A program made the translations under genes and the position numbers. From the NCBI RefSeq assembly GCF_001704615.3, contig NZ_CP029396.2, positions 124,001-188,000 of the forward strand: a stretch of 64,000 bases of DNA. The letters are read 5' to 3'. This DNA is from Acinetobacter defluvii (GTDB lineage Bacteria; Pseudomonadota; Gammaproteobacteria; Pseudomonadales; Moraxellaceae). Under the pieces are notes generated by a model. It worked only from the letters and a program-made list of their open reading frames with translations, was not told where the DNA came from and ran no database searches. Each line of letters begins with the position of its first letter. Positions within the stretch are counted from its first letter, which is position 1. Of the stretch, positions 1 to 64,000 are shown in pieces.

Positions 1-331
1 AAGTCCAGAATTCATCTACTTCGAGAGATTCATAATGACTTTGTTTAGGCTGAATTTGATAGGCCGATTCAGTTAAAGTCCGTAAGACTTTACCGATACT
101 AATGCGCTCAACTTCAGCGATATCTCGTATACCGCTGCCTCTGACCATTAACTGTAATATTTTACGAGTAATGCCAGAATTACATCCTAGATAGCTCAGA
201 GCATGGTCACCAATAAACTGACGTTTGCAGTCTTTGCATTGGTAGTTTTGTTTCCCATCTACTTTGATGCCATTTTTCTTTATACTGTCACTGAGGCAGG
301 TTGGACATTTGATTTCTAGAGTTATTTGCAT
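1..331 (-). CDS. IS1-family-like transposase, N-terminal part (3' end outside window)
   Basis: Reading leftward from an ATG at 331, an open frame of about 110 residues runs off the window edge. It begins MQITLEIKCPTC and continues with a zinc-finger-like pattern: CPTC near residues 9-12, then a KNG..VDGKQNYQCKDCKRQF segment. This is the InsA-type N-terminal module of IS1-family transposases. A helix-turn-helix-like stretch follows (RGSGIRDIAEVERISIGKVL). The last visible residues, EVDEFWT, look like the start of the catalytic part, with the two modules in one frame. The function is DNA transposition of its own element. The family call is from motif pattern only and the catalytic core is not visible. 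Confidence 0.75.
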   Translation of the reverse strand, partial: MQITLEIKCPTCLSDSIKKNGIKVDGKQNYQCKDCKRQFIGDHALSYLGCNSGITRKILQLMVRGSGIRDIAEVERISIGKVLRTLTESAYQIQPKQSHYESLEVDEFWT

Positions 332-390
332 TTCTCTATTTTATCAAAATTCAACCTGCTTTTTTTTAGCATACTTTTTGATACACCACC
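1..390 (-). mobile_element. Right-hand end of an IS1-like insertion sequence (truncated by window edge)
   Basis: The minus strand carries the 5' part of an IS1-like transposase. Beyond its start the sequence runs to a probable element end, reading GGTGGTGTATCAAAAAG inward on the minus strand from about position 390. The GGT start and the distance to the gene fit IS1-family ends, but the other inverted repeat and any target duplication lie outside the window, so the exact boundary is an estimate. Immediately beyond it is one of the recurring GGTATATACC sites. Confidence 0.6.
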
Positions 391-405
391 AACTTTTTAT
401 GAAAT

Positions 406-415
406 GGTATATACC
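406..415. promoter_or_regulatory. GGTATATACC palindrome, putative operator (site 1)
   Basis: This is a perfect 10 bp palindrome about 130 bp before the small frameshifted gene that starts at 543. It is one of ten intergenic copies of (G/A)GTATATAC(C/T) in the window. The operator role is inferred from its recurrence in promoter-proximal gaps. Confidence 0.45.
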
Positions 416-542
416 GATTAAGCCTAAAACAAAACAAGGTTTTAAGAAGTGGTTTAGTTATGTTTAAGAATACGCACGTTAAAACTAAGTTATTATATTA
501 AAATGCATCTAAACTAGGGTTAAAACCAAACTGGATGCCAAT

Positions 543-900
543 ATGTGTTCAAACATTGAATCTTACGCCGTGAACCTATCCAATGTACCTAAAGCTATCT
601 CTTGCTTGAATATGTATGACTTTCAAACGTTAGCACTAGGACCAACCTATTTACCCCGATTTATCACTTGCAGATCGCCACATTCCATATACGGCGCTAT
701 TGGTTGCATTTGATGTGAATGCGTCTGAAAAGTTTCGCTTAATCGAAATGATGGTGCCTGAAGCCATTCCGCTGTCGCAGTTGTTGTTATTGGCCATATT
801 CAATGAAACGCCGTATAAGAGCGAATATGAAATAGCCCAATACATGCCGAGTGATGAATTAAGGCGTATTAAGTACAAACAGCTCACCCAAAAAAACTAA
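543..900 (+). pseudogene. Small hypothetical gene with an apparent single-base frameshift
   Basis: An ATG at 543 opens a frame starting MCSNIESYAVNLSNVPKAI that stops after about 55 codons. A second frame, open from just after a TAG at 637, continues as DQPIYPDLSLADRHIPYTAL and runs to TAA at 898-900. Removing one G from the GG at 639-640 joins the two into one protein of about 118 residues (…TLAL-DQPIYPDLSLAD…) with no internal stop. This suggests a gene broken by one inserted base, a sequencing error, or less likely programmed frameshifting. I recognise no family. It faces the end of the coupling-protein operon, with a shared hairpin between them. Alternatively only the downstream part (TTG start near 700) may be translated. 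Confidence 0.4.
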
Positions 901-919
901 AGGCTGGATAACCAGCCTT
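900..919 (-). terminator. Intrinsic terminator of the dotO-dotL unit
   Basis: An 8 bp stem AAGGCTGG/CCAGCCTT with an ATAA loop is followed on the minus strand by TAGTTTTTTT. It lies about 20 bp past the stop of the coupling-protein gene. Confidence 0.7.
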
Positions 920-940
920 ATGTCTTCTACATGGATGCGT

Positions 941-3733
941 TTAGTCATCCTTTTTTTTGATTGTAATGCCTGATCGTAATGAAGCTGAAGAACCTTTTGA
1001 ACCAAGTATCACCAACAATTTTTCAAAAGTAACGCATTCGTGCGAGAACGGGTTTTTCATCAAAGCTTTTTCAAACTTAGCTGCATACTGTTGTTCTACG
1101 AATTCCATTTCATTTTTAGTGCTATGTGAGATGGCTTGATCAAGACTGGCTTTGTTTTCCGCAATGTATTGTGTCTGATCTTCAGGTTTTACATGGCGTG
1201 GTATCTGAACAAGCTGATATTCAGTAATTGGCGCAACGGTTAAGTCATATCCTGTTAGGATCTCTTTCAATTCATCATAGTAGCTGTCTAGGTTCATTGG
1301 TGTGATAACGGCGCGAGTCACAGTTTCAACATCACTTTCCTGTTGAGCCTGTTCAGGTTCGCTTATACGTTCACCATAGATATTAAATTCAGCATCAAGA
1401 TCCGCATTGTTGTAAGCACCAGCTTGTACTTGAGGTGAAATGTCAGAATCTTTACCGAAGTACTGGAACTGTTTTCGCTTCTCAATAATCTGGTCTTTAA
1501 TGTTTGCTTCTTTTTGTGCTGAAACAATACTTTCACGGTGTTTTTGTTCTTTGGAGATTTCACCTTTCGCCGTGGACGAAGACATTACTGTTCTTTGACC
1601 AGGTGCCATCCCTTCAGGTGTGATGGATTCAAGACGTCTTGCTTCAAGAATCTGATGTACAAAATCTTGAGTAAAGTCTTTTACCGTGTTGTTGTTTTCG
1701 TACAAGGTGTTATTGAGCTTTCTGCAGATCTCAAAATCACCAAGCGCCGTGACATTGGCAGATGAATTGTTGTCTGTCAGTAGCGTGTGTTTTTCCTCAA
1801 TCTCATGAATGAAGTCTTCAATTTTTAAAGTAGGATCGTAGATTTCAGATTTTTGGATATTGAAGATTGGGCAAAGGTCATTTAAGCGTAAGTACTTGGG
1901 TTGATCACCAGCCACATAGAACGCCAACATTGATACGATTTTAACGTCTGAAGTTTTACCACCTTCCCCTTTAGTTGATATGAGCAAGGTAAATTCGCCG
2001 TTGTGCTGTCCGGCAATTTGTTCAATTGTCACACGTTTTTCTTTGGCGAACTGGACTTCTGTTTGTGGTACCGAACGGTTGAATACTAGACCTTGATACA
2101 TATTGATTGAGTTAACTTTACCTTGCCACTCTTCACCAGCAAAACCATCAACCAATTTGTATGTTGTACTTTCAGCACCCGAAGTAGTACGTCCAATGGC
2201 TTTAACGGTCGTGTTACCCCATGTAGCAGCTGCTTCCTCTTTAGATCCACGTTCAATATCTTCAAATGTTTGAGCACCGAACGTAATAGAGAAGTTAAGC
2301 GAACGTGCCTGAGCTGGTAAAACCGAAGCACCGACAATAACGATGTAGCCCCATTCGTCCAAAAATAGCTTAAATGAAGTAGTGGCGTTGGTTGGTCGTG
2401 CGTCAATAATGGCACGGCGTAAACCTTCCATTTTGTTACCAAGGGAACCAGCCATCATTTGTTTAATTGAGCCAATGATTAATTTTCCGAGCATTTTGAG
2501 TGAGTCTGGTGAACGCTCAAGAGCTGGTAATGGCACAGTTAAGATACGGCGGTTAAGTACAACGTCAAAAATATCAATATCACCGCCATGCTCTACACCA
2601 AAGATGTGACCGTAGTTAAACGTCAAGTCGTTAATCGCTTTGGTTAACTGCATGGTGATATAACCGTGTTGCTCACGGGTTTTGGTTTCTTGTTTCTTTA
2701 ACTTTTTAGGGTTGCTTGAATAACCAGGTAATGAAACGAGGTAGCCTTGAAGTTGTTCAGCCACACGTTCAAAGTCAATCCCGTATTTATCGTTATGACA
2801 AAATACCAATTCTTCAAGTGCTTCAAGTTCCATGTATTGCGTGAATACTTTTGGTGAAAGCTGAATGAAGCCATTGTCACGTAGATAGACCAAAACTCGT
2901 GTAAGTGCGGCGATAAAGGCCATCGCACGACCTTTCCACATGTCACCACCGCCACCGCCTGAGTCATCAAGCAAGTTGATCAAGAATTCAATCAACATCC
3001 CTGAGCTGGTGTTGCTCATTTGGTTCATTGAGTTGGTCATCTTGTCGGTTTGTGCACGTAGCATGTTACGACCTGAGGTAATGAAGTTGATCGTTAATAG
3101 ATCCTCATTACGCCCAAAGCGGTTACATAAACGATAGTGGTCTTGTTGAGCCTTGGTATCACCTTTTGCGTCTACAAAGATATAACCTGAGTTTTGTACG
3201 TACTGGTTGGCACAGTTACCTAGCATGTATTCTGTTTTACCCGAACCCGTAGTACCTAACACAATTTGATGTGTACGGTCATCGGAGTTAGATGCATAAA
3301 CAGGTAGACCAGTTTCACGGCAACGACCAAGGTAAGTCACACCCTCACCTTGTAGCTTATCGCGATTGGTACGTGCGTATTCCAAAAAGGCTTTTGGATT
3401 GTCCAGTACGTCATCTTTTACGCGTGATGTAATGTCAGTTGACGCATCCAGTGAGTTTGAATGCAACGGCGCACGGAATGGCCACTCAAAAAAGTAATCA
3501 TTCGGATGTGTGTAGCGTTTTAATAGGTAATACGCGATCCCTATAAATATCTCACCGCCAAACGGAACAACAAACAAAATAACTGCAATAGCACCAAGAA
3601 CGCCAACCAAATAATTAGCGCCGTCTGGCGCTGTAAGTTTTAAATGGATTTTCTCTAAGCCTGATCGTGTATCACGCTTAAGCGAACTTGGCCTGAACTT
3701 TGTTTGTGTGCCGTATTTTTGTGTAGAAGCCAT
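941..3733 (-). CDS. dotL: Type IVB secretion coupling protein (DotL/IcmO/TrbC-like ATPase)
   Basis: This 930-residue inner-membrane ATPase should hand substrates, here the relaxase-DNA complex, to the type IVB transfer channel. The N-terminus has two membrane-spanning stretches (about residues 41-71: YLVGVLGAIAVILFVVPFGG and the following segment). A Walker A motif GTTGSGKT lies near residues 160-167, followed by FVDAKGD. A Walker B-like motif FLDEWG lies near residue 457. The length and layout fit DotL of Legionella and TrbC of IncI plasmids. The C-terminal third is charged and probably the adaptor region. It is the last gene of a leftward unit after dotO. The ATG at 3733 has GTAGG nine bases upstream. 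A GTATATACC site lies about 85 bp upstream, so it may also have its own promoter. Confidence 0.92.
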   Translation of the reverse strand: MASTQKYGTQTKFRPSSLKRDTRSGLEKIHLKLTAPDGANYLVGVLGAIAVILFVVPFGGEIFIGIAYYLLKRYTHPNDYFFEWPFRAPLHSNSLDASTDITSRVKDDVLDNPKAFLEYARTNRDKLQGEGVTYLGRCRETGLPVYASNSDDRTHQIVLGTTGSGKTEYMLGNCANQYVQNSGYIFVDAKGDTKAQQDHYRLCNRFGRNEDLLTINFITSGRNMLRAQTDKMTNSMNQMSNTSSGMLIEFLINLLDDSGGGGGDMWKGRAMAFIAALTRVLVYLRDNGFIQLSPKVFTQYMELEALEELVFCHNDKYGIDFERVAEQLQGYLVSLPGYSSNPKKLKKQETKTREQHGYITMQLTKAINDLTFNYGHIFGVEHGGDIDIFDVVLNRRILTVPLPALERSPDSLKMLGKLIIGSIKQMMAGSLGNKMEGLRRAIIDARPTNATTSFKLFLDEWGYIVIVGASVLPAQARSLNFSITFGAQTFEDIERGSKEEAAATWGNTTVKAIGRTTSGAESTTYKLVDGFAGEEWQGKVNSINMYQGLVFNRSVPQTEVQFAKEKRVTIEQIAGQHNGEFTLLISTKGEGGKTSDVKIVSMLAFYVAGDQPKYLRLNDLCPIFNIQKSEIYDPTLKIEDFIHEIEEKHTLLTDNNSSANVTALGDFEICRKLNNTLYENNNTVKDFTQDFVHQILEARRLESITPEGMAPGQRTVMSSSTAKGEISKEQKHRESIVSAQKEANIKDQIIEKRKQFQYFGKDSDISPQVQAGAYNNADLDAEFNIYGERISEPEQAQQESDVETVTRAVITPMNLDSYYDELKEILTGYDLTVAPITEYQLVQIPRHVKPEDQTQYIAENKASLDQAISHSTKNEMEFVEQQYAAKFEKALMKNPFSHECVTFEKLLVILGSKGSSASLRSGITIKKKDD

Positions 3734-3814
3734 GCTTTGCGACCTACTCTTTTATCTTCAGGATAATAGGCAAAGTCGTTGTTTAACGACCTTACCCATT
3801 TCCAAGCACTTCAA

Positions 3815-3824
3815 TGTATATACC
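3815..3824. promoter_or_regulatory. TGTATATACC motif, putative operator (site 2)
   Basis: It sits in the 122 bp gap between dotO and dotL, 82-91 bp upstream of the dotL start. It shares the GTATATACC core with the other intergenic copies. Confidence 0.4.
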
Positions 3825-3855
3825 AATTAACGCAAATCTATATAGCTGATTGGAG

Positions 3856-6800
3856 TTAAGAAGAAACAGCTTCAGACTTACGTTGGTTCAGTAATTTTTT
3901 CTTCATGTTTTGCTCAAGTTCATAGCGTTGATATTCAACAACCATCTCTTGTGCCATGGTAGAAATCACTGAAGCAGTTGCTTTGTTTTCGTCAAAGTCC
4001 GTGCCTTTATTTTTGGCATTTTTCTCAATCATGGTACGCCGTGTCTTAATCTGGTTCTTCGCACCTTTTGGGTAAAATTGTGCAAGGACCTTCAACGCCT
4101 TACCACGTTCACCGATAAGGTCATACGTGTAGTTACGGAGCGCACGTTCATCGGGATGTGTACTGAGTGACCATAAAAGGATTGGACCAAGTGAAACGGT
4201 ATATAAGCCCGAACATTCCATTTTTTCGAGTTTAATTTTACTGAAGTACGTTAAGCCTTGATCTGAGAAACCTACGTTACCTGAACCAAGAGCATCCATT
4301 TCTAGTTGAGTTAGACCGATACTGTCACGAATAGCTTCACGAGATTCGCGTGTACCAGGATCGACAATCACATACGCCGTAGCAAAGCCAACCAAGTCTT
4401 TAAAGTCTTCTACTTTGTGTGATGCCAAGTTAAGACGAGCACCCCATTTACGCAATGTACGTGCGTCTTCAGCCAATTCTTCTAATAGGATTGGATCGCC
4501 TTTCGCAACGTGCAATTCGTCATAAGACATAATTTTGCGGTCTTCAAGAAGCTCATTAATCAGTTGGGTTGCATATTCACGATAAGCTTGTGGGAATTTT
4601 GGAATATCGTCACGGCTCACGGCGAACTTACGTTTAATGAACATCCGTACAATCTGGAAGAATAGCGATGTAGTTTTAGGATCTGATGATGTCGCAACTT
4701 CGTTTAAGTCGATAGAAGCTACACGAGCGTTACCAATGTCAAAGTTGGTGTGATAGAAGAATGCTGGATAGGTATTTTGTGCAGCCATAATCTGATGCGC
4801 CAAAAAGTCCAGTGCTCGTTCATTATCAATATGAACATCACTCCAAACATCTAAAATTGATGAATCAGAAAGTGTTTCAATCATATCGCCAATAGTCGGC
4901 ATTGCGTAACGGTGAGCCAACGTGCGTCCACGGATCTCATTCAATGAATGGAAAAGATCACGTAGAGCGTAATAAGAAATATCCTTACCTTGTTCAGAAT
5001 GTGGCTCAATCAGTCCGTGTTTTTCCATGATGCGATCTAGTTCTGGATCTGCAAAGCGCATGTACTTACGTGCTTTATGATCAGCATTCGTATCATCAGC
5101 AAAATAGAATGTACGGCGTAGGACCGCACCAATAACGTCAGAAGTGTTTTTGGCTGGTTGCCCTTTCAATTCAGGCGGTGTTACCAATGAACTTAAAAAC
5201 GCTGTCATTTGACGCATTTCGTAGTTCAACGGGTAGCGTAAGCCCATACTGAATTCAAGCGGATTAATCGCTTCTTCTTTTGAGTTTTTAATACGCTTAT
5301 AGATGGCATAGTGACGTAGCTCTTCAGGCAATGAATCTTGCACTGTTTCTACTAACCCACGGCTTGACTCACCCACATCGACAATATAGGTCAACGGGAT
5401 ACGTTCGTTACCAGGCATCATGATGTCCTCAAGCATGCCTTTGTTCATTGTGACCGATTTACCCGTACCCGGTTTACCAATGTTAATAGTCGTCCATACA
5501 GTCACTTCATTTGAGAACGAATCAAGAATAATCAGTTTACCGTCCAAGGTTTTGTTGAGCTGATGCCCTTTATGGAATGGTGAGTTAATACGTGTCAGCG
5601 GTAACATGTAGAACACATCAAACAACGGCGCTGGTGAAATAGGTGCGTGATTACGTACCATCAAGCCCGGTATATGTGATGCCCAAGTCAAAATAGGATC
5701 GCCAGCCTGTTCCATGACTTTTGCACCGCCCCACGCTTCAAAACTCTTCCAAAGCTTTTGGCGCCGTCCTACAAGAATGTTTACACCATCTTCGGTATTC
5801 GGTGCCCATGTCATCATGGTCATTTGCAGACCAGCAACAGTGTCTACTTGATCTAGGTCATTTTTAGTGGCCATCAAAATGTTACCAGCATTACGAATGG
5901 CTTTGTTTTGTGCCGTCATAAAGTGAATAACGCTTGATAACGTGCGTTTCATCATGGTTCCAGCCATACCATCACCAGTAATACAGTAACTCACCGCATA
6001 TGGGATAGAACGGATGTTACCGCTAGTGTCGTGCGTTTTGGCCTGGTGTAATAAGCGGAATAGCGTTTCAAACGTATTCGTCTTCGCTGGATATATATCT
6101 ACCATCAATGGCGCATATACAACGCCGTCAGTGATAACACTTCCCACTGGATAGAATGAACCTTGACTTGTACCAGGTAAGATCGCATTCGTCATGAGTT
6201 GTTCTGAGATCGGTTGATACAAAACGTGTGACGCATCATGTTCTGATGGTATTTCTTTCCAACGCATCGGTAAGCGTGTATTCAGCATCGGCACAGACAA
6301 GGTGAAGTCATCTGAAGTTGAATGTGAGGCAATTTGTTTTTTAATCGCTAGACCAGCTTCAACAACATTCAATACTTCATAGATTGCTGGAAATTCTTCA
6401 GTTGAGAGTGAGTTTAAGAATTGTGAGACAAAAGACTCATGGTGTACGTATAAGCTGTCCGATGATTTAAGCATGTCTTGAGCATTGACCGTACTTGGCA
6501 TTGTAATTTGCGACAGTAGCTTTTTACGGTTTTTTGAGTCTTGAGCCTTATCGATTGGCGATAGTAAGGTTGGCTCAGAGATTAAAGCGATATAACAGCT
6601 TTCGTTAAATACACCGCCTGAAATGGTTTCTGTCATTTCATCAATGATGATGTCTAGATTCATCGCACAACGCGCCGTGGTCGCCTTTTGCATGGCATTC
6701 AAGTCATGAATCGCGTATGGCGTCTCATGGTCTACTTTGAACGCTAGATGAATCGTATGTCCACGGTCTTTGAAGTAGTTACGCATGTTGCTCGTCATCA

Positions 6801-7038
6801 AACCAATTTGACGGCTGAATGCATCACCACTAATTAAACTCTTAATCCCCTTGTATTCGATGATCGTAATCATTGCACCAGTTTTTGTGACAAACGTATG
6901 TTCGTCCGATACTGTTTCTAAATCGCAATAATCCTCTACGTCAGCTTTCATGCTTTGTAGGAATAACATCAATATAATTTCAATCTTGGAGTAACCAGTC
7001 TTTTTATAACCAGACTTCTCAGCTTTCTTCTTACTCAT
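3856..7038 (-). CDS. dotO: Type IVB secretion ATPase (DotO/IcmB/TraU-like)
   Basis: This 1,060-residue protein matches the VirB4-class ATPase of type IVB systems (DotO/IcmB, TraU in IncI plasmids), which acts at the cytoplasmic base of the channel. Walker A is GKPGTGKS near residue 517, followed by TYIVDVGESSRG. A Walker B/DExH-like motif, MSYDELHVA, lies near residue 838, and a VIVDPGTRESREAIRDS segment follows as in this family. The length is close to the roughly 1,010 residues I recall for family members. The start at 7038 is supported by AAAGGTG seven bases upstream. It lies downstream of a 400-residue unknown gene (57 bp gap), matching the traT-traU order of IncI plasmids. The C-terminus is basic and glutamine-rich, without a recognised domain. 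Confidence 0.92.
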   Translation of the reverse strand: MSKKKAEKSGYKKTGYSKIEIILMLFLQSMKADVEDYCDLETVSDEHTFVTKTGAMITIIEYKGIKSLISGDAFSRQIGLMTSNMRNYFKDRGHTIHLAFKVDHETPYAIHDLNAMQKATTARCAMNLDIIIDEMTETISGGVFNESCYIALISEPTLLSPIDKAQDSKNRKKLLSQITMPSTVNAQDMLKSSDSLYVHHESFVSQFLNSLSTEEFPAIYEVLNVVEAGLAIKKQIASHSTSDDFTLSVPMLNTRLPMRWKEIPSEHDASHVLYQPISEQLMTNAILPGTSQGSFYPVGSVITDGVVYAPLMVDIYPAKTNTFETLFRLLHQAKTHDTSGNIRSIPYAVSYCITGDGMAGTMMKRTLSSVIHFMTAQNKAIRNAGNILMATKNDLDQVDTVAGLQMTMMTWAPNTEDGVNILVGRRQKLWKSFEAWGGAKVMEQAGDPILTWASHIPGLMVRNHAPISPAPLFDVFYMLPLTRINSPFHKGHQLNKTLDGKLIILDSFSNEVTVWTTINIGKPGTGKSVTMNKGMLEDIMMPGNERIPLTYIVDVGESSRGLVETVQDSLPEELRHYAIYKRIKNSKEEAINPLEFSMGLRYPLNYEMRQMTAFLSSLVTPPELKGQPAKNTSDVIGAVLRRTFYFADDTNADHKARKYMRFADPELDRIMEKHGLIEPHSEQGKDISYYALRDLFHSLNEIRGRTLAHRYAMPTIGDMIETLSDSSILDVWSDVHIDNERALDFLAHQIMAAQNTYPAFFYHTNFDIGNARVASIDLNEVATSSDPKTTSLFFQIVRMFIKRKFAVSRDDIPKFPQAYREYATQLINELLEDRKIMSYDELHVAKGDPILLEELAEDARTLRKWGARLNLASHKVEDFKDLVGFATAYVIVDPGTRESREAIRDSIGLTQLEMDALGSGNVGFSDQGLTYFSKIKLEKMECSGLYTVSLGPILLWSLSTHPDERALRNYTYDLIGERGKALKVLAQFYPKGAKNQIKTRRTMIEKNAKNKGTDFDENKATASVISTMAQEMVVEYQRYELEQNMKKKLLNQRKSEAVSS

Positions 7039-7095
7039 TTAAACACCTTTATTCACCTTTCTACGTCTATCTTTGATTAGACATGCCTTTAAGCA

Positions 7096-8298
7096 TTAAG
7101 CACTAAAAAACGGTAATTCTCTTAAAACGTTAATCGCACTGTCGAAATCCTTATTTTGAATTGCGACCTCAAGACTTTTTACAGAGGGTTTTAAGCTTGT
7201 ATCTAAAACCAACCTTAATAAAAGCTCATAGTAGGTACTGTTAAAAGGGATATTATCATTTTTTGAATTAGTAAATACATCAGTTTTAACGGTTTCGTCC
7301 TCTTTTAATTCGACATACTTCTTAAAACTATTTAGGTCAAACACTAAACCCTTATTAAGCAGTTGCCAAAACGCCGTTTCTAAAACCTCTTGGCTTTCAC
7401 CTAAAGTACCCACCTTGAAGTTTAAGGAACCTGTATTTTTAAGTTGGAAGTGAACCTTATCAAGCTCTATGTAGATCTCTTTGTTCTGGTATAAGCCCTG
7501 TTCGTGGAAAACTTTAGACACCGATAGCTTTAAGTTTTGGTATATACAAAAAGATTGCAGCGAACTCATTTTTAAGTTGCCCGTATCTATCTGGTTTGTC
7601 GCATCTTCTACGGACGTTGGTAGATGTATCATCGGAAAGTAGCGTGTCAGTTCTTCAGACAGTTTCTTTTGTTCCAAAACGCTTATAATTGATAATGGAT
7701 TGTCAAATCCAAAGTTGGTGCTTAGTAATTTCTTATGCTTCACACTCACACTTTGCTTAACCTGTATTTCAACGTCTAAGCCACTCAGCGCCGTTATTTT
7801 GTTTAGGTGTACCAAAGTGTCATCCAACAGCAAACAATCGCTGTTAACGGGGATATTCATCAACAGTAGCGCTTTAATCAGTGGATCTTGAAAATGCCCC
7901 GTTGAGTCTTCACCAGTTGTTGTCTGATTCCCTATCGCTATATGTACAACATGGAGTAGCATTAGCGTGTTAGATGTATGACCAGTGTCGCGTGTCGTTG
8001 GTATATACAAATCGTTCAGGAAGTTGAAAGCCTCAGTACCTATAACGCATAAGCGAAATATCGATAGCTGATCGTGCGTTTCCTTTGGTAGTGCATCTAT
8101 CCCAAGTTCCCAATATTTGTAGATGTATGGACCAATAAATGAGTATTCATCATCATTCAATATGTCCGTCTCAAATACGCTATCCAATACCGCTATATCA
8201 TTCACTATGTCAGGCTTAAATGGCTGTAACACTATGCCCGATATAACGTCTTCTAAGCTCATATCTATGTATTCGGTATCTGTTAAGCATTCTGTCAT
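7096..8298 (-). CDS. Hypothetical protein in traT position, upstream of dotO
   Basis: This 400-residue, mainly acidic protein has no signal peptide or membrane segment that I can see. I recognise no domain. It has many short hydrophobic and aspartate-rich stretches and looks like a soluble cytoplasmic protein. It lies 10 bp after the HNH-protein gene and 57 bp before dotO, so all three are probably co-transcribed. Its place corresponds to traS/traT in the IncI tra order, but I see no sequence reason to equate them. Two in-gene copies of GGTATATACA (7539-7548, 8000-8009) match the putative operator; one reads through YIPT codons and could be chance. Confidence 0.75.
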   Translation of the reverse strand: MTECLTDTEYIDMSLEDVISGIVLQPFKPDIVNDIAVLDSVFETDILNDDEYSFIGPYIYKYWELGIDALPKETHDQLSIFRLCVIGTEAFNFLNDLYIPTTRDTGHTSNTLMLLHVVHIAIGNQTTTGEDSTGHFQDPLIKALLLMNIPVNSDCLLLDDTLVHLNKITALSGLDVEIQVKQSVSVKHKKLLSTNFGFDNPLSIISVLEQKKLSEELTRYFPMIHLPTSVEDATNQIDTGNLKMSSLQSFCIYQNLKLSVSKVFHEQGLYQNKEIYIELDKVHFQLKNTGSLNFKVGTLGESQEVLETAFWQLLNKGLVFDLNSFKKYVELKEDETVKTDVFTNSKNDNIPFNSTYYELLLRLVLDTSLKPSVKSLEVAIQNKDFDSAINVLRELPFFSA

Positions 8299-8308
8299 TT
8301 ATGTGAAC

Positions 8309-9196
8309 TCACTTATCACCCAAACCCTTAAATACATCTAGTGTTTGGTAGTACTCATACTGCTCGTCAGTAAAGATATTCGGGGAAAATACTATGTAGT
8401 GGTTTGGCAGATTAAAGCTCTCGTATGCTTCGTCTGATACCTTTTCCAAAGCTTTTGCGAGTTGATACAAAGAAAAGTTTTTGTTCTCTTTGATGGCATT
8501 CAAATACCACTCTTTGTACTTGCGGAGCTGGTCTACGTAATCAACGTTCGCTACCAACATATCTTCTTGCTTGGCTTCTTCATATTCAGCCATTGTGTTG
8601 AACTTAATGTCCGTGAAGTACAGTTGGGTATCAATTGTTTGGGTTCGTGTCTTAATCGCATTAAACGCCTGTATATCCTCAAACATATTACGTGCGTATT
8701 CTGCTTCAGACATCTTTGTAGGATTAGGGCGTTGATGGCGCTTTAACGGCTCTACAAGCAAGCTTTGGCGATGTCGCCGTGCGAACTTAGCAAGCTCAGG
8801 ATCTTGGTTGTCAGACTTATGCGATAACACCAGTAATGCACGTTGATATTGATTAAAGATCTCTTGAGGTATGTTCGTACTCAATACGCATATTTCAGCT
8901 TTCTTTTCCAGTGATAGTGCAAAGATGTGGTTTTGTGCATGGCATAGCGTACAGACCGCTACAATGTTCTCAGCCGTATGGTTGCTATGATCGCCGTCTA
9001 AGTGATGTGGCTCTAAAAAGTATTCGTCATAGAAATCACAAAAATAGCATTTAGCTGGTTGTGAAGACATTATTTGCTTTATTGTCTCATTGGTTTTAAA
9101 ACCATCATGGATAGTTTTATCTTGACGTATCTCTTGCTTGTCGTTTACGCCGTTAATAGGTCTTAAAATACCAAACTTACGGTTTATATGTTTCAC
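8309..9196 (-). CDS. HNH-endonuclease-like protein
   Basis: This 295-residue protein starts at GTG (9196), with AAGGGG five bases upstream. Residues 50-90 carry a zinc-supported HNH signature: C50-YF-C53, then HHLDGDH (64-70), an asparagine in HTAENIV (77), and C82-TL-C85-H86. This is the pattern of HNH nucleases, which cut DNA with a histidine-metal site. The remaining 200 residues are helical and unfamiliar. It is the first gene of the leftward unit that leads to dotO and dotL, with a GTATATAC site 42-51 bp upstream of the start. Its role is unknown: DNA processing during transfer, anti-competitor nuclease, or homing are all possible. The domain call is firm; the function is not. Confidence 0.8.
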   Translation of the reverse strand: MKHINRKFGILRPINGVNDKQEIRQDKTIHDGFKTNETIKQIMSSQPAKCYFCDFYDEYFLEPHHLDGDHSNHTAENIVAVCTLCHAQNHIFALSLEKKAEICVLSTNIPQEIFNQYQRALLVLSHKSDNQDPELAKFARRHRQSLLVEPLKRHQRPNPTKMSEAEYARNMFEDIQAFNAIKTRTQTIDTQLYFTDIKFNTMAEYEEAKQEDMLVANVDYVDQLRKYKEWYLNAIKENKNFSLYQLAKALEKVSDEAYESFNLPNHYIVFSPNIFTDEQYEYYQTLDVFKGLGDK

Positions 9197-9237
9197 TTAA
9201 ACCCCTTAATACTATTAAGTAAGGTCTAATTAAAACA

Positions 9238-9247
9238 TGTATATACT
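9238..9247. promoter_or_regulatory. TGTATATACT motif, putative operator (site 3)
   Basis: It lies 42-51 bp upstream of the GTG start of the HNH gene and just beyond the terminator of the traR-like gene. This gap must hold the promoter of the HNH-dotO-dotL unit. Confidence 0.45.
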
Positions 9248-9261
9248 ATTTTTAAAATAAA

Positions 9262-9287
9262 AAAAGCGCAGCCTAAGCCACGCTTTT
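9262..9287 (-). terminator. Intrinsic terminator after the traR-like gene
   Basis: The stem AAAAGCG/CGCTTTT has partial extra pairing in the interior. On the minus strand it is followed by a run of T. It ends the long leftward tra operon that starts at 16,066. Confidence 0.7.
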
Positions 9288-9306
9288 AAACTTATTTATT
9301 ATTGTA

Positions 9307-9720
9307 TTACGCTTTACCAGTAATAGTGTTCGCAGCAGAGAACATGATGAAGCCTACGATTGATAACGCACCACCCACACCAATACAGATCCAAGCAGTT
9401 TTCTTTTTCTTTTGTTGATCTTCTTCTGATGTATACATCATATACAAACCAGTACCAACTAAGCCTAAACCAAGCACCATGAACACTACGATTAAGAATT
9501 TATAAACGTTTTGACCTAATGTTTCACCACGGCCTAAGATTTCATTCGCATCAGAACCAGCAGCGTGTTTTCCGTAAGCTGTACCACCTGGGTTCCATGT
9601 GCCAGTGTTTGCATATGCAACTTGACCCATTAATGCAGAAACAAAAGCTAAAAACATTACTTTTGCGCGGAATGCAGTCGCTTTTACAGTGCGAACTGAG
9701 TGTTTTACTAATGATACCAT
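9307..9720 (-). CDS. traR: TraR/DotP-type small exported membrane protein (pilin-like)
   Basis: I choose the ATG at 9720 (protein MVSLVKHSV…, 137 residues) because AAAGGA lies just upstream; an ATG two codons earlier is possible, and the open frame itself extends to 9777. The protein has a signal peptide ending in VAYA, a short glycine-rich region, and two membrane segments (about YKFLIVVFMVLGLGLVGTG and WICIGVGGALSIVGFIMF) joined by a basic loop with KKKK. Size and layout resemble TraR of IncI plasmids, IcmD/DotP, and VirB2-like pilins. It is the last gene of the leftward tra operon and directly follows the traQ-like gene, as in IncI plasmids. Whether it is the pilus subunit is inference. 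Confidence 0.72.
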   Translation of the reverse strand: MVSLVKHSVRTVKATAFRAKVMFLAFVSALMGQVAYANTGTWNPGGTAYGKHAAGSDANEILGRGETLGQNVYKFLIVVFMVLGLGLVGTGLYMMYTSEEDQQKKKKTAWICIGVGGALSIVGFIMFSAANTITGKA

Positions 9721-9887
9721 TGTCATTTTCCTTTTATTTAATATACGGGAGCTAATCTCCGCACTGTAATTAAACATTCTTAAAACCCTATTGCTTTAAG
9801 TTGCTTAATTTTAAACTTCTCGTTAAATATCTTCAATATCTTATACAAGGTTTTTAAGAAACTCTCACCCTATTTTAAGAAGATTGT

Positions 9888-10463
9888 TTAAAATATTGTA
9901 AAAAAGGTTCCTCCTATTTGTGTTCCAAAGGTATTAACAAAGACATCGTGTACGTCCTGAACGTATACGCATAATACACCTGTTATAATTAAAACCCATG
10001 CTTTGCGGTATGTCGCATTGCCTTGAGCATCAATTTTCTCTACAAAACCATATAAGCCACGAGCTACCGCTATAATCCCTACCAGTTGCGTAAAACCTAC
10101 AACCGCCGTAACGATATATGCACCTAAATCATTAGCACCAGCATTAGGCAAGTAACTTTGTACCGTTACAAGTTCTATGCCATTACCACCAAACAATGAA
10201 GAACCTAGTGCACCAATGATATATCCGTCATATCCAAGTGATGCAAAAGCACCACCGATAAGAATCTTCAACAATGCCCCACCAGTGGTAGGCTCTTTCA
10301 TTCCATGACCAAAGAACTTTTGTTGAGGTGATGATGCTTGCACTAAGTCAAAAAGCGCCGTGCCAGTAATCACCAACCCCGTTACAACAAAGCAAATGCG
10401 TATAAAGCTTAGTAGTGGACCGTATATGTTTAATATCGCTTTAACTATATCTAATGCATCCAC
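9888..10463 (-). CDS. traQ: TraQ/IcmC (DotE)-like membrane protein
   Basis: This 191-residue integral membrane protein has about four hydrophobic segments: near residues 12-42, 66-85, 110-135 and 150-165. The glycine-rich pattern LLKILIGGAFASLGYDG is typical of the IcmC/DotE-TraQ group of type IVB systems. Its position between traP and traR and its length fit IncI TraQ. The start is GTG at 10463, with AAGGA upstream. It is expected to be an inner-membrane part of the channel. Paralogy with the neighbouring TraR-like protein is possible but not clear by eye. Confidence 0.75.
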   Translation of the reverse strand: MDALDIVKAILNIYGPLLSFIRICFVVTGLVITGTALFDLVQASSPQQKFFGHGMKEPTTGGALLKILIGGAFASLGYDGYIIGALGSSLFGGNGIELVTVQSYLPNAGANDLGAYIVTAVVGFTQLVGIIAVARGLYGFVEKIDAQGNATYRKAWVLIITGVLCVYVQDVHDVFVNTFGTQIGGTFFTIF

Positions 10464-10473
10464 GCTATTTTCC

Positions 10474-11355
10474 TTATTTCACCCAAATGGCTTGTTCGTT
10501 TTCGTCAACAGCATAGACCGTGCGATTGTCTGGCATCTTCTGACCTACATAGACTGTATATGTATGGTTTTGAGAATCTGTCATCCAAGCGCGATCGCCT
10601 ACAACCGCAAAAGCATCCAAGCGTTTTGCACCTTTTGGAATTGATAAGGTTTTAGATCCCGATGTACTTAAAGCCTTTTGCTTAGTCTGGTCTTTAGCTA
10701 TTTTGATTAAACTAGTCTTTAATTCCTTAATTGCCTGTTCTTGCAATTCAACAAGGTTTTTAAGATCGTCATTTTCAGCTTTCAGTTGTTCATTTTTGAT
10801 TATGGTTTCTGATTGAGCAACTGCAGTTTGTTCGCCGTTTTGTACTTGCCCATGCGCTTGCTCTTTTTCTTTCAAACGTTGTAATAAAATAAGTGCATTC
10901 GTACCCTGACTTTGATAGAAGTTAACTGCCTCTATTCCTAGATCAGAATCAATCGGATACGACATGGATTTGTACATAATCATGTATTGACCAGTGGTAG
11001 GATCTTTAAACACAATATTTTCATCAACAATGAACGCCGTATCATCAGCAATACTATTGTCCTTTAAAGGTTGTTGATTTTGGTTGTATGTTGCTTGTGT
11101 TTGTTGAATGCCTTGACCAACAGTATCAATGGATTCTGGTGTTTGTTCTGGAGCAACTGCCGTGCTGACGTCTTTTGGTTTACTCATTTGTATCCAAAAG
11201 AAAGTACCAATCATAATTAAGGCAATAACACCAATAACAATAAGAAGTTTTGGAGGAATACCACCCTTCGCACTACCTTCGCCTTTTTGGGGTTTGCCTT
11301 CAGCATCTTTTAGATTTTTCTTTGCCTGTTCAGCAGTCATTTGATTATCAGACAT
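10474..11355 (-). CDS. dotF: DotF/IcmG/TraP-like inner-membrane core protein
   Basis: This 293-residue bitopic protein has a cytoplasmic N-terminus rich in K, E and G, one membrane segment (about residues 34-52, LLIVIGVIALIMIGTFFWI), then a long periplasmic part. The latter has a coiled coil around residues 170-225 (KNEQLKAENDDLKNLVELQE) and a small C-terminal β-rich domain. This layout and the place between traO/dotG and traQ match DotF/IcmG and TraP. DotF-type proteins belong to the envelope-spanning core. The start has AAGGGG eight bases upstream, five bp after dotG ends. Sequence similarity in this family is weak, so the call rests on order and topology. Confidence 0.78.
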   Translation of the reverse strand: MSDNQMTAEQAKKNLKDAEGKPQKGEGSAKGGIPPKLLIVIGVIALIMIGTFFWIQMSKPKDVSTAVAPEQTPESIDTVGQGIQQTQATYNQNQQPLKDNSIADDTAFIVDENIVFKDPTTGQYMIMYKSMSYPIDSDLGIEAVNFYQSQGTNALILLQRLKEKEQAHGQVQNGEQTAVAQSETIIKNEQLKAENDDLKNLVELQEQAIKELKTSLIKIAKDQTKQKALSTSGSKTLSIPKGAKRLDAFAVVGDRAWMTDSQNHTYTVYVGQKMPDNRTVYAVDENEQAIWVK

Positions 11356-11360
11356 TTCGC

Positions 11361-12872
11361 TTACCCCTTATTTTTCGGTGTTGTTACGTCAGCATCAAAA
11401 AAGACTTCAAATACTTTTCCGCTGTTAACGATATACGTAGTTGGTCGAACTGTTGATGTACGTGCCATGTTCGCCATTTCCGTACCAACGTTACCAATGA
11501 TGTTCCCGGCAATTTCTTTATCGTTTGGCTCTTCCTTCGTGCTTACAACATTGCCAGTATTTGTGATTTGGGTTGTACCAATGTTTTGATAGGCTTGTCC
11601 GTAACCCTCAAAGATTCCAGCAGTAACCATACCGCCAAGCTTTTGCAAAGTGTGTTTTTGGACTTTATCAGCCATGCCCGATTGTTTTGTTCCAAGAGTT
11701 AAAGCTCGTACTTGGATTGCATACTCTTCGCCCTTAAACAACATACGGGTAAAGTTAAATTCAATATCCGCAGTATTCAGACCAACAGTACCAATAAGTT
11801 TTGCGCCGTTAAATTTACCGCCAATAACAGTAGCAAATAGGTTTTTACCTTTATCAGTATTCACACCTGTATCTAAACGCGCTTTCATTGTTGTACCAGC
11901 TTTAATGATTGCTAGTCCTTTAGTAGATTCGCTAGTCGTATTCGCAACGTTCAAGCTTCCAAGGTTTTGTTGCCCTTCCGATGCTTTAGTGTTGTGTGAA
12001 TATTTATATGTTGAATATCCGTTGACCTTGTTCTTTGTATTAGAAAACGCAGCAAGTTGATCAACAAAAGCAGTTTGACTTAATTCACGCGTTGCAGCAT
12101 TACGTTCTGCATAAGCAGCTGCTTGTTGGCTATATACACTAGCAACATCATTAGCAGCAGATGAAGCATGTTCATATTGTTGCGCGTAGTTAGTTTGATA
12201 AATCGGTGCGTTTTGATTAGCACCGTTTTGTGTTTGTGGTTGTTGTGGTAGACCACCGCTAGTTGGTTGAGGTAATGCACCACCTTGATTTGCCATATTA
12301 GCTCTGGCCATCTGGTCAAGTTCAAGCGTAATATTTGGTGTACCACCTGTTGCAGAACCGTTTACAGGTTGCCCATTTGGACCTGTAATAAAATTCTGAT
12401 CGTTCAGATCGCCGTTTGGATCTTGTGTTGCAACTGTTTTAAATTCGGGCAAATAGCTTTCACCATTTTTGCCAGCTCGAGCAGCTTCTTCAGCTTGTTT
12501 TTGACGTTCATATTCTACATATTCAGGAGGGATAACATTTGTACCCTGTCCTTGGATTTCTGGTGTAGCAATAGCAACCTGATTATCTAAAGCTAGTTGG
12601 TCACTTTTCCCCATTGGGTTAAACATAAAAAAGCCTAATCCACCAACTACTACCAAACCAATAATTGCAACAACGCGAAAGCGCGTATCTGCAAAAACAC
12701 GTTTTTTGTTAGCAGTTTTAATACTTGTATTTTTCAGTTTTTTAGGTTGGTCTTCTTCTGAATGAACTTGGTTTGCAGAAATAATAGTTTCATCGGTAGT
12801 ACCTACTTCAGTGCTACGACTAGAATTCTCTTCAATGTCATTCGGGTTATTTTGTTGGTTCGTTGAATCCAT
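11361..12872 (-). CDS. dotG: DotG/IcmE/TraO core-complex protein (VirB10-like)
   Basis: This 503-residue protein has a short acidic/basic cytoplasmic N-terminus, one membrane segment (about residues 66-84, RVVAIIGLVVVGGLGFFMF), a Q-, N- and P-rich linker (about 150-260) and a C-terminal VirB10/TrbI-type domain. That domain contains IKAGTTMKARLDTGVNTDKG, FNGAKLIGTVGL and LGGMVTAGIFEGYGQAYQ, which are hallmarks of the VirB10 family. DotG/TraO spans both membranes and forms the central channel with DotH. It is shorter than Legionella DotG, which has pentapeptide-like repeats missing here, and near the IncI TraO size. It sits in the conserved traN-traO-traP order. Confidence 0.92.
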   Translation of the reverse strand: MDSTNQQNNPNDIEENSSRSTEVGTTDETIISANQVHSEEDQPKKLKNTSIKTANKKRVFADTRFRVVAIIGLVVVGGLGFFMFNPMGKSDQLALDNQVAIATPEIQGQGTNVIPPEYVEYERQKQAEEAARAGKNGESYLPEFKTVATQDPNGDLNDQNFITGPNGQPVNGSATGGTPNITLELDQMARANMANQGGALPQPTSGGLPQQPQTQNGANQNAPIYQTNYAQQYEHASSAANDVASVYSQQAAAYAERNAATRELSQTAFVDQLAAFSNTKNKVNGYSTYKYSHNTKASEGQQNLGSLNVANTTSESTKGLAIIKAGTTMKARLDTGVNTDKGKNLFATVIGGKFNGAKLIGTVGLNTADIEFNFTRMLFKGEEYAIQVRALTLGTKQSGMADKVQKHTLQKLGGMVTAGIFEGYGQAYQNIGTTQITNTGNVVSTKEEPNDKEIAGNIIGNVGTEMANMARTSTVRPTTYIVNSGKVFEVFFDADVTTPKNKG

Positions 12873-12893
12873 TTTTAATTCTCACTTAATGAC

Positions 12894-13841
12894 TTAAAAT
12901 GCGTCTTCGAGGTAAACAGTTTTAGGTGTACCGCCAGTCGTTGAAAATGTGATGTACTTCAGATCTTCAGAATCTTCATAACGGAAGATCTTCATACCGT
13001 TGTTAGCGCGGAAAGAACTCAAAAAGGCTGGTTGAATAACACCAAAGTTACTACGCACATATATATAGCCACCAAACTTCCAAGCACGGACATTAGGACT
13101 ATCGGTTCGCATTTCAACAGCACCCTCAGGCGCTAAGCCATCCATAAATTGCAAACTCACACCATCTGGAATAATCGATGTTTGATTGCCTGTTGAATAC
13201 ATAGCTTTGGCTGTTGGGCTTCGACCAGGTATACGTGCGTCTACACGAACATCTAAATCACGTTGGCCAGTAGCTAACATCAAAATTACTGGAGCACCCA
13301 ATCCCTTTAATGTGACCGTTACGTTTCCGAAAGCAGCTGGATCTAATGGTTCGATTGAAAGGATGTTAGTTTCAGGGATTTCGTCTGGCTCTTTTTCGTT
13401 TTGCTCACCTAAGCCATCTGAGAAACGTCCACGGTCCAAAGAAATCTTTTCAATGTTCCATGGATTTCCTGAAGAATCGGTAAAGACAATAGTAGATAGC
13501 ATGCCAGCGCTTAAACGAATTACTGGCGGTTCCTCACCAGGGTTTAATGAAATACCCAAACTACGGGTTTTCGCTTGTGGCGTATTTACATAAGGACTAG
13601 AAAGGCTTCGTTTTTGTTGCAACAAAAGTCCTTTAACTATTTTTGTTTGCTCAGGTGTGAACTGCAAACCAACAAGATTGTGAACCTGTCTGTCAATTTC
13701 CGATGCTGTATCAACTACCTCAGGTGCAACCAAAGGAGATTGAGCATCCGCAAAAGTATTCGGAGGCATATCAGCAGCATTAACTATTGTAGTTAATGCA
13801 GTAGAAGCAAAAAGAGCCAAAGATAATTTTTTCAATTTCAT
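12894..13841 (-). CDS. dotH: DotH/IcmK/TraN outer-membrane core protein
   Basis: I prefer the ATG at 13841 (MKLKKLSLALFAST…, 315 residues) because it follows TTGGA at good spacing; an ATG three codons earlier is also possible. A signal peptide ends near VNA. The mature part has a helical stretch with EIDRQVHNLVGLQFTPEQ and a proline-containing GEEPPVIRLSAGMLSTIVF segment typical of DotH/TraN. The β-rich C-terminal half contains VRAWKFGGYIYVRS and LKYITFSTTGGTPKTVYL. DotH forms the outer-membrane ring with DotC and DotD. The gene starts 13 bp after traM ends, in the usual traM-traN-traO order. Confidence 0.9.
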   Translation of the reverse strand: MKLKKLSLALFASTALTTIVNAADMPPNTFADAQSPLVAPEVVDTASEIDRQVHNLVGLQFTPEQTKIVKGLLLQQKRSLSSPYVNTPQAKTRSLGISLNPGEEPPVIRLSAGMLSTIVFTDSSGNPWNIEKISLDRGRFSDGLGEQNEKEPDEIPETNILSIEPLDPAAFGNVTVTLKGLGAPVILMLATGQRDLDVRVDARIPGRSPTAKAMYSTGNQTSIIPDGVSLQFMDGLAPEGAVEMRTDSPNVRAWKFGGYIYVRSNFGVIQPAFLSSFRANNGMKIFRYEDSEDLKYITFSTTGGTPKTVYLEDAF

Positions 13842-13854
13842 AAGTATCATCCAA

Positions 13855-14538
13855 TTAACGCGCTGGAGTTAACGTAATTGTCTTAACAGCAATACCGTTG
13901 TAGTTCAGATAAGAACGTGGATGCTCAACAATAGTAACTGTCGCAATGAAGCGGTGAGTCTCTTTAGGTTGTTTGTCACCTAAGAAGAATTGAGTAGTGA
14001 TAGGAACACGAACAGTCCAACTAGGTTCTGCAGCATGTAAATCACGGTTTTCGATTTGTGGAACATCAGTAGCAGTAGTTCGCATCGTTAGGTTGTTTTG
14101 TACGATTGTGCCAACTGTTTGTGATTGAGCGATTTGCTTCATCAATGAATCTTTACCGCCCTCAGTGAAATACATTGAACCAGCATTGTTAATAACGTCA
14201 CGCCAGTTCAAGAAATCAAAGTTGTAGACAGAAAGAATTGCACTCTTACCGAATTCAGAAATAACAACGTCAGTAACGCGAGGGTTTTTTGATGCTTCGA
14301 TTGGACAGATAACCGAGTTATCTACTGTTTGAACAGCTTTGACTTTTGGGTATGCATTAAAGGCAGCAAAAATAATCATCGCAAGAACAGCACTCACGAT
14401 AAAAGCGAAAAACACGAAAACAAGCCATCGTCTTAACTTTGCAATCTCCTTATCTTTTTCATCCACCTGTTTTCTGAGCCAAAGACTAGGATCACAAGAA
14501 CCTATTTCAGCGTTTTCATTAGATTTGTCTTTAGACAC
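13855..14538 (-). CDS. dotI: DotI/IcmL/TraM inner-membrane protein
   Basis: The open frame extends to 14649, but the likely start is GTG at 14538, with AGGAG seven bases upstream, giving 227 residues. The protein starts VSKDKSNENAE and has WLRKQVDEKDKEIAKLRRW before one membrane segment (about residues 46-72), as in IcmL/DotI. The periplasmic domain includes NSVICPIEASKNPRVTDVVI, SVYNFDFLNWRDVINNAGSM and WTVRVPITTQFFLGDKQ, matching the conserved YsPD-containing family pattern in outline. DotI/TraM is thought to form a VirB8-like inner-membrane ring. It lies between the traL-position gene and dotH, with 10 bp before the GTG. Confidence 0.88.
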   Translation of the reverse strand: MSKDKSNENAEIGSCDPSLWLRKQVDEKDKEIAKLRRWLVFVFFAFIVSAVLAMIIFAAFNAYPKVKAVQTVDNSVICPIEASKNPRVTDVVISEFGKSAILSVYNFDFLNWRDVINNAGSMYFTEGGKDSLMKQIAQSQTVGTIVQNNLTMRTTATDVPQIENRDLHAAEPSWTVRVPITTQFFLGDKQPKETHRFIATVTIVEHPRSYLNYNGIAVKTITLTPAR

Positions 14539-14548
14539 AACAGCACTC

Positions 14549-14836
14549 CTATTTCGCTGGCTGATATATAACAGATGGAATTGGACGATCTGATTTAGAG
14601 CTAAGCACACACTTAACTGGTGTGCCGTCATCAAAAACCAAAGATTCAAAATCTGTTGTGGTGAGTTTAAAAGCTACAAAACTAAGCGTTGTTAAAACGG
14701 TTAAAATGCACAATGAGGCAAACGTACTAACCAACACTCTTAAAAGCCTTGCGTATTTTCTTTTACCTATTATTGATACTTCAGCGTAAGGAGAACCCCA
14801 TGTTGAAGTAGTCAAATTAGTTTTAGAGTTATCCAT
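14549..14836 (-). CDS. Small membrane protein in traL position
   Basis: This 95-residue protein has a polar N-terminus, one strong membrane segment (about residues 29-56, LLRVLVSTFASLCILTVLTTL onward) and a short C-terminal domain with one cysteine. It lies directly after the recombinase-like gene (its ATG abuts that stop codon, suggesting translational coupling) and 10 bp before traM. In IncI plasmids traL holds this place upstream of traM. I cannot confirm homology by eye. It is probably an inner-membrane accessory of the transfer channel, inferred from context. Confidence 0.65.
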   Translation of the reverse strand: MDNSKTNLTTSTWGSPYAEVSIIGKRKYARLLRVLVSTFASLCILTVLTTLSFVAFKLTTTDFESLVFDDGTPVKCVLSSKSDRPIPSVIYQPAK

Positions 14837-16066
14837 TTAGTCAATCACTAAACCCGACTTTAATTCGTCCTTATAATAGTCGGTATTAAACTCATTTGCT
14901 ATATTAAGATCAAAATAATAAAAGGTATCTAGGTTATTAGCTAAAAGTGTTTTAACAAATTCATGGCTACCATTAACGTTTTCAATAGAATCTAAAGTAG
15001 GCTTTATACTAAAACCACTATGGCCTCTCCACTTTCGCCCATAAAAGTTAGAAGCAGTATCTTTACCAGCATGTCCAAAAGCACCAGCTATCACAAACTT
15101 ATCAATACCCTTTACCTTAGCATTTGCAATACATTGATGCCTTGTACTGTATAAAGTAGGTCGTTGATCTTCATTAGTTAAAACCTTGCCTCTAAGCTTA
15201 AAGTAATTGATATAACTTAAACGTAAACGCTCTTGCAGTATTTTAATAAAAGTCTGTTTTTCATCCCATCCAAAGGTATAGCCACTACTTTTATTTAAAC
15301 TAGATACCTTTCTCACATACCTATTTAGCAAGTTCCAATAAAGGTATATCTTTTCTTGATCTTCATGTTTAAGGTCATCAAGTATTAAATACCTTTTAAG
15401 TCCATTAGCCCGACCATGTGTAGCCTTGCCATTTTCCACAATCATGATCAGTTTTGGTCCTTTTACTGCACAACAGAATGAAACGGAAAACCACTCAACA
15501 GGACGCAATCCAACAACAAGATTGGCATCAACAAAAGCAACCATCATCCGATCAAACTCACTAACCCTGGTGTTACTCTCGTTCTTATGCTCGAATTCTC
15601 TTACCAAGTAGTTGTAAAACGTGCGTTCAAAGTACTTTGTTTTCAGCTCAGAAGTACGCTTAGGTTTGTCCTTATTAGCTGTATATTTTGTGTTAATGAT
15701 TCTTAAATATAATTCTTCTAAAAAATATTCATCAAAACCAGCATCTATATCTTCATCATTAATAGAGCCATTATTTAGCTCATTAAGCTTTAGACCGATT
15801 CCATACACTAAATATGCACGATATGTTCTAAATGTAGATTCCGCGTAATAACCATTTTCAGATTTAGTTTTAAATTCAGAATATATGTTTTCATATAACA
15901 TTTTTAAATCTAGCTCTGAACTATCTAAATGTTTATCAATTTTTTGCTTAAGCTCAATATCATATTTGGTCTTAGTAGAATACGGAAAATCTTCTATACG
16001 ACTTGTGTATTCTTTTAATGTCTTTGGATAGCTATTAGGATTCTCAAAACTGCTCACCACTACCAC
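14837..16066 (-). CDS. Tyrosine-recombinase-like protein at head of tra operon
   Basis: This protein of about 409 residues shows the catalytic series of the phage-integrase/tyrosine recombinase family. R188 is in VVGLRPVEW, a lysine is in the ENGKATHGR hairpin (about 214), R309 and H310 are in TLYSTRHQ, G331-H332 in AFGHAG, and the candidate nucleophile is Y342 in NFYGRKW. The residue three before R309 is tyrosine where the family usually has histidine. The N-terminal 150 residues are helical and likely form the DNA-binding arm domain. Several GTG codons cluster at the start (16066-16057) behind AAAGGG; the fourth, giving VSSFENP, is well spaced. It is the first gene of the leftward transfer operon, which is unusual. 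It might resolve dimers, invert a segment, or act only as a DNA-binding regulator. Confidence 0.8.
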   Translation of the reverse strand: MVVVSSFENPNSYPKTLKEYTSRIEDFPYSTKTKYDIELKQKIDKHLDSSELDLKMLYENIYSEFKTKSENGYYAESTFRTYRAYLVYGIGLKLNELNNGSINDEDIDAGFDEYFLEELYLRIINTKYTANKDKPKRTSELKTKYFERTFYNYLVREFEHKNESNTRVSEFDRMMVAFVDANLVVGLRPVEWFSVSFCCAVKGPKLIMIVENGKATHGRANGLKRYLILDDLKHEDQEKIYLYWNLLNRYVRKVSSLNKSSGYTFGWDEKQTFIKILQERLRLSYINYFKLRGKVLTNEDQRPTLYSTRHQCIANAKVKGIDKFVIAGAFGHAGKDTASNFYGRKWRGHSGFSIKPTLDSIENVNGSHEFVKTLLANNLDTFYYFDLNIANEFNTDYYKDELKSGLVID

Positions 16067-16137
16067 CCTTTATCCACATGCAAAACATGAGCACATACTA
16101 CAACGTTAAACACCTTTCTAAAAGTACTCGTTAAAAC

Positions 16138-16175
16138 GTTTTTCACTTTAAGCAAAATGTTTTTCACTTTTAAGC
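16138..16175. repeat. Pair of direct repeats GTTTTTCACTTT(T)AAGC
   Basis: GTTTTTCACTTTAAGC (16138-16153) is repeated with one extra T at 16159-16175. The copies are 21 bp apart start to start, i.e. two helical turns, and 70-110 bp upstream of the recombinase-like gene. The spacing fits a pair of binding sites for a regulator on one face of the DNA. Confidence 0.5.
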
Positions 16176-16493
16176 CCAATAAATGCGAATGTCTTTTTTG
16201 ACTCCTCTCTTGTTAGTACAGTGGAAAAATCAAAAAAATGAAGTTGAGAAATCATAAAAACACAGTGGACCTTTTTTACAGTGAAGTGCTTGATATGCAT
16301 AGTTTCAATAGTCTTTTGCCAGTTGCGATGCCTTAAATTTTTAGGGAAAAATACGACTCTAAGCCTATCATTATTGCAGTTTAATTGGTGTTTAAGGTGT
16401 CAAATCTTTATATTTAAGATGCACAGCACTAAACCATAAGATAGGTTTTTATAAGTAGCAGCTTTAATGTCTTTAAACTTTTAAATTAGGAAT

Positions 16494-16503
16494 GGTATAT
16501 ACC
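16494..16503. promoter_or_regulatory. GGTATATACC palindrome, putative operator (site 4)
   Basis: This perfect 10 bp palindrome lies in the divergent region between the two main tra operons, 428 bp from the leftward start and about 640 bp from the rightward start. It is farther from genes than the other copies. Confidence 0.4.
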
Positions 16504-16898
16504 AAGATGCATTTTTTCTTCAAACAGTTTTTATCAATTTATTTAATATTAAAGAAGCTGGCTTATAAATAAATTGCATTATCACCAATAATATTTTTAA
16601 TATTAATTAAAAAAAGCATATTAACATCTTTATTAATATACTTCTATACTGTAAAATATAAATTACAGCATTAACAATATTTTAATTAAAAAAAGAATAA
16701 ATGTACTTTGTTATTTTCTGTATAAATTATATTCTAAAAAAAGAACAAAAAAGAATAGAAAAGATAATAAAAAGAAAGAATAAGACTATAAAGGAATATA
16801 AAAGACGTCTAGCAAACTATAAGAGCTCATTTACTCTCTATAATTGATTGAAAAAAGTACGTTGTATTTCCATTTCAGATAGGTACTACTAAAAAAAA

Positions 16899-16921
16899 GC
16901 ATTGTTTTGGACAGACAATGC
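16899..16921 (-). terminator. Minus-strand terminator-like hairpin in non-coding region
   Basis: The 7 bp stem GCATTGT/ACAATGC with a 9 nt loop is followed on the minus strand by eight T residues. No annotated gene reads leftward into it: the nearest upstream sequence is the leader of dotD. It could end a small leftward RNA or antisense transcript. Confidence 0.5.
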
Positions 16922-17144
16922 ACTTAAAAAGAGTATTTTTTACAGATTTGTCTTGTTTAGGCCAGGTACGACTGCCTGAAGAACGCCCTTAGATATACGT
17001 TAAAGCTTATAAATTAGGTTTAAGCGAGTGCCTAAAAGTCGGCTTTATACCTTTTAAGGGATTTTTTATAATTAATAAAGTGCATTTTAATAGTTTTTAG
17101 ACTAAAATCATTTTGTCTTTATACCCACTTAATCCGGAGTAAAA

Positions 17145-17591
17145 ATGAAGCACAATAAAAAGCTTTTAAGCGTTCTTGTAATTGGTTTAATGATGTCTGG
17201 GTGTGCTAGTCGTGATGTAACGCAATTAAACGTAGCAAGCCCTTTATCTATTATATCTGAAGCATCTCAAGAGGCTTTAATTGCACAACAGAACTTAAAG
17301 AACTCTTCTGCAATTCAAATGCAAACTGTTCAGAAGAAACAAGGTAGCATCAACCATGACCTTTTAAATATCGACTACATAGGCGATCCAATACCTTTAA
17401 TTAAAAGTATTTCTAGCCAATACGGATACCGTTTTGTAGAAGCTGGTCCTACTCATGAGCTTCCAATTGTTAATTTTAATAAAAAGCGTCTTACTGGTGT
17501 AGAAGCTTTACGCGATGTTTCTGCATATTTAAATACTGCTTCGATAACTCTAGATCATCAAAATAAAAGTATTTTATTGACTTATAACTAA
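17145..17591 (+). CDS. dotD: DotD/TraH outer-membrane lipoprotein
   Basis: This 148-residue lipoprotein has the N-terminus MKHNKKLLSVLVIGLMMSGC, a signal peptide with lipobox MSGC; the cysteine at about residue 20 would be lipidated. The C-terminal domain (about 75-145) contains DYIGDPIPLIKSISSQYGYRF and KKRLTGVEALRDVSAYLN, matching DotD/TraH, whose fold resembles secretin N-domains. DotD works with DotC to place DotH in the outer membrane. It is the first gene of the rightward operon with GGAG before the ATG. Confidence 0.9.
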   Translation: MKHNKKLLSVLVIGLMMSGCASRDVTQLNVASPLSIISEASQEALIAQQNLKNSSAIQMQTVQKKQGSINHDLLNIDYIGDPIPLIKSISSQYGYRFVEAGPTHELPIVNFNKKRLTGVEALRDVSAYLNTASITLDHQNKSILLTYN

Positions 17592-17628
17592 TACCCTTTA
17601 AATCCTTTTATACATATCTGGAGTTTTT

Positions 17629-18438
17629 ATGGACTACTCTAATAATGCTTCATTACAAGAGCTACTAAACCCATCTAACCAGTCTTCTTTAGAAGTTCAT
17701 GTTAGTAATGTTGAACAGCAAGCTCGTTATGAAGCCATGCTTGAATTAGTTAAGCAAAAAGGTATTAAGTTAGGGATCAATACTTATTTAAGCAACGCTC
17801 GTGAGGTCATCAAAAGCCAAGAGCGTAACCTTGATACAATCTTTAACTTTAAACCTTACATGATCAAAGATGTTGTTGTTCCCCCGGTTATTATTGAATC
17901 AAAAGATGTAACTGAGACACCTAATGCCATGTCGTACAAGACGACTAAGCAGACTTATAAAATCTTGAAACAAGCTCGTTTCAGTACTCGTGCACCTGAT
18001 TGGCGTCAGTACCTTGTTTTCCCTACACTTGATAGCAATGTTGATTACGTGACTTTCATTCCGAAAGAAATGTTACCAGCTAACGAACAAGAACGAAAAA
18101 TATGGAAAGAGACTGCTGCTAAGTCTTATGAAATGGGTTTAGTTGAGGGCCGAAATATTGTTGAAGATGCAGTAGATCGTCTTAAACGAGATTATTTGGG
18201 GATGGTTACTTTCCATAAGTTTGTTTTAGAGGGCAAGTTATCAATGCCAGCAATTAGCAGTCAATCACTGGCTGTTTCTTCTACACAAGACACTATTGCT
18301 CTTGATATGAAATTGCTTCAAATCCAACAATTACCGCAGTTCAATTCAAATATTGAAACTTGGAAACCAATTCTCCAACCTGAACAAATTGCACCTAGCT
18401 ATCAAATTCCAAAAATTAACCTTGTTAGCGAACCTTAA
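17629..18438 (+). CDS. dotC: DotC/TraI family core protein, without visible signal peptide
   Basis: This 269-residue protein belongs to the DotC/TraI family: the conserved core reads LDTIFNFKPYMIKDVVVPPV and continues into SYKTTKQTYKILKQARF and APDWRQYLVFP. A second block, EMGLVEGRNIVEDAVDRLKRDYLGM, is also typical. GGAG lies five bases before the ATG. Legionella DotC is an outer-membrane lipoprotein. Here the N-terminus (MDYSNNASLQELLNPSNQ) has no hydrophobic stretch or lipobox, and the frame upstream is closed by TAA. So either it stays in another compartment or relies on partners. It lies between dotD and dotB, as in IncI traH-I-J. Confidence 0.9.
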   Translation: MDYSNNASLQELLNPSNQSSLEVHVSNVEQQARYEAMLELVKQKGIKLGINTYLSNAREVIKSQERNLDTIFNFKPYMIKDVVVPPVIIESKDVTETPNAMSYKTTKQTYKILKQARFSTRAPDWRQYLVFPTLDSNVDYVTFIPKEMLPANEQERKIWKETAAKSYEMGLVEGRNIVEDAVDRLKRDYLGMVTFHKFVLEGKLSMPAISSQSLAVSSTQDTIALDMKLLQIQQLPQFNSNIETWKPILQPEQIAPSYQIPKINLVSEP

Positions 18439-18465
18439 GTTCGCTAACTCAATTGGAAGTTTTAA

Positions 18466-19761
18466 ATGCAAATGAAGGTTTCGACATTAAAAGCAAAATC
18501 TGCATTATTTGATGTTAACAAGATTAAAGGATCTGAAAATAAGATTCTGACAGCTACCAAAGACATTCGCAAAGACTACGATTCTAGCCGTGGTTTTGGT
18601 TTGGCTACATTAACAGCCATAACGACATACAAAGATCCGAAACAAGGGTTTAAAAGTCGCGATGAATTTGAAAGTCTTCTATATGAAGCATTAGCTCATG
18701 GTGCTTCAGATATTTTCATTAGTCCAGATCGCCCCATCACAATGATGAAAGACTTGGAGTTATATTCGTTAACACACCGTATTATCAATCGTGATGAAGC
18801 TCTACACATCCTAAGAACGATTGCTGATGAAAATGCCTACTTAGTCCTTATTAATAATAAGTTTATTAATAAGGCATATCGTATTCTGCAGAAAGACGCT
18901 TCAGGTAAGGAAACTCGTTATAACTTTCGTGTGAACGTATCTCGAACTTCGTATCGTGGATCTGGAGATTCTTTTCAGATAACGTTACGTACAATTTCTG
19001 GCATTCCCCCTCACTTTTCAAAAGTGGGTTTAGATGAAGATTTCATTAAAAGATCGCTACCTCACAATGGTTGCTACATCATTGGCGGAATCACTGGTTC
19101 TGGTAAAAGTACAACACTAGCTTCAAATATTCGCTATGTGTTGGAAAATAATACTCATATTCGTGGAAATATTTTGACTCACAACGAGCCTATCGAATAC
19201 GAGTATGACGCAATTGAAAGCACACACAGTATTGTTAGTCAAAGCGAAATCCCCAATAACTTCGAGACTTTTGCGGATGCAAATAGAGAGGCGATGCGTA
19301 GACGTCCTGCTGCAGTTGAAATCGGTGAATTGCGAGATAAAGAAACAATTTCTGCAGCTCTAGAACTTTCTTTAACTGGCCACCCTGTTTTTGCAACGGT
19401 TCACGCAACCACCGTAGACAAAATTATTCCACGTATGTTGAAGCGCTTTAAGCATGAAGAACATCTTCAGGCTGCAGCTGACATTATTGGTTCAGTTTAT
19501 ACATTGATTGCTCAACGTCTTGTTAAAGATGTGAACGGCAAGGTATTTGCTGTAAGGGAACACTTAATTTTATCACCTCAACTGAAAGAAGAATTGCTTT
19601 TAATTGATGATATTCATGCTCAACAGAAGTTTATTCGAGAGTTAATGATTAATTCTGATGGTTCAGATCCAAACATCAGTAAGAGTTTCAGGAAACAAGC
19701 TGACGATCTACTCAAAGCTGGTCGTTTGCATGAAGACTACTATTACAAACTGATTTATTAA
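18466..19761 (+). CDS. dotB: DotB/TraJ ATPase of the type IVB system
   Basis: This 431-residue secretion ATPase is of the PilT/VirB11-like class. Walker A is GGITGSGKST near residue 208. The Asp-box region is TREPIEY-like (THNEPIEYEY). The Walker B/His region reads VEIGELRDKETISAALE and GHPVFATVHATT. DotB/TraJ is a cytoplasmic hexamer that docks on DotO and drives transfer. The start ATG at 18466 follows GGAAG; an internal ATG two codons later is also possible. It is preceded by dotC and followed after 9 bp by icmT, matching traI-traJ-traK. Confidence 0.94.
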   Translation: MQMKVSTLKAKSALFDVNKIKGSENKILTATKDIRKDYDSSRGFGLATLTAITTYKDPKQGFKSRDEFESLLYEALAHGASDIFISPDRPITMMKDLELYSLTHRIINRDEALHILRTIADENAYLVLINNKFINKAYRILQKDASGKETRYNFRVNVSRTSYRGSGDSFQITLRTISGIPPHFSKVGLDEDFIKRSLPHNGCYIIGGITGSGKSTTLASNIRYVLENNTHIRGNILTHNEPIEYEYDAIESTHSIVSQSEIPNNFETFADANREAMRRRPAAVEIGELRDKETISAALELSLTGHPVFATVHATTVDKIIPRMLKRFKHEEHLQAAADIIGSVYTLIAQRLVKDVNGKVFAVREHLILSPQLKEELLLIDDIHAQQKFIRELMINSDGSDPNISKSFRKQADDLLKAGRLHEDYYYKLIY

Positions 19762-19770
19762 GAGGCGAAT

Positions 19771-20040
19771 ATGGATGATCAATATGCACACTGGTCGCAA
19801 TTTAGATTAAATCTAATCCTATGGGGCGGTTTAAACGGATATTTGTTTATACCTTTTCTAGCTGTTGTTATTAAGTTTTCCTTGTTCAAACTTATGCTTT
19901 TCATCGGCTTGATAGTAGCAACATTGGTTATTGAAAAAGTATTTAAATACAAATACAGCTATATCCCCTCTGCTCTTAGACGCTTAGTTTTTGGGGGCAA
20001 TAAATACACTAGACGCGGTAGAAGACGTTACTCGTTGTAA
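19771..20040 (+). CDS. icmT: IcmT/TraK-like small membrane protein
   Basis: This 89-residue protein starts MDDQYAHWSQFRLNLILWGG, has two hydrophobic segments (about residues 17-60) and ends with a very basic tail (RRGRRRYSL). The early AHWR/S motif, the compact two-helix layout and the place directly after dotB match IcmT/TraK of type IVB systems. AGAGG lies five bases before the ATG. It is expected in the inner membrane; in Legionella IcmT is needed for pore formation and export. Confidence 0.82.
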   Translation: MDDQYAHWSQFRLNLILWGGLNGYLFIPFLAVVIKFSLFKLMLFIGLIVATLVIEKVFKYKYSYIPSALRRLVFGGNKYTRRGRRRYSL

Positions 20041-20066
20041 ATCTTGAAAAATTGAAAGGTAAACTT

Positions 20067-21173
20067 ATGAAAAATACTCAAAATGAAAAACCAGCGATTG
20101 AAGAACGTTATATTGTTCTAGGTATTGATGATGGACATGGCGGTACAAAGCTTTATGCTGGTCTAGATCAAGATGGAAATGAAATCAAACTGACTATTCC
20201 TAGTATTGCTTATTCAGGAAAAGTCCTCACTGGCGAAGAGGATTCTACTGACTATTATGTGGTTAAAGTTAATGAAAACTTTTATACAGTTGGTAAGAAG
20301 ATCAATAGTAGTGTTCCTCTGGATACCAGAACAGACGAATACCCGACATCTGAATATAACAAGGCACTAATACACCAGGCAATTAAGGCCTATATTGACC
20401 ATATCGGAACATATGATGGTAGAGCGTTTGCAATCGCTACTTCACTTCCTGTTAGTCGCTATTACACACCTGAAAAAACCAAAAACATGCCACTTATTGA
20501 TATGAAAACTAATTTTCTACTCAATGGTGATGTTTGCTTCAACTTAAAAGATCATAAAGCTGGTAAACCGCTTAATATCATTAAAAGACATATTGTTAAA
20601 TGTGAAGCTCAAACAGCTTATTTTAATGAGATTATTGATGTACACGGAAACGGTTCAGAAGATAGTGATCTTTTAATAAGTTCTGAATGTGCTGTAATCG
20701 ATATTGGCGGTAAAACCACTGATATTGTAGTCACATTAGATGGAGGAAACATGCTTGATGGCCATCGTTCTACATCACGTAACCTTGGTATTCTTACCAT
20801 CTATGAACGAATCACTAGCTTAATTCTTGAATCTGGCTATAAAACAGTTAACGCTAACTGGCTAGATTTCGCACTAAAATCTGGAACTTATGGTATAGGA
20901 TCTCAAGCCAAAGATATTACAGGTTTAATTCAGCAAGCTAAAAACGAATTCATGATCGAATTAAATAACTTTATCTCTAAACAGATCGGTGGAGGCGATG
21001 ATTTAGCATTAGTATTATTTTGTGGAGGCGGTGCAGCTTTTCTTGAAAAAGAGATTAAAGAAAAGTACGACTTACCGAACGTAAGAATCGCTGAATCACC
21101 AGAGTACGCCAATGCTAAAGGTTTATATAAGTTAGCTAAATACATGTATAAAATGTACGCAGAAATCAAATGA
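20067..21173 (+). CDS. parM: ParM/StbA-like actin-type segregation protein
   Basis: I take the ATG at 20067, seven bases after AAAGG, giving 368 residues; a TTG five codons earlier is in frame. Actin-fold motifs are clear: phosphate-1 GIDDGHGGTKLY (about 20-31), phosphate-2 VIDIGGKTTDIVV (about 211-223) and the adenosine motif FCGGGAAFL (about 318-326). The family forms ATP-driven filaments that push plasmid copies apart (type II partition). Its gene lies 26 bp after icmT in the same transcription unit, so it would be expressed with transfer proteins. A 4 bp overlap (ATGA) links it to the next gene, the likely adaptor. Confidence 0.88.
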   Translation: MKNTQNEKPAIEERYIVLGIDDGHGGTKLYAGLDQDGNEIKLTIPSIAYSGKVLTGEEDSTDYYVVKVNENFYTVGKKINSSVPLDTRTDEYPTSEYNKALIHQAIKAYIDHIGTYDGRAFAIATSLPVSRYYTPEKTKNMPLIDMKTNFLLNGDVCFNLKDHKAGKPLNIIKRHIVKCEAQTAYFNEIIDVHGNGSEDSDLLISSECAVIDIGGKTTDIVVTLDGGNMLDGHRSTSRNLGILTIYERITSLILESGYKTVNANWLDFALKSGTYGIGSQAKDITGLIQQAKNEFMIELNNFISKQIGGGDDLALVLFCGGGAAFLEKEIKEKYDLPNVRIAESPEYANAKGLYKLAKYMYKMYAEIK

Positions 21174-21997
21174 CAGATTCAAACTACATACAACTATCCT
21201 ATCAATTAATTCACTTAACAAGAGAAGATCTTGATGTGATTAGTAGTGTTAATAGAAATCTACCAGGTCTAGACTTAAACGCTTTTAGTTTAAGTCTGCT
21301 GTATTTAGGATTTATCTTTTGTACTGACAAGCAGAAGATTTTTCTAAATGCGCCAGTGCAAAATGAAATAGACGAGACGTTTGCACAGCCTGTACGAATG
21401 AAAATAGATAAAAATGCAAATCAAAAACTATTTAATTCAATTAAAAAACATCCTCAAGGAAAGCTTCGTAGAAATTACATAACTGCTGTTTTACATGCTG
21501 GTATAGCGGTTCTAATTGAGCTTTCATACCTTTATAAGTTGTATGAAGTTAATGAGGATATGGCAAGCCTATATTCTGTCAATTCTTTCCTATTAAGGTT
21601 TGGCTTAAGTACTTGTGTTGAAACATACACCAAGTTTAATACTGCTTACTATGTGTACGATATTGAATATCTTGAAAAAAAGTATCTTGATCATATATCC
21701 ATACAAATACCAGAAAGTAGTAAGGAGCAAATTGAACAATCACCTAAAAAGCCCGTAACTAATTCTATCAAGAGCAAGGAGGTTCCTGTTCAAAAAGCAG
21801 TTAAGATAAAGGAAGCTAAACATACTGAACATAAAAACATTCAGGACCACTCCCCTACCGTTGAAACATCTCAAAATACCGAAACGTCCGAAATTAACAA
21901 TGCTAAACCAAGTCAAAACGTATCTGAATCAAAACCAGTAACCAATCCAAGTAGTTCGGATTGGCTTAACCAGACTTTTAATCCAGATCTATTATAA
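21170..21997 (+). CDS. Putative adaptor partner of the ParM-like protein
   Basis: This 275-residue protein is translationally coupled to parM by ATGA overlap. The first 170 residues are helical (LTREDLDVISSVNRNLPGLD… and LLRFGLSTCVETYTKF). The rest is K-, E-, S- and P-rich, probably disordered. ParM genes are normally followed by ParR, which binds the centromere and caps the filament; order and coupling suggest this is that partner, although it is larger than usual ParR and I see no clear ribbon-helix-helix signature. I see no obvious array of repeats upstream of parM to serve as its centromere. Confidence 0.65.
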   Translation: MTDSNYIQLSYQLIHLTREDLDVISSVNRNLPGLDLNAFSLSLLYLGFIFCTDKQKIFLNAPVQNEIDETFAQPVRMKIDKNANQKLFNSIKKHPQGKLRRNYITAVLHAGIAVLIELSYLYKLYEVNEDMASLYSVNSFLLRFGLSTCVETYTKFNTAYYVYDIEYLEKKYLDHISIQIPESSKEQIEQSPKKPVTNSIKSKEVPVQKAVKIKEAKHTEHKNIQDHSPTVETSQNTETSEINNAKPSQNVSESKPVTNPSSSDWLNQTFNPDLL

Positions 21998-21999
21998 AA

Positions 22000-22020
22000 A
22001 AAACCGGCAATGCCGGTTTT
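22000..22020. terminator. Bidirectional terminator between the ParM operon and parB
   Basis: A perfect hairpin AAAACCGGCA/TGCCGGTTTT, with A run before and T run after, lies between the convergent ends at 21997 and 22043. It should work in both directions. Confidence 0.88.
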
Positions 22021-22042
22021 TTTCATTCAAAGTTTTGAAACT

Positions 22043-23104
22043 TCAATCATTCAAGCTCTTAAAAAACTCTTCAATTTTTCTAGCTTTCTCTTCTGTAATA
22101 TCTGCATCCAAGGCTACTCGCAACTTAAGTACACTCTTACCTTTGGTACCACATTCAGAACTCATAGAACCAAATTTAACGCCCTTATCTGTCTTAAAAT
22201 CGAATTTAATCTTACTCGGTTGTTCTTCAGTAGTAGCTTCTTCAGTTTTTTCAGGCTTAGTCGCCTTATTTGCTTTTTCTTCTTCACTCAAAATAGCTAT
22301 AAATCCTTTATGACGCTTGCCCGTGGATTTAAATTCTTCAACGTATTTATCCCATTCTGGTCTTAACAAGTCGAAAATTGCTTTTTCAGTTTTAGTTTCT
22401 AAAGCTTTATTTATTGCGGTATTCACTTCTTGAGCAATATATCCAGAAATTAGCTCAGGATCTTCGTTCAAAGAGTCCAAAATGAACTCAGGTAAGTCTA
22501 GAATATATTTGAGACGGAAATACTTCGACTTATCAATCGCAAATTTTTCAGTAACAAATTCATAACTTTCAAAAGGATAACCAAACTCTTCACATAATTG
22601 CTTGATTTTTAATATGCTTTCAAAATCTGAAAGATTTTGTCTAGCAGTATTATCCAATAAAGCTGTTATAGCAGCTTTATCATCATTCATAGATGTTTTA
22701 ACTAAAGCAGTAATTCTCTTGAGCTTTAAAATCTCTTTAATTGCTCTAAAACGTCTCTCACCAGCAATTAACTCGTAACGATTACCCTTCTGTCGAACTG
22801 TAATCGGGTTAATTTGTCCATTAATTTCTATATCAGCAGCCAAAATTGGCAACTTCTCATATACACGTTTATTCATGATACGTGGTTGATAAGGTGATGG
22901 ATCAATTAAATCAATGTCGATTGATTCTAAATGAGATCCGCTAACAATATTTTTTGTTTCTCGCTTAGCTAGTGGGTTAAGACTCCCCTCTTCTATGGTT
23001 GGAGTCGCTGTATTTTCTTTTACATCAGTAACTTGAGCATCACTCCCTGTTGCATTAGCAACAGATGTTTTTTTCATGCTTTTTACTTTATCTTTAAAGT
23101 TCAT
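22043..23104 (-). CDS. parB: ParB/Spo0J-type centromere-binding partition protein
   Basis: This 353-residue protein shows the ParB N-terminal domain with IDPSPYQPR, INPITVRQKGNRYELIAGERRFRAIK (the GERRxRA CTPase box; about residues 68-125) and DNTARQNLSDFESILKI. A helix-turn-helix region follows (about 160-200, FVTEKFAIDKSKYFRLKYIL). The C-terminal half is charged. ParB binds its centromere and stimulates ParA. It follows parA after 9 bp, with AAGGTG before the ATG. The tandem palindrome array upstream of parA is the obvious candidate binding site. Confidence 0.92.
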   Translation of the reverse strand: MNFKDKVKSMKKTSVANATGSDAQVTDVKENTATPTIEEGSLNPLAKRETKNIVSGSHLESIDIDLIDPSPYQPRIMNKRVYEKLPILAADIEINGQINPITVRQKGNRYELIAGERRFRAIKEILKLKRITALVKTSMNDDKAAITALLDNTARQNLSDFESILKIKQLCEEFGYPFESYEFVTEKFAIDKSKYFRLKYILDLPEFILDSLNEDPELISGYIAQEVNTAINKALETKTEKAIFDLLRPEWDKYVEEFKSTGKRHKGFIAILSEEEKANKATKPEKTEEATTEEQPSKIKFDFKTDKGVKFGSMSSECGTKGKSVLKLRVALDADITEEKARKIEEFFKSLND

Positions 23105-23113
23105 ATCAGCACC

Positions 23114-23950
23114 TTATAATTTTTTGTATTCAGAAACCATTAGATCTACAAGTTGATTAATTGCTTGTTTTGCTGGTGTTTCTTTTCCAGCATCCAGATC
23201 AAATACGGAACACTTAACATATGATGCTTGACTAAAAACCGTAGCATTTGGAATACAGATTAATTCCTTATTTACCAGTTTTTCTTGCAATTTTGGTTGA
23301 GCATATTCATTGCGAATATCTTCAGCCAAGGTAAGATCCACTGTATTACGCTTGTTATAAAAGTTTAGTACTGGCGATAGAATTTTTAAATCTGGATTGC
23401 TTGTCTCTAAGTCATCCATAGAGTTAAGTATATCTTCCAAACCCTGAATACTGTATTCACCCTGTAATGGAATTAATAAACTGTTTGATGCTAACAAAGC
23501 ATTAAAAGTTAGAGTTTCCATTCGCGGTGGACAATCTAACAAAATAAAGTCGAAATCCCCTTTTATCTTTCTTAATACACTTCTAATAATTTCATTAGGA
23601 ACTGGACTAGAACGCTGAATATTGATTTCAACATCACGAATGTTATTAGCACAAGCAATCAAAGACACATTTTCAAAGTTGGTTTTATCTGGACCTTGTA
23701 TAACATCGTGAATGTTAATTGTTTTATAGTTTTCAAAAATATCTTTTAGAGTGCCATCTATATCGTTAATATCTGGAACATTTGAAATATGTTTTGTTGC
23801 ATTACGTTGGCTATCTAAGTCGATTACTAAAACCGTATAACCTAATTTTCCAAGCTTAGCAGCACAATTCACCGTAGATGTTGTTTTGCCCACACCACCT
23901 TTAAAGTGGATGCTTGTACAAATATAAGTTTTTCCTGAGTTCTTTTCCAT
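23114..23950 (-). CDS. parA: ParA-type partition ATPase
   Basis: This 278-residue protein has a deviant Walker A motif FKGGVGKTTSTVN (about residues 13-25), a Walker A' VLVIDLDSQRNAT and a Walker B FILLDCPPRMETLTFNA. These place it in the ParA/MinD family. The short N-terminus without a helix-turn-helix domain points to the small (type Ib-like or intermediate) class, so it probably does not itself repress the operon. It is the first gene of the leftward parAB operon, with AAAGGTG before the ATG. The 18-unit palindrome array begins about 140 bp upstream. Confidence 0.94.
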   Translation of the reverse strand: MEKNSGKTYICTSIHFKGGVGKTTSTVNCAAKLGKLGYTVLVIDLDSQRNATKHISNVPDINDIDGTLKDIFENYKTINIHDVIQGPDKTNFENVSLIACANNIRDVEINIQRSSPVPNEIIRSVLRKIKGDFDFILLDCPPRMETLTFNALLASNSLLIPLQGEYSIQGLEDILNSMDDLETSNPDLKILSPVLNFYNKRNTVDLTLAEDIRNEYAQPKLQEKLVNKELICIPNATVFSQASYVKCSVFDLDAGKETPAKQAINQLVDLMVSEYKKL

Positions 23951-24087
23951 TTTTCAATCACCTTTCAAGTAAAGTCAAACAATACAATATTTGAAAAATA
24001 TTTAAAATACTTTTTCACTTTATTTTTAATATATTTCAACTTTTTCAATCTATATGCCTAACATGTGTCCATATCTTATGTGTTTTT

Positions 24088-24904
24088 CATTATCAGACTG
24101 ATAACAGCTTTAGATTCCTTGGCGTGGCTTTTTTCATTATCAGACTGATAACAGCTTTAGATCCCTTGGCGTGGTTTTTTACATTATCAGACTGATAACA
24201 GCTTTAGATTTTTAATCGTGGATTTTTTCATTATCAGACTGATAACAGCTTTAGATCCCTTGGCGTGGATTTTTTCATTATCAGACTGATAACAGCTTTA
24301 GATCCCTTGGCGTGGATTTTTTCATTATCAGACTGATAACAGCTTTAGATCCCTTGGCGTGGTTTTTTTCATTATCAGACTGATAACAGCTTTAGATTCC
24401 TTGGCGTGGTTTTTTTTATCAGACTGATAACAGCTTTAGATCCCTTTGGCGTGGTTTTTTTTTTCATTATCAGACTGATAACAGCTTTAGATTCCTTGGC
24501 GTGGTTTTTTTCATTATCAGACTGATAACAGCTTTAGATCCCTTGGCGTGGTTTTTTTCATTATCAGACTGATAACAGCTTTAGATTCCTTGGCGTGGTT
24601 TTTTTCATTATCAGACTGATAACAGCTTTAGATCCCTTGGCGTGGTTTTTTTCATTATCAGACTGATAACAGCTTTAGATTCCTTGGCGTGGTTTTTTTC
24701 ATTATCAGACTGATAACAGCTTTAGATCCCTTGGCGTGGTTTTTTTCATTATCAGACTGATAACAGCTTTAGATTCCTTGGCATGGTTTTTTTCATTATC
24801 AGACTGATAACAGCTTTAGATCCCTTGGCGTGGTTTTTTCATTATTAGGCTGATAACGGTTTTTCGATTCTAAATCGTTGATTTATTCATTATCAGACTG
24901 ATAA
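24088..24904. repeat. parS: Tandem array of ~18 palindrome-containing 46-47 bp repeats (putative parS centromere)
   Basis: Each unit holds the odd palindrome TTATCAGACTGATAA, then CAGCTTTAGAT(T/C)CC, TTGGCGTGG and a T tract. Sixteen units are nearly identical; unit 3 has a changed right half, and the last two (24840 onward) are degenerate. From unit 7 to unit 16 the ATTCC and ATCCC versions alternate strictly, so the array seems to have grown by duplicating a two-unit, about 94 bp block. It lies just upstream of parA, the usual place for a centromere. Iterons of a replication origin are the alternative, but no rep gene is in the window. Confidence 0.88.
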
Positions 24905-25314
24905 AAATGGAGTTGCCAAGAAGAGGGGAGGGCTTACTACTACTTACAGTTAAATAAATGAGTAGACGTTGTGAAATGCACAACTGAAAATGATCTATAT
25001 TAGCTGAGTAGGGGAGTGCCCTATTCAATAAAAAGACTACCAACAATATTTATAGAGAAATTTATTATATAGGCGGTTAATCCACTTAAATGTCTAGTAG
25101 GGGAGGGCTTCTTATTCATTCTTTTTAGTATTTGACCAAGAATACTGGCTTAGTGTTGAGATTGACCTGATTTAAGCTTTAAAAGGTATTAAATGCCACT
25201 TTAGTCAAGAGCTTAAAACCAGACTTAAAATCCTTAAAAGGTTTAAGGGGAATTAGATTAAAACCAATATTAACTATATAATACCCAACAATACACATAT
25301 TAATAGGCTATAAA
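24905..25314. other. Non-coding region upstream of dotM with three spaced AGGGGAG motifs
   Basis: No coding frame is convincing here. AGGGGAG occurs at 24924, 25010 and 25099, 86-89 bp apart, each with similar flanks (AGGGGAGGGCTT in the first and third). Toward the dotM start lie a run of short TTAAAAGG/TTTAAG motifs and a possible -10 element TATAAT about 35 bp before the ATG (ACTATATAATACCC). Confidence 0.45.
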
Positions 25315-26844
25315 ATGGCAGATCCAAAAGATAAGCTTGTACATGAGAATCATATTTATATATTTACTGTTGTTATGGTTTTAGTGGCTTTTTTGGCTGT
25401 ATGGTTTGCTTATAAACCTCAAATTGTAGGGTTTTTAGTATACACAAAAGGTATTTTAATTATTCCTCTATGGTGGATACATAGCATATTCAAAGCTATC
25501 GGGCTTAACTACGTGCCTCTACTAAGTGAGTTGGTGTATTCAACAGAACACCTATGTAAACCAACAAACAATTGGCTTCCATTATTTTGTCAAAATAAGT
25601 TTAGCGAAGTCACTATTTTTCAAATTTCAAAAGCCAGTCAAGCATGGAATTTATTAATATTTTTGCTGGCAACACCTTGGATAAAGAAAGCTTATGACCG
25701 CTTCAACAGCGAGCATCCAGCACGGGGCTTTATCAAAAGCATGAACCTAGAAGAGTTCATAGAGGAACAAATTCCAAACCAAAGACACTTACAGGTTTTT
25801 GGTCCATTAGACTTGTCAAAATATGATACGAACAATGGTCATTTTAAAGCGCTAGATTCAACTTATGAGTTTGCAAATAGGCATGAGTTAATTACAGGAA
25901 CTAAAGAGCGCCTTGTGAACATTACAATCAACGGAGTAACGAAAGAATATAATGATAAAAGTGAAACAGTACCTATCATAGATGAAGAGAAGTTTTTAAA
26001 TGTCTTACGTGAACAACTAGGGGATCTTTGGATAACCCTTGATAATTCAAAAGAAACATCACCCGATGAATTATCGTATTTATCCGATGTTGATACAATT
26101 TTGCTAGCTTTGTATTTACCAGTAGCATGTGCAACCGATGAATCTATGGATGATGAAGAGTTCCGTAAAATCAAAAAAGATTCAACAACATTAATTAATT
26201 ACTATTGGGATATTTGCACAAAAAATATACCTAACAACCCATTGTTTGCAATTGAAAATCAGTATGTTGAGGGCGATCGTAAGCTTGTAGGGTTTAATTT
26301 TGATTTCCTTAGAAAAAGAATTCACAAATACATTAAACATCCCGTTGCTACTAAGATTTTTAAAAACCATGCATATGTAAGAACTATTTTGTGTGAGGTT
26401 GTATTAACAGCAAGACAACTAGGTGTAATGCCACCAACAGATATACGCTGGTTAAAACTATACAATCGAACTGCATACGCATTCATACAGAATATTGGTA
26501 GACCGTCTTTGTTTAGTGAGGGTTTAGGTCCAATCTCGCATTATCTAATTGAGGTGAAATTAGGGAAGCCATTAGAAGAGCCAGACTTTAACATTGGCCT
26601 TGTTGGTTTTGAATACGAATTATTGAGTTTTGCCATGACTGAAGCTAGACAAAAAGCTGCTGAAGATGTGAACAGTATTATTCGAGTAGTAGAGTTTACG
26701 GACAAGGAATTAAACAACGGATCTTATAACTCTAAAAACAATGATAAAGATGATTTTAAGTATAGTGACGATCATGTTTTTGATATGGTGAGCGTAGAAA
26801 TACCACAGGATGAAATACAAAAAAACAAGCAAAAAGGGTTTTAG
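25315..26844 (+). CDS. dotM: DotM/IcmP/TrbA-like inner-membrane protein
   Basis: This 509-residue protein has three N-terminal membrane segments (about residues 12-35, 41-65 and 105-120). Its cytoplasmic domain contains LPPTD-like and WLKLYNRTAYAFIQNIGRP followed by FSEGLGPISHYLIEVKLGK, the signature of the IcmP/DotM-TrbA family. DotM partners DotL in the coupling complex. The protein is longer than Legionella DotM, mainly through an extra central region (about 200-290). The gene is alone between a long leader and a strong terminator. AGG lies seven bases before the ATG. Confidence 0.88.
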   Translation: MADPKDKLVHENHIYIFTVVMVLVAFLAVWFAYKPQIVGFLVYTKGILIIPLWWIHSIFKAIGLNYVPLLSELVYSTEHLCKPTNNWLPLFCQNKFSEVTIFQISKASQAWNLLIFLLATPWIKKAYDRFNSEHPARGFIKSMNLEEFIEEQIPNQRHLQVFGPLDLSKYDTNNGHFKALDSTYEFANRHELITGTKERLVNITINGVTKEYNDKSETVPIIDEEKFLNVLREQLGDLWITLDNSKETSPDELSYLSDVDTILLALYLPVACATDESMDDEEFRKIKKDSTTLINYYWDICTKNIPNNPLFAIENQYVEGDRKLVGFNFDFLRKRIHKYIKHPVATKIFKNHAYVRTILCEVVLTARQLGVMPPTDIRWLKLYNRTAYAFIQNIGRPSLFSEGLGPISHYLIEVKLGKPLEEPDFNIGLVGFEYELLSFAMTEARQKAAEDVNSIIRVVEFTDKELNNGSYNSKNNDKDDFKYSDDHVFDMVSVEIPQDEIQKNKQKGF

Positions 26845-26867
26845 TCTTAAACTTATAAGTTATAATT

Positions 26868-26895
26868 GACCGGTATTAAAACACCGGTCTTTTTT
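26868..26895 (+). terminator. Intrinsic terminator after dotM
   Basis: The stem GACCGGT/ACCGGTC is followed by TTTTTT, 24 bp past the dotM stop. Confidence 0.88.
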
Positions 26896-26966
26896 ATTTA
26901 ACTATTTTTTTAAAACCATATTTTAACTATACTGCTAAAACATGGCTTAAAAGGTAATACTCTAAA

Positions 26967-27872
26967 ATGCTTTTAAATAATTTCACTAAAATAGTAGCAA
27001 GTTGCGCTATTAGTATTATTACAATCTCTACTTACGCTGCACCATCTCAGGACCTTACTTCTAAGATGCAAAAAATGGGCAAAGTAAAAGAAGTTAAACC
27101 CTTTAGTGGAGGTTTAACTTCTTGGATTCTTGAGGCACCTAATGGGAAAAATGCGGTGTTTTTTACAACATCCGATGAAAAAGTCATCTTACATGGTACA
27201 GCTTGGGATTCTGCTACTAAAAAAAATATATCTGAGCCTCTTAAATTAACTGCAAAAAAAATGAATACACCAGCACGACAACCAACAGCTTCCGTTGGGA
27301 ATTTGGCCAGTGCATACAATCATCCAGTCTTTAAAGCTGTAAAAACGCTTTCAGGGTTTAAAGAGGGGAAAGCGAATGATAACAACACTGTTTACATCAT
27401 TTACGATCCACGCTGTAAATATTGTCACGAAACATTCAACCTTTCTCGCTCATACGTTAAAAGCGGTGCAACTATTAAATGGATTCCAGCTTTAGTTCTA
27501 AACCAAAGTGAAAACGGAAAACAATTAGCAGCTGGAATTCTTCGTAAACCATCTGAAGATACTATTAATAAAACCTTTAATGGAACAGATGAAGAAATTA
27601 ACTCAATTAAAGTGATTCCTACACCACAGGAACTTGCTGAGTTGGATAAACACTTAGGCGCTCTTCAATCTATCTTCTTCTATCACGAAGATATTGTTGC
27701 AATGCCAAAAGAAGATCGTGAACAGCGAGAAGCAATTCGTAGCGCTGGACAAAAGCCACAGCCACTAACTGCTGGTGTACCAGTTGCTATCTTTGTAAAT
27801 AAAAAGACTGGAAAAGTTGAAGCTCGTAGAGGAACTTCAGAAACAGCCACTCTTGACTATATTTTCAAATAA
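26967..27872 (+). CDS. trbB: TrbB/DsbC-like periplasmic thiol-disulfide isomerase
   Basis: This 301-residue protein has a signal peptide ending near STYA (about residue 24). The second half has a thioredoxin-like fold with active site YDPRCKYCHETF (CxxC near residues 149-152). A later GVPVAIFVN segment carries the cis-proline loop (TAGVPVAI). This is the DsbC/TrbB layout: IncI TrbB is thought to help fold disulfide-containing transfer proteins in the periplasm. Several exported proteins in the window contain even numbers of cysteines and are plausible clients. It heads a rightward run of six close genes. Confidence 0.85.
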   Translation: MLLNNFTKIVASCAISIITISTYAAPSQDLTSKMQKMGKVKEVKPFSGGLTSWILEAPNGKNAVFFTTSDEKVILHGTAWDSATKKNISEPLKLTAKKMNTPARQPTASVGNLASAYNHPVFKAVKTLSGFKEGKANDNNTVYIIYDPRCKYCHETFNLSRSYVKSGATIKWIPALVLNQSENGKQLAAGILRKPSEDTINKTFNGTDEEINSIKVIPTPQELAELDKHLGALQSIFFYHEDIVAMPKEDREQREAIRSAGQKPQPLTAGVPVAIFVNKKTGKVEARRGTSETATLDYIFK

Positions 27873-27884
27873 GAGGGAATTGAG

Positions 27885-28559
27885 ATGAACAAAACTCAAT
27901 TGAAAGCTTTCCAATCGATTGTCGGAAACTTTTCACCTTATTTCTCTAAGATAAACAATGAGTCTATGTTTTTAGATTCTGACCTTTCTGGAGATACGGA
28001 TAGAAATCGCCAGGTGAGCATCTTCAATATAGATGCAAAGGCCACGGATCTACTATTAACGATCAAAGGATTTGATCAGGTCGAGAATAATTTGTTTAGA
28101 GGACAAGTTTTCTTAAAGTCTGACGAAAACACAGAAATTCTTATAAGTGAGCCATGCTATTACTTAAACAAAAGCAAGGTTCGTTTCAGTACATATGAAC
28201 TTCAGAGCTACATAAAGGAAGTTTGGCATCAAGCTCTAAATGAATATAAGGCTGATGTTACAGACAGCCCTATACGTTCTAATGAAGAAAAATACAGCTT
28301 ATCTTTAGCAGATAGATTCTCTAGTTTTAAAACGTCTTGGCCAGCTATGGGCATTGTAGCTGCAGTAGTTGTTTTTGCTGGAGGCGGTTACTTTTTAGGT
28401 TCAGGTACTAATGAGAAAAATGCATCTTCAGAAACAAGTTCGCAACAACTAAGCACATCTGATAACCCTGAACTTGACGGTAAAGCCTTGGCTCTTAAAA
28501 ACATGGGGTTAGATCCTAACTCAATGGCTTTTGATAACTCATGCTTTCAAGAAAAATAA
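27885..28559 (+). CDS. Hypothetical membrane protein
   Basis: This 224-residue protein has a soluble N-terminal part of about 145 residues, one membrane segment (about 151-172, WPAMGIVAAVVVFAGGGYFL) and a short S/T/D-rich tail. No family is recognised. GAGGG lies seven bases before the ATG, and the gene starts 12 bp after trbB. By topology it could be an inner-membrane accessory of the transfer apparatus. Confidence 0.75.
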   Translation: MNKTQLKAFQSIVGNFSPYFSKINNESMFLDSDLSGDTDRNRQVSIFNIDAKATDLLLTIKGFDQVENNLFRGQVFLKSDENTEILISEPCYYLNKSKVRFSTYELQSYIKEVWHQALNEYKADVTDSPIRSNEEKYSLSLADRFSSFKTSWPAMGIVAAVVVFAGGGYFLGSGTNEKNASSETSSQQLSTSDNPELDGKALALKNMGLDPNSMAFDNSCFQEK

Positions 28560-28571
28560 GGTGAAATATCT

Positions 28572-29141
28572 ATGAGAGCTAGACGAATAGAAAACCTTGA
28601 AGCATTACAGCTAAAGGCCTCAGAAATAGCACAAATAACCGTTAAAGAGTTGGAAGCACGACACTATTTAGTTTGGTGGTTGAGCTCATATGACCGAAAC
28701 ATGAAACGTGGCTATAACAATGAAACCATTTGCTTAAGCACCTATCAGGTGAATGAGTTTTGTTTTTCATATGCAATCACAAGCGAAGTTGAAAAGTTTT
28801 ATTTACTAATACAACCCGAAAATTGGTTTTTAAATGATTTAACTTTCGAGTCTGCTTCTATAGATGAAAAAGGCTTAGTTTTAAATTTAGCTGAAGTAAA
28901 TGATCAGTTATTCAAGCTGTATATATCGCGAATGCAAATCAGATTTAATCTTGATGAAATTCATGCTGAACGTTTAACACACGCAAAGAAATATGCAAAA
29001 GAACTGGTCTTTATTCAATACAACCCACAGAAAAATCAGGTCATGAATGTAGGTGTTTCTATCAATTTAGAAAACAACACAATCACTCGAAAATCATCAA
29101 ATCAAACGGCAAAAAATAAGCGCTTGAAAGGGGCATTCTAA
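28572..29141 (+). CDS. Hypothetical cytoplasmic protein
   Basis: This 189-residue protein has no signal or membrane segment; it is rich in aromatic and charged residues (ARHYLVWWLSSYDRNMKRGY). I do not recognise it. It begins 12 bp after the previous gene behind AAGGTG, and its TAA overlaps the next ATG by one base (TAATG), so it is translationally coupled. Confidence 0.75.
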   Translation: MRARRIENLEALQLKASEIAQITVKELEARHYLVWWLSSYDRNMKRGYNNETICLSTYQVNEFCFSYAITSEVEKFYLLIQPENWFLNDLTFESASIDEKGLVLNLAEVNDQLFKLYISRMQIRFNLDEIHAERLTHAKKYAKELVFIQYNPQKNQVMNVGVSINLENNTITRKSSNQTAKNKRLKGAF

Positions 29142-29698
29142 TGAAGAAATCAAACTATTTTAAGGTAATTGGTGCAATAGCAGTTTCAACAGTTGTTTCA
29201 CTTGCTTATGCTGGCTTTACTGAAATTAATAGTTCTGGAGACATTGTATCTAAAGACAGTGCAAATGCTTTACGCACCAGTTTTTCAACACCAAATCAAA
29301 ATATACCAGCGCCATTACGCACATATTCACTATGGGATAAGATCTCAGAGACAACCAAATATAATGGCACAGTACAACCAAAGCCAACACCTGTTGCAAT
29401 TGAGAGTACATCTTCTCAAGCACAAAATATTCAAAGCAAGAGCAATATTAATGTGGCTAACATAGAGAGCCAACAGGAAATCAAAAGATTACAGGCAGCA
29501 CTAAAAGAGAAAGAAACTGAGAATAACAAGCTCAAATATTCAAACCTTGAGATGCAAGTGCAAGTAGTTGAACTAAAAAGCGATATAAACGAACTGAAGC
29601 AACAAGTTAACTTTTTAGCAAGCCAGATGCAAATTGTTGAAAGCGATGTGCTTGTAATGAAAAACAAAAAACCAAGTTCTTTTTTAGCACGAAATTAA
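29141..29698 (+). CDS. Exported coiled-coil protein
   Basis: This 185-residue protein has a signal peptide (MKKSNYFKVIGAIAVSTVVS…AYA). The middle is low in structure, and a C-terminal coiled coil spans about residues 105-175 (IESQQEIKRLQAALKEKE and following heptads). AGGGG precedes the ATG. The layout suggests a periplasmic or envelope oligomer in the transfer machinery; no family is recognised. Confidence 0.72.
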   Translation: MKKSNYFKVIGAIAVSTVVSLAYAGFTEINSSGDIVSKDSANALRTSFSTPNQNIPAPLRTYSLWDKISETTKYNGTVQPKPTPVAIESTSSQAQNIQSKSNINVANIESQQEIKRLQAALKEKETENNKLKYSNLEMQVQVVELKSDINELKQQVNFLASQMQIVESDVLVMKNKKPSSFLARN

Positions 29699-29701
29699 GC
29701 A

Positions 29702-31258
29702 ATGGTTGTGAAGAAAATTACTCAAAAACCTACCAGTGAACAGCAACGAGCAATTGATAAAGCAACACGACTAAAAACCAGTTTTAAATTGATTGCTTTT
29801 GCTGGTACTGGTAAGACTACGACATTGATCCATTGTAGTAGTGCTTTGCAACAACTAGGTAAGCTTGGACTATATCTATCATTTAATAAAAAGATGGCAG
29901 ATGAAGCTAATCAAAAATTCGCTGAATATGGGCTGAATTCAGTCACATGTTCTACATTCCATTCTCTAGCTTACAGAAATATACCTGGTTGGCTGAAAAA
30001 TAAGATTAACAAACCTACGTTACTTCCTAAAGATATTGTTCAAAAGTTTAAGCTTGAAAACATTCGATTTCAGTACAACGGGAAAAACCGACAACTCACC
30101 GATCTAACATTAGCGCTGATTATCCTTAATACATTACGTTATTTTTGTATGACAGTGGATCAGACTGTTACCAATGATCATGCTTACATAGCTTTAAAAG
30201 AACAAACATCAATTAAGCGCAATGACGTTCTTGAAGATAAAATCACTTCAATTGCGAAAATGATCTGGAATGATGTAGTTGATCCAAACGGTGATTATGG
30301 TATTACACACGATTACTATCTCAAGTGGTGGGTACTGCAAAAACCACAACTTGATTTTGATTACGTGATGGTAGATGAAAGCCAAGATAGTGACCAATTA
30401 ATACTAGACGTACTCAAACGTCAAAAAGCAAAAGTTATTTTTGTTGGAGATCCATACCAAAGCATATATGGCTTTAGGGGTGCGAAAGATATTTTACAGA
30501 ACCTAGATCTTGAAGCATTGTACTTAGAACAGTCGTTTCGGTTTGGTAATGCAGTTGCAGATATAGCTAATCTACTTCTCAATAAACTTTTTGGTGAAAC
30601 CAGACAGTTAAAAGGTTTACCAAGTAAAACGTCAAAAGTTACCACTTTCAGTACATCAAGTTATGCACCATCTTCATTGAACGCGATTATTTGTAGAACA
30701 AATGCTACGGCTTTTGAATACTTTTTTAAGTTTCATGGCTACCTTAATGGCGAAAAGAAAATACGTCTTGAGGTTGATGGAAAGCGCAGTAAAGATATTT
30801 TCAGTGGGATTTTTCAACTGAGAGCAAATAAACGGCCAACGTGTAAAGAGCTTCAAAACTTTTCTTCCTACCAAGAGCTTGTGGACCATATACAAGTGTT
30901 TGGAGAAGTGGAGGGGGCAACTACAGAATTAAAAACCTTTCTGGATCTAACAAACCAATACTCATGGCAAGTGATTGAGTGGGCGTTAGAAAATAGTATG
31001 GCTGATGATGAAACTGACCCTAAAAACACTTTGGTCATTAGCACATCACACAAGAGTAAAGGTTTAGAGTGGGATAATGTCCTAATCGCAAAAGGCTTTA
31101 ACTATAAAATTCTCGATAAAAAGCTAATGATTTCTGCAGATGAAAAACGGCTGTTGTATGTGACCGTAACACGAGCCAAAAACATATTATTTACAGATGG
31201 CATTAATGATTTATTGGAACACTTAAATTCAAAAAATACGGAGATTTCAAATGCCTAA
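29702..31258 (+). CDS. UvrD/Rep-like superfamily 1 DNA helicase
   Basis: This 518-residue helicase shows the SF1A motif series: motif I FAGTGKTTTLIHC (about 33-45), a Q-motif-like TSEQQRAIDKA, motif II VMVDESQD (about 221-228), motif III VGDPYQSIYGFRGA (about 249-262), motif V TSHKSKGLEWDNVLI (about 445) and motif VI LLYVTVTRAKN (about 483). It is shorter than UvrD (about 720 residues), with trimmed insertion domains, like plasmid- and phage-encoded SF1 helicases. It starts 3 bp after the previous stop. It might unwind plasmid DNA during transfer or repair it in the recipient; that is inference. Confidence 0.88.
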   Translation: MVVKKITQKPTSEQQRAIDKATRLKTSFKLIAFAGTGKTTTLIHCSSALQQLGKLGLYLSFNKKMADEANQKFAEYGLNSVTCSTFHSLAYRNIPGWLKNKINKPTLLPKDIVQKFKLENIRFQYNGKNRQLTDLTLALIILNTLRYFCMTVDQTVTNDHAYIALKEQTSIKRNDVLEDKITSIAKMIWNDVVDPNGDYGITHDYYLKWWVLQKPQLDFDYVMVDESQDSDQLILDVLKRQKAKVIFVGDPYQSIYGFRGAKDILQNLDLEALYLEQSFRFGNAVADIANLLLNKLFGETRQLKGLPSKTSKVTTFSTSSYAPSSLNAIICRTNATAFEYFFKFHGYLNGEKKIRLEVDGKRSKDIFSGIFQLRANKRPTCKELQNFSSYQELVDHIQVFGEVEGATTELKTFLDLTNQYSWQVIEWALENSMADDETDPKNTLVISTSHKSKGLEWDNVLIAKGFNYKILDKKLMISADEKRLLYVTVTRAKNILFTDGINDLLEHLNSKNTEISNA

Positions 31259-31895
31259 TCAAGTTGAAGTTCTGCAAAATAGAGTGTTTCAGGCATGTCA
31301 CAATGCTAGTTATATTCGCGGAGAGTTTCATCACGAACCGTATATCATGGAGCTTGTTAAGAAAAAGGGCTCACAGGTCGCAGATATAATCACACCACTT
31401 CTTGAAATGTTTCATCTAATTGAAAAGGAAACAAAGTCAATCTTTAGTTTCACGGAAGATTTTAATTTCAAGCAACGCCATTTTGAACCAGGTGTTTATC
31501 TCAAAACTAAAGAGATATTAAATGGTGTAGAAACGTTCGATGGCCTGGCTATCGTTGATATTCCTTCAGGATCTTTTAGAAGCATTGTCATAGATTCAGG
31601 CGGTGGAATTGCTTCAAGTAAACATACAATTGAGCAGTTTAAGGAATTAAAGGGGAGATATTTAATTCCATTTTATTTTGATGGAATATATGTGCACCCT
31701 CACTGTTATACATATTTTTTCATCGAAAATGATATTAAGAGGGTGATGCCCCTTGAGGCTTATGATTCAAGCAAAGTAGGAAATGAGCAAAACATGGGCT
31801 TGCATTGGGTAGAAGAAGCAATTGAATACGGTAATCTTCACTTTGGGTTTGAAGTTGAAACACCAGATACCGAAACAATTATAGAAAAAGTCTAA
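31251..31895 (+). CDS. Hypothetical protein coupled to the SF1 helicase
   Basis: This 214-residue soluble protein starts within the last codons of the helicase gene (8 bp overlap, GGAG before the ATG), so the two are coupled. It has patches such as GLAIVDIPSGSFRSIVIDSG and YFDGIYVHPHCYTYFF, but I know no matching family. It may assist the helicase. Confidence 0.75.
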   Translation: MPNQVEVLQNRVFQACHNASYIRGEFHHEPYIMELVKKKGSQVADIITPLLEMFHLIEKETKSIFSFTEDFNFKQRHFEPGVYLKTKEILNGVETFDGLAIVDIPSGSFRSIVIDSGGGIASSKHTIEQFKELKGRYLIPFYFDGIYVHPHCYTYFFIENDIKRVMPLEAYDSSKVGNEQNMGLHWVEEAIEYGNLHFGFEVETPDTETIIEKV

Positions 31896-31907
31896 AACCA
31901 AACGACA

Positions 31908-31936
31908 AAAAAGGGCATCTTATAGATGCCCTTTTT
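31908..31936. terminator. Bidirectional terminator between convergent operons
   Basis: The stem AGGGCATCT/AGATGCCCT with a TAT loop, A-rich before and TTTTT after, lies between the ends at 31895 (plus) and 31948 (minus). Confidence 0.88.
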
Positions 31937-31947
31937 ATGTTTTGAAA

Positions 31948-32373
31948 TTAATAAGAAAGGTCGATTGCCACTTGTGCTAAAGATGTAAAAGCAGAGGATT
32001 CACACATAAAAGATTGACGAATAAAAAACGATGGATTGTATGAGCTCACCATAGTTTGACTATCACAGTTTTGGCTAAATTTAATATGTTGTGTATTGAT
32101 TGCTTGCCAAGCTGCAGCATTCTTTTGACTTTCCGCACGAACGTCTTTGATGAAACGTGTTAATGATTGGTTGTATGGTGTATTGCACTTAAGTTCTGGT
32201 GAACCGTACTCAGAATCACGCGCTTCATTATAATTAAACACGCATTTTTGATACTCAGCTTGTACCTTGTTATAAGCTTGAATAGCTTCAGCTTTGGTCT
32301 TATAACCAGCGTTGGCAGATGACGTAATAATGGTAGCAGCACATAACAAAGCTAAACTTAAAAACTTTTTCAT
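31948..32373 (-). CDS. Small exported four-cysteine protein (paralogue A)
   Basis: I take the ATG at 32373 (MKKFLSLALLC…, 141 residues), with AAAGGA upstream; the frame extends further but lacks a signal there. The signal peptide ends at SSANA. The mature part has four cysteines in the order C…LKC…YN…NCDSQ…C, matching those of the next gene upstream in spacing, so they are paralogues. The helical region with AAWQAINTQHIKFSQNCD vaguely recalls the LprI lysozyme-inhibitor-like family (W…D..C). It lies third in a unit led by a peptidoglycan hydrolase. Function is unknown. Confidence 0.72.
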   Translation of the reverse strand: MKKFLSLALLCAATIITSSANAGYKTKAEAIQAYNKVQAEYQKCVFNYNEARDSEYGSPELKCNTPYNQSLTRFIKDVRAESQKNAAAWQAINTQHIKFSQNCDSQTMVSSYNPSFFIRQSFMCESSAFTSLAQVAIDLSY

Positions 32374-32387
32374 AACCTGATCCTTTA

Positions 32388-32798
32388 TTACTTCATTAAT
32401 GCCGGAATAAACATTGCCCAACCTAATTTATTGGTCGCTTTACATTGCATGCTTAGTGTTTTGTACTTTGCAGTCTGGCCAGCGTATAACTGATCGCAGT
32501 TAGCAAGTAACTGAGTAAAGTTTCGATTGTGATCAGCTAGAACACGCGGAGCTTCTTCATTATTAATATATTTAGAAGCAAGGCTACCAAGCTGGCTTGC
32601 GCGGTTATAAACATTTGTATAGCAATTTAGGTGTTTTGCATCAAATGGATCGTTAGAAACCGCAGCACATTTAACGTTTACTAAGCGCAGTTTTTCAAGT
32701 TCAGCACGAATAGAGTCTGAGCTAGTATTAGCACTAGCATTAAAAGATGCACATGCTAAAAGGCTAAAACCCAATAAAGACAAAAATCTGTTTTTCAT
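32388..32798 (-). CDS. Small exported four-cysteine protein (paralogue B)
   Basis: The start is taken as the ATG at 32798 (MKNRFLSLLGFSLLAC…, 136 residues) behind AAAGGA. The signal peptide ends at NASA. Four cysteines follow in the pattern VKC…LNCYTNVYN…ANCDQ…MQC, parallel to the next gene. It lies 23 bp after the hydrolase gene and 15 bp before its paralogue. Two disulfides are likely in the periplasm. It may restrain or guide the neighbouring cell-wall enzyme; that is only inferred from position. Confidence 0.72.
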   Translation of the reverse strand: MKNRFLSLLGFSLLACASFNASANTSSDSIRAELEKLRLVNVKCAAVSNDPFDAKHLNCYTNVYNRASQLGSLASKYINNEEAPRVLADHNRNFTQLLANCDQLYAGQTAKYKTLSMQCKATNKLGWAMFIPALMK

Positions 32799-32820
32799 AA
32801 TATTTCCTTTAATTGCTCTA

Positions 32821-34833
32821 TTAAGGGTATTCAGAATAGTAAGGGCATAAACGCATAACAATACCTTCAAATGTAACGGCTTCAGCTAAAGTCACAACAC
32901 CATCTCGAGGGTTTCTATCGAGGTTTCTGTTCGCATTATATTCACGACTAGGGCTTTTATATGGTCCACCTAAAACTAGAGCATAAAACCCAGCTATTGT
33001 TTTATTATTATAGTCGCTTTTACGTTGTCGTGCTTTTACTGCAAGATATAAATCTAATAATTCGACTTGTTGTTGAGCACTCAGTGTAGTGATTTGCTTA
33101 GGGTTTGATTTAATTGAAGCTGGTATTCCTCTCGCTGTTAAATCTGAAGCATTAATATCTGTTATACCAATTTTAGTCCATTGACTTAAACCATATGCAC
33201 CAGCGTTGTTGTCAATTTTAAGATTAAAACCGGCAGATTCAAAACCAAGAATAGCTGCAACGTCATTAGGGTTATAACCATGTTTTAAAGAAACACGTTT
33301 AATACCATCTTTAACCGCACCAAAAGCACCTGGTATACCCCAACCACATTTACGATCTGGAGTACCTTGTCCACCTTTTAAGATTTGTGCATCTGAATAA
33401 ACTTGCCCGTTTCCACCTTCCTCAAAAAGCTGTTTCATTTCAACTACTGCTACTTCAGGAATAACAGTTGGTTGTTCAGCTTTCGTATAAAGTTCATCTA
33501 CACGGCCAGAATAGCGTTGAGTTTCTGACGCTGTATAAGCTGCCAAAAGAGCCTCTAAGCGTTCATTTTGTTTATGGATCTCTTTAGTCAAATAGTTTTG
33601 TGCATTGATAATGTTTAGCTTTTCAATCAAAAGCCCCATCATCGACATAGTTGCTAATTCATTAAACCATTTAGAGTTGCCATAACGTCCAGTACCAATG
33701 TTTTCAATTAATTCTGCTGGCGTAGAATTAAGTGCACCAATATCAAAACCCACATCATCAGCCGTACCACCAAAAATAGTTCTAGGCGGTGCATATTGAG
33801 CAACATCATTTGCATAAATGGTACCGCTTGCAGCTGCTTCAGGTGAGATAGTACCGTCAGCAATCATTTGAGCGACTTGCACTTGTGCAGATCCATAAGC
33901 ATCCATCGAAACATCGCCACTAAATGCAAGTGCTGGAAGCTTTTTGCCTTGTTTTACTGCAATGCCATCTACCGATGAAGAAACGGGGAGGGTGATTCCT
34001 GTTGATGATGAATATAAGGCATTCCATTGAGTCCTAATGGTGTTACCCAAGTACGGTGTGTATTTGTTTTCTAATGCTTGTCCTTGTGGCGAGACACTAA
34101 TCACAACGTCTTGAGGTAAATATGGCGTAGGATCTGTTAACTTATATTCAGAACTACCCACATATGGCGCAGATCCTTTAACGCGTTGCTGAAGTGCAAT
34201 GGATGGATTTTTAAAAACTTGATCTAAGTTTTTATTCAGCCAAACATCTAGCCCACGTTTTGCCTTTACACCATATTCAATGTGCAAATGCACGGCACAT
34301 GAACCACAGCCTTTATTTGACATGTGTGCGATGTTTTGACCAGCTTGAATACGTTGACCAGGGTAAGCGTTATATTTTTTTTGATACGATGGATCAGTAT
34401 GGCGATACATGATTCGATCGCCAGTATCCATCTGCATAATTAGTGGGTTAGTGGTTGATTGGTTGCTTGCACCAGATGAACGTGTGTCATAAGAGACAAT
34501 AGAACCTGAACCAATTGCTTTAAGTGTAAGGTCATTAGGATTCGCACGACTAATATCAATACCGTTATGACTACCAGCAGCGCCCCCTCGCAAACGAAAT
34601 TCACCAAAACGACCAGCACTACGGCGCCCATCATTCGGCATGATCGAATATTTATGGAAAATCATTTTTTGAGCGTTGTTAGGAACTTTTGCCGTATTAG
34701 CATTTGTAGCGGTTACGTTTTCAGAAATAGGATCGGCGTTAGCGGTATAAATAAAAGCCGAACAAGTCACTAAAATTGCGACTTTAATGCCACAGCTCAA
34801 GGGCTTTAATTGAAATGAGGGTTTAAATTTCAT
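32821..34833 (-). CDS. Two-domain peptidoglycan hydrolase (M23 endopeptidase plus lysozyme-like domain)
   Basis: This 670-residue exported protein has a signal peptide ending near TANA (residue 33). An M23/LytM domain spans about residues 55-200: the zinc ligands are H89 and D93 in SHNGIDIS and H184 in VHLHIEYG, with an extra CGSC at 176-179. A long central region follows, with a helical stretch near 380-440. The C-terminal domain (about 490-670) looks like a lytic transglycosylase/lysozyme: catalytic E532 in LGFESAGFN, then AGAYGLSQWTKIG. Together they would cut both peptide and glycan bonds of the wall to let the transfer apparatus through. It heads a leftward three-gene unit with a GTATATAC site 84 bp upstream. 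Confidence 0.88.
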   Translation of the reverse strand: MKFKPSFQLKPLSCGIKVAILVTCSAFIYTANADPISENVTATNANTAKVPNNAQKMIFHKYSIMPNDGRRSAGRFGEFRLRGGAAGSHNGIDISRANPNDLTLKAIGSGSIVSYDTRSSGASNQSTTNPLIMQMDTGDRIMYRHTDPSYQKKYNAYPGQRIQAGQNIAHMSNKGCGSCAVHLHIEYGVKAKRGLDVWLNKNLDQVFKNPSIALQQRVKGSAPYVGSSEYKLTDPTPYLPQDVVISVSPQGQALENKYTPYLGNTIRTQWNALYSSSTGITLPVSSSVDGIAVKQGKKLPALAFSGDVSMDAYGSAQVQVAQMIADGTISPEAAASGTIYANDVAQYAPPRTIFGGTADDVGFDIGALNSTPAELIENIGTGRYGNSKWFNELATMSMMGLLIEKLNIINAQNYLTKEIHKQNERLEALLAAYTASETQRYSGRVDELYTKAEQPTVIPEVAVVEMKQLFEEGGNGQVYSDAQILKGGQGTPDRKCGWGIPGAFGAVKDGIKRVSLKHGYNPNDVAAILGFESAGFNLKIDNNAGAYGLSQWTKIGITDINASDLTARGIPASIKSNPKQITTLSAQQQVELLDLYLAVKARQRKSDYNNKTIAGFYALVLGGPYKSPSREYNANRNLDRNPRDGVVTLAEAVTFEGIVMRLCPYYSEYP

Positions 34834-34916
34834 AAGTGAATCGCCAGGCTTAAAGGAAGTTCTTAAAATAAATTAACTTCTTATTAAATATCCCTAATAG
34901 CTAAGTGGACGGATTA

Positions 34917-34926
34917 AGTATATACG
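34917..34926. promoter_or_regulatory. AGTATATACG motif, putative operator (site 5)
   Basis: It is 84 bp upstream of the peptidoglycan hydrolase start, in the divergent gap, with a second copy 63 bp farther right for the opposite gene. Confidence 0.45.
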
Positions 34927-34979
34927 ATTAAATACTTATTTTATACTTTAAAAAAAGTTTTTAGGTTTTGTTTTAAGAT

Positions 34980-34989
34980 AGTATATACA
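34980..34989. promoter_or_regulatory. AGTATATACA motif, putative operator (site 6)
   Basis: It is 88 bp upstream of the coiled-coil gene at 35077. With site 5 it gives one copy per divergent promoter at nearly equal distance from each start. Confidence 0.45.
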
Positions 34990-35076
34990 TATAGCGTTAA
35001 TCTTATTGATAGGTTTAAGAATAAGGTTACATGGTTTTAATATTTTAATTTAATAAAAGTAGTGAGGTATCTAAAT

Positions 35077-35571
35077 ATGTTAAATCACGCACACGTTTTA
35101 AGCGCTACTTTCGACCAAGCGATTGACCGTGCTTCAATGGGATTAGACTTTTTAATCCAAAACAAAGTACACATGAAGAATGAAAATGCCTTGTTAGCTC
35201 ACATTGAAATGCTAGAAAACAGAATCAAAGGTATTACAAATCAGTACAACGAATTGGTTGCTGAAGCGAACGCACACATTGATGACGTTACAAGCAAGCA
35301 CAATGAGCTGGCGAACAAGTACAACAATGTTTGCGCCCAAATGAAAGCAAAAGACATCGAGCTTAATAACAAGCAAATTGAGTTAGAAGAAGAGCGTATC
35401 AACAACTTTGACTTACTTGTGCAAAACCGTTCATATAACAATTTGAACCGTGCTTACAGTCATGCAGTTGGTCAGCTAGAGAAAGATCAACAGCAACTTG
35501 TTAATATCGGCGTTCGTAGATTTATTTTTAACTCTACAAACAAAAACAACATTCAGAAAATCAACTTTTAA
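35077..35571 (+). CDS. Coiled-coil hypothetical protein
   Basis: The ATG at 35077, behind GAGG, gives 164 residues; a GTG five codons earlier is in frame. Most of the chain is a long coiled coil (about residues 40-140: ENALLAHIEMLENRIKGI…MKAKDIELNNKQIELEE), ending in a basic tail. It has no signal or membrane segment. It is a single-gene unit with its own divergent promoter and terminator. It could be a scaffold or structural protein; no family is recognised. Confidence 0.75.
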   Translation: MLNHAHVLSATFDQAIDRASMGLDFLIQNKVHMKNENALLAHIEMLENRIKGITNQYNELVAEANAHIDDVTSKHNELANKYNNVCAQMKAKDIELNNKQIELEEERINNFDLLVQNRSYNNLNRAYSHAVGQLEKDQQQLVNIGVRRFIFNSTNKNNIQKINF

Positions 35572-35589
35572 TTATGAATATTTTGATAA

Positions 35590-35620
35590 AAAAAATGGTG
35601 CTTATAAAGCACCATTTTTT
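35590..35620. terminator. Bidirectional terminator between the coiled-coil gene and dotA
   Basis: A long perfect stem, AAAAAATGGTGCTT/AAGCACCATTTTTT, with a short loop serves both convergent genes. Confidence 0.9.
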
Positions 35621-35632
35621 ATTGTCTAGATT

Positions 35633-38600
35633 TTAAGGTTTACCTTTAAACTTAGACAGAGTTGAACTTAAACCTGAACGCACACGATTAGTCATAGTGC
35701 TACGGCCAGAAATATTAGATTTCTTGGTTGCACTAGAACTAGCACCAAAACGTGCATTAGGAGTCGAACCAGTACCATACGTATAGCCAGTACCACTTGC
35801 AACATTCACACTACCGAAAGTAGAACCAGTCTTAGATGCTGATGCTTTAGCTACACCACGATTAAACGTAGAAGCTGTTTTTCCGTAAGCATTTGCACCA
35901 TATAGACCACCCCCAGTAGTAGGCGTATTATTTGTACCACTTACACTTGTAGCACCCATACCGAATGTAGATTGACCTTGGCTTGGGGTAGGTGATGTTG
36001 GTTTAGCACCAAGACCAGTTCTACCACCCGTACCACCAGTGACACCACTTGGAGTAATACCACCTGTACCACCAGTTGCAGCGCCAAAAGAAGCGGATCT
36101 AGCTGGCATGTTTACAGGGCTATATGCAGTCGTACTACCAGTACCGCCTAATGTATTACCACCTGTACCACCATTGCCACCACCACCACCTTTCGGATTA
36201 TTTGGACCACCCTTACCACCATCAGGACGTCTACCAGGCGGTAAAGGACGGCGAGATGCTGGAGATGGACCAGACAACGTACTTGCAGCGCCACCAAACT
36301 TTTGAATAGCTTCTTTTGAGTTTGTTTCACCCCACTGACCGCCATTCAATCCAGAACCAATCCATTGTTGTACTTGGTCAGCAACACTAAATACCAACCC
36401 GTAAATCAGGTAGATCGCTGAAGTCATCAAGAATAGATATAAGAAGAACTTCCAGATAAACGTAATCAGCTCAGTAAAGATAACTGTAAACGTATTAGAT
36501 GAATAAGCGATGCTCATTGCACCTTGGTAGCTAAAGAACATATCAGTAAGCGTAACAAGAGCTGGCCCGATAATAATTTCAGCCATCCAGAAACCAACAA
36601 TGATAAATATTGGTCGCATGAACAACGTTAATACCGTGACATAACCTTGTGTTTGGCTACCGACAAAAGTACGCTCAGGGATCATGTGCATTAGCGCCCA
36701 TAAAGGCAAACCACACACAGCGTATAGGATATGGATGATCCAACCTACACAAGCTAGACCAAAGAAGATCATTGGCATATATGGAATAACAACCGCCATC
36801 CACACACCAAGAATCGTCAAATACGTTACTAGCTGACCAAGGATAGGAGCAAAGATATTTTCAACGGCATATTCTAAAGCGTTGGTGCCTTCTTCAGTTA
36901 CGCCCTTAAGCCCTGGTACCCATTGAACAAGAGCAGAACCAGAACGAGCAGTAAGCACGACTAATTTCATGCCGACAACAGTACCTTGAGCCACAGCTTT
37001 ATAGACTAAGATTGCTTCACCAGTATCTTGAATATTACGGATAACATTCGTATTGCGGTGCAATGTAGTAGGGCTGATATTTGAGCTTGACGAATTATTA
37101 TTTAATAATTCCGCATCGCCTTTTTCACCGACCAATACACCCATTACCAATGATTTAGTAATGTTTGTTGCCCAAGCAGAACCATATGCCGAAAACTTTT
37201 GATCGATGTTGGATACTTTGTTTGAGTCACCACCATCGGTAGACATTGATATTAAGTTGGTAGAGTCGGCAATATCGCCGTTTGCCACCCAATTATTGTT
37301 GGATGTAATGCTACCAACAGCATTATCCATTGCAACATAAACGGTGTTATAAATTGCTTCACCTTTTGAGTTGCTCATGATTGCTGAATTCAGTGTAGGA
37401 GGGCTGAACGTCCACAAAGGTTCAGTAATATAGTTCTCAACAATAGCGCGATATTGACCTACTTTAATACGAGCTTCAGGCGTCATCATCCAACCGCGCT
37501 GATTTAGCGTATTAACAACAGTTTGAACCGCAGTATAGCCATTTTCAGAAGTCAGAACATTATTCGTTACGGTATGACTCTTATTCACATAATTATCAAC
37601 TAGCGCATTGAAAGCATCCATAGCAGCTTTACTAATCGGGAATGTTCCTTCCTGTTCAGTGGCATTAGGGCTTACTTGATATGCGATATACCACTTTTCT
37701 AAATCGATAAAGAATTGACGATATAGATTGTTCTTTTCTTGTTGTAACTTAGCTTGAACATTTGCCAAAGCAACGTTGATCTTGTTTTGATCTGATTGAC
37801 GAAGTTTATAAACAGGAATGGCCATTAACTCAGCATTAACCGCAGCTGGATTAACAACGTTCATTGAAGCACCGCCACAGATCGGCTCTTTTTTGCCCCC
37901 AACTTCTAAACGGCTGTCAGCGTAAGCGAAGTTATAAGTAACAGATGTCCAGTTACTTGCAGTTTTAGCGGTTTTATCAATGTAGTTTTGCTTTTTCTCT
38001 ACTGCAGTCATGCTAACACCAGGATTAGCATTCGCCCCATAAGCACCATCACTAAAATAGCGCCCGAATGCTGGCGGTAGAGTATAAAACTCTTGGTTTA
38101 GAACGTTAATACAATGCAACTGGCGAAGCATAACAGGCGCATTTTTCCTAAATCCAAAGATGTCACGCTGATGATCGTGCGTATCTGACAAACTAGCCGA
38201 AGCCATTAAGGATTCGCCTAACGTTCTATTATTAATTGTATTGGATACATTATTTGACCATAGCACCATACCTAGCACCACTACTTGAATGAAACAGTAG
38301 CCGGACGCCGTAGGTAAAAGTAAAATAATCGAATATAATATTCGGGAAAACATCGTAGTGACTTTTGAATCTTTCCCGAAAGCTTCACCGTCCTGGGCGC
38401 TTTTCAAAAGTGCTGTTAAACCAATACCGATCGCAAAAACCAAAACCAACGACATTGCCACACTAGCTACACCGCCTAATAATATATTAGTGAGTAAACC
38501 TGATGATGGTACTGTCGAGGCTGGTCCAGACGCATTGATAAACGCATTGATGAAGTCGTGTCCAAAGATAGATGAGAGAAGAGTAACGGCTTGGTCGCCA

Positions 38601-38638
38601 TCACAATTCGGATTTGTCGATTGACAAAATAAACTCAT
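35633..38638 (-). CDS. dotA: DotA/TraY-like polytopic membrane protein
   Basis: I take the ATG at 38638 (MSLFCQSTNPNCDGDQ…, 1,001 residues) because GGTGAG lies just upstream; the open frame extends 21 codons further. Two membrane segments lie near residues 40-120 (including LVLVFAIGIGLTALLKS), a large soluble domain follows (about 120-620), then several segments at about 640-790 (WMAVVIPYMPMIFFGLACVG, FIIVGFWMAEIIIGPALVTL, FLYLFLMTSAIYLIYGLVFS). The last 190 residues are G-, T-, S- and P-rich low-complexity sequence. This is the DotA/TraY topology; DotA is a core inner-membrane protein essential for transfer. It is longer than IncI TraY, partly through the tail. Confidence 0.88.
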   Translation of the reverse strand: MSLFCQSTNPNCDGDQAVTLLSSIFGHDFINAFINASGPASTVPSSGLLTNILLGGVASVAMSLVLVFAIGIGLTALLKSAQDGEAFGKDSKVTTMFSRILYSIILLLPTASGYCFIQVVVLGMVLWSNNVSNTINNRTLGESLMASASLSDTHDHQRDIFGFRKNAPVMLRQLHCINVLNQEFYTLPPAFGRYFSDGAYGANANPGVSMTAVEKKQNYIDKTAKTASNWTSVTYNFAYADSRLEVGGKKEPICGGASMNVVNPAAVNAELMAIPVYKLRQSDQNKINVALANVQAKLQQEKNNLYRQFFIDLEKWYIAYQVSPNATEQEGTFPISKAAMDAFNALVDNYVNKSHTVTNNVLTSENGYTAVQTVVNTLNQRGWMMTPEARIKVGQYRAIVENYITEPLWTFSPPTLNSAIMSNSKGEAIYNTVYVAMDNAVGSITSNNNWVANGDIADSTNLISMSTDGGDSNKVSNIDQKFSAYGSAWATNITKSLVMGVLVGEKGDAELLNNNSSSSNISPTTLHRNTNVIRNIQDTGEAILVYKAVAQGTVVGMKLVVLTARSGSALVQWVPGLKGVTEEGTNALEYAVENIFAPILGQLVTYLTILGVWMAVVIPYMPMIFFGLACVGWIIHILYAVCGLPLWALMHMIPERTFVGSQTQGYVTVLTLFMRPIFIIVGFWMAEIIIGPALVTLTDMFFSYQGAMSIAYSSNTFTVIFTELITFIWKFFLYLFLMTSAIYLIYGLVFSVADQVQQWIGSGLNGGQWGETNSKEAIQKFGGAASTLSGPSPASRRPLPPGRRPDGGKGGPNNPKGGGGGNGGTGGNTLGGTGSTTAYSPVNMPARSASFGAATGGTGGITPSGVTGGTGGRTGLGAKPTSPTPSQGQSTFGMGATSVSGTNNTPTTGGGLYGANAYGKTASTFNRGVAKASASKTGSTFGSVNVASGTGYTYGTGSTPNARFGASSSATKKSNISGRSTMTNRVRSGLSSTLSKFKGKP

Positions 38639-38833
38639 AGCTAACTCACCGTTTTTCTTAATGCTTCTTATACATCGCTTACTTAAGACGACTAAAAGCA
38701 AAGTGTTATAAATTACAAGTTAGACGTTTAACTAAAAGGCTTAATACCTTTTAACCAAAGAATCATTAAAACCATTTTATTACAAATAACAATGGTTTTT
38801 AAATTAGCAATAATGTACCACAAAACTGTTATT

Positions 38834-38843
38834 GGTATATACA
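38834..38843. promoter_or_regulatory. GGTATATACA motif, putative operator (site 7)
   Basis: It lies between dotA and a divergent small gene, 62-71 bp before the start at 38905 and 196 bp before dotA. Confidence 0.45.
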
Positions 38844-38904
38844 GAAAGTTTAAACATGACTTGCTAATTGTTTTAATGATTTAGTTTAAATACAAGAGAC
38901 TATT

Positions 38905-39318
38905 ATGGATAAAGCAAAGTTTACATCTCACTTAATTTTACTGTCGGAAATTAAGAAATCTGTATCTAAAGATATGGGGAAAGATATAACTGTTTTAGAG
39001 TTATCCTACATACTCAACCAAAGCATAAATCCTTTAATGGCAATAACTTATAAAGAAAAACTAGATAAAATAAATACTTTTGAATTAGATCCTATTGAAG
39101 TTCTCAAAAAACGGAAGAACCTAAAAATATTAAAAGTATTAAACCTCATGCTTACGTTAAATCTAGACAAAACCATTAAAAAAGACGATATAGAAAGTTA
39201 CAACGAGTATAAAGACAAGTTTTTAGAGAACATCGCAACAATAGGTTTAGACAGATTAGAGCAAGAAGCGTTAAAGGTACAAATTGAAAATTTATTGAAG
39301 TATAATTGGGTATCTTAA
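38905..39318 (+). CDS. Hypothetical small helical protein
   Basis: This 137-residue, lysine- and leucine-rich protein has no signal peptide (MDKAKFTSHLILLSEIKKS…). It is entirely helical in appearance and no family is recognised. It is divergent from dotA and followed after 49 bp by another small gene, with a putative operator just upstream. Confidence 0.72.
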   Translation: MDKAKFTSHLILLSEIKKSVSKDMGKDITVLELSYILNQSINPLMAITYKEKLDKINTFELDPIEVLKKRKNLKILKVLNLMLTLNLDKTIKKDDIESYNEYKDKFLENIATIGLDRLEQEALKVQIENLLKYNWVS

Positions 39319-39367
39319 TACATCTCTTAATTTTAAGATTCTGACTTTAATAAAGGGTTTAAGCCAA

Positions 39368-39778
39368 ATGGAAAACATACAGAACGAAGAAGATATACTT
39401 CAAGACGCGACCAGAGCCGTTTTTAATTGTGGCACTAGTTTTAGTGAAGCTAAAGTAGTTTCCCTTACTGACGAGTTTAACCCACAACCTACACTACAAA
39501 CACAACGAACCAACCTAAAATATATCTACGACAATAAACTACCGAATGAAATTGGACGTCAATTAGCGCAAGAACCAGAATACCAAGAAGAAACACGTTC
39601 ATTACTTGTTGGTCACTTTAAAGAAATGGCTCTAGAAGATTTAATTGAGCAGCAAGATTACCAAAACCGCTACAAACAAACAGATCCAGAATTGGACCAA
39701 GACAATGAATCTGAAAACAATATGGATAATGAATACACATCACGCCCACCAGAGCCTAGACCTTTGATGTGGTTCTAG
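39368..39778 (+). CDS. Hypothetical acidic protein with its last codon altered by an IS
   Basis: This 136-residue acidic protein begins MENIQNEEDILQDATRAVF behind AAGGG; its C-terminal half is D-, E-, N- and Q-rich and ends RPPEPRP-LMWF. The final codons TTG ATG TGG TTC TAG come from the terminal inverted repeat of the IS3-family element that starts at 39765. Joining the sequence across the element with one CTT copy gives …PEPRPW and a TAA, so the original ended in tryptophan. The gene thus loses one residue and gains four. No function is recognised. Confidence 0.75.
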   Translation: MENIQNEEDILQDATRAVFNCGTSFSEAKVVSLTDEFNPQPTLQTQRTNLKYIYDNKLPNEIGRQLAQEPEYQEETRSLLVGHFKEMALEDLIEQQDYQNRYKQTDPELDQDNESENNMDNEYTSRPPEPRPLMWF

Positions 39779-39852
39779 GATTTTAGACCACGCCTATAAG
39801 TGATAATCTACTCCCCAATAAGCATGGGAAATGCTTGTTTTTGGAGTCAACC

Positions 39853-40158
39853 ATGACACGAAGAAAACGTCGTAATCATTCAGCAGAGTTTAAAGTTAAA
39901 GTTGCTCTCGCAGCAATTAAAGGCGACCACACACTCGCTGAACTTTCTACTCAATTCGATTTACATCAAAACCAAATCATCGATTGGAAAAATCAACTGC
40001 TTGAGCAATCAATCAATATTTTTTCACGACCAACAGCACAACAAGAACCTGAGATTGACCTCAAAGCTCTACATGCCAAGATAGGACATCAGGCATTGCA
40101 AATTGATTTTTTAGAAGGTGCGCTCAGAAAAATAGGGCAGCTGAGCGGCAAAAAATGA
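39853..40158 (+). CDS. IS3-family transposase OrfA
   Basis: The ATG at 39853 behind GGAG gives 101 residues: MTRRKRRNHSAEFKVKVALA, a helix-turn-helix DNA-binding domain (about residues 10-50, HTLAELSTQFDLHQNQIIDW) and a leucine-zipper-like end. It recognises the element's ends. Its stop TGA overlaps the orfB ATG (ATGA), right after an A6 run (CAAAAAATGA) that could allow programmed frameshifting to make OrfAB. Confidence 0.93.
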   Translation: MTRRKRRNHSAEFKVKVALAAIKGDHTLAELSTQFDLHQNQIIDWKNQLLEQSINIFSRPTAQQEPEIDLKALHAKIGHQALQIDFLEGALRKIGQLSGKK

Positions 40159-40982
40159 TCGATAAGACCCATCAACTTTCGGTACGACAACAATCGCAAT
40201 TGATTCAAATCAATCGCAGTACGTTGTATTACAAGCCCAAAGAGATTTCATCAACTGATTTGAGTTTGATGCGTCTAATCGATGAAATTCATCTCGACTA
40301 CCCATTTATGGGCAGTCGAATGATACGAGATATGCTACAGCGTCAAGGACATAAAATAGGTCGGCGTAAAGTCCGACGTTTAATGCGCTTGATGGGAATA
40401 CATGCCTTGTATCCAAAACCCAATACCAGTAAGCCTAATCTTGCACACCGTATTTTCCCATATCTGTTGAAAAACATGGTCATCGATCACTCTAATCAAG
40501 TCTGGTGTACAGATATCACGTACATTCCTATGGCTAAAGGCTTTGTCTATCTGTGTGCAATTATAGATTGGCATAGTCGTAAAGTACTGGCTCATCGTGT
40601 ATCGATCAGTATGGAAACAGACTTTTGCATAGATGCGTTGCAAGAAGCAATTGTGAAATATGGTTGTCCAGAGGTGTTTAATACAGACCAAGGCAGTCAA
40701 TTCACAAGCGAGGCATTTTTGAATGAGTTAAAATTGCGAAATATCCGTATCAGTATGGATGGGAAAGGACGATGGATGGATAATGTAATGATTGAGCGTT
40801 TATGGCGCAGTGTGAAGCATGAGGAAGTCTATTTGAAGGCTTACGATACGGTTAAACAAGCAAAACAATCAATTGCTGAATATTTGGATTTTTATAACAC
40901 GATACGTCCTCATTCAAGCTTGAATAAGGCAACACCAAATGAATTTTATGATCGACATTTACCAAAAGTAATGGCAGCATAA
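40155..40982 (+). CDS. IS3-family transposase OrfB (DDE integrase domain)
   Basis: This 275-residue catalytic subunit has an N-terminal HTH_21-like region (SLMRLIDEIHLDYPFMGSRM) and a DDE retroviral-integrase-type core. The first D is in CTDITYIPMAKG (about 118), the second in FNTDQGSQFTS (about 178) and E in MIERLWRSVKHEEVY (about 213). The C-terminus ends with the usual YNTIRPHSSLN motif. It performs cut-and-paste or copy-out transposition as OrfAB. All catalytic residues are present and the frame is intact. Confidence 0.95.
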   Translation: MIDKTHQLSVRQQSQLIQINRSTLYYKPKEISSTDLSLMRLIDEIHLDYPFMGSRMIRDMLQRQGHKIGRRKVRRLMRLMGIHALYPKPNTSKPNLAHRIFPYLLKNMVIDHSNQVWCTDITYIPMAKGFVYLCAIIDWHSRKVLAHRVSISMETDFCIDALQEAIVKYGCPEVFNTDQGSQFTSEAFLNELKLRNIRISMDGKGRWMDNVMIERLWRSVKHEEVYLKAYDTVKQAKQSIAEYLDFYNTIRPHSSLNKATPNEFYDRHLPKVMAA

Positions 40983-41077
40983 TTTAAATATTTAGAGCGG
41001 ATTTATCACTTATAAAACTAGATTGAGTGGTCTAATTAACGGAACCACATCACTTGGTAAGCCTAACCATTAAAAAG

Positions 41078-41105
41078 AAAATGCCCGAATGATGGGCATT
41101 TTTTA
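41078..41105 (-). terminator. Terminator-like hairpin at the end of the 618-residue gene
   Basis: The stem AAATGCCC/GGGCATTT lies just past the stop at 41109. On the minus strand the T run (TTTCTTTTTA) is imperfect, while on the plus strand TTTTTT follows, so it probably works both ways. Before the IS it would have separated the small acidic gene from this one. Confidence 0.75.
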
Positions 41106-41108
41106 TAT

Positions 41109-42965
41109 CTACGTAATATCTAGCTTCAAAAGTTCAGATGGATCTATGCGCTGACGGAATGAACATGCGAGTTCTTTTACAATTTGATTTTGATATTGTT
41201 TGCGGTCGAATGTGTCAAAAGCTGAAACCTCAATTTCAGGATCAGTGATTGCATTTAGAAGATCCTTGGTTGCATTGAGTGATGCTGTAGGACAAACATA
41301 GATAAGGTTAAGCACTGAAGTACGAAGCAAAATATCTAATAAGTGATATTTGGGCGGTTCCAGTTCCTTATCTACATTAGAAAAGTAGTTCACAAGATAA
41401 ATGTCATTTGATAAATGCAGATTGATATTGTCAATGAGATCTTTGGTAACACCGTCAAGAATGCCATTCACCTTCAACAAAAGTTCAGTGTTTTCTATGT
41501 CTTTAATTTTTTGCGTATCGACACGTTCATTAAATAAGTTATTTAGATTTCTCAAAAACTTTGGTTGTGGCGCCGTAGTTTCAAAATACATCTGATTTTT
41601 AATACGGTTCTTCATGTAAGTTTGGATCATCTTAGCTTCAGAAGAAAGAAACTCAATCTTAAACGTGTCGTATGACACTAGATCAATAAATACTTGCTGG
41701 CCAGCACCCGACTTAATATCAAACCAGTTCATAAAAATACTGGCTTTGAGTGATTTCAATTGTTTAAGAATAGCCGTCTTCTCAAAATCATTCATATTGA
41801 AGTAGCTACTTGAAAAAGTATCGAGATAAAACTTCCATTTATCTTGCACTATATTCCACGCTTGATTAATAGAAATGATTGGAGCATCTATAATTTCATC
41901 TTTGATGAATTTTGACAGCTCATATAATTCATTTAAACGTGCTTGGTAGTTGAAGTCTTGAGTAATCACATTCTTTTCTGATGTTGTGGACTCAGAATCC
42001 TCAAGATCCGCACCAACCAATAAATAAGCATCGGTTACTTTTGGTGTTTCCTTATTTGACGGTGCTGGTACTGGAGCACTAGAAAGTTCAGTGGAAAAAG
42101 TTTCATCATCTTCCGCTGGCGTATACGGCGGTGTAGTCTCTTCATTAGGAGAACGTGCGTCTGTACGTTCAGCAAAAAAGTAAAACAATTCTTCTTGCGG
42201 TGCAACTTTAAACGGCGTCACATTATTATTGATGATTGCTTTTACAATATGGTTTGCCAGTTTAAGCGTGTAGGATAGGGCATGTATATAAAGCTCTAAT
42301 GTTGCAAAGTTACTGGTATCAACTTCATTAGCACCAAACCAAGATAGGTTACGCAGTTCAAGCCAGCTCGTGAAAGAATCGTGAGAGCTATTAAAACTTA
42401 GATCTACGGTCTTGGACAAATAGATAAAAACGCAAAACAAAAACCTATTTTTGTACTCATACTTAAATACATCAGAATCGGTCCAGATCTTATTCTCAAT
42501 GAGAGCAAGAATGTAATTTAAAAGCTCATGGTGTTTAATCGAATCGATTAAGTTGTCTGGTAATACTTTTAGTTTATTAAGGTGTGGTTTTACAGGTGCA
42601 TCATTGGATGGTTTAAGGAAGTGGTAGAACAAGTTAAATGTTTGCGTATCATCTATATCAATTACAGGTTCATAATCATCTTCATCTACGTTATTTAGAT
42701 CCTGTTGAATATCGACTATTTGCCCGGTGTGACCTTCTGAACGGTCAATCTGGCAGATACTAAAAAGAACAGGCAAAACCCCGACAATATTACGGTTGTC
42801 AATTGTTTGATAGTGGGTATCAAAAAATATCGTATCAGCTAAAAACGTACCTTTATGATAGTTGAGAAAGAAGAATAGTACGTTATTTAAAGAACGGTGA
42901 TTTTCACCAGAAGAGGTGTTAGAAGTAGCGTTAAAGTCATCGAAAAAAACTAAATTTGTATCCAT
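41109..42965 (-). CDS. Hypothetical large protein of the accessory cluster
   Basis: This 618-residue protein has no signal peptide or clear membrane segment. The N-terminal half is rich in F, N and D (DTNLVFFDDFNATS…); a low-complexity T/E/P/S linker at about residues 265-310 separates two halves. I recognise no family. No clear ribosome-binding site precedes the ATG. It is the last gene of a leftward group that begins at 44868 and lies downstream of the giant genes. Confidence 0.72.
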   Translation of the reverse strand: MDTNLVFFDDFNATSNTSSGENHRSLNNVLFFFLNYHKGTFLADTIFFDTHYQTIDNRNIVGVLPVLFSICQIDRSEGHTGQIVDIQQDLNNVDEDDYEPVIDIDDTQTFNLFYHFLKPSNDAPVKPHLNKLKVLPDNLIDSIKHHELLNYILALIENKIWTDSDVFKYEYKNRFLFCVFIYLSKTVDLSFNSSHDSFTSWLELRNLSWFGANEVDTSNFATLELYIHALSYTLKLANHIVKAIINNNVTPFKVAPQEELFYFFAERTDARSPNEETTPPYTPAEDDETFSTELSSAPVPAPSNKETPKVTDAYLLVGADLEDSESTTSEKNVITQDFNYQARLNELYELSKFIKDEIIDAPIISINQAWNIVQDKWKFYLDTFSSSYFNMNDFEKTAILKQLKSLKASIFMNWFDIKSGAGQQVFIDLVSYDTFKIEFLSSEAKMIQTYMKNRIKNQMYFETTAPQPKFLRNLNNLFNERVDTQKIKDIENTELLLKVNGILDGVTKDLIDNINLHLSNDIYLVNYFSNVDKELEPPKYHLLDILLRTSVLNLIYVCPTASLNATKDLLNAITDPEIEVSAFDTFDRKQYQNQIVKELACSFRQRIDPSELLKLDIT

Positions 42966-43062
42966 CTAAAAATACTTTAAACCACACCCTTAAACTATTA
43001 CCAATAAGCATATAAGTTTTAAGAGAGGGTTTAAAGTTAATTTTAAATATATTTAATGGAGT

Positions 43063-43545
43063 TTAAGACATGGGGCTTTGTAAGCGCTCTACATTTGATG
43101 AAAGGTCAGAAACATCTTGCTCTAAAGTCATTGCCTGGTCTATCGCACGTTTCATTAAATATTCTTGATTAATTTCTTTAGGCTCTTTACGAGTAGCATT
43201 CTTTTGTTCTTCTTCTAATTTGAAACGTTCAAAAGCGAAAATAGAACGAATAATACATAAGCTATCTTCAAGTAGGTCTGAATGCACTTTAGGAAAAATT
43301 AGATCAGGATCTAAATCAGATGCGACTTGGTTAAACAGCATAAATTGATCGCGATGTTCGATAAGAAATTCATCATATGTACCGAACTCAGATTCGATCA
43401 TATCTGGACAATTTGCGAGAGTAGAGACTTTCGTATCTTGTGATAACAGAATTGAATCACCTGATGGCGCAACTAAAGCATGAATAGGTTGTTCTGCAAT
43501 AGGAGCCAACAACACTACAGTAAATGGGCGTGTTTGGTTTTTCAT
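43063..43545 (-). CDS. Hypothetical protein
   Basis: This 160-residue soluble protein starts MKNQTRPFTVVLLAPIAEQP, behind AGGA. The C-terminal half is charged and helical (ERFKLEEEQKNATRKEPKEI and onward). No family is recognised. It follows the upstream gene after 8 bp. Confidence 0.72.
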   Translation of the reverse strand: MKNQTRPFTVVLLAPIAEQPIHALVAPSGDSILLSQDTKVSTLANCPDMIESEFGTYDEFLIEHRDQFMLFNQVASDLDPDLIFPKVHSDLLEDSLCIIRSIFAFERFKLEEEQKNATRKEPKEINQEYLMKRAIDQAMTLEQDVSDLSSNVERLQSPMS

Positions 43546-43553
43546 AGTTAGTC

Positions 43554-44342
43554 CTAATTAATATAAAAAAAGCTTTGGCCAAAAAGTCTATTTTGAAATT
43601 TTGGTAGGTTAATGGAATCGAATAGAAGGTCCGTCTCTTTAGTACACTTCTGATTAATTAGATAAATGATATTTTGAAGAAGTGCAATTAATTTAAATGG
43701 ACTGTTGTATTCATTGAATATGGGTGCAGCAATGCAAAGAGTCTTTTTTCTATCGGTTGATAATGCCCATGGGTTCACCAGGGTAAAGCTCACCTTGGCA
43801 TTATTATGTTCAATTGGTCGTGCATAAATATCAAGAACATCGGATAAAGTAGATACCTTTAATTCTTTTGAAATGTCAGTAAGAATCTCACTGACTTGAA
43901 GCGCTGTTTTATCATGAATATCGCTTATAGTGATGCAAACACCACTATTACTATTCATTAAATTTGCATAAAGAACTTCAATAACCATGGACTCGTCTTT
44001 GGATAAATCCTTTAAATTGGCATTGACTATATCTATGATCCGATCTGATTTTTGTTCAAGTTTAATTTGAAGCAAAAGCGGTTCATTCTTTTTTGAAACA
44101 GGGAGTACTTTATAATCGCTAAGATTGTAATTTAACCGCTTCATTTCAGTAATCAGTGTTTCTTTGGCATTATCAAAAAGCTTCTGATCTCTCTTGGTTA
44201 AACCAATAACAAAATTTGTAGACATGAGTATATTCATGATCCACAAAGCAGTAGATAAGGATAAAACACTATCCTTAACAACTTCTGAATCTGAATCAGA
44301 AAACCCAGATATTTGCTTGATTTTGTCGGTTATCGAAATCAT
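43554..44342 (-). CDS. Hypothetical protein
   Basis: This 262-residue protein overlaps the end of the upstream gene by 47 bp; the ATG at 44342 is supported by AAGGG five bases before it. It looks soluble and α/β. There is no motif I recognise, and no signal peptide. Confidence 0.68.
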   Translation of the reverse strand: MISITDKIKQISGFSDSDSEVVKDSVLSLSTALWIMNILMSTNFVIGLTKRDQKLFDNAKETLITEMKRLNYNLSDYKVLPVSKKNEPLLLQIKLEQKSDRIIDIVNANLKDLSKDESMVIEVLYANLMNSNSGVCITISDIHDKTALQVSEILTDISKELKVSTLSDVLDIYARPIEHNNAKVSFTLVNPWALSTDRKKTLCIAAPIFNEYNSPFKLIALLQNIIYLINQKCTKETDLLFDSINLPKFQNRLFGQSFFYIN

Positions 44343-44868
44343 GTGAACCCTTGTTTAATTCGGCATTTTCATCTGAAACTTTGTCAAAAAGATTAGTTTG
44401 ATTAAGTACGTCTTGGATATTTTTTTGTGGATCATCACTGAGTAAACATTGGAATAGGGCGCTAATTAAAGTAGCAAGTGATGTTCCATAGTCATTGGTA
44501 CACTTGATTAACTGGCCAGCATCTAAGCAAATTGGTGTTTCATCATCATAAAGCAAGTGTAATTCTGGTGATTCAGCATAAACCAACTTTACATGAGTAT
44601 CCGTGATGATTAACTCAACTTCTAAGTACTCATTATTTTCAACAAAATATTTAAAGCGCAACATCAATGCATCATCGCCACGTTCTATATATACAATTTG
44701 TCGATCAGTCGTATTGGTATGGCTGACGAATCTATTCTCTTTTGTGATCTGATCAATGTAGTTCAAAAAGATGGTTTTGAGTGACGCACTTAAAATACCT
44801 TTGGCAGCGAGTTCACTTTTCAAGTAAGGCAGAAAGTTTTCAAGATTTTCATGCAATGGTTTTTGCAT
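44296..44868 (-). CDS. Hypothetical protein
   Basis: This 190-residue acidic soluble protein starts at 44868 with GGAG upstream. A β-rich middle (DDALMLRFKYFVENNEYLEV) has no known match. It is the first gene of the leftward group 44868-41109, with a GTATATACC site 233 bp upstream. Confidence 0.7.
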   Translation of the reverse strand: MQKPLHENLENFLPYLKSELAAKGILSASLKTIFLNYIDQITKENRFVSHTNTTDRQIVYIERGDDALMLRFKYFVENNEYLEVELIITDTHVKLVYAESPELHLLYDDETPICLDAGQLIKCTNDYGTSLATLISALFQCLLSDDPQKNIQDVLNQTNLFDKVSDENAELNKGSHDFDNRQNQANIWVF

Positions 44869-45100
44869 TCGATCATCTCCAATGGGATTAATAAAAGGGC
44901 ATACACATCAAATGTACAGCGACTCAGTTATGACTATTTCGTTACAACAGTTACTTAAAAGACTGCAGACTGTTTGACTTATAAAACTAATACTTTCGCC
45001 ACACTTTTAATTCAGAAATATCTAACTTGTTTCTAAATCAATATGGCTTTATTTGATTATAAAGCCACATTGAAAGTTTAAATATTTAAAAATTATTTTT

Positions 45101-45110
45101 AGTATATACC
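45101..45110. promoter_or_regulatory. AGTATATACC motif, putative operator (site 8)
   Basis: It lies in the 272 bp gap between two leftward genes, upstream of the 44868-41109 group. Confidence 0.42.
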
Positions 45111-45140
45111 TAAATCTAAGATTTAAAATGGATCTAACTT

Positions 45141-45572
45141 TTAACTGGCAAACTTTGTTGCTTTGGTTAAAAGGGTTAAGTCTTCATGGAATTGATTTTT
45201 TAAAAACCCATAGTTAAAAACGTAACTAATAAAGGTGAAAAACTCTAATTGGTTCGGTATTTTGTCTTCAAGAATACTGACCTCTAATTGCAATGTTCCT
45301 GTTGCACGTTTCTTAGAATGAAACTTAAGACCATCAAATGTTTGACCGTAATAAGTTGATATTTCCAAGAAAACTAAACGGAAAAAATAAGGGAAGATTT
45401 GAGAAACAACACGCTCAGGATCATCAATTTGAGTTAAACGTCTACCGTTGTGATATTTAAACTTAATACCATCAGCCATACTTTTTTCTACCAACAGGCG
45501 AATATAGGCATGACTACGAGTAATCATGCTTTTAAGTGGCGTTTTTGCTTCATGAATATTTTCGTATTGCAT
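45141..45572 (-). CDS. Hypothetical protein co-transcribed with giant protein 1
   Basis: This 143-residue basic protein (MQYENIHEAKTPLKSMITRS…) is soluble and has no recognised domain. It begins 9 bp after the giant gene ends and is probably translated from the same message, which suggests a partner role. Confidence 0.7.
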   Translation of the reverse strand: MQYENIHEAKTPLKSMITRSHAYIRLLVEKSMADGIKFKYHNGRRLTQIDDPERVVSQIFPYFFRLVFLEISTYYGQTFDGLKFHSKKRATGTLQLEVSILEDKIPNQLEFFTFISYVFNYGFLKNQFHEDLTLLTKATKFAS

Positions 45573-45581
45573 TTAGTTATC

Positions 45582-48500
45582 TCACATCTCAAGTCTTAAT
45601 TGGTCAGCTTCATTTTCTTTTTCAATCGAAACTTCAGCAATAATTTTTTGGGTATTTTCGTTTTGCAGATCTTGATCAAATATTTCATTCACACAAGTTT
45701 CGACTAATTGTTCAGTCAAGTTTCTGCAGATCTCAAACTCTAAACCTTTAGGTTGTACGGTAGGGTAGCCGTCAATTAAAAATGAGTTTTTCATTTCATT
45801 TTCATTTGAAACTTTAGAGTACAAATAAGTCTCAAAATAACGAGCAAACATTTCGGTACTGGTCGCGTAATACGGCGTTGCACGATTTTCAGCACTGTCG
45901 ATATTTAAACAATCCTTTTTATAACGCGATAGATTGTCACTAAAACGAATATCACCTACGTTAACTTCAACGTCTTGCGACTTATCAAAGAAGTTTTGCA
46001 TTTGAGTATGAGGATTTTTAACTCCCTCAGGCATGTACTTCTCTACCAGGTTATAGAACTTGTATTTAGATGACTCTATCAAGTATTCAGATAGGTTTTG
46101 CGATAGTGTTTTTAAATCCACATTCGCTGCGTTCGCAACACCTGTAATTTTTTCTTCCAAACCGGTTGTAGGTAAATGATGTTCTGGCTGGCGCATATCA
46201 TTAAGTTTTTGCTGATAGCGCTCAAACGACTTAAAGCTTATAGCATTAATGTCAGTGTTAATTTTAGAGACAATGACATCCACCTTGTCTTGAACTGTAC
46301 TGAAGAAAGATAGGTTTGTATCAGCTTTATATTCACGCTCATACTTCTTCAAGTACTCTTCAATTTTCTCAAACTGACGGCGAATGAGATCTTCATAGTG
46401 CTTTTGGTGCCAGTCAAAGAAGCTGTTTAAGGTTTTGCGCGTAGAATTAGGATAATTCTCTTTATTCTTAATCACTTCATCATGCATTGAATCAGCAACA
46501 GTGTGGTACGCCTTGATTGCAGTCTCAGCATTCTCATGAAGTACTTGACCGTAATTTTTCATTGGCTGAACTGGCTCATTCATCATCGCACGATGTACCT
46601 TTTCAAAAGCACGACCGGACTCAGTAACAGGGGAGTATCCAGCATCCAACATATTTGATAAGAAGTGTCGTGCACCTGGTATCTCAAAATTAGGGATGTC
46701 TTCATAATAGTCCTGAAGTACAGAACGATTCATTTGAGCGTGATTTTTATATACTTCCGCTTTTTCCAACATTCCCAAGTGTGCATCTAGCGCATGGCCA
46801 TACTCATGAGCCAAACTTCCAGATCCGCTATCACGAGTTAAGTTAACCACGTTCTTAGACAGTTCAAAATGCGCTGCAGATCCTTTAATTCCGCGTGAAG
46901 CCAAAGCAACACCCAAGTTCAATAAACCATTGTTTGATTTAAAGCCCATGAGTTGTTTTAAGTCAGCCAATGAGTCATACACGGCATTAACCAACTGTTG
47001 AGCCACAGGACTAACTTTATTGCCTACTTCAACACCACGGATAGAAAAGTCATCTTTAAGCTTGAATGAATCCACATCGGCACCTTGGCGATGATCAGGA
47101 CCAGTACGAGAGTAATTTAACAATCCGTAAATACTTGATTGGACTTTTTCAGTCACAAAGCCATTTTCAAGTTTTTTCACTTCACTGGTAAATGACGGCA
47201 AACGTGGTGCTTTAGGTGTATTCACAGCTTCAGTCGTTGCTTCTATAACTGGTGCAACAGGATCTTTAACATAAATAGGTGCAGATTCAGCTTTAACTAA
47301 ACCACTTTCAATCGCACTTTTCAGAACGTATGGTTCAAGCACAGTTGAATATAAGCCAGTACGTTGCATGTTGCTGATCGCATCGCTCACATCTTTAGTG
47401 ACTTTCGACTTACCGTAAAAATCAAAGATCTTACCTGTTGATAGAATCTCACTGAGTTCTTTATCAATCGTTTTTTCGATGATTTTCTCAAGCTGAACAC
47501 TGATACCGCCTGTATGTTCTGGCATAATGTAGTACTCATTCAAATTGCTAAGCAATTCGAAGTAGTTTTTGTAGTTGTTCTTGGTACCTTTACTATAAAG
47601 CCCGATATAGTCTTTACGTTGGCGATCAGTCATACCAAGACTTTCAGCAGATAAGCTTTTATTGTTTCTTACCGCATGAATCAACTCTTCTTGAGTATCT
47701 ACCATCAAATTTCTGATGTTAGAAACAACAGCCACATACGCACGTAATTCTGTCGCTCGTTGGCTATCAAGCATCAACGCATTTTTAGAGAATAACGGTT
47801 TAGTTGGGCAGTAGTCATACATTGCCTTTACGAATATTTTGTCATCAATACCGAGTGGCGTATTGGTGTACCAAGCTTGGAATTCTTTATTTGCAACGAT
47901 TTTTGCTTTTCGATAGTCCGTAGCTGTTTGATCGGCTGATGTCGCTGAAATATATTCCAATGAAATGTATTCACCGTAGCGATCTTTATGTGCACCGCCA
48001 AACTTGGCACCTACATCACCTAAGTACGTAGCAGGGGAGTCACTTGGCTCTACCTTTACATCAACAGGCACATATTTGTCTTTTGGTACCAATTGATCGA
48101 TAAACGTGAAGTCAGTAAACACACGGTTTTGAAGTTGTAAGACATCTTCAACTGAGCGCATACTTTTAACAGGAAAAACGCACAGAGACTTGTAATCACC
48201 GTGAATATCGGACTTATCACCAAAAAGTTTAACCGATGCATATTCATTGTCGGTCGATGGCTTGATGGCCAAAAACAATTTGTGATTTTCAGTTTTGATA
48301 TACGGCTTTATGTGTGCGGTTTGATCGTATAGAGCACCAAGCGTATTCGTAATCAAAGTTTGGAAATGCAAACTTGCTAACTGTTTATTCTCAAAGTCAG
48401 TTTTGTGTTTAATCTGAATTTCAGGCAAGTTAGATAGTGCTAATTGCTCTAAAGTGGTACCGAAATTAACCTTAGATTCGATAGCATTTAAGATTTCGTG

Positions 48501-51500
48501 ACTAAACTGGTCTACATCATCAAAACCAGTAATCAATTGATACTGATAGTCATGAGACGGTATACGAAGAAGCACGGCAGTTAATTGAGGCTCATAGTCC
48601 GTATCAACCATAAACAATTGCGGTGTTTCATCTTGTTGAGATGATTTGTTTAGCAACTTGTATTGGTGAACTTTAGGGTTGGAACCTACAAAATGCTCAG
48701 CATAAGCCTGTTTAATCGTATCTTGTAATGCTTTGACATGCTCAAGCATGACGGCATTGACTTCATTTAAAGCGGTTAAGGTTTTATATTTTTCTGCAAA
48801 CGCCTCATTCACGGCGATCTGCTCTAACATAAATCTAGGCTGAATATCCTCAAGTTCTGGATTACCTACACGGTTTAATACAACACTAAATTTGAGCTTA
48901 TTAATGAACGGATCAGGTTCACCATTGATACCATTGCTAAAAAGTTCTTTAAGATCACTTTTCTGAAGTTTAGAGTTCACCAAATCAAACGGATGAACTT
49001 CTTCAAATGCCTGAACATCAAAAACTTTGGTTAAGTTTTTAGGCATGATTGCTGTCTGGCCATCTACATGAGCGATAACATAGGTGTACGCTGGAGAGAT
49101 GTTGCTCAGAAGCTCAGTGACTTCATTCGGTTTTTTATCGTAGCTAAGATCCTCAAACTTTTCGTATGTTGCAGAATTAAGATTGCTGATGAAATCTAAT
49201 TTAGAGTTGAAATTAGATGGATGATCAGAAATGTACTGGAACATCTTGTTTGGTAAAGACGTAAACACTTTATTGATTAAAGTTTGCTGACTATCTTTAG
49301 CTTTGAAGAAGTTGAGATCTGACTCGTAATATTTTTCAAAAGTGAACTTAGCTGGAGGCATAAACGTCATGCTGTTGCGTGAAGTCGATAACTTAAACAA
49401 AGCATTCGCAGACGTTTTAACCGCATCTCTATCATTAAAGCCAGTAGCCTTATGTATATTGGCATCTAGGGAAACTGAATGCCCAATAAACGGCGCATTT
49501 TTGTCTTTATGATTGTAGAGGCGTATATACTGAAGATCATTCTTTTGAAACACAGTGATAAACAAATCATGATCAGGGATCTTGATTGCGCCGTGGTGAT
49601 CTTCATAGTGCTTTACAGCATTTTCTAGCTGAGTGTTAAAGTATTCAGATTCACTATTGAACTGTACGTTCTCTTCTTCAGCTGTTAGAGAAAAATATTT
49701 AACGTTATTCTGAAAAGCTACATTAGGTTTGAGAAGATCCTTAATCACCTCAAATTCTTTTTGTACTTCAACATCAAATTTGCCAAAAACTGTACGCTGA
49801 TTAATATCAATCAGGTTCAGATAGTTGAATAGCTGAATGTTGTTGTAGTTGTGGTTCGGTAGGGCAGTTTTGTTTAACTGGAGCTTACCATCTTCTAACT
49901 GCATGCTTTGGACTTGCTTCAAGTCATCTGCAGTCAGCTCTACACCAAAGACTTTCTTAGTTTCTTGTTTGAGCTCTTTATCTTCACCAGCAATCACTAA
50001 GGCAGCTAGTTTTTGTGCCTTGTCATAATCGCCATCTTCTAGATATAGGGTTTTTTCAACAAAATACTTGGCAATGTTCGCATACGCTTGATTTGTTGCT
50101 TTGTAGCCATCGGTAGACAATGAAAAATGTTTGTTTTCATCAAATTCATTTGATTTAACGGTTTTAACTTTTAAATCGTCAATGTCACCCGTTGGTTTAA
50201 TCTGAACATAGATTTCATCTGCAGCGAGATCCATGTTCGAGACAAATAAGGTCGAATTTTTAGAATAAAACTGACGTTCGATACTCGACAACAGATCCTT
50301 TGCATCTTTACGGTCTTCTTCCATGTCAGACTGCATATCTTCAGCAATCGACTTGATGTTTTCGCCACGGTCATCCTTTGTGATAAATGACCAGTCTTGT
50401 TGCGGATATTTGGCTGTTAATGCCTTTTGGAAGCTTTGAACTTCAACAAAGCGATTGAACTGACGGTCCAGACTAAACCCATCTGTATGTGATGAAGTTT
50501 TAGCAAGAATATCCTCAGGAACAGAATCAGATTTAGTCTTACGATTGAAGTTTTCACTTGCATTTGGCACCAATAAATTACGGAATAAAATCTCATTTAC
50601 ACCGTTCTTTAAGAATGACGCACTTTTAGTTTGTGATAGAGATTGTTTTAAAAATGCTTCATCAAAGTTTGATTCATCAAGAAGCCGAGTAAACTCTTCA
50701 AAATACGCTGAAGCTAATTTATCGTTATTAGCAAGATCAGCCGTGCACAGATCGCTTAACTCTAAACGCTGTACATCTTGCTCTAGCTCTAAAGGCGCAG
50801 AAAAATCACCAGCAACAAAATCATTGATATTTTGCTCAACATAATTGTTCGTGCGTGACATCAACATATCAACTGCAGTTTCATTATTCACAAATTCCTG
50901 AAGCTCAGGCGTGTTAATTGAAACCAATTGATTGTCGAATTGCTTAGATAGTAATTTGAACAGATCCGCTTTATGTTGATTGCTTTCTACTTCAGATTCA
51001 AAACCTACAAATTTGCCGTTTTCATCTTTAGCGTAGTAGAAGCTGTTTTTATTAAACAAAAAGGTATTTGTTGCAGACGTAATGCCAGATACCAAAGTTT
51101 CACTTTGCCATAAGACTTTTTTAACTTCATTGTACTGTTTTGAGATCTCAACATTGTGTGTGTCGATTTCGTCAGAGATCGCTTGAATATCATCTACGCT
51201 GAAGTTTTTTGTTTGTGTAGCTGAGCGCACGACATCTTGAATTTCAGCATATTTCTGATTTAGATAATCACTATATTGCTTCTCAATTTGTTGAGCTTGT
51301 TCAGTAGCCTTAGGAATGACATAGACATCCAAGATCTGTCTAATTTCAAGCATAGACGGCGCGAAATCACGCACCTTGTCATTGCCTCTTGCATCCAATA
51401 ATTCTTCAGGAAACTTTAAGAGCTCTTTCAGTACGGCAACATCATCAATTTCTGGAGTAGGGAGGTCATTTGCAATGTTGAGTAGATCAGACTCAGTAAT

Positions 51501-52808
51501 AGATGCCTTCTCAGTTGCCTCAAAATTAACATCAAGATCATTCAAGATCTCGTTAACATTTGATTCATTGAGTTGTTCTTCTAGTTTACGCTGTTTGATT
51601 TCAGCAGATTGGTGATCATAGAACGCATTAAACTTAGGAACGATGTTTACAGAGAATTCAGAGAACTCTTGGCTCAGATCGGCAAAGTAAACTTTACCTG
51701 TTGGCATCTGGCGTACCATTTGTTGTAAGACATCATGGCGAAGCATGGCAGCGTCATACACCATTTTATCTACAAGGCGTGTTTCAATACCTTGTTTAGA
51801 CGCCATCCATGTGCCGTGTTCATCTTTATAAAAAGCTGGAATACCTTGATTAGCTGATTCTAATAGCTTTGGATACGGCAATTGCTGTTGATTAAACACA
51901 CGGTCTATCACAACAAGATCAGAAGCTAATTTTTGTACATAAGCATCAACATCTTTAAAGCTCATGTTAAACATTCTGTTGCCACGGCCATGTTCAATCA
52001 GCTGATTAAAAGTGGACTCGTATTCATGAGCAAAATGCACCAGGTTAATATTGTCATTTAACCCCAATGCTTCATACGGATCATGAGCAAAGATTTCAGG
52101 AATATGGCGCAAGTCATCAATAATCAGTAACGAACCATCTTTTTCGTAATTGACGGGTACTGCAAATGGAGACAACTTAATTTTGGCTAGATTATCTGGA
52201 CTTTCGCCACTGGCCATCGCTGATTCTTCATCTAGATAGACTTTAGAGAAGATATTTTCATAGCCATAATCTTGAAGACGATTAAACGGAATTTTTGAAG
52301 ACTGAAATTGAGCCAAGTAGGATTTGTTCGATTCCTGAAGACTGGTTTTCAGCGTATCAAGGATATTAGATCCATTGTTTAGCTTACTGACATACACTTC
52401 AGGGAAAGCGGAAAGGCGTTCGGTTGCTGATGCGAAGTAACTTTTCCAGTTCGGAATGTTCTTCTTAAATGGTAGATTGGTGAGATAAATATCTTCTTGC
52501 TTAGTCGGTACTTTCATATCGTTGGTAAACGCTGGAAAGACCTTCTGAAGATCGTTTAGATCGATACCAGACTTTGCCGGGTTTTTATAGTAGTACGCAT
52601 GAATACCATCATCATTTTGCACTTCATAAAAATGGGCATCCATTAACACTTGTTCAAATTGCTTAGAACTGTTTTGTTCAATAGATTTTTTGAATTGCTC
52701 AAATTCATTAACAACAAGCATCGCCGTTTTTTGGCGAAAATTGTTGGCTGGCGATACTACAAGACGCGCACCAAGACCAGTTAAATTAGGCCATTTAACT
52801 TCATTCAC
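45582..52808 (-). CDS. Giant polyvalent-type protein 1 with LPD1-like HExxH domain
   Basis: I take the GTG at 52808 (AGGAG eight bases upstream), giving about 2,408 residues; an ATG ten codons earlier is in frame. The N-terminus (KWPNLTGLGARLVVSPANNF) matches that of giant protein 2. Further colinear blocks are KFGGAHKDRYGEYISL near residue 1600 and an LPD1-like domain near 1920-2010 (SIRGVEVGN…ALASRGIKGSAAHFEL…VVNLTRDSGSGSLAHEYGHALD). HEYGH lies at about 2001-2005, and YATSTEMFARYFETYL near 2319 may give a third metal ligand. Long helical regions make up the rest. The large polyvalent proteins of conjugative elements and phages are proposed to enter the recipient with the DNA and counter host defence; the function here is inferred. 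No signal peptide. Confidence 0.85.
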   Translation of the reverse strand: MNEVKWPNLTGLGARLVVSPANNFRQKTAMLVVNEFEQFKKSIEQNSSKQFEQVLMDAHFYEVQNDDGIHAYYYKNPAKSGIDLNDLQKVFPAFTNDMKVPTKQEDIYLTNLPFKKNIPNWKSYFASATERLSAFPEVYVSKLNNGSNILDTLKTSLQESNKSYLAQFQSSKIPFNRLQDYGYENIFSKVYLDEESAMASGESPDNLAKIKLSPFAVPVNYEKDGSLLIIDDLRHIPEIFAHDPYEALGLNDNINLVHFAHEYESTFNQLIEHGRGNRMFNMSFKDVDAYVQKLASDLVVIDRVFNQQQLPYPKLLESANQGIPAFYKDEHGTWMASKQGIETRLVDKMVYDAAMLRHDVLQQMVRQMPTGKVYFADLSQEFSEFSVNIVPKFNAFYDHQSAEIKQRKLEEQLNESNVNEILNDLDVNFEATEKASITESDLLNIANDLPTPEIDDVAVLKELLKFPEELLDARGNDKVRDFAPSMLEIRQILDVYVIPKATEQAQQIEKQYSDYLNQKYAEIQDVVRSATQTKNFSVDDIQAISDEIDTHNVEISKQYNEVKKVLWQSETLVSGITSATNTFLFNKNSFYYAKDENGKFVGFESEVESNQHKADLFKLLSKQFDNQLVSINTPELQEFVNNETAVDMLMSRTNNYVEQNINDFVAGDFSAPLELEQDVQRLELSDLCTADLANNDKLASAYFEEFTRLLDESNFDEAFLKQSLSQTKSASFLKNGVNEILFRNLLVPNASENFNRKTKSDSVPEDILAKTSSHTDGFSLDRQFNRFVEVQSFQKALTAKYPQQDWSFITKDDRGENIKSIAEDMQSDMEEDRKDAKDLLSSIERQFYSKNSTLFVSNMDLAADEIYVQIKPTGDIDDLKVKTVKSNEFDENKHFSLSTDGYKATNQAYANIAKYFVEKTLYLEDGDYDKAQKLAALVIAGEDKELKQETKKVFGVELTADDLKQVQSMQLEDGKLQLNKTALPNHNYNNIQLFNYLNLIDINQRTVFGKFDVEVQKEFEVIKDLLKPNVAFQNNVKYFSLTAEEENVQFNSESEYFNTQLENAVKHYEDHHGAIKIPDHDLFITVFQKNDLQYIRLYNHKDKNAPFIGHSVSLDANIHKATGFNDRDAVKTSANALFKLSTSRNSMTFMPPAKFTFEKYYESDLNFFKAKDSQQTLINKVFTSLPNKMFQYISDHPSNFNSKLDFISNLNSATYEKFEDLSYDKKPNEVTELLSNISPAYTYVIAHVDGQTAIMPKNLTKVFDVQAFEEVHPFDLVNSKLQKSDLKELFSNGINGEPDPFINKLKFSVVLNRVGNPELEDIQPRFMLEQIAVNEAFAEKYKTLTALNEVNAVMLEHVKALQDTIKQAYAEHFVGSNPKVHQYKLLNKSSQQDETPQLFMVDTDYEPQLTAVLLRIPSHDYQYQLITGFDDVDQFSHEILNAIESKVNFGTTLEQLALSNLPEIQIKHKTDFENKQLASLHFQTLITNTLGALYDQTAHIKPYIKTENHKLFLAIKPSTDNEYASVKLFGDKSDIHGDYKSLCVFPVKSMRSVEDVLQLQNRVFTDFTFIDQLVPKDKYVPVDVKVEPSDSPATYLGDVGAKFGGAHKDRYGEYISLEYISATSADQTATDYRKAKIVANKEFQAWYTNTPLGIDDKIFVKAMYDYCPTKPLFSKNALMLDSQRATELRAYVAVVSNIRNLMVDTQEELIHAVRNNKSLSAESLGMTDRQRKDYIGLYSKGTKNNYKNYFELLSNLNEYYIMPEHTGGISVQLEKIIEKTIDKELSEILSTGKIFDFYGKSKVTKDVSDAISNMQRTGLYSTVLEPYVLKSAIESGLVKAESAPIYVKDPVAPVIEATTEAVNTPKAPRLPSFTSEVKKLENGFVTEKVQSSIYGLLNYSRTGPDHRQGADVDSFKLKDDFSIRGVEVGNKVSPVAQQLVNAVYDSLADLKQLMGFKSNNGLLNLGVALASRGIKGSAAHFELSKNVVNLTRDSGSGSLAHEYGHALDAHLGMLEKAEVYKNHAQMNRSVLQDYYEDIPNFEIPGARHFLSNMLDAGYSPVTESGRAFEKVHRAMMNEPVQPMKNYGQVLHENAETAIKAYHTVADSMHDEVIKNKENYPNSTRKTLNSFFDWHQKHYEDLIRRQFEKIEEYLKKYEREYKADTNLSFFSTVQDKVDVIVSKINTDINAISFKSFERYQQKLNDMRQPEHHLPTTGLEEKITGVANAANVDLKTLSQNLSEYLIESSKYKFYNLVEKYMPEGVKNPHTQMQNFFDKSQDVEVNVGDIRFSDNLSRYKKDCLNIDSAENRATPYYATSTEMFARYFETYLYSKVSNENEMKNSFLIDGYPTVQPKGLEFEICRNLTEQLVETCVNEIFDQDLQNENTQKIIAEVSIEKENEADQLRLEM

Positions 52809-52938
52809 TTTATAGTCTCCTACTTGGTCACATAGCATGATCCAAGACTTTAAAACGACTCTTACGAGTACTTATATGTGCTTATATTAAACTAAAAAAT
52901 TAACTTTGAGGGAGGGTTTAGGCGTTATTCTTTAAAAT

Positions 52939-52948
52939 AGTATATACC
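52939..52948. promoter_or_regulatory. AGTATATACC motif, putative operator (site 9)
   Basis: It lies 131 bp upstream of the GTG start of giant protein 1, in the gap after the terminator of giant protein 2. Confidence 0.45.
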
Positions 52949-53054
52949 GAGTAAATAGCAATCTAAAACCGTGCACTATTCTTTCTTTTTTTATAAATAA
53001 AAATGCCACCGTATAGCGCCCCATGATTCCATTTATAAGGTTTAAATAAAAAAA

Positions 53055-53081
53055 AGATGCCACCCACAGGGGATAGCATCT
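53055..53081 (-). terminator. Intrinsic terminator after giant protein 2
   Basis: On the minus strand AGATGCTATCCC pairs with GGGTGGCATCT and eight T residues follow, 17 bp past the stop at 53098. So the two giant genes are separate transcription units. Confidence 0.85.
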
Positions 53082-53097
53082 AAGATCTCAAAATTGC

Positions 53098-56000
53098 TTA
53101 TAGTGCCAATTCAGGATCGCTATTCTTTTGTTTGCTTAATTCTGGATCTGCTTGTACTTCAATGTTGGTCATGAGCTTAGTCCAATATTCATCGTATTCA
53201 GCTTGTGACATCTCATTAATGACTTCATTCCATTTAACTAGGTTCTCATGTTGATCTGTACCCGGTTGGAAGAAGTGCATTGCATTTCTGACATACTGCT
53301 GATGATCAGCAAAACGCAGTTCAGCAATATTTTCCTGAATATAGTCCAGGCCCTTCACCGTAAATTCGCGAATCTCCTTCATGATTGCATCTTTTTCTAT
53401 ACCATGCGGTTGAGTTACAGAAGATGAACCACCTTCAGGACATGGGTAAACAAGCCAATCATTACGCAAGTTCATTTCTGCTAAGGTCACTTGTAAGTAC
53501 TGCTCACCACTACGGGCAAACATTTCATGTGCGGTCGTCCAATACGGCTTCTTAGCACTTGTTAAGCCCTCTAATACCATCGCATTTTTGTAGAAATCAG
53601 TTTTTAGCTGAGATTGATTAGCTGATGTTAAGCGATCGTTCGTCTGTAAGCTTAAAGAAATTAACTTTAAGTGTTCATCTGACAATGGTTTAGGGCTGTT
53701 TTCTTTGATGAAGTCGAGTGCACATATCGCAAACTGACTACGCAACATTTGTCGATAATCACGGAATACAACTGATCTAAAGACTGTACTGTTCGCTGCA
53801 CCAAGTACTTGCGCTGCAAAGACACGATCATGATCAATTTCAGAACGAGATTGCGTGATATATTTGTTGAGCTCAGTCCGTGGGATTGGATACTCATTTT
53901 CAGACAAGAACTTTTGTAAGCCGTGGGCAACGTGCATATAACGTCTATGCTGTATGGCGTCCTTTTGGAAAAGTTCAGGATCTTCATGACGATTAGCGAA
54001 GTTAATCAATGAAGATAGTTCAGTATGCAACTTGCCACGTTCCGCAATAAACGTATTAATTTTCTCTTTTATGCTGTCTCTATCTGGCGTAAACAAATCA
54101 ACAATGTCAGGTTGATCTACCAATGTTTTATCCAAAATCGTTTTGATGCTGGTTTCATAAAACTTGACTTGATTCTCAAGATTCGTGCGAAGTACTTCTA
54201 TCGAGTCATCCTTTTTCATTGGCAAGTAATACATCGCTTGATTTACTTTGGCTGCAGCTTGCAACAAATCTTGGTTAATGTTGGCATACTTCTCAGACTT
54301 AATGTTATTCAATTCTGCAAAACGAGTTAGATAAGGCTGTACGTTTTCCATCATCATTTTTGGTTGATTGCGTGTCATCGCACTAAAAATGAGATGGTCA
54401 TAGGCATGGAAAAATTCATGACCAAACGAGCCAAAACCTGAATTCTTGGTTAAGTTAATCACACGGTTAGATGGCTCGTAATGTGCCATCGCAGCGGAAC
54501 GTCCACGCGAACCAAAAGCAACACCCAACATACCGTTAAAGCCAACAAATTTCGGATCTATATCAAGTGCCTTAGCAAGAGCGAAACAACCGTCATATGC
54601 GTTATTTAATGCGATTTGACGATCGCTCTGGTTCAAGTACTCGCCAAACTCTACGGCTTTAAATCCAAAGGTCGCTTGCAAGGTATGTGCTGTAACATCT
54701 TGGCCATTACGTGAAGCAATGTTTTCCGTCACAACCACATCACTGAGCTTGAATGCCTTACGCATAGTACGAGGCTTAGCATACTCTTTGAATAGGGCAT
54801 CTAAGGTACTCGCCGTGTCATCTACAATGTTCGATACATTCTTTTCAGATAACGAGACTTCTTGAGTATCATCATTCTCTGCAGTTGCGTCTTTGGTTTT
54901 TTTAGCAGTTAACAGATCCATTACTTGTTCAGATAGACCAGCATCAGATCTGCTAAATAGCGTACTCGAATCTATAATGTTGCCACTTCTAAAAGTAACA
55001 GTCGCTTTTACTTTGTCTTGGAACGGTTTGGCATCAATCGCACTACGTATTTTTTTATAGATAGAGTAGGTGCCTTTAACTGGCGGTAACTCTTTCCGTA
55101 AATGATGAAGTGCTTCAGTGAGCGTTTTACGTGCTTCACTACTATCGGTTTTCGCCAATTCAGAACTAATAATCATGTCAGTGGCAGCATATTCAGCATA
55201 GCTTTCTACCAATGAAAATAATGACCGATCTAATGATTTAAACGCCGTGAACAGATCTTTGTCTTCATTCAAACGAACGTATAAATCACATGCATTAGGA
55301 ATAAATTCACGAACTGTTTTTGCTTCCATTAAAGCATCACGCATACTTAAAACAGCGTCATAGTATCCAGCACCTACTTTTTTAAACTGTTCTTCAGTGG
55401 CATTTTCAAGCGGATAACGTGGCTGATCATTCGTCATCTTGCGTACAGCGTCAGTCAGCAAGTGAATGTAAATATCTCGACCAGCTTCTTTTGCTTGTAA
55501 AACCGATTCCTTTTTCCAAATTTTGTCACGCGTAATTAGGTTTTTGACTTGCAAAAGCGACATATCTTGAATCTGACTGAGCGATAAACGTGGACCATAC
55601 AGATCCTTTTTCGCACCAGGCATTTTCATACCCGTATCTTCAATAAGTCCAACTTCAGAACGTGACTCAGTGGCTTTCGGTTTGGTTGTTTTTGGCTCTT
55701 TTGGTGCTTCAGCTTCAGGCTTACCCTCAGACTCAAACAGTGATGTTTGCTCTGGAGCAACTGGCTCAGTCGGCTCTACAACTTCTACCGTTGCTTCCTG
55801 TACTTCTGGTTCAGTAGGCTTTTGAACTTCAGGTTCAGTTACGATCGGTTCTTCAACCAATGGTTCTTGGGCAACTTCTACAACAGGTGCGCTTTGAACC
55901 ATATGTTCAGGTTTATATACTTGATCGCGAGACTTAAATAATTCTGCTTTTTTGAATGATTTTGCAAAATCAGTAATTAAGAAGTTCTTAGAGTTCGGGT

Positions 56001-59000
56001 GCTTTGGCGTAGGAAGAATTTTATAGCCTTGATCAACAAATTGCTGATGTTCGGCATTATTCACAATGGCCAGTTTTAACGGAGATTGATCATCGGCAAC
56101 TTTAATCGCGAGATCGAACCGGTCTTTAGATTCAAGTAGCTTTTCACCAAAGGTAAAATCAATTTTATTGACCAATGTTGAAATATTAACAGCCACAATC
56201 TCATTAAGGCCTTTAACATCAATATTTTCAAAACCGGGTGATAATGGCACCTTGATTGTCTGCAGTATGTTTTCACGTAACCCAAGATCATTTAATACTT
56301 GGTCCACAAGATGCGCTTTTATCCCGTTTAACTGGAAGTCTTTAAACAATCCACCACGCTCGTTGAATTTAGCAAACTGCTCAACATTATCAAAAACCCG
56401 TAATTGATCATGCTGTAAAACTGGTGTGTCTTTATCTATGACAGAAATCACTAAATCAGCACCGTCATTGGCCACAATAATTTTGGAGCCGTTTTCAAAC
56501 GCTTGATCCATTTCTTTTTGATGGATGTAGTCGGTAAAGACGTTCATCAAATCAACATTGGTCATCACATCATTGCTTTTCACAAAATCGATTAGATCTT
56601 GTTTCGCCGTTGGATCGATGTATTGATTATCGGCATCACGCAAAGTTAATGCCTTGTAATCGTCCAACTCAGGGTTAAACAATACCTTTTCTTTAAGGTG
56701 TAGGTTTTCGATCGACTGGAAGATCTGATAGCGTTTTTCTAATGAGTCGATCAAGTACTGCATTTGCTCTTGCGTACTTAAAACTGAATCATTGCTAAGC
56801 GTCAAAGCTTTAAACAGCGCCTTATCGTCTGCAGCTAAGTCATTCAGACTTGATTTAACGATTAAGCGATCGGTAGACGGAATCTGTTCACCGCTGAAAT
56901 ATAAGTTAATCGCACCGTGCTTTTGTTCATCAGCTGGTGAAACCGTGAGATAAAAATTTATCTCAGGAAACTCAAACTCTTTGATACGTTCTGGATTGGT
57001 GATAATGCTTAAAAGAGATCCCGTTTTTGTCTCGAGAGATTTATTTTTTAGTGCCGTCCATTCTTCAATAGAACGATTTTCAAATGACTGCAGTAGGGCA
57101 GAATTGATTAAATCACGGTTGAGGTTAAATCCATTCTTGAGTGAGTCTGGAGTCGATTGTAATGCTTCAAGCACAAGCCCATGTTTAAAGAGATTGCCAA
57201 AGTCATTTTCACTGTTAACATCGGTCTTTTCAAGTGGCAAGAAACTTGATGCATGCTCATAGACATTCTTAACTTCAATATCAAGCTTTAAGCCTTTTTC
57301 ATATTTCGGTACCGCTTCCTTGGTCAAAATACGATTAAGAATTACATTCTTAAGGTCATCATAGGTCAGCTTGTTTTTGCTGATCGGATTAGAGCTCAGG
57401 ATATGTTCAAACGAAGAAGCACCATTAATCATAATGGTTTTTTGCTTTTGTAATGAACTAACCTTTTGACCTAGATCCATCGGCAGTAAGCGAATGAAGT
57501 TCTGATCAGATGCTATCGTACTGCTATACACCGCCAAAGAACGTGCGCTAACTTCAGGCTCAACCATCAAAGCGTTACCTTCAGCTAGGTAGGTTTTTAC
57601 CGCTTCTTCAGTCAACGTGACGACATTTTCAATTTTCGAGTCTTTTGGCGCCGTGACTTCATTGTAGGTCGGTGTTAGATAACCTAGTGCCATCAAAATA
57701 TGCTTGTGCTCATTATTAATAATGGCAGTAACCGCTTCAGATTTAGACTCTTCACCCACGGCATTTTGATAAAAGTCTTGTAGATAGCGCTTATACGCCA
57801 TACTTACCGCGACCTTTTTATTTAAGGCAAAAAGCTGTTCTTGTGTATTTGAGTTGAAGTGGTCTTTATGTATCACCTTAGGCAGATAGTTTTGAAAGCT
57901 GTCTACCACATAGATTTCATCTTTTTCGAGTGTTTCTTTTAAAGACAAAACTTCATTGGTCGCAGCAAAAACAATCGCGTTGGCCAGTGCATTACCAGGA
58001 TTCGTGCGTACACGTAATTCCTCATTTATCGCATGATTGAGTTGCGACCTAATATCAGGTAATCGGTTAAGGATAGGGGAGTCAGGATTGTTGCCAATAT
58101 TGCTACTCAGCTCAGAAAGCACATGAGCCACATCGATACGCTTATTAAAACCCTTGTAGTTACCGTCCTGTTCTAACAGGTTATAGAATCGCTCTAAGCT
58201 TTCATCCGATAAATATTGTGATGCAATGCTATGGGCATCACCATCACCAAGCGCCGTAAATTGGCTATTAATACTATGCAGTTGTTGAAGAATACGAGGC
58301 ATTTGCTGATGAAATGAAAAGTAGTTTTTACCTACATTTTCAGCACTGGTCGCAATCATGTCCTCAATACTGTTATCCAGCACTGATACAGCATTCGAGA
58401 ACACCATATCGTTAAAATCTGGCATTGCAGATTCTTGAGATGGTGAATATCCCAAAATAGAATATTCAAACTTTTCGACTGCAGATAACTCTTGATCTTG
58501 TTCATCATAATAATGAACCACATCAAACTGGTTAACAGCTTCATTCCAAAGCCCGTTAGGTTCTTCACCTAGATCAACGTTGAAATGATAAATGTCAATG
58601 TCATTTGAGGTGTGAGTAGCTTCAAACTCGTTCGCCTCATCCAATAGACGTTGCATTTCATCTTGCAATTCATCATCGGTGACAACGCTTTGTAGGAAGT
58701 TATCCAGATCCGTGCCGTATTCTTCACGGTCTATCACTGAATCAAAAAAACTATCATAAAGATTGTTCAGACGCGTAGAAGCAATGTTTAACTGACTTAA
58801 TGCCAATTCCATTTCATAAGCTTGATCGTCATAGGCTTGCTGATCCAAAACATACGCATTTTCAGTAGCAACAGCGACTTGAATCGCAACCGCTTTTTCA
58901 ATACGCTCACTGATGGTATGTGTTGCTTTCGCTTCAACAATCGCTTGACGTTCTTCTTTGAGCTTTGCAATTTTTTGTAGGTATTCTTGCTTAATTTTTC

Positions 59001-60384
59001 GCATTAAAGCGAGTTTAGTCAAAGAGTCCTTAATGACTGGTTCTGGAATGTTCGGCTTAAACTTGGTGTGTCTAAAAAAGTGATCAATTCGATTGAACAA
59101 ACGTTTTACTGGAACCTTAGGTTCAGGCGGTATGGTTTGCTTAATTTGATTGAGATCCAAGCTTTCTAAACTTGTACCGATGTCATCCAAACTTTCATAA
59201 ATTAATTCACGATCAAAACTGCTATCACCAATTGAGTAGGGATCAAATGTTCTTAAATTATTAATATTATTTTGAACGCTTTGGATCAGGTCCTTAATCT
59301 TATCGGCAAGGTCGAATTCTTCTACATCTAAAGTTTGGTTGTTGTATTCCCAAACTTTCCAATCATTGTCCACCAGCTGTAACGCAGTTGTTTCTATACC
59401 AAATGGTGCCAATGCTGACGGGATGCTGTTTTCTTCGTATGAATACAAACAGTCATTGATTTTCGTGACTAAGGTTTGAAGCTTGATCAATCCTTGGTGA
59501 TTAACGGCATGATCATCCGATCTAAGCGCATTCACAATTGGATCAATGCTCGTATTCAGCCCCTTATTCAGCTCTCGAATATCAATAAATTGCTTCGGTA
59601 AGCTGTTATACGCTGGCCATGCTGGATGTGAAGATATTTTATAATTGGTCAGCTCAGGAATTTGCGTAATATCTTTTAGGGCAAGTACTTCACCGCCTGA
59701 ATTAACCGAAATCACTAGCTGTTTGCTTAGTTCAATAGGCTCTATCGTATCTTCTATGAGTCCAGCATTTAGCGCTGCTTCTTTATCAACATAATAACGA
59801 GTCAGTGTTTTATCTGCTTGGTACCCGTAATTGTCTAAATCAGCCAACGGCAATGGATCTACGGACTGCAGTAATGTCGGTAGCTTATTCCAGCCTAAAT
59901 CTGCTTTATTGAATTGTTTAACCGCACCCATAATGGTTGTATTTGGGGCAAACGGTTTTTGCTGTTTTGCTTGGTAAAGCACAACGGACTTTTGATTATT
60001 GAGTTCAAATAGGGATTGCCACTGGTTTTTTTCAGCACTACTCATTGGGTTTTGCAGATATATATCTGACATATCCATTTCAATGAGGTCATTTTTAGAG
60101 TCGTAAGGAAAAACAGATTTTATGTCAGCAAGAGAGAGACTATCTTGCGAACTCTTATACATAAAACTAAGGTCGTTATTTTGCTCATTGGTGATATAAA
60201 CAAACTTTCCAGTCTTTTTTAAACCTGTTAAGAAGCTGTTTAAGGATGTGTTCAACTTTTTCTCTAAAAGCTCAACATCTTTAATCTTAATAATGGCTGC
60301 TTGGTTTCTTAAATCAGTTTTAGGGGTTACTACAAGTTGAGCGCCAAAGCTACTCAGATCCAACCATTTCTTTTTAGTTGACAT
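53098..60384 (-). CDS. Giant polyvalent-type protein 2 with LPD1-like HExxH domain
   Basis: This 2,428-residue protein is paralogous to giant protein 1: the N-terminus KWLDLSSFGAQLVVTPKTD aligns, GMKMPGAKKDLYGPRLSL lies near residue 1589, and the LPD1-like domain at about 1900-2000 reads FKAVEFGEYL…LGVAFGSRGR…MAHYEPSNRVINLTK, then SFGHEFFHAYDHL. HEFFH is at about 1989-1993, and YWTTAHEMFARSGEQYL lies near 2287. A proline/glutamate/valine-rich linker occupies about 1498-1565, absent from giant 1. Similarity elsewhere is low, so the two have diverged long ago or have different middles. GGAG precedes the ATG. It has its own GTATATAC site 72 bp upstream and its own terminator. A role in the recipient cell is plausible but inferred. 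Confidence 0.87.
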   Translation of the reverse strand: MSTKKKWLDLSSFGAQLVVTPKTDLRNQAAIIKIKDVELLEKKLNTSLNSFLTGLKKTGKFVYITNEQNNDLSFMYKSSQDSLSLADIKSVFPYDSKNDLIEMDMSDIYLQNPMSSAEKNQWQSLFELNNQKSVVLYQAKQQKPFAPNTTIMGAVKQFNKADLGWNKLPTLLQSVDPLPLADLDNYGYQADKTLTRYYVDKEAALNAGLIEDTIEPIELSKQLVISVNSGGEVLALKDITQIPELTNYKISSHPAWPAYNSLPKQFIDIRELNKGLNTSIDPIVNALRSDDHAVNHQGLIKLQTLVTKINDCLYSYEENSIPSALAPFGIETTALQLVDNDWKVWEYNNQTLDVEEFDLADKIKDLIQSVQNNINNLRTFDPYSIGDSSFDRELIYESLDDIGTSLESLDLNQIKQTIPPEPKVPVKRLFNRIDHFFRHTKFKPNIPEPVIKDSLTKLALMRKIKQEYLQKIAKLKEERQAIVEAKATHTISERIEKAVAIQVAVATENAYVLDQQAYDDQAYEMELALSQLNIASTRLNNLYDSFFDSVIDREEYGTDLDNFLQSVVTDDELQDEMQRLLDEANEFEATHTSNDIDIYHFNVDLGEEPNGLWNEAVNQFDVVHYYDEQDQELSAVEKFEYSILGYSPSQESAMPDFNDMVFSNAVSVLDNSIEDMIATSAENVGKNYFSFHQQMPRILQQLHSINSQFTALGDGDAHSIASQYLSDESLERFYNLLEQDGNYKGFNKRIDVAHVLSELSSNIGNNPDSPILNRLPDIRSQLNHAINEELRVRTNPGNALANAIVFAATNEVLSLKETLEKDEIYVVDSFQNYLPKVIHKDHFNSNTQEQLFALNKKVAVSMAYKRYLQDFYQNAVGEESKSEAVTAIINNEHKHILMALGYLTPTYNEVTAPKDSKIENVVTLTEEAVKTYLAEGNALMVEPEVSARSLAVYSSTIASDQNFIRLLPMDLGQKVSSLQKQKTIMINGASSFEHILSSNPISKNKLTYDDLKNVILNRILTKEAVPKYEKGLKLDIEVKNVYEHASSFLPLEKTDVNSENDFGNLFKHGLVLEALQSTPDSLKNGFNLNRDLINSALLQSFENRSIEEWTALKNKSLETKTGSLLSIITNPERIKEFEFPEINFYLTVSPADEQKHGAINLYFSGEQIPSTDRLIVKSSLNDLAADDKALFKALTLSNDSVLSTQEQMQYLIDSLEKRYQIFQSIENLHLKEKVLFNPELDDYKALTLRDADNQYIDPTAKQDLIDFVKSNDVMTNVDLMNVFTDYIHQKEMDQAFENGSKIIVANDGADLVISVIDKDTPVLQHDQLRVFDNVEQFAKFNERGGLFKDFQLNGIKAHLVDQVLNDLGLRENILQTIKVPLSPGFENIDVKGLNEIVAVNISTLVNKIDFTFGEKLLESKDRFDLAIKVADDQSPLKLAIVNNAEHQQFVDQGYKILPTPKHPNSKNFLITDFAKSFKKAELFKSRDQVYKPEHMVQSAPVVEVAQEPLVEEPIVTEPEVQKPTEPEVQEATVEVVEPTEPVAPEQTSLFESEGKPEAEAPKEPKTTKPKATESRSEVGLIEDTGMKMPGAKKDLYGPRLSLSQIQDMSLLQVKNLITRDKIWKKESVLQAKEAGRDIYIHLLTDAVRKMTNDQPRYPLENATEEQFKKVGAGYYDAVLSMRDALMEAKTVREFIPNACDLYVRLNEDKDLFTAFKSLDRSLFSLVESYAEYAATDMIISSELAKTDSSEARKTLTEALHHLRKELPPVKGTYSIYKKIRSAIDAKPFQDKVKATVTFRSGNIIDSSTLFSRSDAGLSEQVMDLLTAKKTKDATAENDDTQEVSLSEKNVSNIVDDTASTLDALFKEYAKPRTMRKAFKLSDVVVTENIASRNGQDVTAHTLQATFGFKAVEFGEYLNQSDRQIALNNAYDGCFALAKALDIDPKFVGFNGMLGVAFGSRGRSAAMAHYEPSNRVINLTKNSGFGSFGHEFFHAYDHLIFSAMTRNQPKMMMENVQPYLTRFAELNNIKSEKYANINQDLLQAAAKVNQAMYYLPMKKDDSIEVLRTNLENQVKFYETSIKTILDKTLVDQPDIVDLFTPDRDSIKEKINTFIAERGKLHTELSSLINFANRHEDPELFQKDAIQHRRYMHVAHGLQKFLSENEYPIPRTELNKYITQSRSEIDHDRVFAAQVLGAANSTVFRSVVFRDYRQMLRSQFAICALDFIKENSPKPLSDEHLKLISLSLQTNDRLTSANQSQLKTDFYKNAMVLEGLTSAKKPYWTTAHEMFARSGEQYLQVTLAEMNLRNDWLVYPCPEGGSSSVTQPHGIEKDAIMKEIREFTVKGLDYIQENIAELRFADHQQYVRNAMHFFQPGTDQHENLVKWNEVINEMSQAEYDEYWTKLMTNIEVQADPELSKQKNSDPELAL

Positions 60385-60455
60385 ATAAACTCCATGGCAA
60401 TATGTATAAGCATCTTTTAATTAAAATATCAAAGCACCATCGGTTACTTTTGAAC

Positions 60456-60465
60456 GGTATATACT
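60456..60465. promoter_or_regulatory. GGTATATACT motif, putative operator (site 10)
   Basis: It lies 72 bp upstream of the start of giant protein 2, in the same position relative to the gene as several other copies. Confidence 0.45.
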
Positions 60466-60520
60466 AAAGATTATAAGAGAATTTATATAAAGAAACTATC
60501 TAAAAGGGTTTTAAACAAAG

Positions 60521-60552
60521 AAAGGGATGGCTTAAAACCATCCCTTTTTTTT
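60521..60552. terminator. Terminator after the exported-paralogue operon
   Basis: The strong stem AAAGGGATGG/CCATCCCTTT has a 7 nt loop and T runs on both strands (weaker on the minus strand). It separates the three exported-protein genes from giant gene 2. Confidence 0.8.
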
Positions 60553-60562
60553 AAGTTTTTTT

Positions 60563-60581
60563 CATTATCAGCCTGATAATG
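60563..60581. promoter_or_regulatory. Solitary parS-like palindrome
   Basis: CATTATCAGCCTGATAATG is the same palindrome as in the 24 kb array, with C in place of A at the centre. T and A runs extend it to about 30 bp of perfect symmetry. It lies just past the stop of the gene ending at 60593 and may be an outlying ParB site. Confidence 0.55.
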
Positions 60582-60592
60582 AAAAAATCAGG

Positions 60593-61834
60593 CTATTTAC
60601 TTGCCATTGCTTGTGAAAGTGCAATCCTACGAATGTTACCCGTAGACTTAGAACGATCAGTCACTTCAATTGAGCCGTCAGTTAATTTGCTTTCAGCAGA
60701 AACTAGCGCAGCCAATACCGCTTCTTTACGTTCATTTGACTTGTATTGTTGATATTGCAAGTTCAAGCGTTCAGTACTTTGAATTAAACCATCGACCATC
60801 AAACCACGTTCATCTTTAATCGCTTGTGATTTAGCAAAGTCTTTGTAATCTTGCCCTGAACCTAAATAACGAGAGACACTTTTTTCCAAGTGTTGCATCG
60901 GTGCAAGTTTGGTACTTGAATCATGACTATTGGTACCACCACCAGCAACAGGGGAGTATTGCGCTTGAATTGCTTTCAAAGAGGTAATTGCTGGAGAAGT
61001 TAAAGCATCTTTCGCCAGTTTAGCCATCACATAATCTTGACCAGCAGATGTTTTCTCAATTCTACCGTCAATTGGAGCATCAGGTAGACCAACCATGTTG
61101 TTGATCAATGCATTTTGAGCACGAGCCATCGCCGTGTCTGGCGCTGCAGTCGTGAATAAAGTTGAAGCTTGTAAACTTAGACCAGCATTTTCACCAGCAG
61201 CACCACATAGTCCAGACGCAGCCTGAGAAGTGGTACAAAACTCATTATGAGCTTGTAACATAGCTTCTTGTGCTTTGTGAGGGTTCATGTAGACACCAGG
61301 CGCAGCAACCACTTCAGAGCCAACTTTATTTAAAATTGAACTATCAGCAGATTTATTGTCTTGTTGAGCTTGTTCACGATCGCCTAAAACTTCACACGCT
61401 TTAAATGCTTGGCCATGTGCACCAAACTCAAATTGAGCTTTTTTCATTTGCTCACTTTGTTTAACAGCTTGGTACGCCGTTACAAGACTTTGTGCGTTTT
61501 TATGTGCGTTATCTGAAATACCTTGAGCAGATACAGCCTCTTGTTTCGTCAGGATCTTAATCGCTGCCGTCACATCATCTTGTTGCTTTTTAATGCCCAA
61601 AGATAAGTTTGTGTCCAACGCACGTAACGCAGCGCTTTCCACCGCATCAGCCTGTTGAATAAGCATATTCAAGGTATTTACTGCCATCGGGTTGCCCACG
61701 GAAGCACAGTAATAAGCAGATGCAGAACCGCTAATAATGGCGAGGGTTAAACCGAGTGCACTAATTTTTGAACGAGAGCCGTGCGCTTGTGGCGCTTTCA
61801 TAACTTTACGTGATGTTCTTTTCGGAGTACGCAT
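60593..61834 (-). CDS. Exported cysteine-containing protein (paralogue 3 of 3)
   Basis: This 413-residue protein has a basic 23-residue lead, a hydrophobic segment (about 24-40, ending GSASA) and a mostly helical mature part. Shared landmarks with the two upstream genes are a helical …KKAQFEFGAHGQAFKACEVL block (about 130-155) and a cysteine pair EFCTTSQAASGLCG (about 205). Two cysteine blocks plus a signal fit a periplasmic or surface protein with disulfides. I do not recognise the family; a VirB5/TrbJ-like minor pilus component is a weak possibility. AAGGAG precedes the ATG. Confidence 0.75.
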   Translation of the reverse strand: MRTPKRTSRKVMKAPQAHGSRSKISALGLTLAIISGSASAYYCASVGNPMAVNTLNMLIQQADAVESAALRALDTNLSLGIKKQQDDVTAAIKILTKQEAVSAQGISDNAHKNAQSLVTAYQAVKQSEQMKKAQFEFGAHGQAFKACEVLGDREQAQQDNKSADSSILNKVGSEVVAAPGVYMNPHKAQEAMLQAHNEFCTTSQAASGLCGAAGENAGLSLQASTLFTTAAPDTAMARAQNALINNMVGLPDAPIDGRIEKTSAGQDYVMAKLAKDALTSPAITSLKAIQAQYSPVAGGGTNSHDSSTKLAPMQHLEKSVSRYLGSGQDYKDFAKSQAIKDERGLMVDGLIQSTERLNLQYQQYKSNERKEAVLAALVSAESKLTDGSIEVTDRSKSTGNIRRIALSQAMASK

Positions 61835-61846
61835 TATTTAGTCTCC

Positions 61847-63043
61847 TTAAAATTGAGGCATAGTTTGTGAAAGCTTAACTTTCACTGACTGGCCGTATTT
61901 CGTTTTCACATCATCTTTTATCGGCTGAGATTTCGCTAAAAGTAATGCAGACAATAAACCTTCTTCACGCAAACTTTGCTTGTAAGTTTGAAGATCTAAA
62001 TAAACAGAAACGCCGTTAATGATATTGGCTTCTTTAAGTAGACCGCGTGGATCTTGCATCGCCATCGCCATTTGCCATTTTTTAGCTTCAGGACCACCGT
62101 AGTAACGTGCGATTGTTTGGTCGATCAAATCGTTGGCAGACACCATTTTGCCGTCAATATCTTTGAATGATTTTGTATTTTGCGCGTCAATAACCGCCAA
62201 GCTATACGCTGGCATAGCAAGTAAAGCTGTTTTTTGGTTGGTTGCTTGCAAATAATCTCGACCAGCTGGAGTACGTGCCGTTGCATTAGACAATGATTTA
62301 TCTGGTGTACCTAAAATGTTTTCACGCACGTAATGTCTTGCAAGAGCTTCTTTTGAGCCAGGTGCAACAGACTTAAACAGTAGGGAAGCATTGGTATCGC
62401 CACCCGGTAATTTAGACAACGTACATTGACCAGCTTGTGCTTCAGCAACCGTACAGAATTCAGCTTTATGCACGTTTAGGCGTTGATTAATCACTTCCTG
62501 TTGAGAGCCAACTAATTTACCGCCGACTTGAGAAGTTTGAGTCGCCATATCAGCTGCTTGATCAATCACTTGACCAGATGCACTCGACATATTTGTATTT
62601 TCAGCCAAAACCTCACAAGACTTAAAGCCTTGACCAGTATTGGCGCCATAAGCAAATTGTGCTTTTTTCATGGTATCTGACTGTAAAAGCGCTTGAATAC
62701 CAGAGGCAATAGTTTGGGTGTTTTTAGTTGTCGCATCGGTAATTTGGTTAGCAGCTTGCGCCTTTTGCTTCACCGCAACTTTAAGCGCTGCAACGATGTT
62801 TTCAGTCGAATCATCTAACTTTCTACGGGTACTTTGAGATACTTGTTGAATATCATTTGCTTGGTTGCTTGCATGCTTAGGAATCTGAGAAGACATCTCG
62901 CTCATAATCGTACCCAAACCAACCGTAGCCCATTCAGCAAAAACAGGACTACTAATCACCAAAGTTGCACCTAAAATGACAGGTACAAACTTTGATTTTC
63001 CTTTAGGCTGTCTTAAAGTATTTTTACGCTTTCTCATAGTCAT
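61847..63043 (-). CDS. Exported cysteine-containing protein (paralogue 2 of 3)
   Basis: This 398-residue protein has a basic start (MTMRKRKNTLRQPKGKSK) and a hydrophobic segment ending SPVFA, then a helical part with GTIMSEMSSQIP. The shared blocks are KKAQFAYGANTGQGFKSCEVL (split by a few residues; about 128-150) and EFCTVAEAQAGQC. Its start overlaps the stop of the gene upstream (TAATG), so they are coupled. The third codon is also ATG. Function is unknown; it is most similar to the 413-residue neighbour. Confidence 0.75.
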   Translation of the reverse strand: MTMRKRKNTLRQPKGKSKFVPVILGATLVISSPVFAEWATVGLGTIMSEMSSQIPKHASNQANDIQQVSQSTRRKLDDSTENIVAALKVAVKQKAQAANQITDATTKNTQTIASGIQALLQSDTMKKAQFAYGANTGQGFKSCEVLAENTNMSSASGQVIDQAADMATQTSQVGGKLVGSQQEVINQRLNVHKAEFCTVAEAQAGQCTLSKLPGGDTNASLLFKSVAPGSKEALARHYVRENILGTPDKSLSNATARTPAGRDYLQATNQKTALLAMPAYSLAVIDAQNTKSFKDIDGKMVSANDLIDQTIARYYGGPEAKKWQMAMAMQDPRGLLKEANIINGVSVYLDLQTYKQSLREEGLLSALLLAKSQPIKDDVKTKYGQSVKVKLSQTMPQF

Positions 63044-63879
63044 TACTCAAAGAATTTGGCTGAAGCATTGGAGTTTGGTGTAGTGCGTTGCATCACATTA
63101 TTAGCCACCGAATAGTTAGCCAGTGATGAAAGAGTACTTCCAGCCATGTATTTATTTTGAAAATCAACGCAAGTTGATGAAGAGCATTCCATCAATCCGA
63201 CTGGAACAACGTTGTTAGATGCAATTGACGAGTAGTTCAATGCAACAGTCGCTTGCTGTTCAGAAAGTCGAGAACGAGAAAAAACAAAAGCAGTATCAAT
63301 GTCGCCATACTGCAGACCATTTGGAATCAAATTACAGACACCCATTTTTGCTTCTTCTACGCCACACGAGGTCGCCAAGTGAAACGCATATGGTGAGGTT
63401 GCTTCATCTGTTGAATTTGAGAAAAGTTTCCCTGAAACATCTTGCATGTATTTAGAAACGTTAAAGTCTTTTAAGTTTCTATTGAGATCGGTTTGTTCAC
63501 GTTCTTCAAGAGCCGTACAAAAAGCTGAATCAGGGAGGGCAGCATTCGTACCAGAATTTAAAATCGCTTTTTTGATCTCAATATTTTTATCGACACTTTG
63601 AATACCAGCAACGATCATTTCTGAATCACGCGTTTGGTTATCAACAATTTGATTTGCACTGACCGCTGTTTGTTGAGTAGATACACGCACAGCAGAACGT
63701 ACCATCAATTGCTGAGCTTGTATTGCAAGCTCAGAAAGGATAGTGCCAAGACTAAAAGCATTGGTAAAAAGTGGTACGGATAATAGACCAACCGTTAAAG
63801 TACCCACCGCAATTGCTTTAACAGGTGAAAACTGATTAACAGTAATTCTTCTTTTACGCAGATTATTTCTATTTTTCAT
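63043..63879 (-). CDS. Exported cysteine-containing protein (paralogue 1 of 3, shorter)
   Basis: This 278-residue protein has a basic lead, a hydrophobic segment (about 20-43, ending LFTNA) and GTILSELAIQAQQ like its neighbour's GTIMSEM. Cysteine blocks are DSAFCTALEEREQ and TSCGVEEAKMGVCNL, matching the others, plus an extra MECSSSTCVDF. It lacks about 120 C-terminal residues of the longer two. GGGGGTGG lies just before the ATG. Confidence 0.75.
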   Translation of the reverse strand: MKNRNNLRKRRITVNQFSPVKAIAVGTLTVGLLSVPLFTNAFSLGTILSELAIQAQQLMVRSAVRVSTQQTAVSANQIVDNQTRDSEMIVAGIQSVDKNIEIKKAILNSGTNAALPDSAFCTALEEREQTDLNRNLKDFNVSKYMQDVSGKLFSNSTDEATSPYAFHLATSCGVEEAKMGVCNLIPNGLQYGDIDTAFVFSRSRLSEQQATVALNYSSIASNNVVPVGLMECSSSTCVDFQNKYMAGSTLSSLANYSVANNVMQRTTPNSNASAKFFE

Positions 63880-63891
63880 ACCACCCCCAAC

Positions 63892-64000
63892 TTAAGAGAA
63901 AAAGTCTTTAATTGATTGGGTGACAGAAGTAGATTCTGAACTTGAAGTTTTTGCGTTAGACGGTGTGCTAGTACTGGCTTTTTGATCAGTTGAATAAGAA
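63892..64000 (-). CDS. C-terminal end of a gene running in from the right
   Basis: The last 35 or so residues are S/T-rich (SYSTDQKASTSTPSNAKTSS…) and end IKDFFS with TAA at 63894-63892. It lies 12 bp before the paralogue cluster, in the same direction, and is probably its operon neighbour. Nothing can be said about function. Confidence 0.55.
   Translation of the reverse strand, partial: SYSTDQKASTSTPSNAKTSSSESTSVTQSIKDFFS

Follow-up and report, generated by a model that had tools for sequence, protein, structure and literature searches.

Why a conjugative plasmid of Acinetobacter defluvii should carry, next to each other, two genes for giant proteins, and where such proteins would act, are the questions raised by a 64,000-nucleotide stretch of its DNA (the window, bases 124001-188000 of a 355,358-base contig). 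Both frames are open on the minus strand, those of giant protein A (2418 aa, 45582..52838) and giant protein B (2428 aa, 53098..60384), and domain matches and orthologues place A in the LPD1/CLCA_X polyvalent type and make B a paralogue of A at both ends. The original prediction, made from the letters alone, had taken them for colinear paralogues with an LPD1-like HExxH domain on a type IVB conjugative plasmid. Its landmarks were recovered: GARLVVSP in A and GAQLVVTP in B at the N-terminus, GAHKDRYG at A1615 and GAKKDLYG at B1590, HExxH at A2011 and B1989, and EMFAR at A2329 and B2287. Since BLASTP aligns the two proteins over an N-terminal stretch (E 1e-19) and a C-terminal stretch (E 2e-22), their likeness is more than a set of chance motifs. 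However, colinearity holds for length and fails for the middles: a profile-profile comparison with four orthologues each finds homology only at A15-250/B6-245 (E 1.9e-15) and at A1606-2371 (E 3.5e-17), and nothing significant in slices between these homologous ends (best E 0.03).

About 1,300 residues in each protein are thereby specific to it. The middle of A (residues 320-1520, 48279..51881, minus strand), not detectably homologous to that of B (residues 300-1480, 55945..59487, minus strand), matches no known domain in Pfam or in further profile and structure-sequence searches, and the same is true of B, as had been supposed. Homology between the middles and those of their own orthologues in Acinetobacter sp. 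10FS3-1 was not found by profile comparison (best E 0.03), and it may be too old to detect. Full-length orthologues are 44-58% identical to A and 46-60% to B, and the plasmids of Acinetobacter sp. 10FS3-1 and A. indicus carry two giants, of 2806 and 2689 residues, in the equivalent position near DotA. When a tree is built from the protease core, A groups with the 2806-residue giant (support 95/97) and B with the 2689-residue giant (98/99); thus, the duplication is old and both copies have been kept, and the middles seem to have changed beyond recognition while both duplicates stayed. A Pfam scan of A and B (E up to 1) returns only LPD1 and a sub-threshold DUF2533, with no match to MPTase-PolyVal, ArdC-N, adenine methylase or SWI2/SNF2 helicase. 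Solved structures searched by sequence give nothing for A and one weak match for B (E 0.54), and the PADLOC defence-system search gives nothing for A and a weak match for B (E 0.025). As an effector domain, the protease-type module alone is recognised in A and B.

In that module, the HExxH block had been equated with LPD1. LPD1 is present, scoring 32.7 bits in A and 34 bits in B against a Pfam gathering cut-off of 27, but it sits at the EMFAR helix (A residues 2317-2358 with Glu2329, 45765..45890; B residues 2277-2339 with Glu2287, 53368..53556; both on the minus strand, placed by Pfam and conservation and, in B, also by the model), and the HExxH block matches CLCA_X, which rules out its identification as LPD1. 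The CLCA_X cores, delimited by profile match and conservation, cover residues 1909-2024 of A (HExxH 2011-2015, 46767..47114, minus strand) and 1891-2040 of B (HExxH 1989-1993, 54265..54714, minus strand). With CLCA_X (NF041907) scores of 88.6 bits (A) and 109.1 bits (B), below the NCBI cut-off of 260, both are homologous to CLCA_X and are not filed as members of NF041907. The active-site blocks, HEYGHALD (A2011-2018) and HEFFHAYD (B1989-1996), read HExxHxxD, with an Asp seven residues past the first His that is invariant in the alignment. The CLCA_X consensus is printed as HExxHxxxD (Lenart et al. 2013, PMC3650047), one position off the spacing in A and B; both are taken for the same Asp, and the consensus is regarded as present.

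A confident structure model gives the C-terminal module of the A/B type a gluzincin-type fold, in which the HExxH helix is followed by a three-stranded sheet and then by a helix with a Glu, a putative metal site. In this computation, CLCA_X supplies the HExxH helix and LPD1 the following helix with the invariant Glu, which would be the third metal ligand; conservation and fold point to this Glu rather than to the Asp that Lenart et al. suggested as an additional ligand (PMC3650047). The comparison drew on one list of fold families, and others may fit as well. The list includes the ATLF-type gluzincins (the catalytic region of anthrax lethal factor), whose sequence match is not significant (E 0.06 and 0.59) and stops short of LPD1; the Pfam scan gives no ATLF family, and a shared fold shows no function. 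A third, stand-alone CLCA_X + LPD1 gene lies on the same contig (L013:14891-16531, contig C8:222891-224531, plus strand); its 546-aa product begins at the GARKD block, is devoid of the N-terminal domain described below, and has Trp, not Leu or Met, at position -3.

The type IVB conjugative context also proved correct. Pfam identifies in the window homologues of DotG (TrbI), DotH and DotI (11361..14649, minus strand), DotD, DotC (T4SS_TraI) and DotB (17145..19761, plus strand) and DotM (25315..26844, plus strand). The annotated genes of a plasmid that has the same A and B sequence add a DotL-type coupling protein (941..3733, minus strand; its TraG-D_C match is weak and below the Pfam cut-off) and a DotA/TraY family protein (35633..38701, minus strand; no Pfam match), and ParA/ParB and a ParM-like gene are also in the window. 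A 670-aa protein with an M23 peptidase match and weaker lysozyme-like matches (32821-34833, minus strand) probably serves transfer as a peptidoglycan hydrolase. As expected of polyvalent proteins, A and B thus belong to a mobile element with conjugation or packaging genes. The 14.8-kb pair is matched by 65 plasmid records, all from Acinetobacter, 63 of which cover at least 80% of it and 64 of which are at least 99% identical to it; more than 12 Acinetobacter species host this plasmid family, in environmental and clinical isolates alike. Plasmid NZ_CP089045, identical across A and B, carries resistance genes, and both giants are annotated there as 'LPD1 domain-containing protein'; giants with LPD1 are thus familiar, and A and B are already annotated among them.

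Approximately 11 kb upstream of A and B, on the same strand, another giant of 2210 residues is encoded (L012:7802-14434). Pfam recognises in it a strawberry-notch helicase C-terminal domain (E 3e-15), and its adenine-methylase region, which contains NPPFG, gives a PADLOC match to mad2 of MADS (E 1e-10). The archetype of this methylase and helicase dyad is DarB of phage P1 (Iyer et al. 2017, PMC5512222). In 10FS3-1 and pAB3-like plasmids, the genes again run from the helicase giant through other genes and the LPD1 giant(s) to DotA, and Xanthomonas keeps the first three of these in order. Two more large unmatched genes adjoin the methylase-helicase (L012:3083-7489 and L012:14466-16100, contig C8:191083-195489 and 202466-204100, minus strand); the -3 residues of their products are Leu and Met, and these products may also be cargo, whereas the residue at this position varies in the gene upstream of the helicase, which is therefore not counted as cargo. 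In plasmids of Xanthomonas and Yersinia, the helicase giant has an IcmW-like gene beside it, and such a gene also occurs in the Stutzerimonas transfer block (L031:8714-9226, L034:25596-26129, L039:13713-14228); none was found in the searched stretches of the window's plasmid. In A. junii pKO16_VIM (L038), an IS30-family element interrupts the LPD1-slot gene and an IS3-family element the methylase-helicase gene, so both genes can be lost.

The methylase-helicase giant is joined to A and B by an N-terminal domain (N-domain), defined by profile comparisons as residues 14-117 of A (52488..52799, minus strand) and 5-108 of B (60061..60372, minus strand) and linked to the third giant via intermediates. 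The first residues of the methylase-helicase, IKWIDLSQAGVYL, resemble those of A, VKWPNLTGLGARL, and B, KKWLDLSSFGAQL. The short motif W[ILFVMP][DNQ][LM] alone proves nothing, since it occurs within the first 40 residues of 4 out of 857 ORFs of the plasmid (A, B, the methylase-helicase and one other) against 2.15 expected. Nevertheless, an alignment of LPD1-slot N-termini (Acinetobacter, Xanthomonas) matches one of methylase-helicase N-termini (Acinetobacter, Xanthomonas, Yersinia, Cupriavidus, Pseudomonas) at 95.3% (E 2e-8), and for the first 115 residues at 97.5% (E 7.4e-12), the Stutzerimonas row being left out of the 115-column model. When the columns are shuffled, 297 of 300 shuffles score at most 19.9 versus the real 67.1; the remaining three are nominally higher (133-134), through alignments of 8-17 columns with zero posterior sum, and are taken for program artefacts. 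Moreover, a helicase-only model retrieves from 5,670 ORFs the LPD1-slot proteins of pAB3-like (E 9e-9) and A. junii (1e-7) plasmids and others at E 0.007 to 0.1, unrelated ORFs all having E values of 0.24 or more; in this set it misses A and reaches the B type only at E 3.8. On two later plasmids, in a set of only 12 proteins, it scores 28.1 and 23.9 bits (E 1.4e-9 and 2.8e-8), the 28.1-bit protein being close to that of A. junii. In the Yersinia helicase, the domain begins at about residue 289 of the frame as annotated, its match in the Xanthomonas campestris helicase is weak and partial (12 bits), and a sequence search of solved structures gives nothing useful for it.

The N-domain occurs in 10 of 149 Acinetobacter genomes, on two or three proteins each (28 matches, in frames of at least 1255 residues), and in every one of the ten on both an LPD1-bearing and a helicase-bearing giant, as assigned by frame length. 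DotH is found in exactly the same ten, while LPD1 is found in 16 and the helicase family in 15 of the 149, so the N-domain follows the transfer system and not the type of cargo in this sample, seven of the ten genomes representing the same plasmid lineage. Among 369 gammaproteobacterial genomes, 48 have DotH, and the N-domain is confined to the genome of the window, apart from a weak match (E 6e-4) in one without DotH; at the sensitivity used, it is thus specific to one branch of type IVB plasmids. A Stutzerimonas type IVB plasmid encodes an LPD1 giant of 1515 residues without it. Two of 50,697 phage records contain the domain, both 69-kb contigs (CAKLQH020000019 and CAKLQF020000023, filed as 'Acinetobacter phage MD-2021a') with a pAB3-type helicase giant; since this gene is of the plasmid type, they are probably plasmid pieces.

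A second label may lie at the other end. Dot/Icm substrates depend on a hydrophobic residue or proline at -3 or -4 (PMC2701608), have leucine or another hydrophobic residue at the extreme C-terminus (PMC7251119), and have E-blocks near it (PMC3096851). The last 15 residues of A (45585..45629, minus strand) and B (53101..53145, minus strand) have Leu at -3 and are candidate type IVB export signals; a plain count, distinct from formal E-block scoring, gives six (A) and five (B) acidic residues at -25 to -4. The tails of N-domain giants otherwise share little, and Leu or Met stands at -3 in 16 of 19, a pattern that had been noticed before being tested. For an enlarged set, eight later proteins were added and near-identical tails removed; neither set includes the A. 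junii genes disrupted by insertions, the Stutzerimonas protein that lacks the N-domain, or neighbours that lack it. The enlarged set gives 16/22, compared with 33/261 among ORFs of at least 150 aa from the same plasmids (Fisher 2e-9, a guide only, as homologous proteins are not independent), 5/59 phage-type proteins, 4/36 stand-alone LPD1 proteins and, in the window, one of 30 other genes. A hydrophobic residue or Pro at -3 or -4 occurs in all 22 distinct tails, versus 151/261, 24/59 and 23/36 in the same controls. In the later tails alone, the strict pattern is seen in 2/5 and the broader one in 5/5; thus, the Leu/Met pattern shrinks with added tails, whereas the hydrophobic/Pro rule holds.

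The reading slightly favoured here is that A and B serve as cargo, of the polyvalent type, for the type IVB system that the plasmid itself encodes, delivered with an anti-defence role in the recipient. The early suggestion of co-transferred effectors or anti-defence proteins gains support from the N-domain shared with a DarB-like protein, the link to DotH in the genus sample, and the Dot/Icm-like C-termini, and we infer from domains, homologies and linkage a course whose delivery, cleavage, target and benefit are conditional. A and B would be made in the donor and carry a mark for the type IVB machine at each end, the N-domain bringing different giants to the coupling complex (or the transferring DNA) and the extreme C-terminus, hydrophobic at -3, acting as a Dot/Icm-type export signal. 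The giants would enter the recipient with or before the DNA, where the protease could free the middle as a payload by self-cleavage or cut a defence or host protein, and the incoming plasmid would be helped through restriction and establishment; the methylase-helicase, delivered likewise, would modify DNA. Precedents exist, since DdrB of P1 is processed and packaged, and two proteins with C-terminal peptidases, pSa ArdC and RP4 TraC1, are transferred intact (PMC5512222). More tentatively, a two-ended label, i.e., a W-[ILFVP]-[DN]-[LM] N-domain plus a Dot/Icm-like C-terminus, might let one branch of type IVB plasmids inject unrelated proteins of 200-300 kDa, the protease pair with fast-changing payloads together with the methylase-helicase, as a single anti-defence kit. 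Should the giants indeed be injected, they would account for part of the way in which plasmids of this size pass the barriers of species and restriction, protein transfer by conjugative type IVB systems would be directly testable, and LPD1, a domain of elusive function, would gain a role as the second half of a metallopeptidase; if the label is real, reading it would list the cargo of any such plasmid.

A and B could instead be donor parts of the mating apparatus, with the N-domain docking on the type IVB machine and the protease maturing or remodelling a machine or envelope protein. Their place among transfer genes near DotA in several plasmids and the tie between N-domain and DotH in the genus sample agree with this; however, a DNA methylase-helicase, whose activity is of a recipient-side type, bears this N-domain too, the C-termini obey the export rule, and the middles diverge beyond recognition even between orthologues, which is unusual for machine parts, so that this account seems unlikely. 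A rather improbable one is that A and B are made in the recipient after plasmid entry and counter restriction without being transferred, the protease being dispensable. Its model is ArdC of R388, likewise plasmid-borne with a metalloprotease domain joined to an ssDNA-binding ArdC-N domain, which is needed in the recipient, worked when made there and not in the donor, and does so without protease activity (PMC7213743); because of this behaviour, the no-transfer reading keeps some weight. Nevertheless, an ArdC-N match is absent in A and B, and their C-termini are of the export type. R388 ArdC is also much smaller than A and B. Of comparably low probability is that the N-domain binds DNA or the relaxosome and places the giants on the transferring strand, the C-terminal pattern being incidental. 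This would fit a DNA methylase-helicase as one partner of a domain that is not universal among type IVB systems, and would be compatible with delivery, but the -3 pattern is enriched over three controls in otherwise unalignable tails. Effectors against rival bacteria or other hosts are very improbable: the protease fold is common to secreted proteases and type IVB systems can inject effectors (PMC3096851, PMC2701608, PMC7251119), yet A and B are encoded among plasmid transfer genes near a DarB-like protein of DNA-protection type, their carriers are environmental and clinical alike, and fold likeness says nothing of function.

Cargo of this kind has relatives. The LPD1 (PF18796) polyvalent proteins described by Iyer et al. 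(PMC5512222) share with A and B an LPD1 domain above the cut-off, giant size, a T4SS mobile element, a metallopeptidase-type domain and a presumed early role in the recipient; A and B differ in having no other named polyvalent domain, an N-domain of their own, the long unmatched middle, and an HExxH-to-Glu distance of 298-318 versus a median of 97. CLCA_X proteins (PMC3650047) share the motif, its conserved surroundings and a plasmid and phage distribution. The Dar set of P1 likewise pairs a methylase-helicase giant (DarB) with a large protein ending in a metallopeptidase (DdrB), carried with the DNA (PMC5512222), in a capsid rather than a type IVB setting. DarB matches one plasmid relative only, over 149 residues (E 2e-4); DdrB and DarA show none, and the N-domain probe has no match in P1. 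Unlike the Dot/Icm substrates, whose -3/-4 rule they follow, A and B are giant candidates for conjugative-plasmid cargo with an extra N-domain that is absent from the passages on those substrates. A literature search surfaced no account of the C-terminal pattern or of the shared N-domain, for which there is no name to serve as a search term, subscription papers lying outside its scope, and the terms LPD, notch and helicase are absent from the main text of the mega-plasmid papers examined by term search.

Each giant had been credited with a promoter region, an operator-like site and a terminator of its own, with the suggestion that the two may be used differently. The promoter part was not borne out, promoter-like sites being fewer than in shuffles (27 versus 50.6), and the terminator part stands for B, which is followed by a convincing terminator-like hairpin and T run (53055..53081, minus strand), and not for A, after which no such site was found and whose stop and the next same-strand ORF are 9 bases apart. 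From its sequence surroundings, B looks like a unit of its own. Upstream of B lie another terminator-like hairpin (60521..60547, minus strand) and a perfect, putatively operator-like palindrome (60561..60583), both from a sequence scan. The palindrome, for which shuffles give no copies, has one partial copy in the window, with three mismatches, at 24886-24908.
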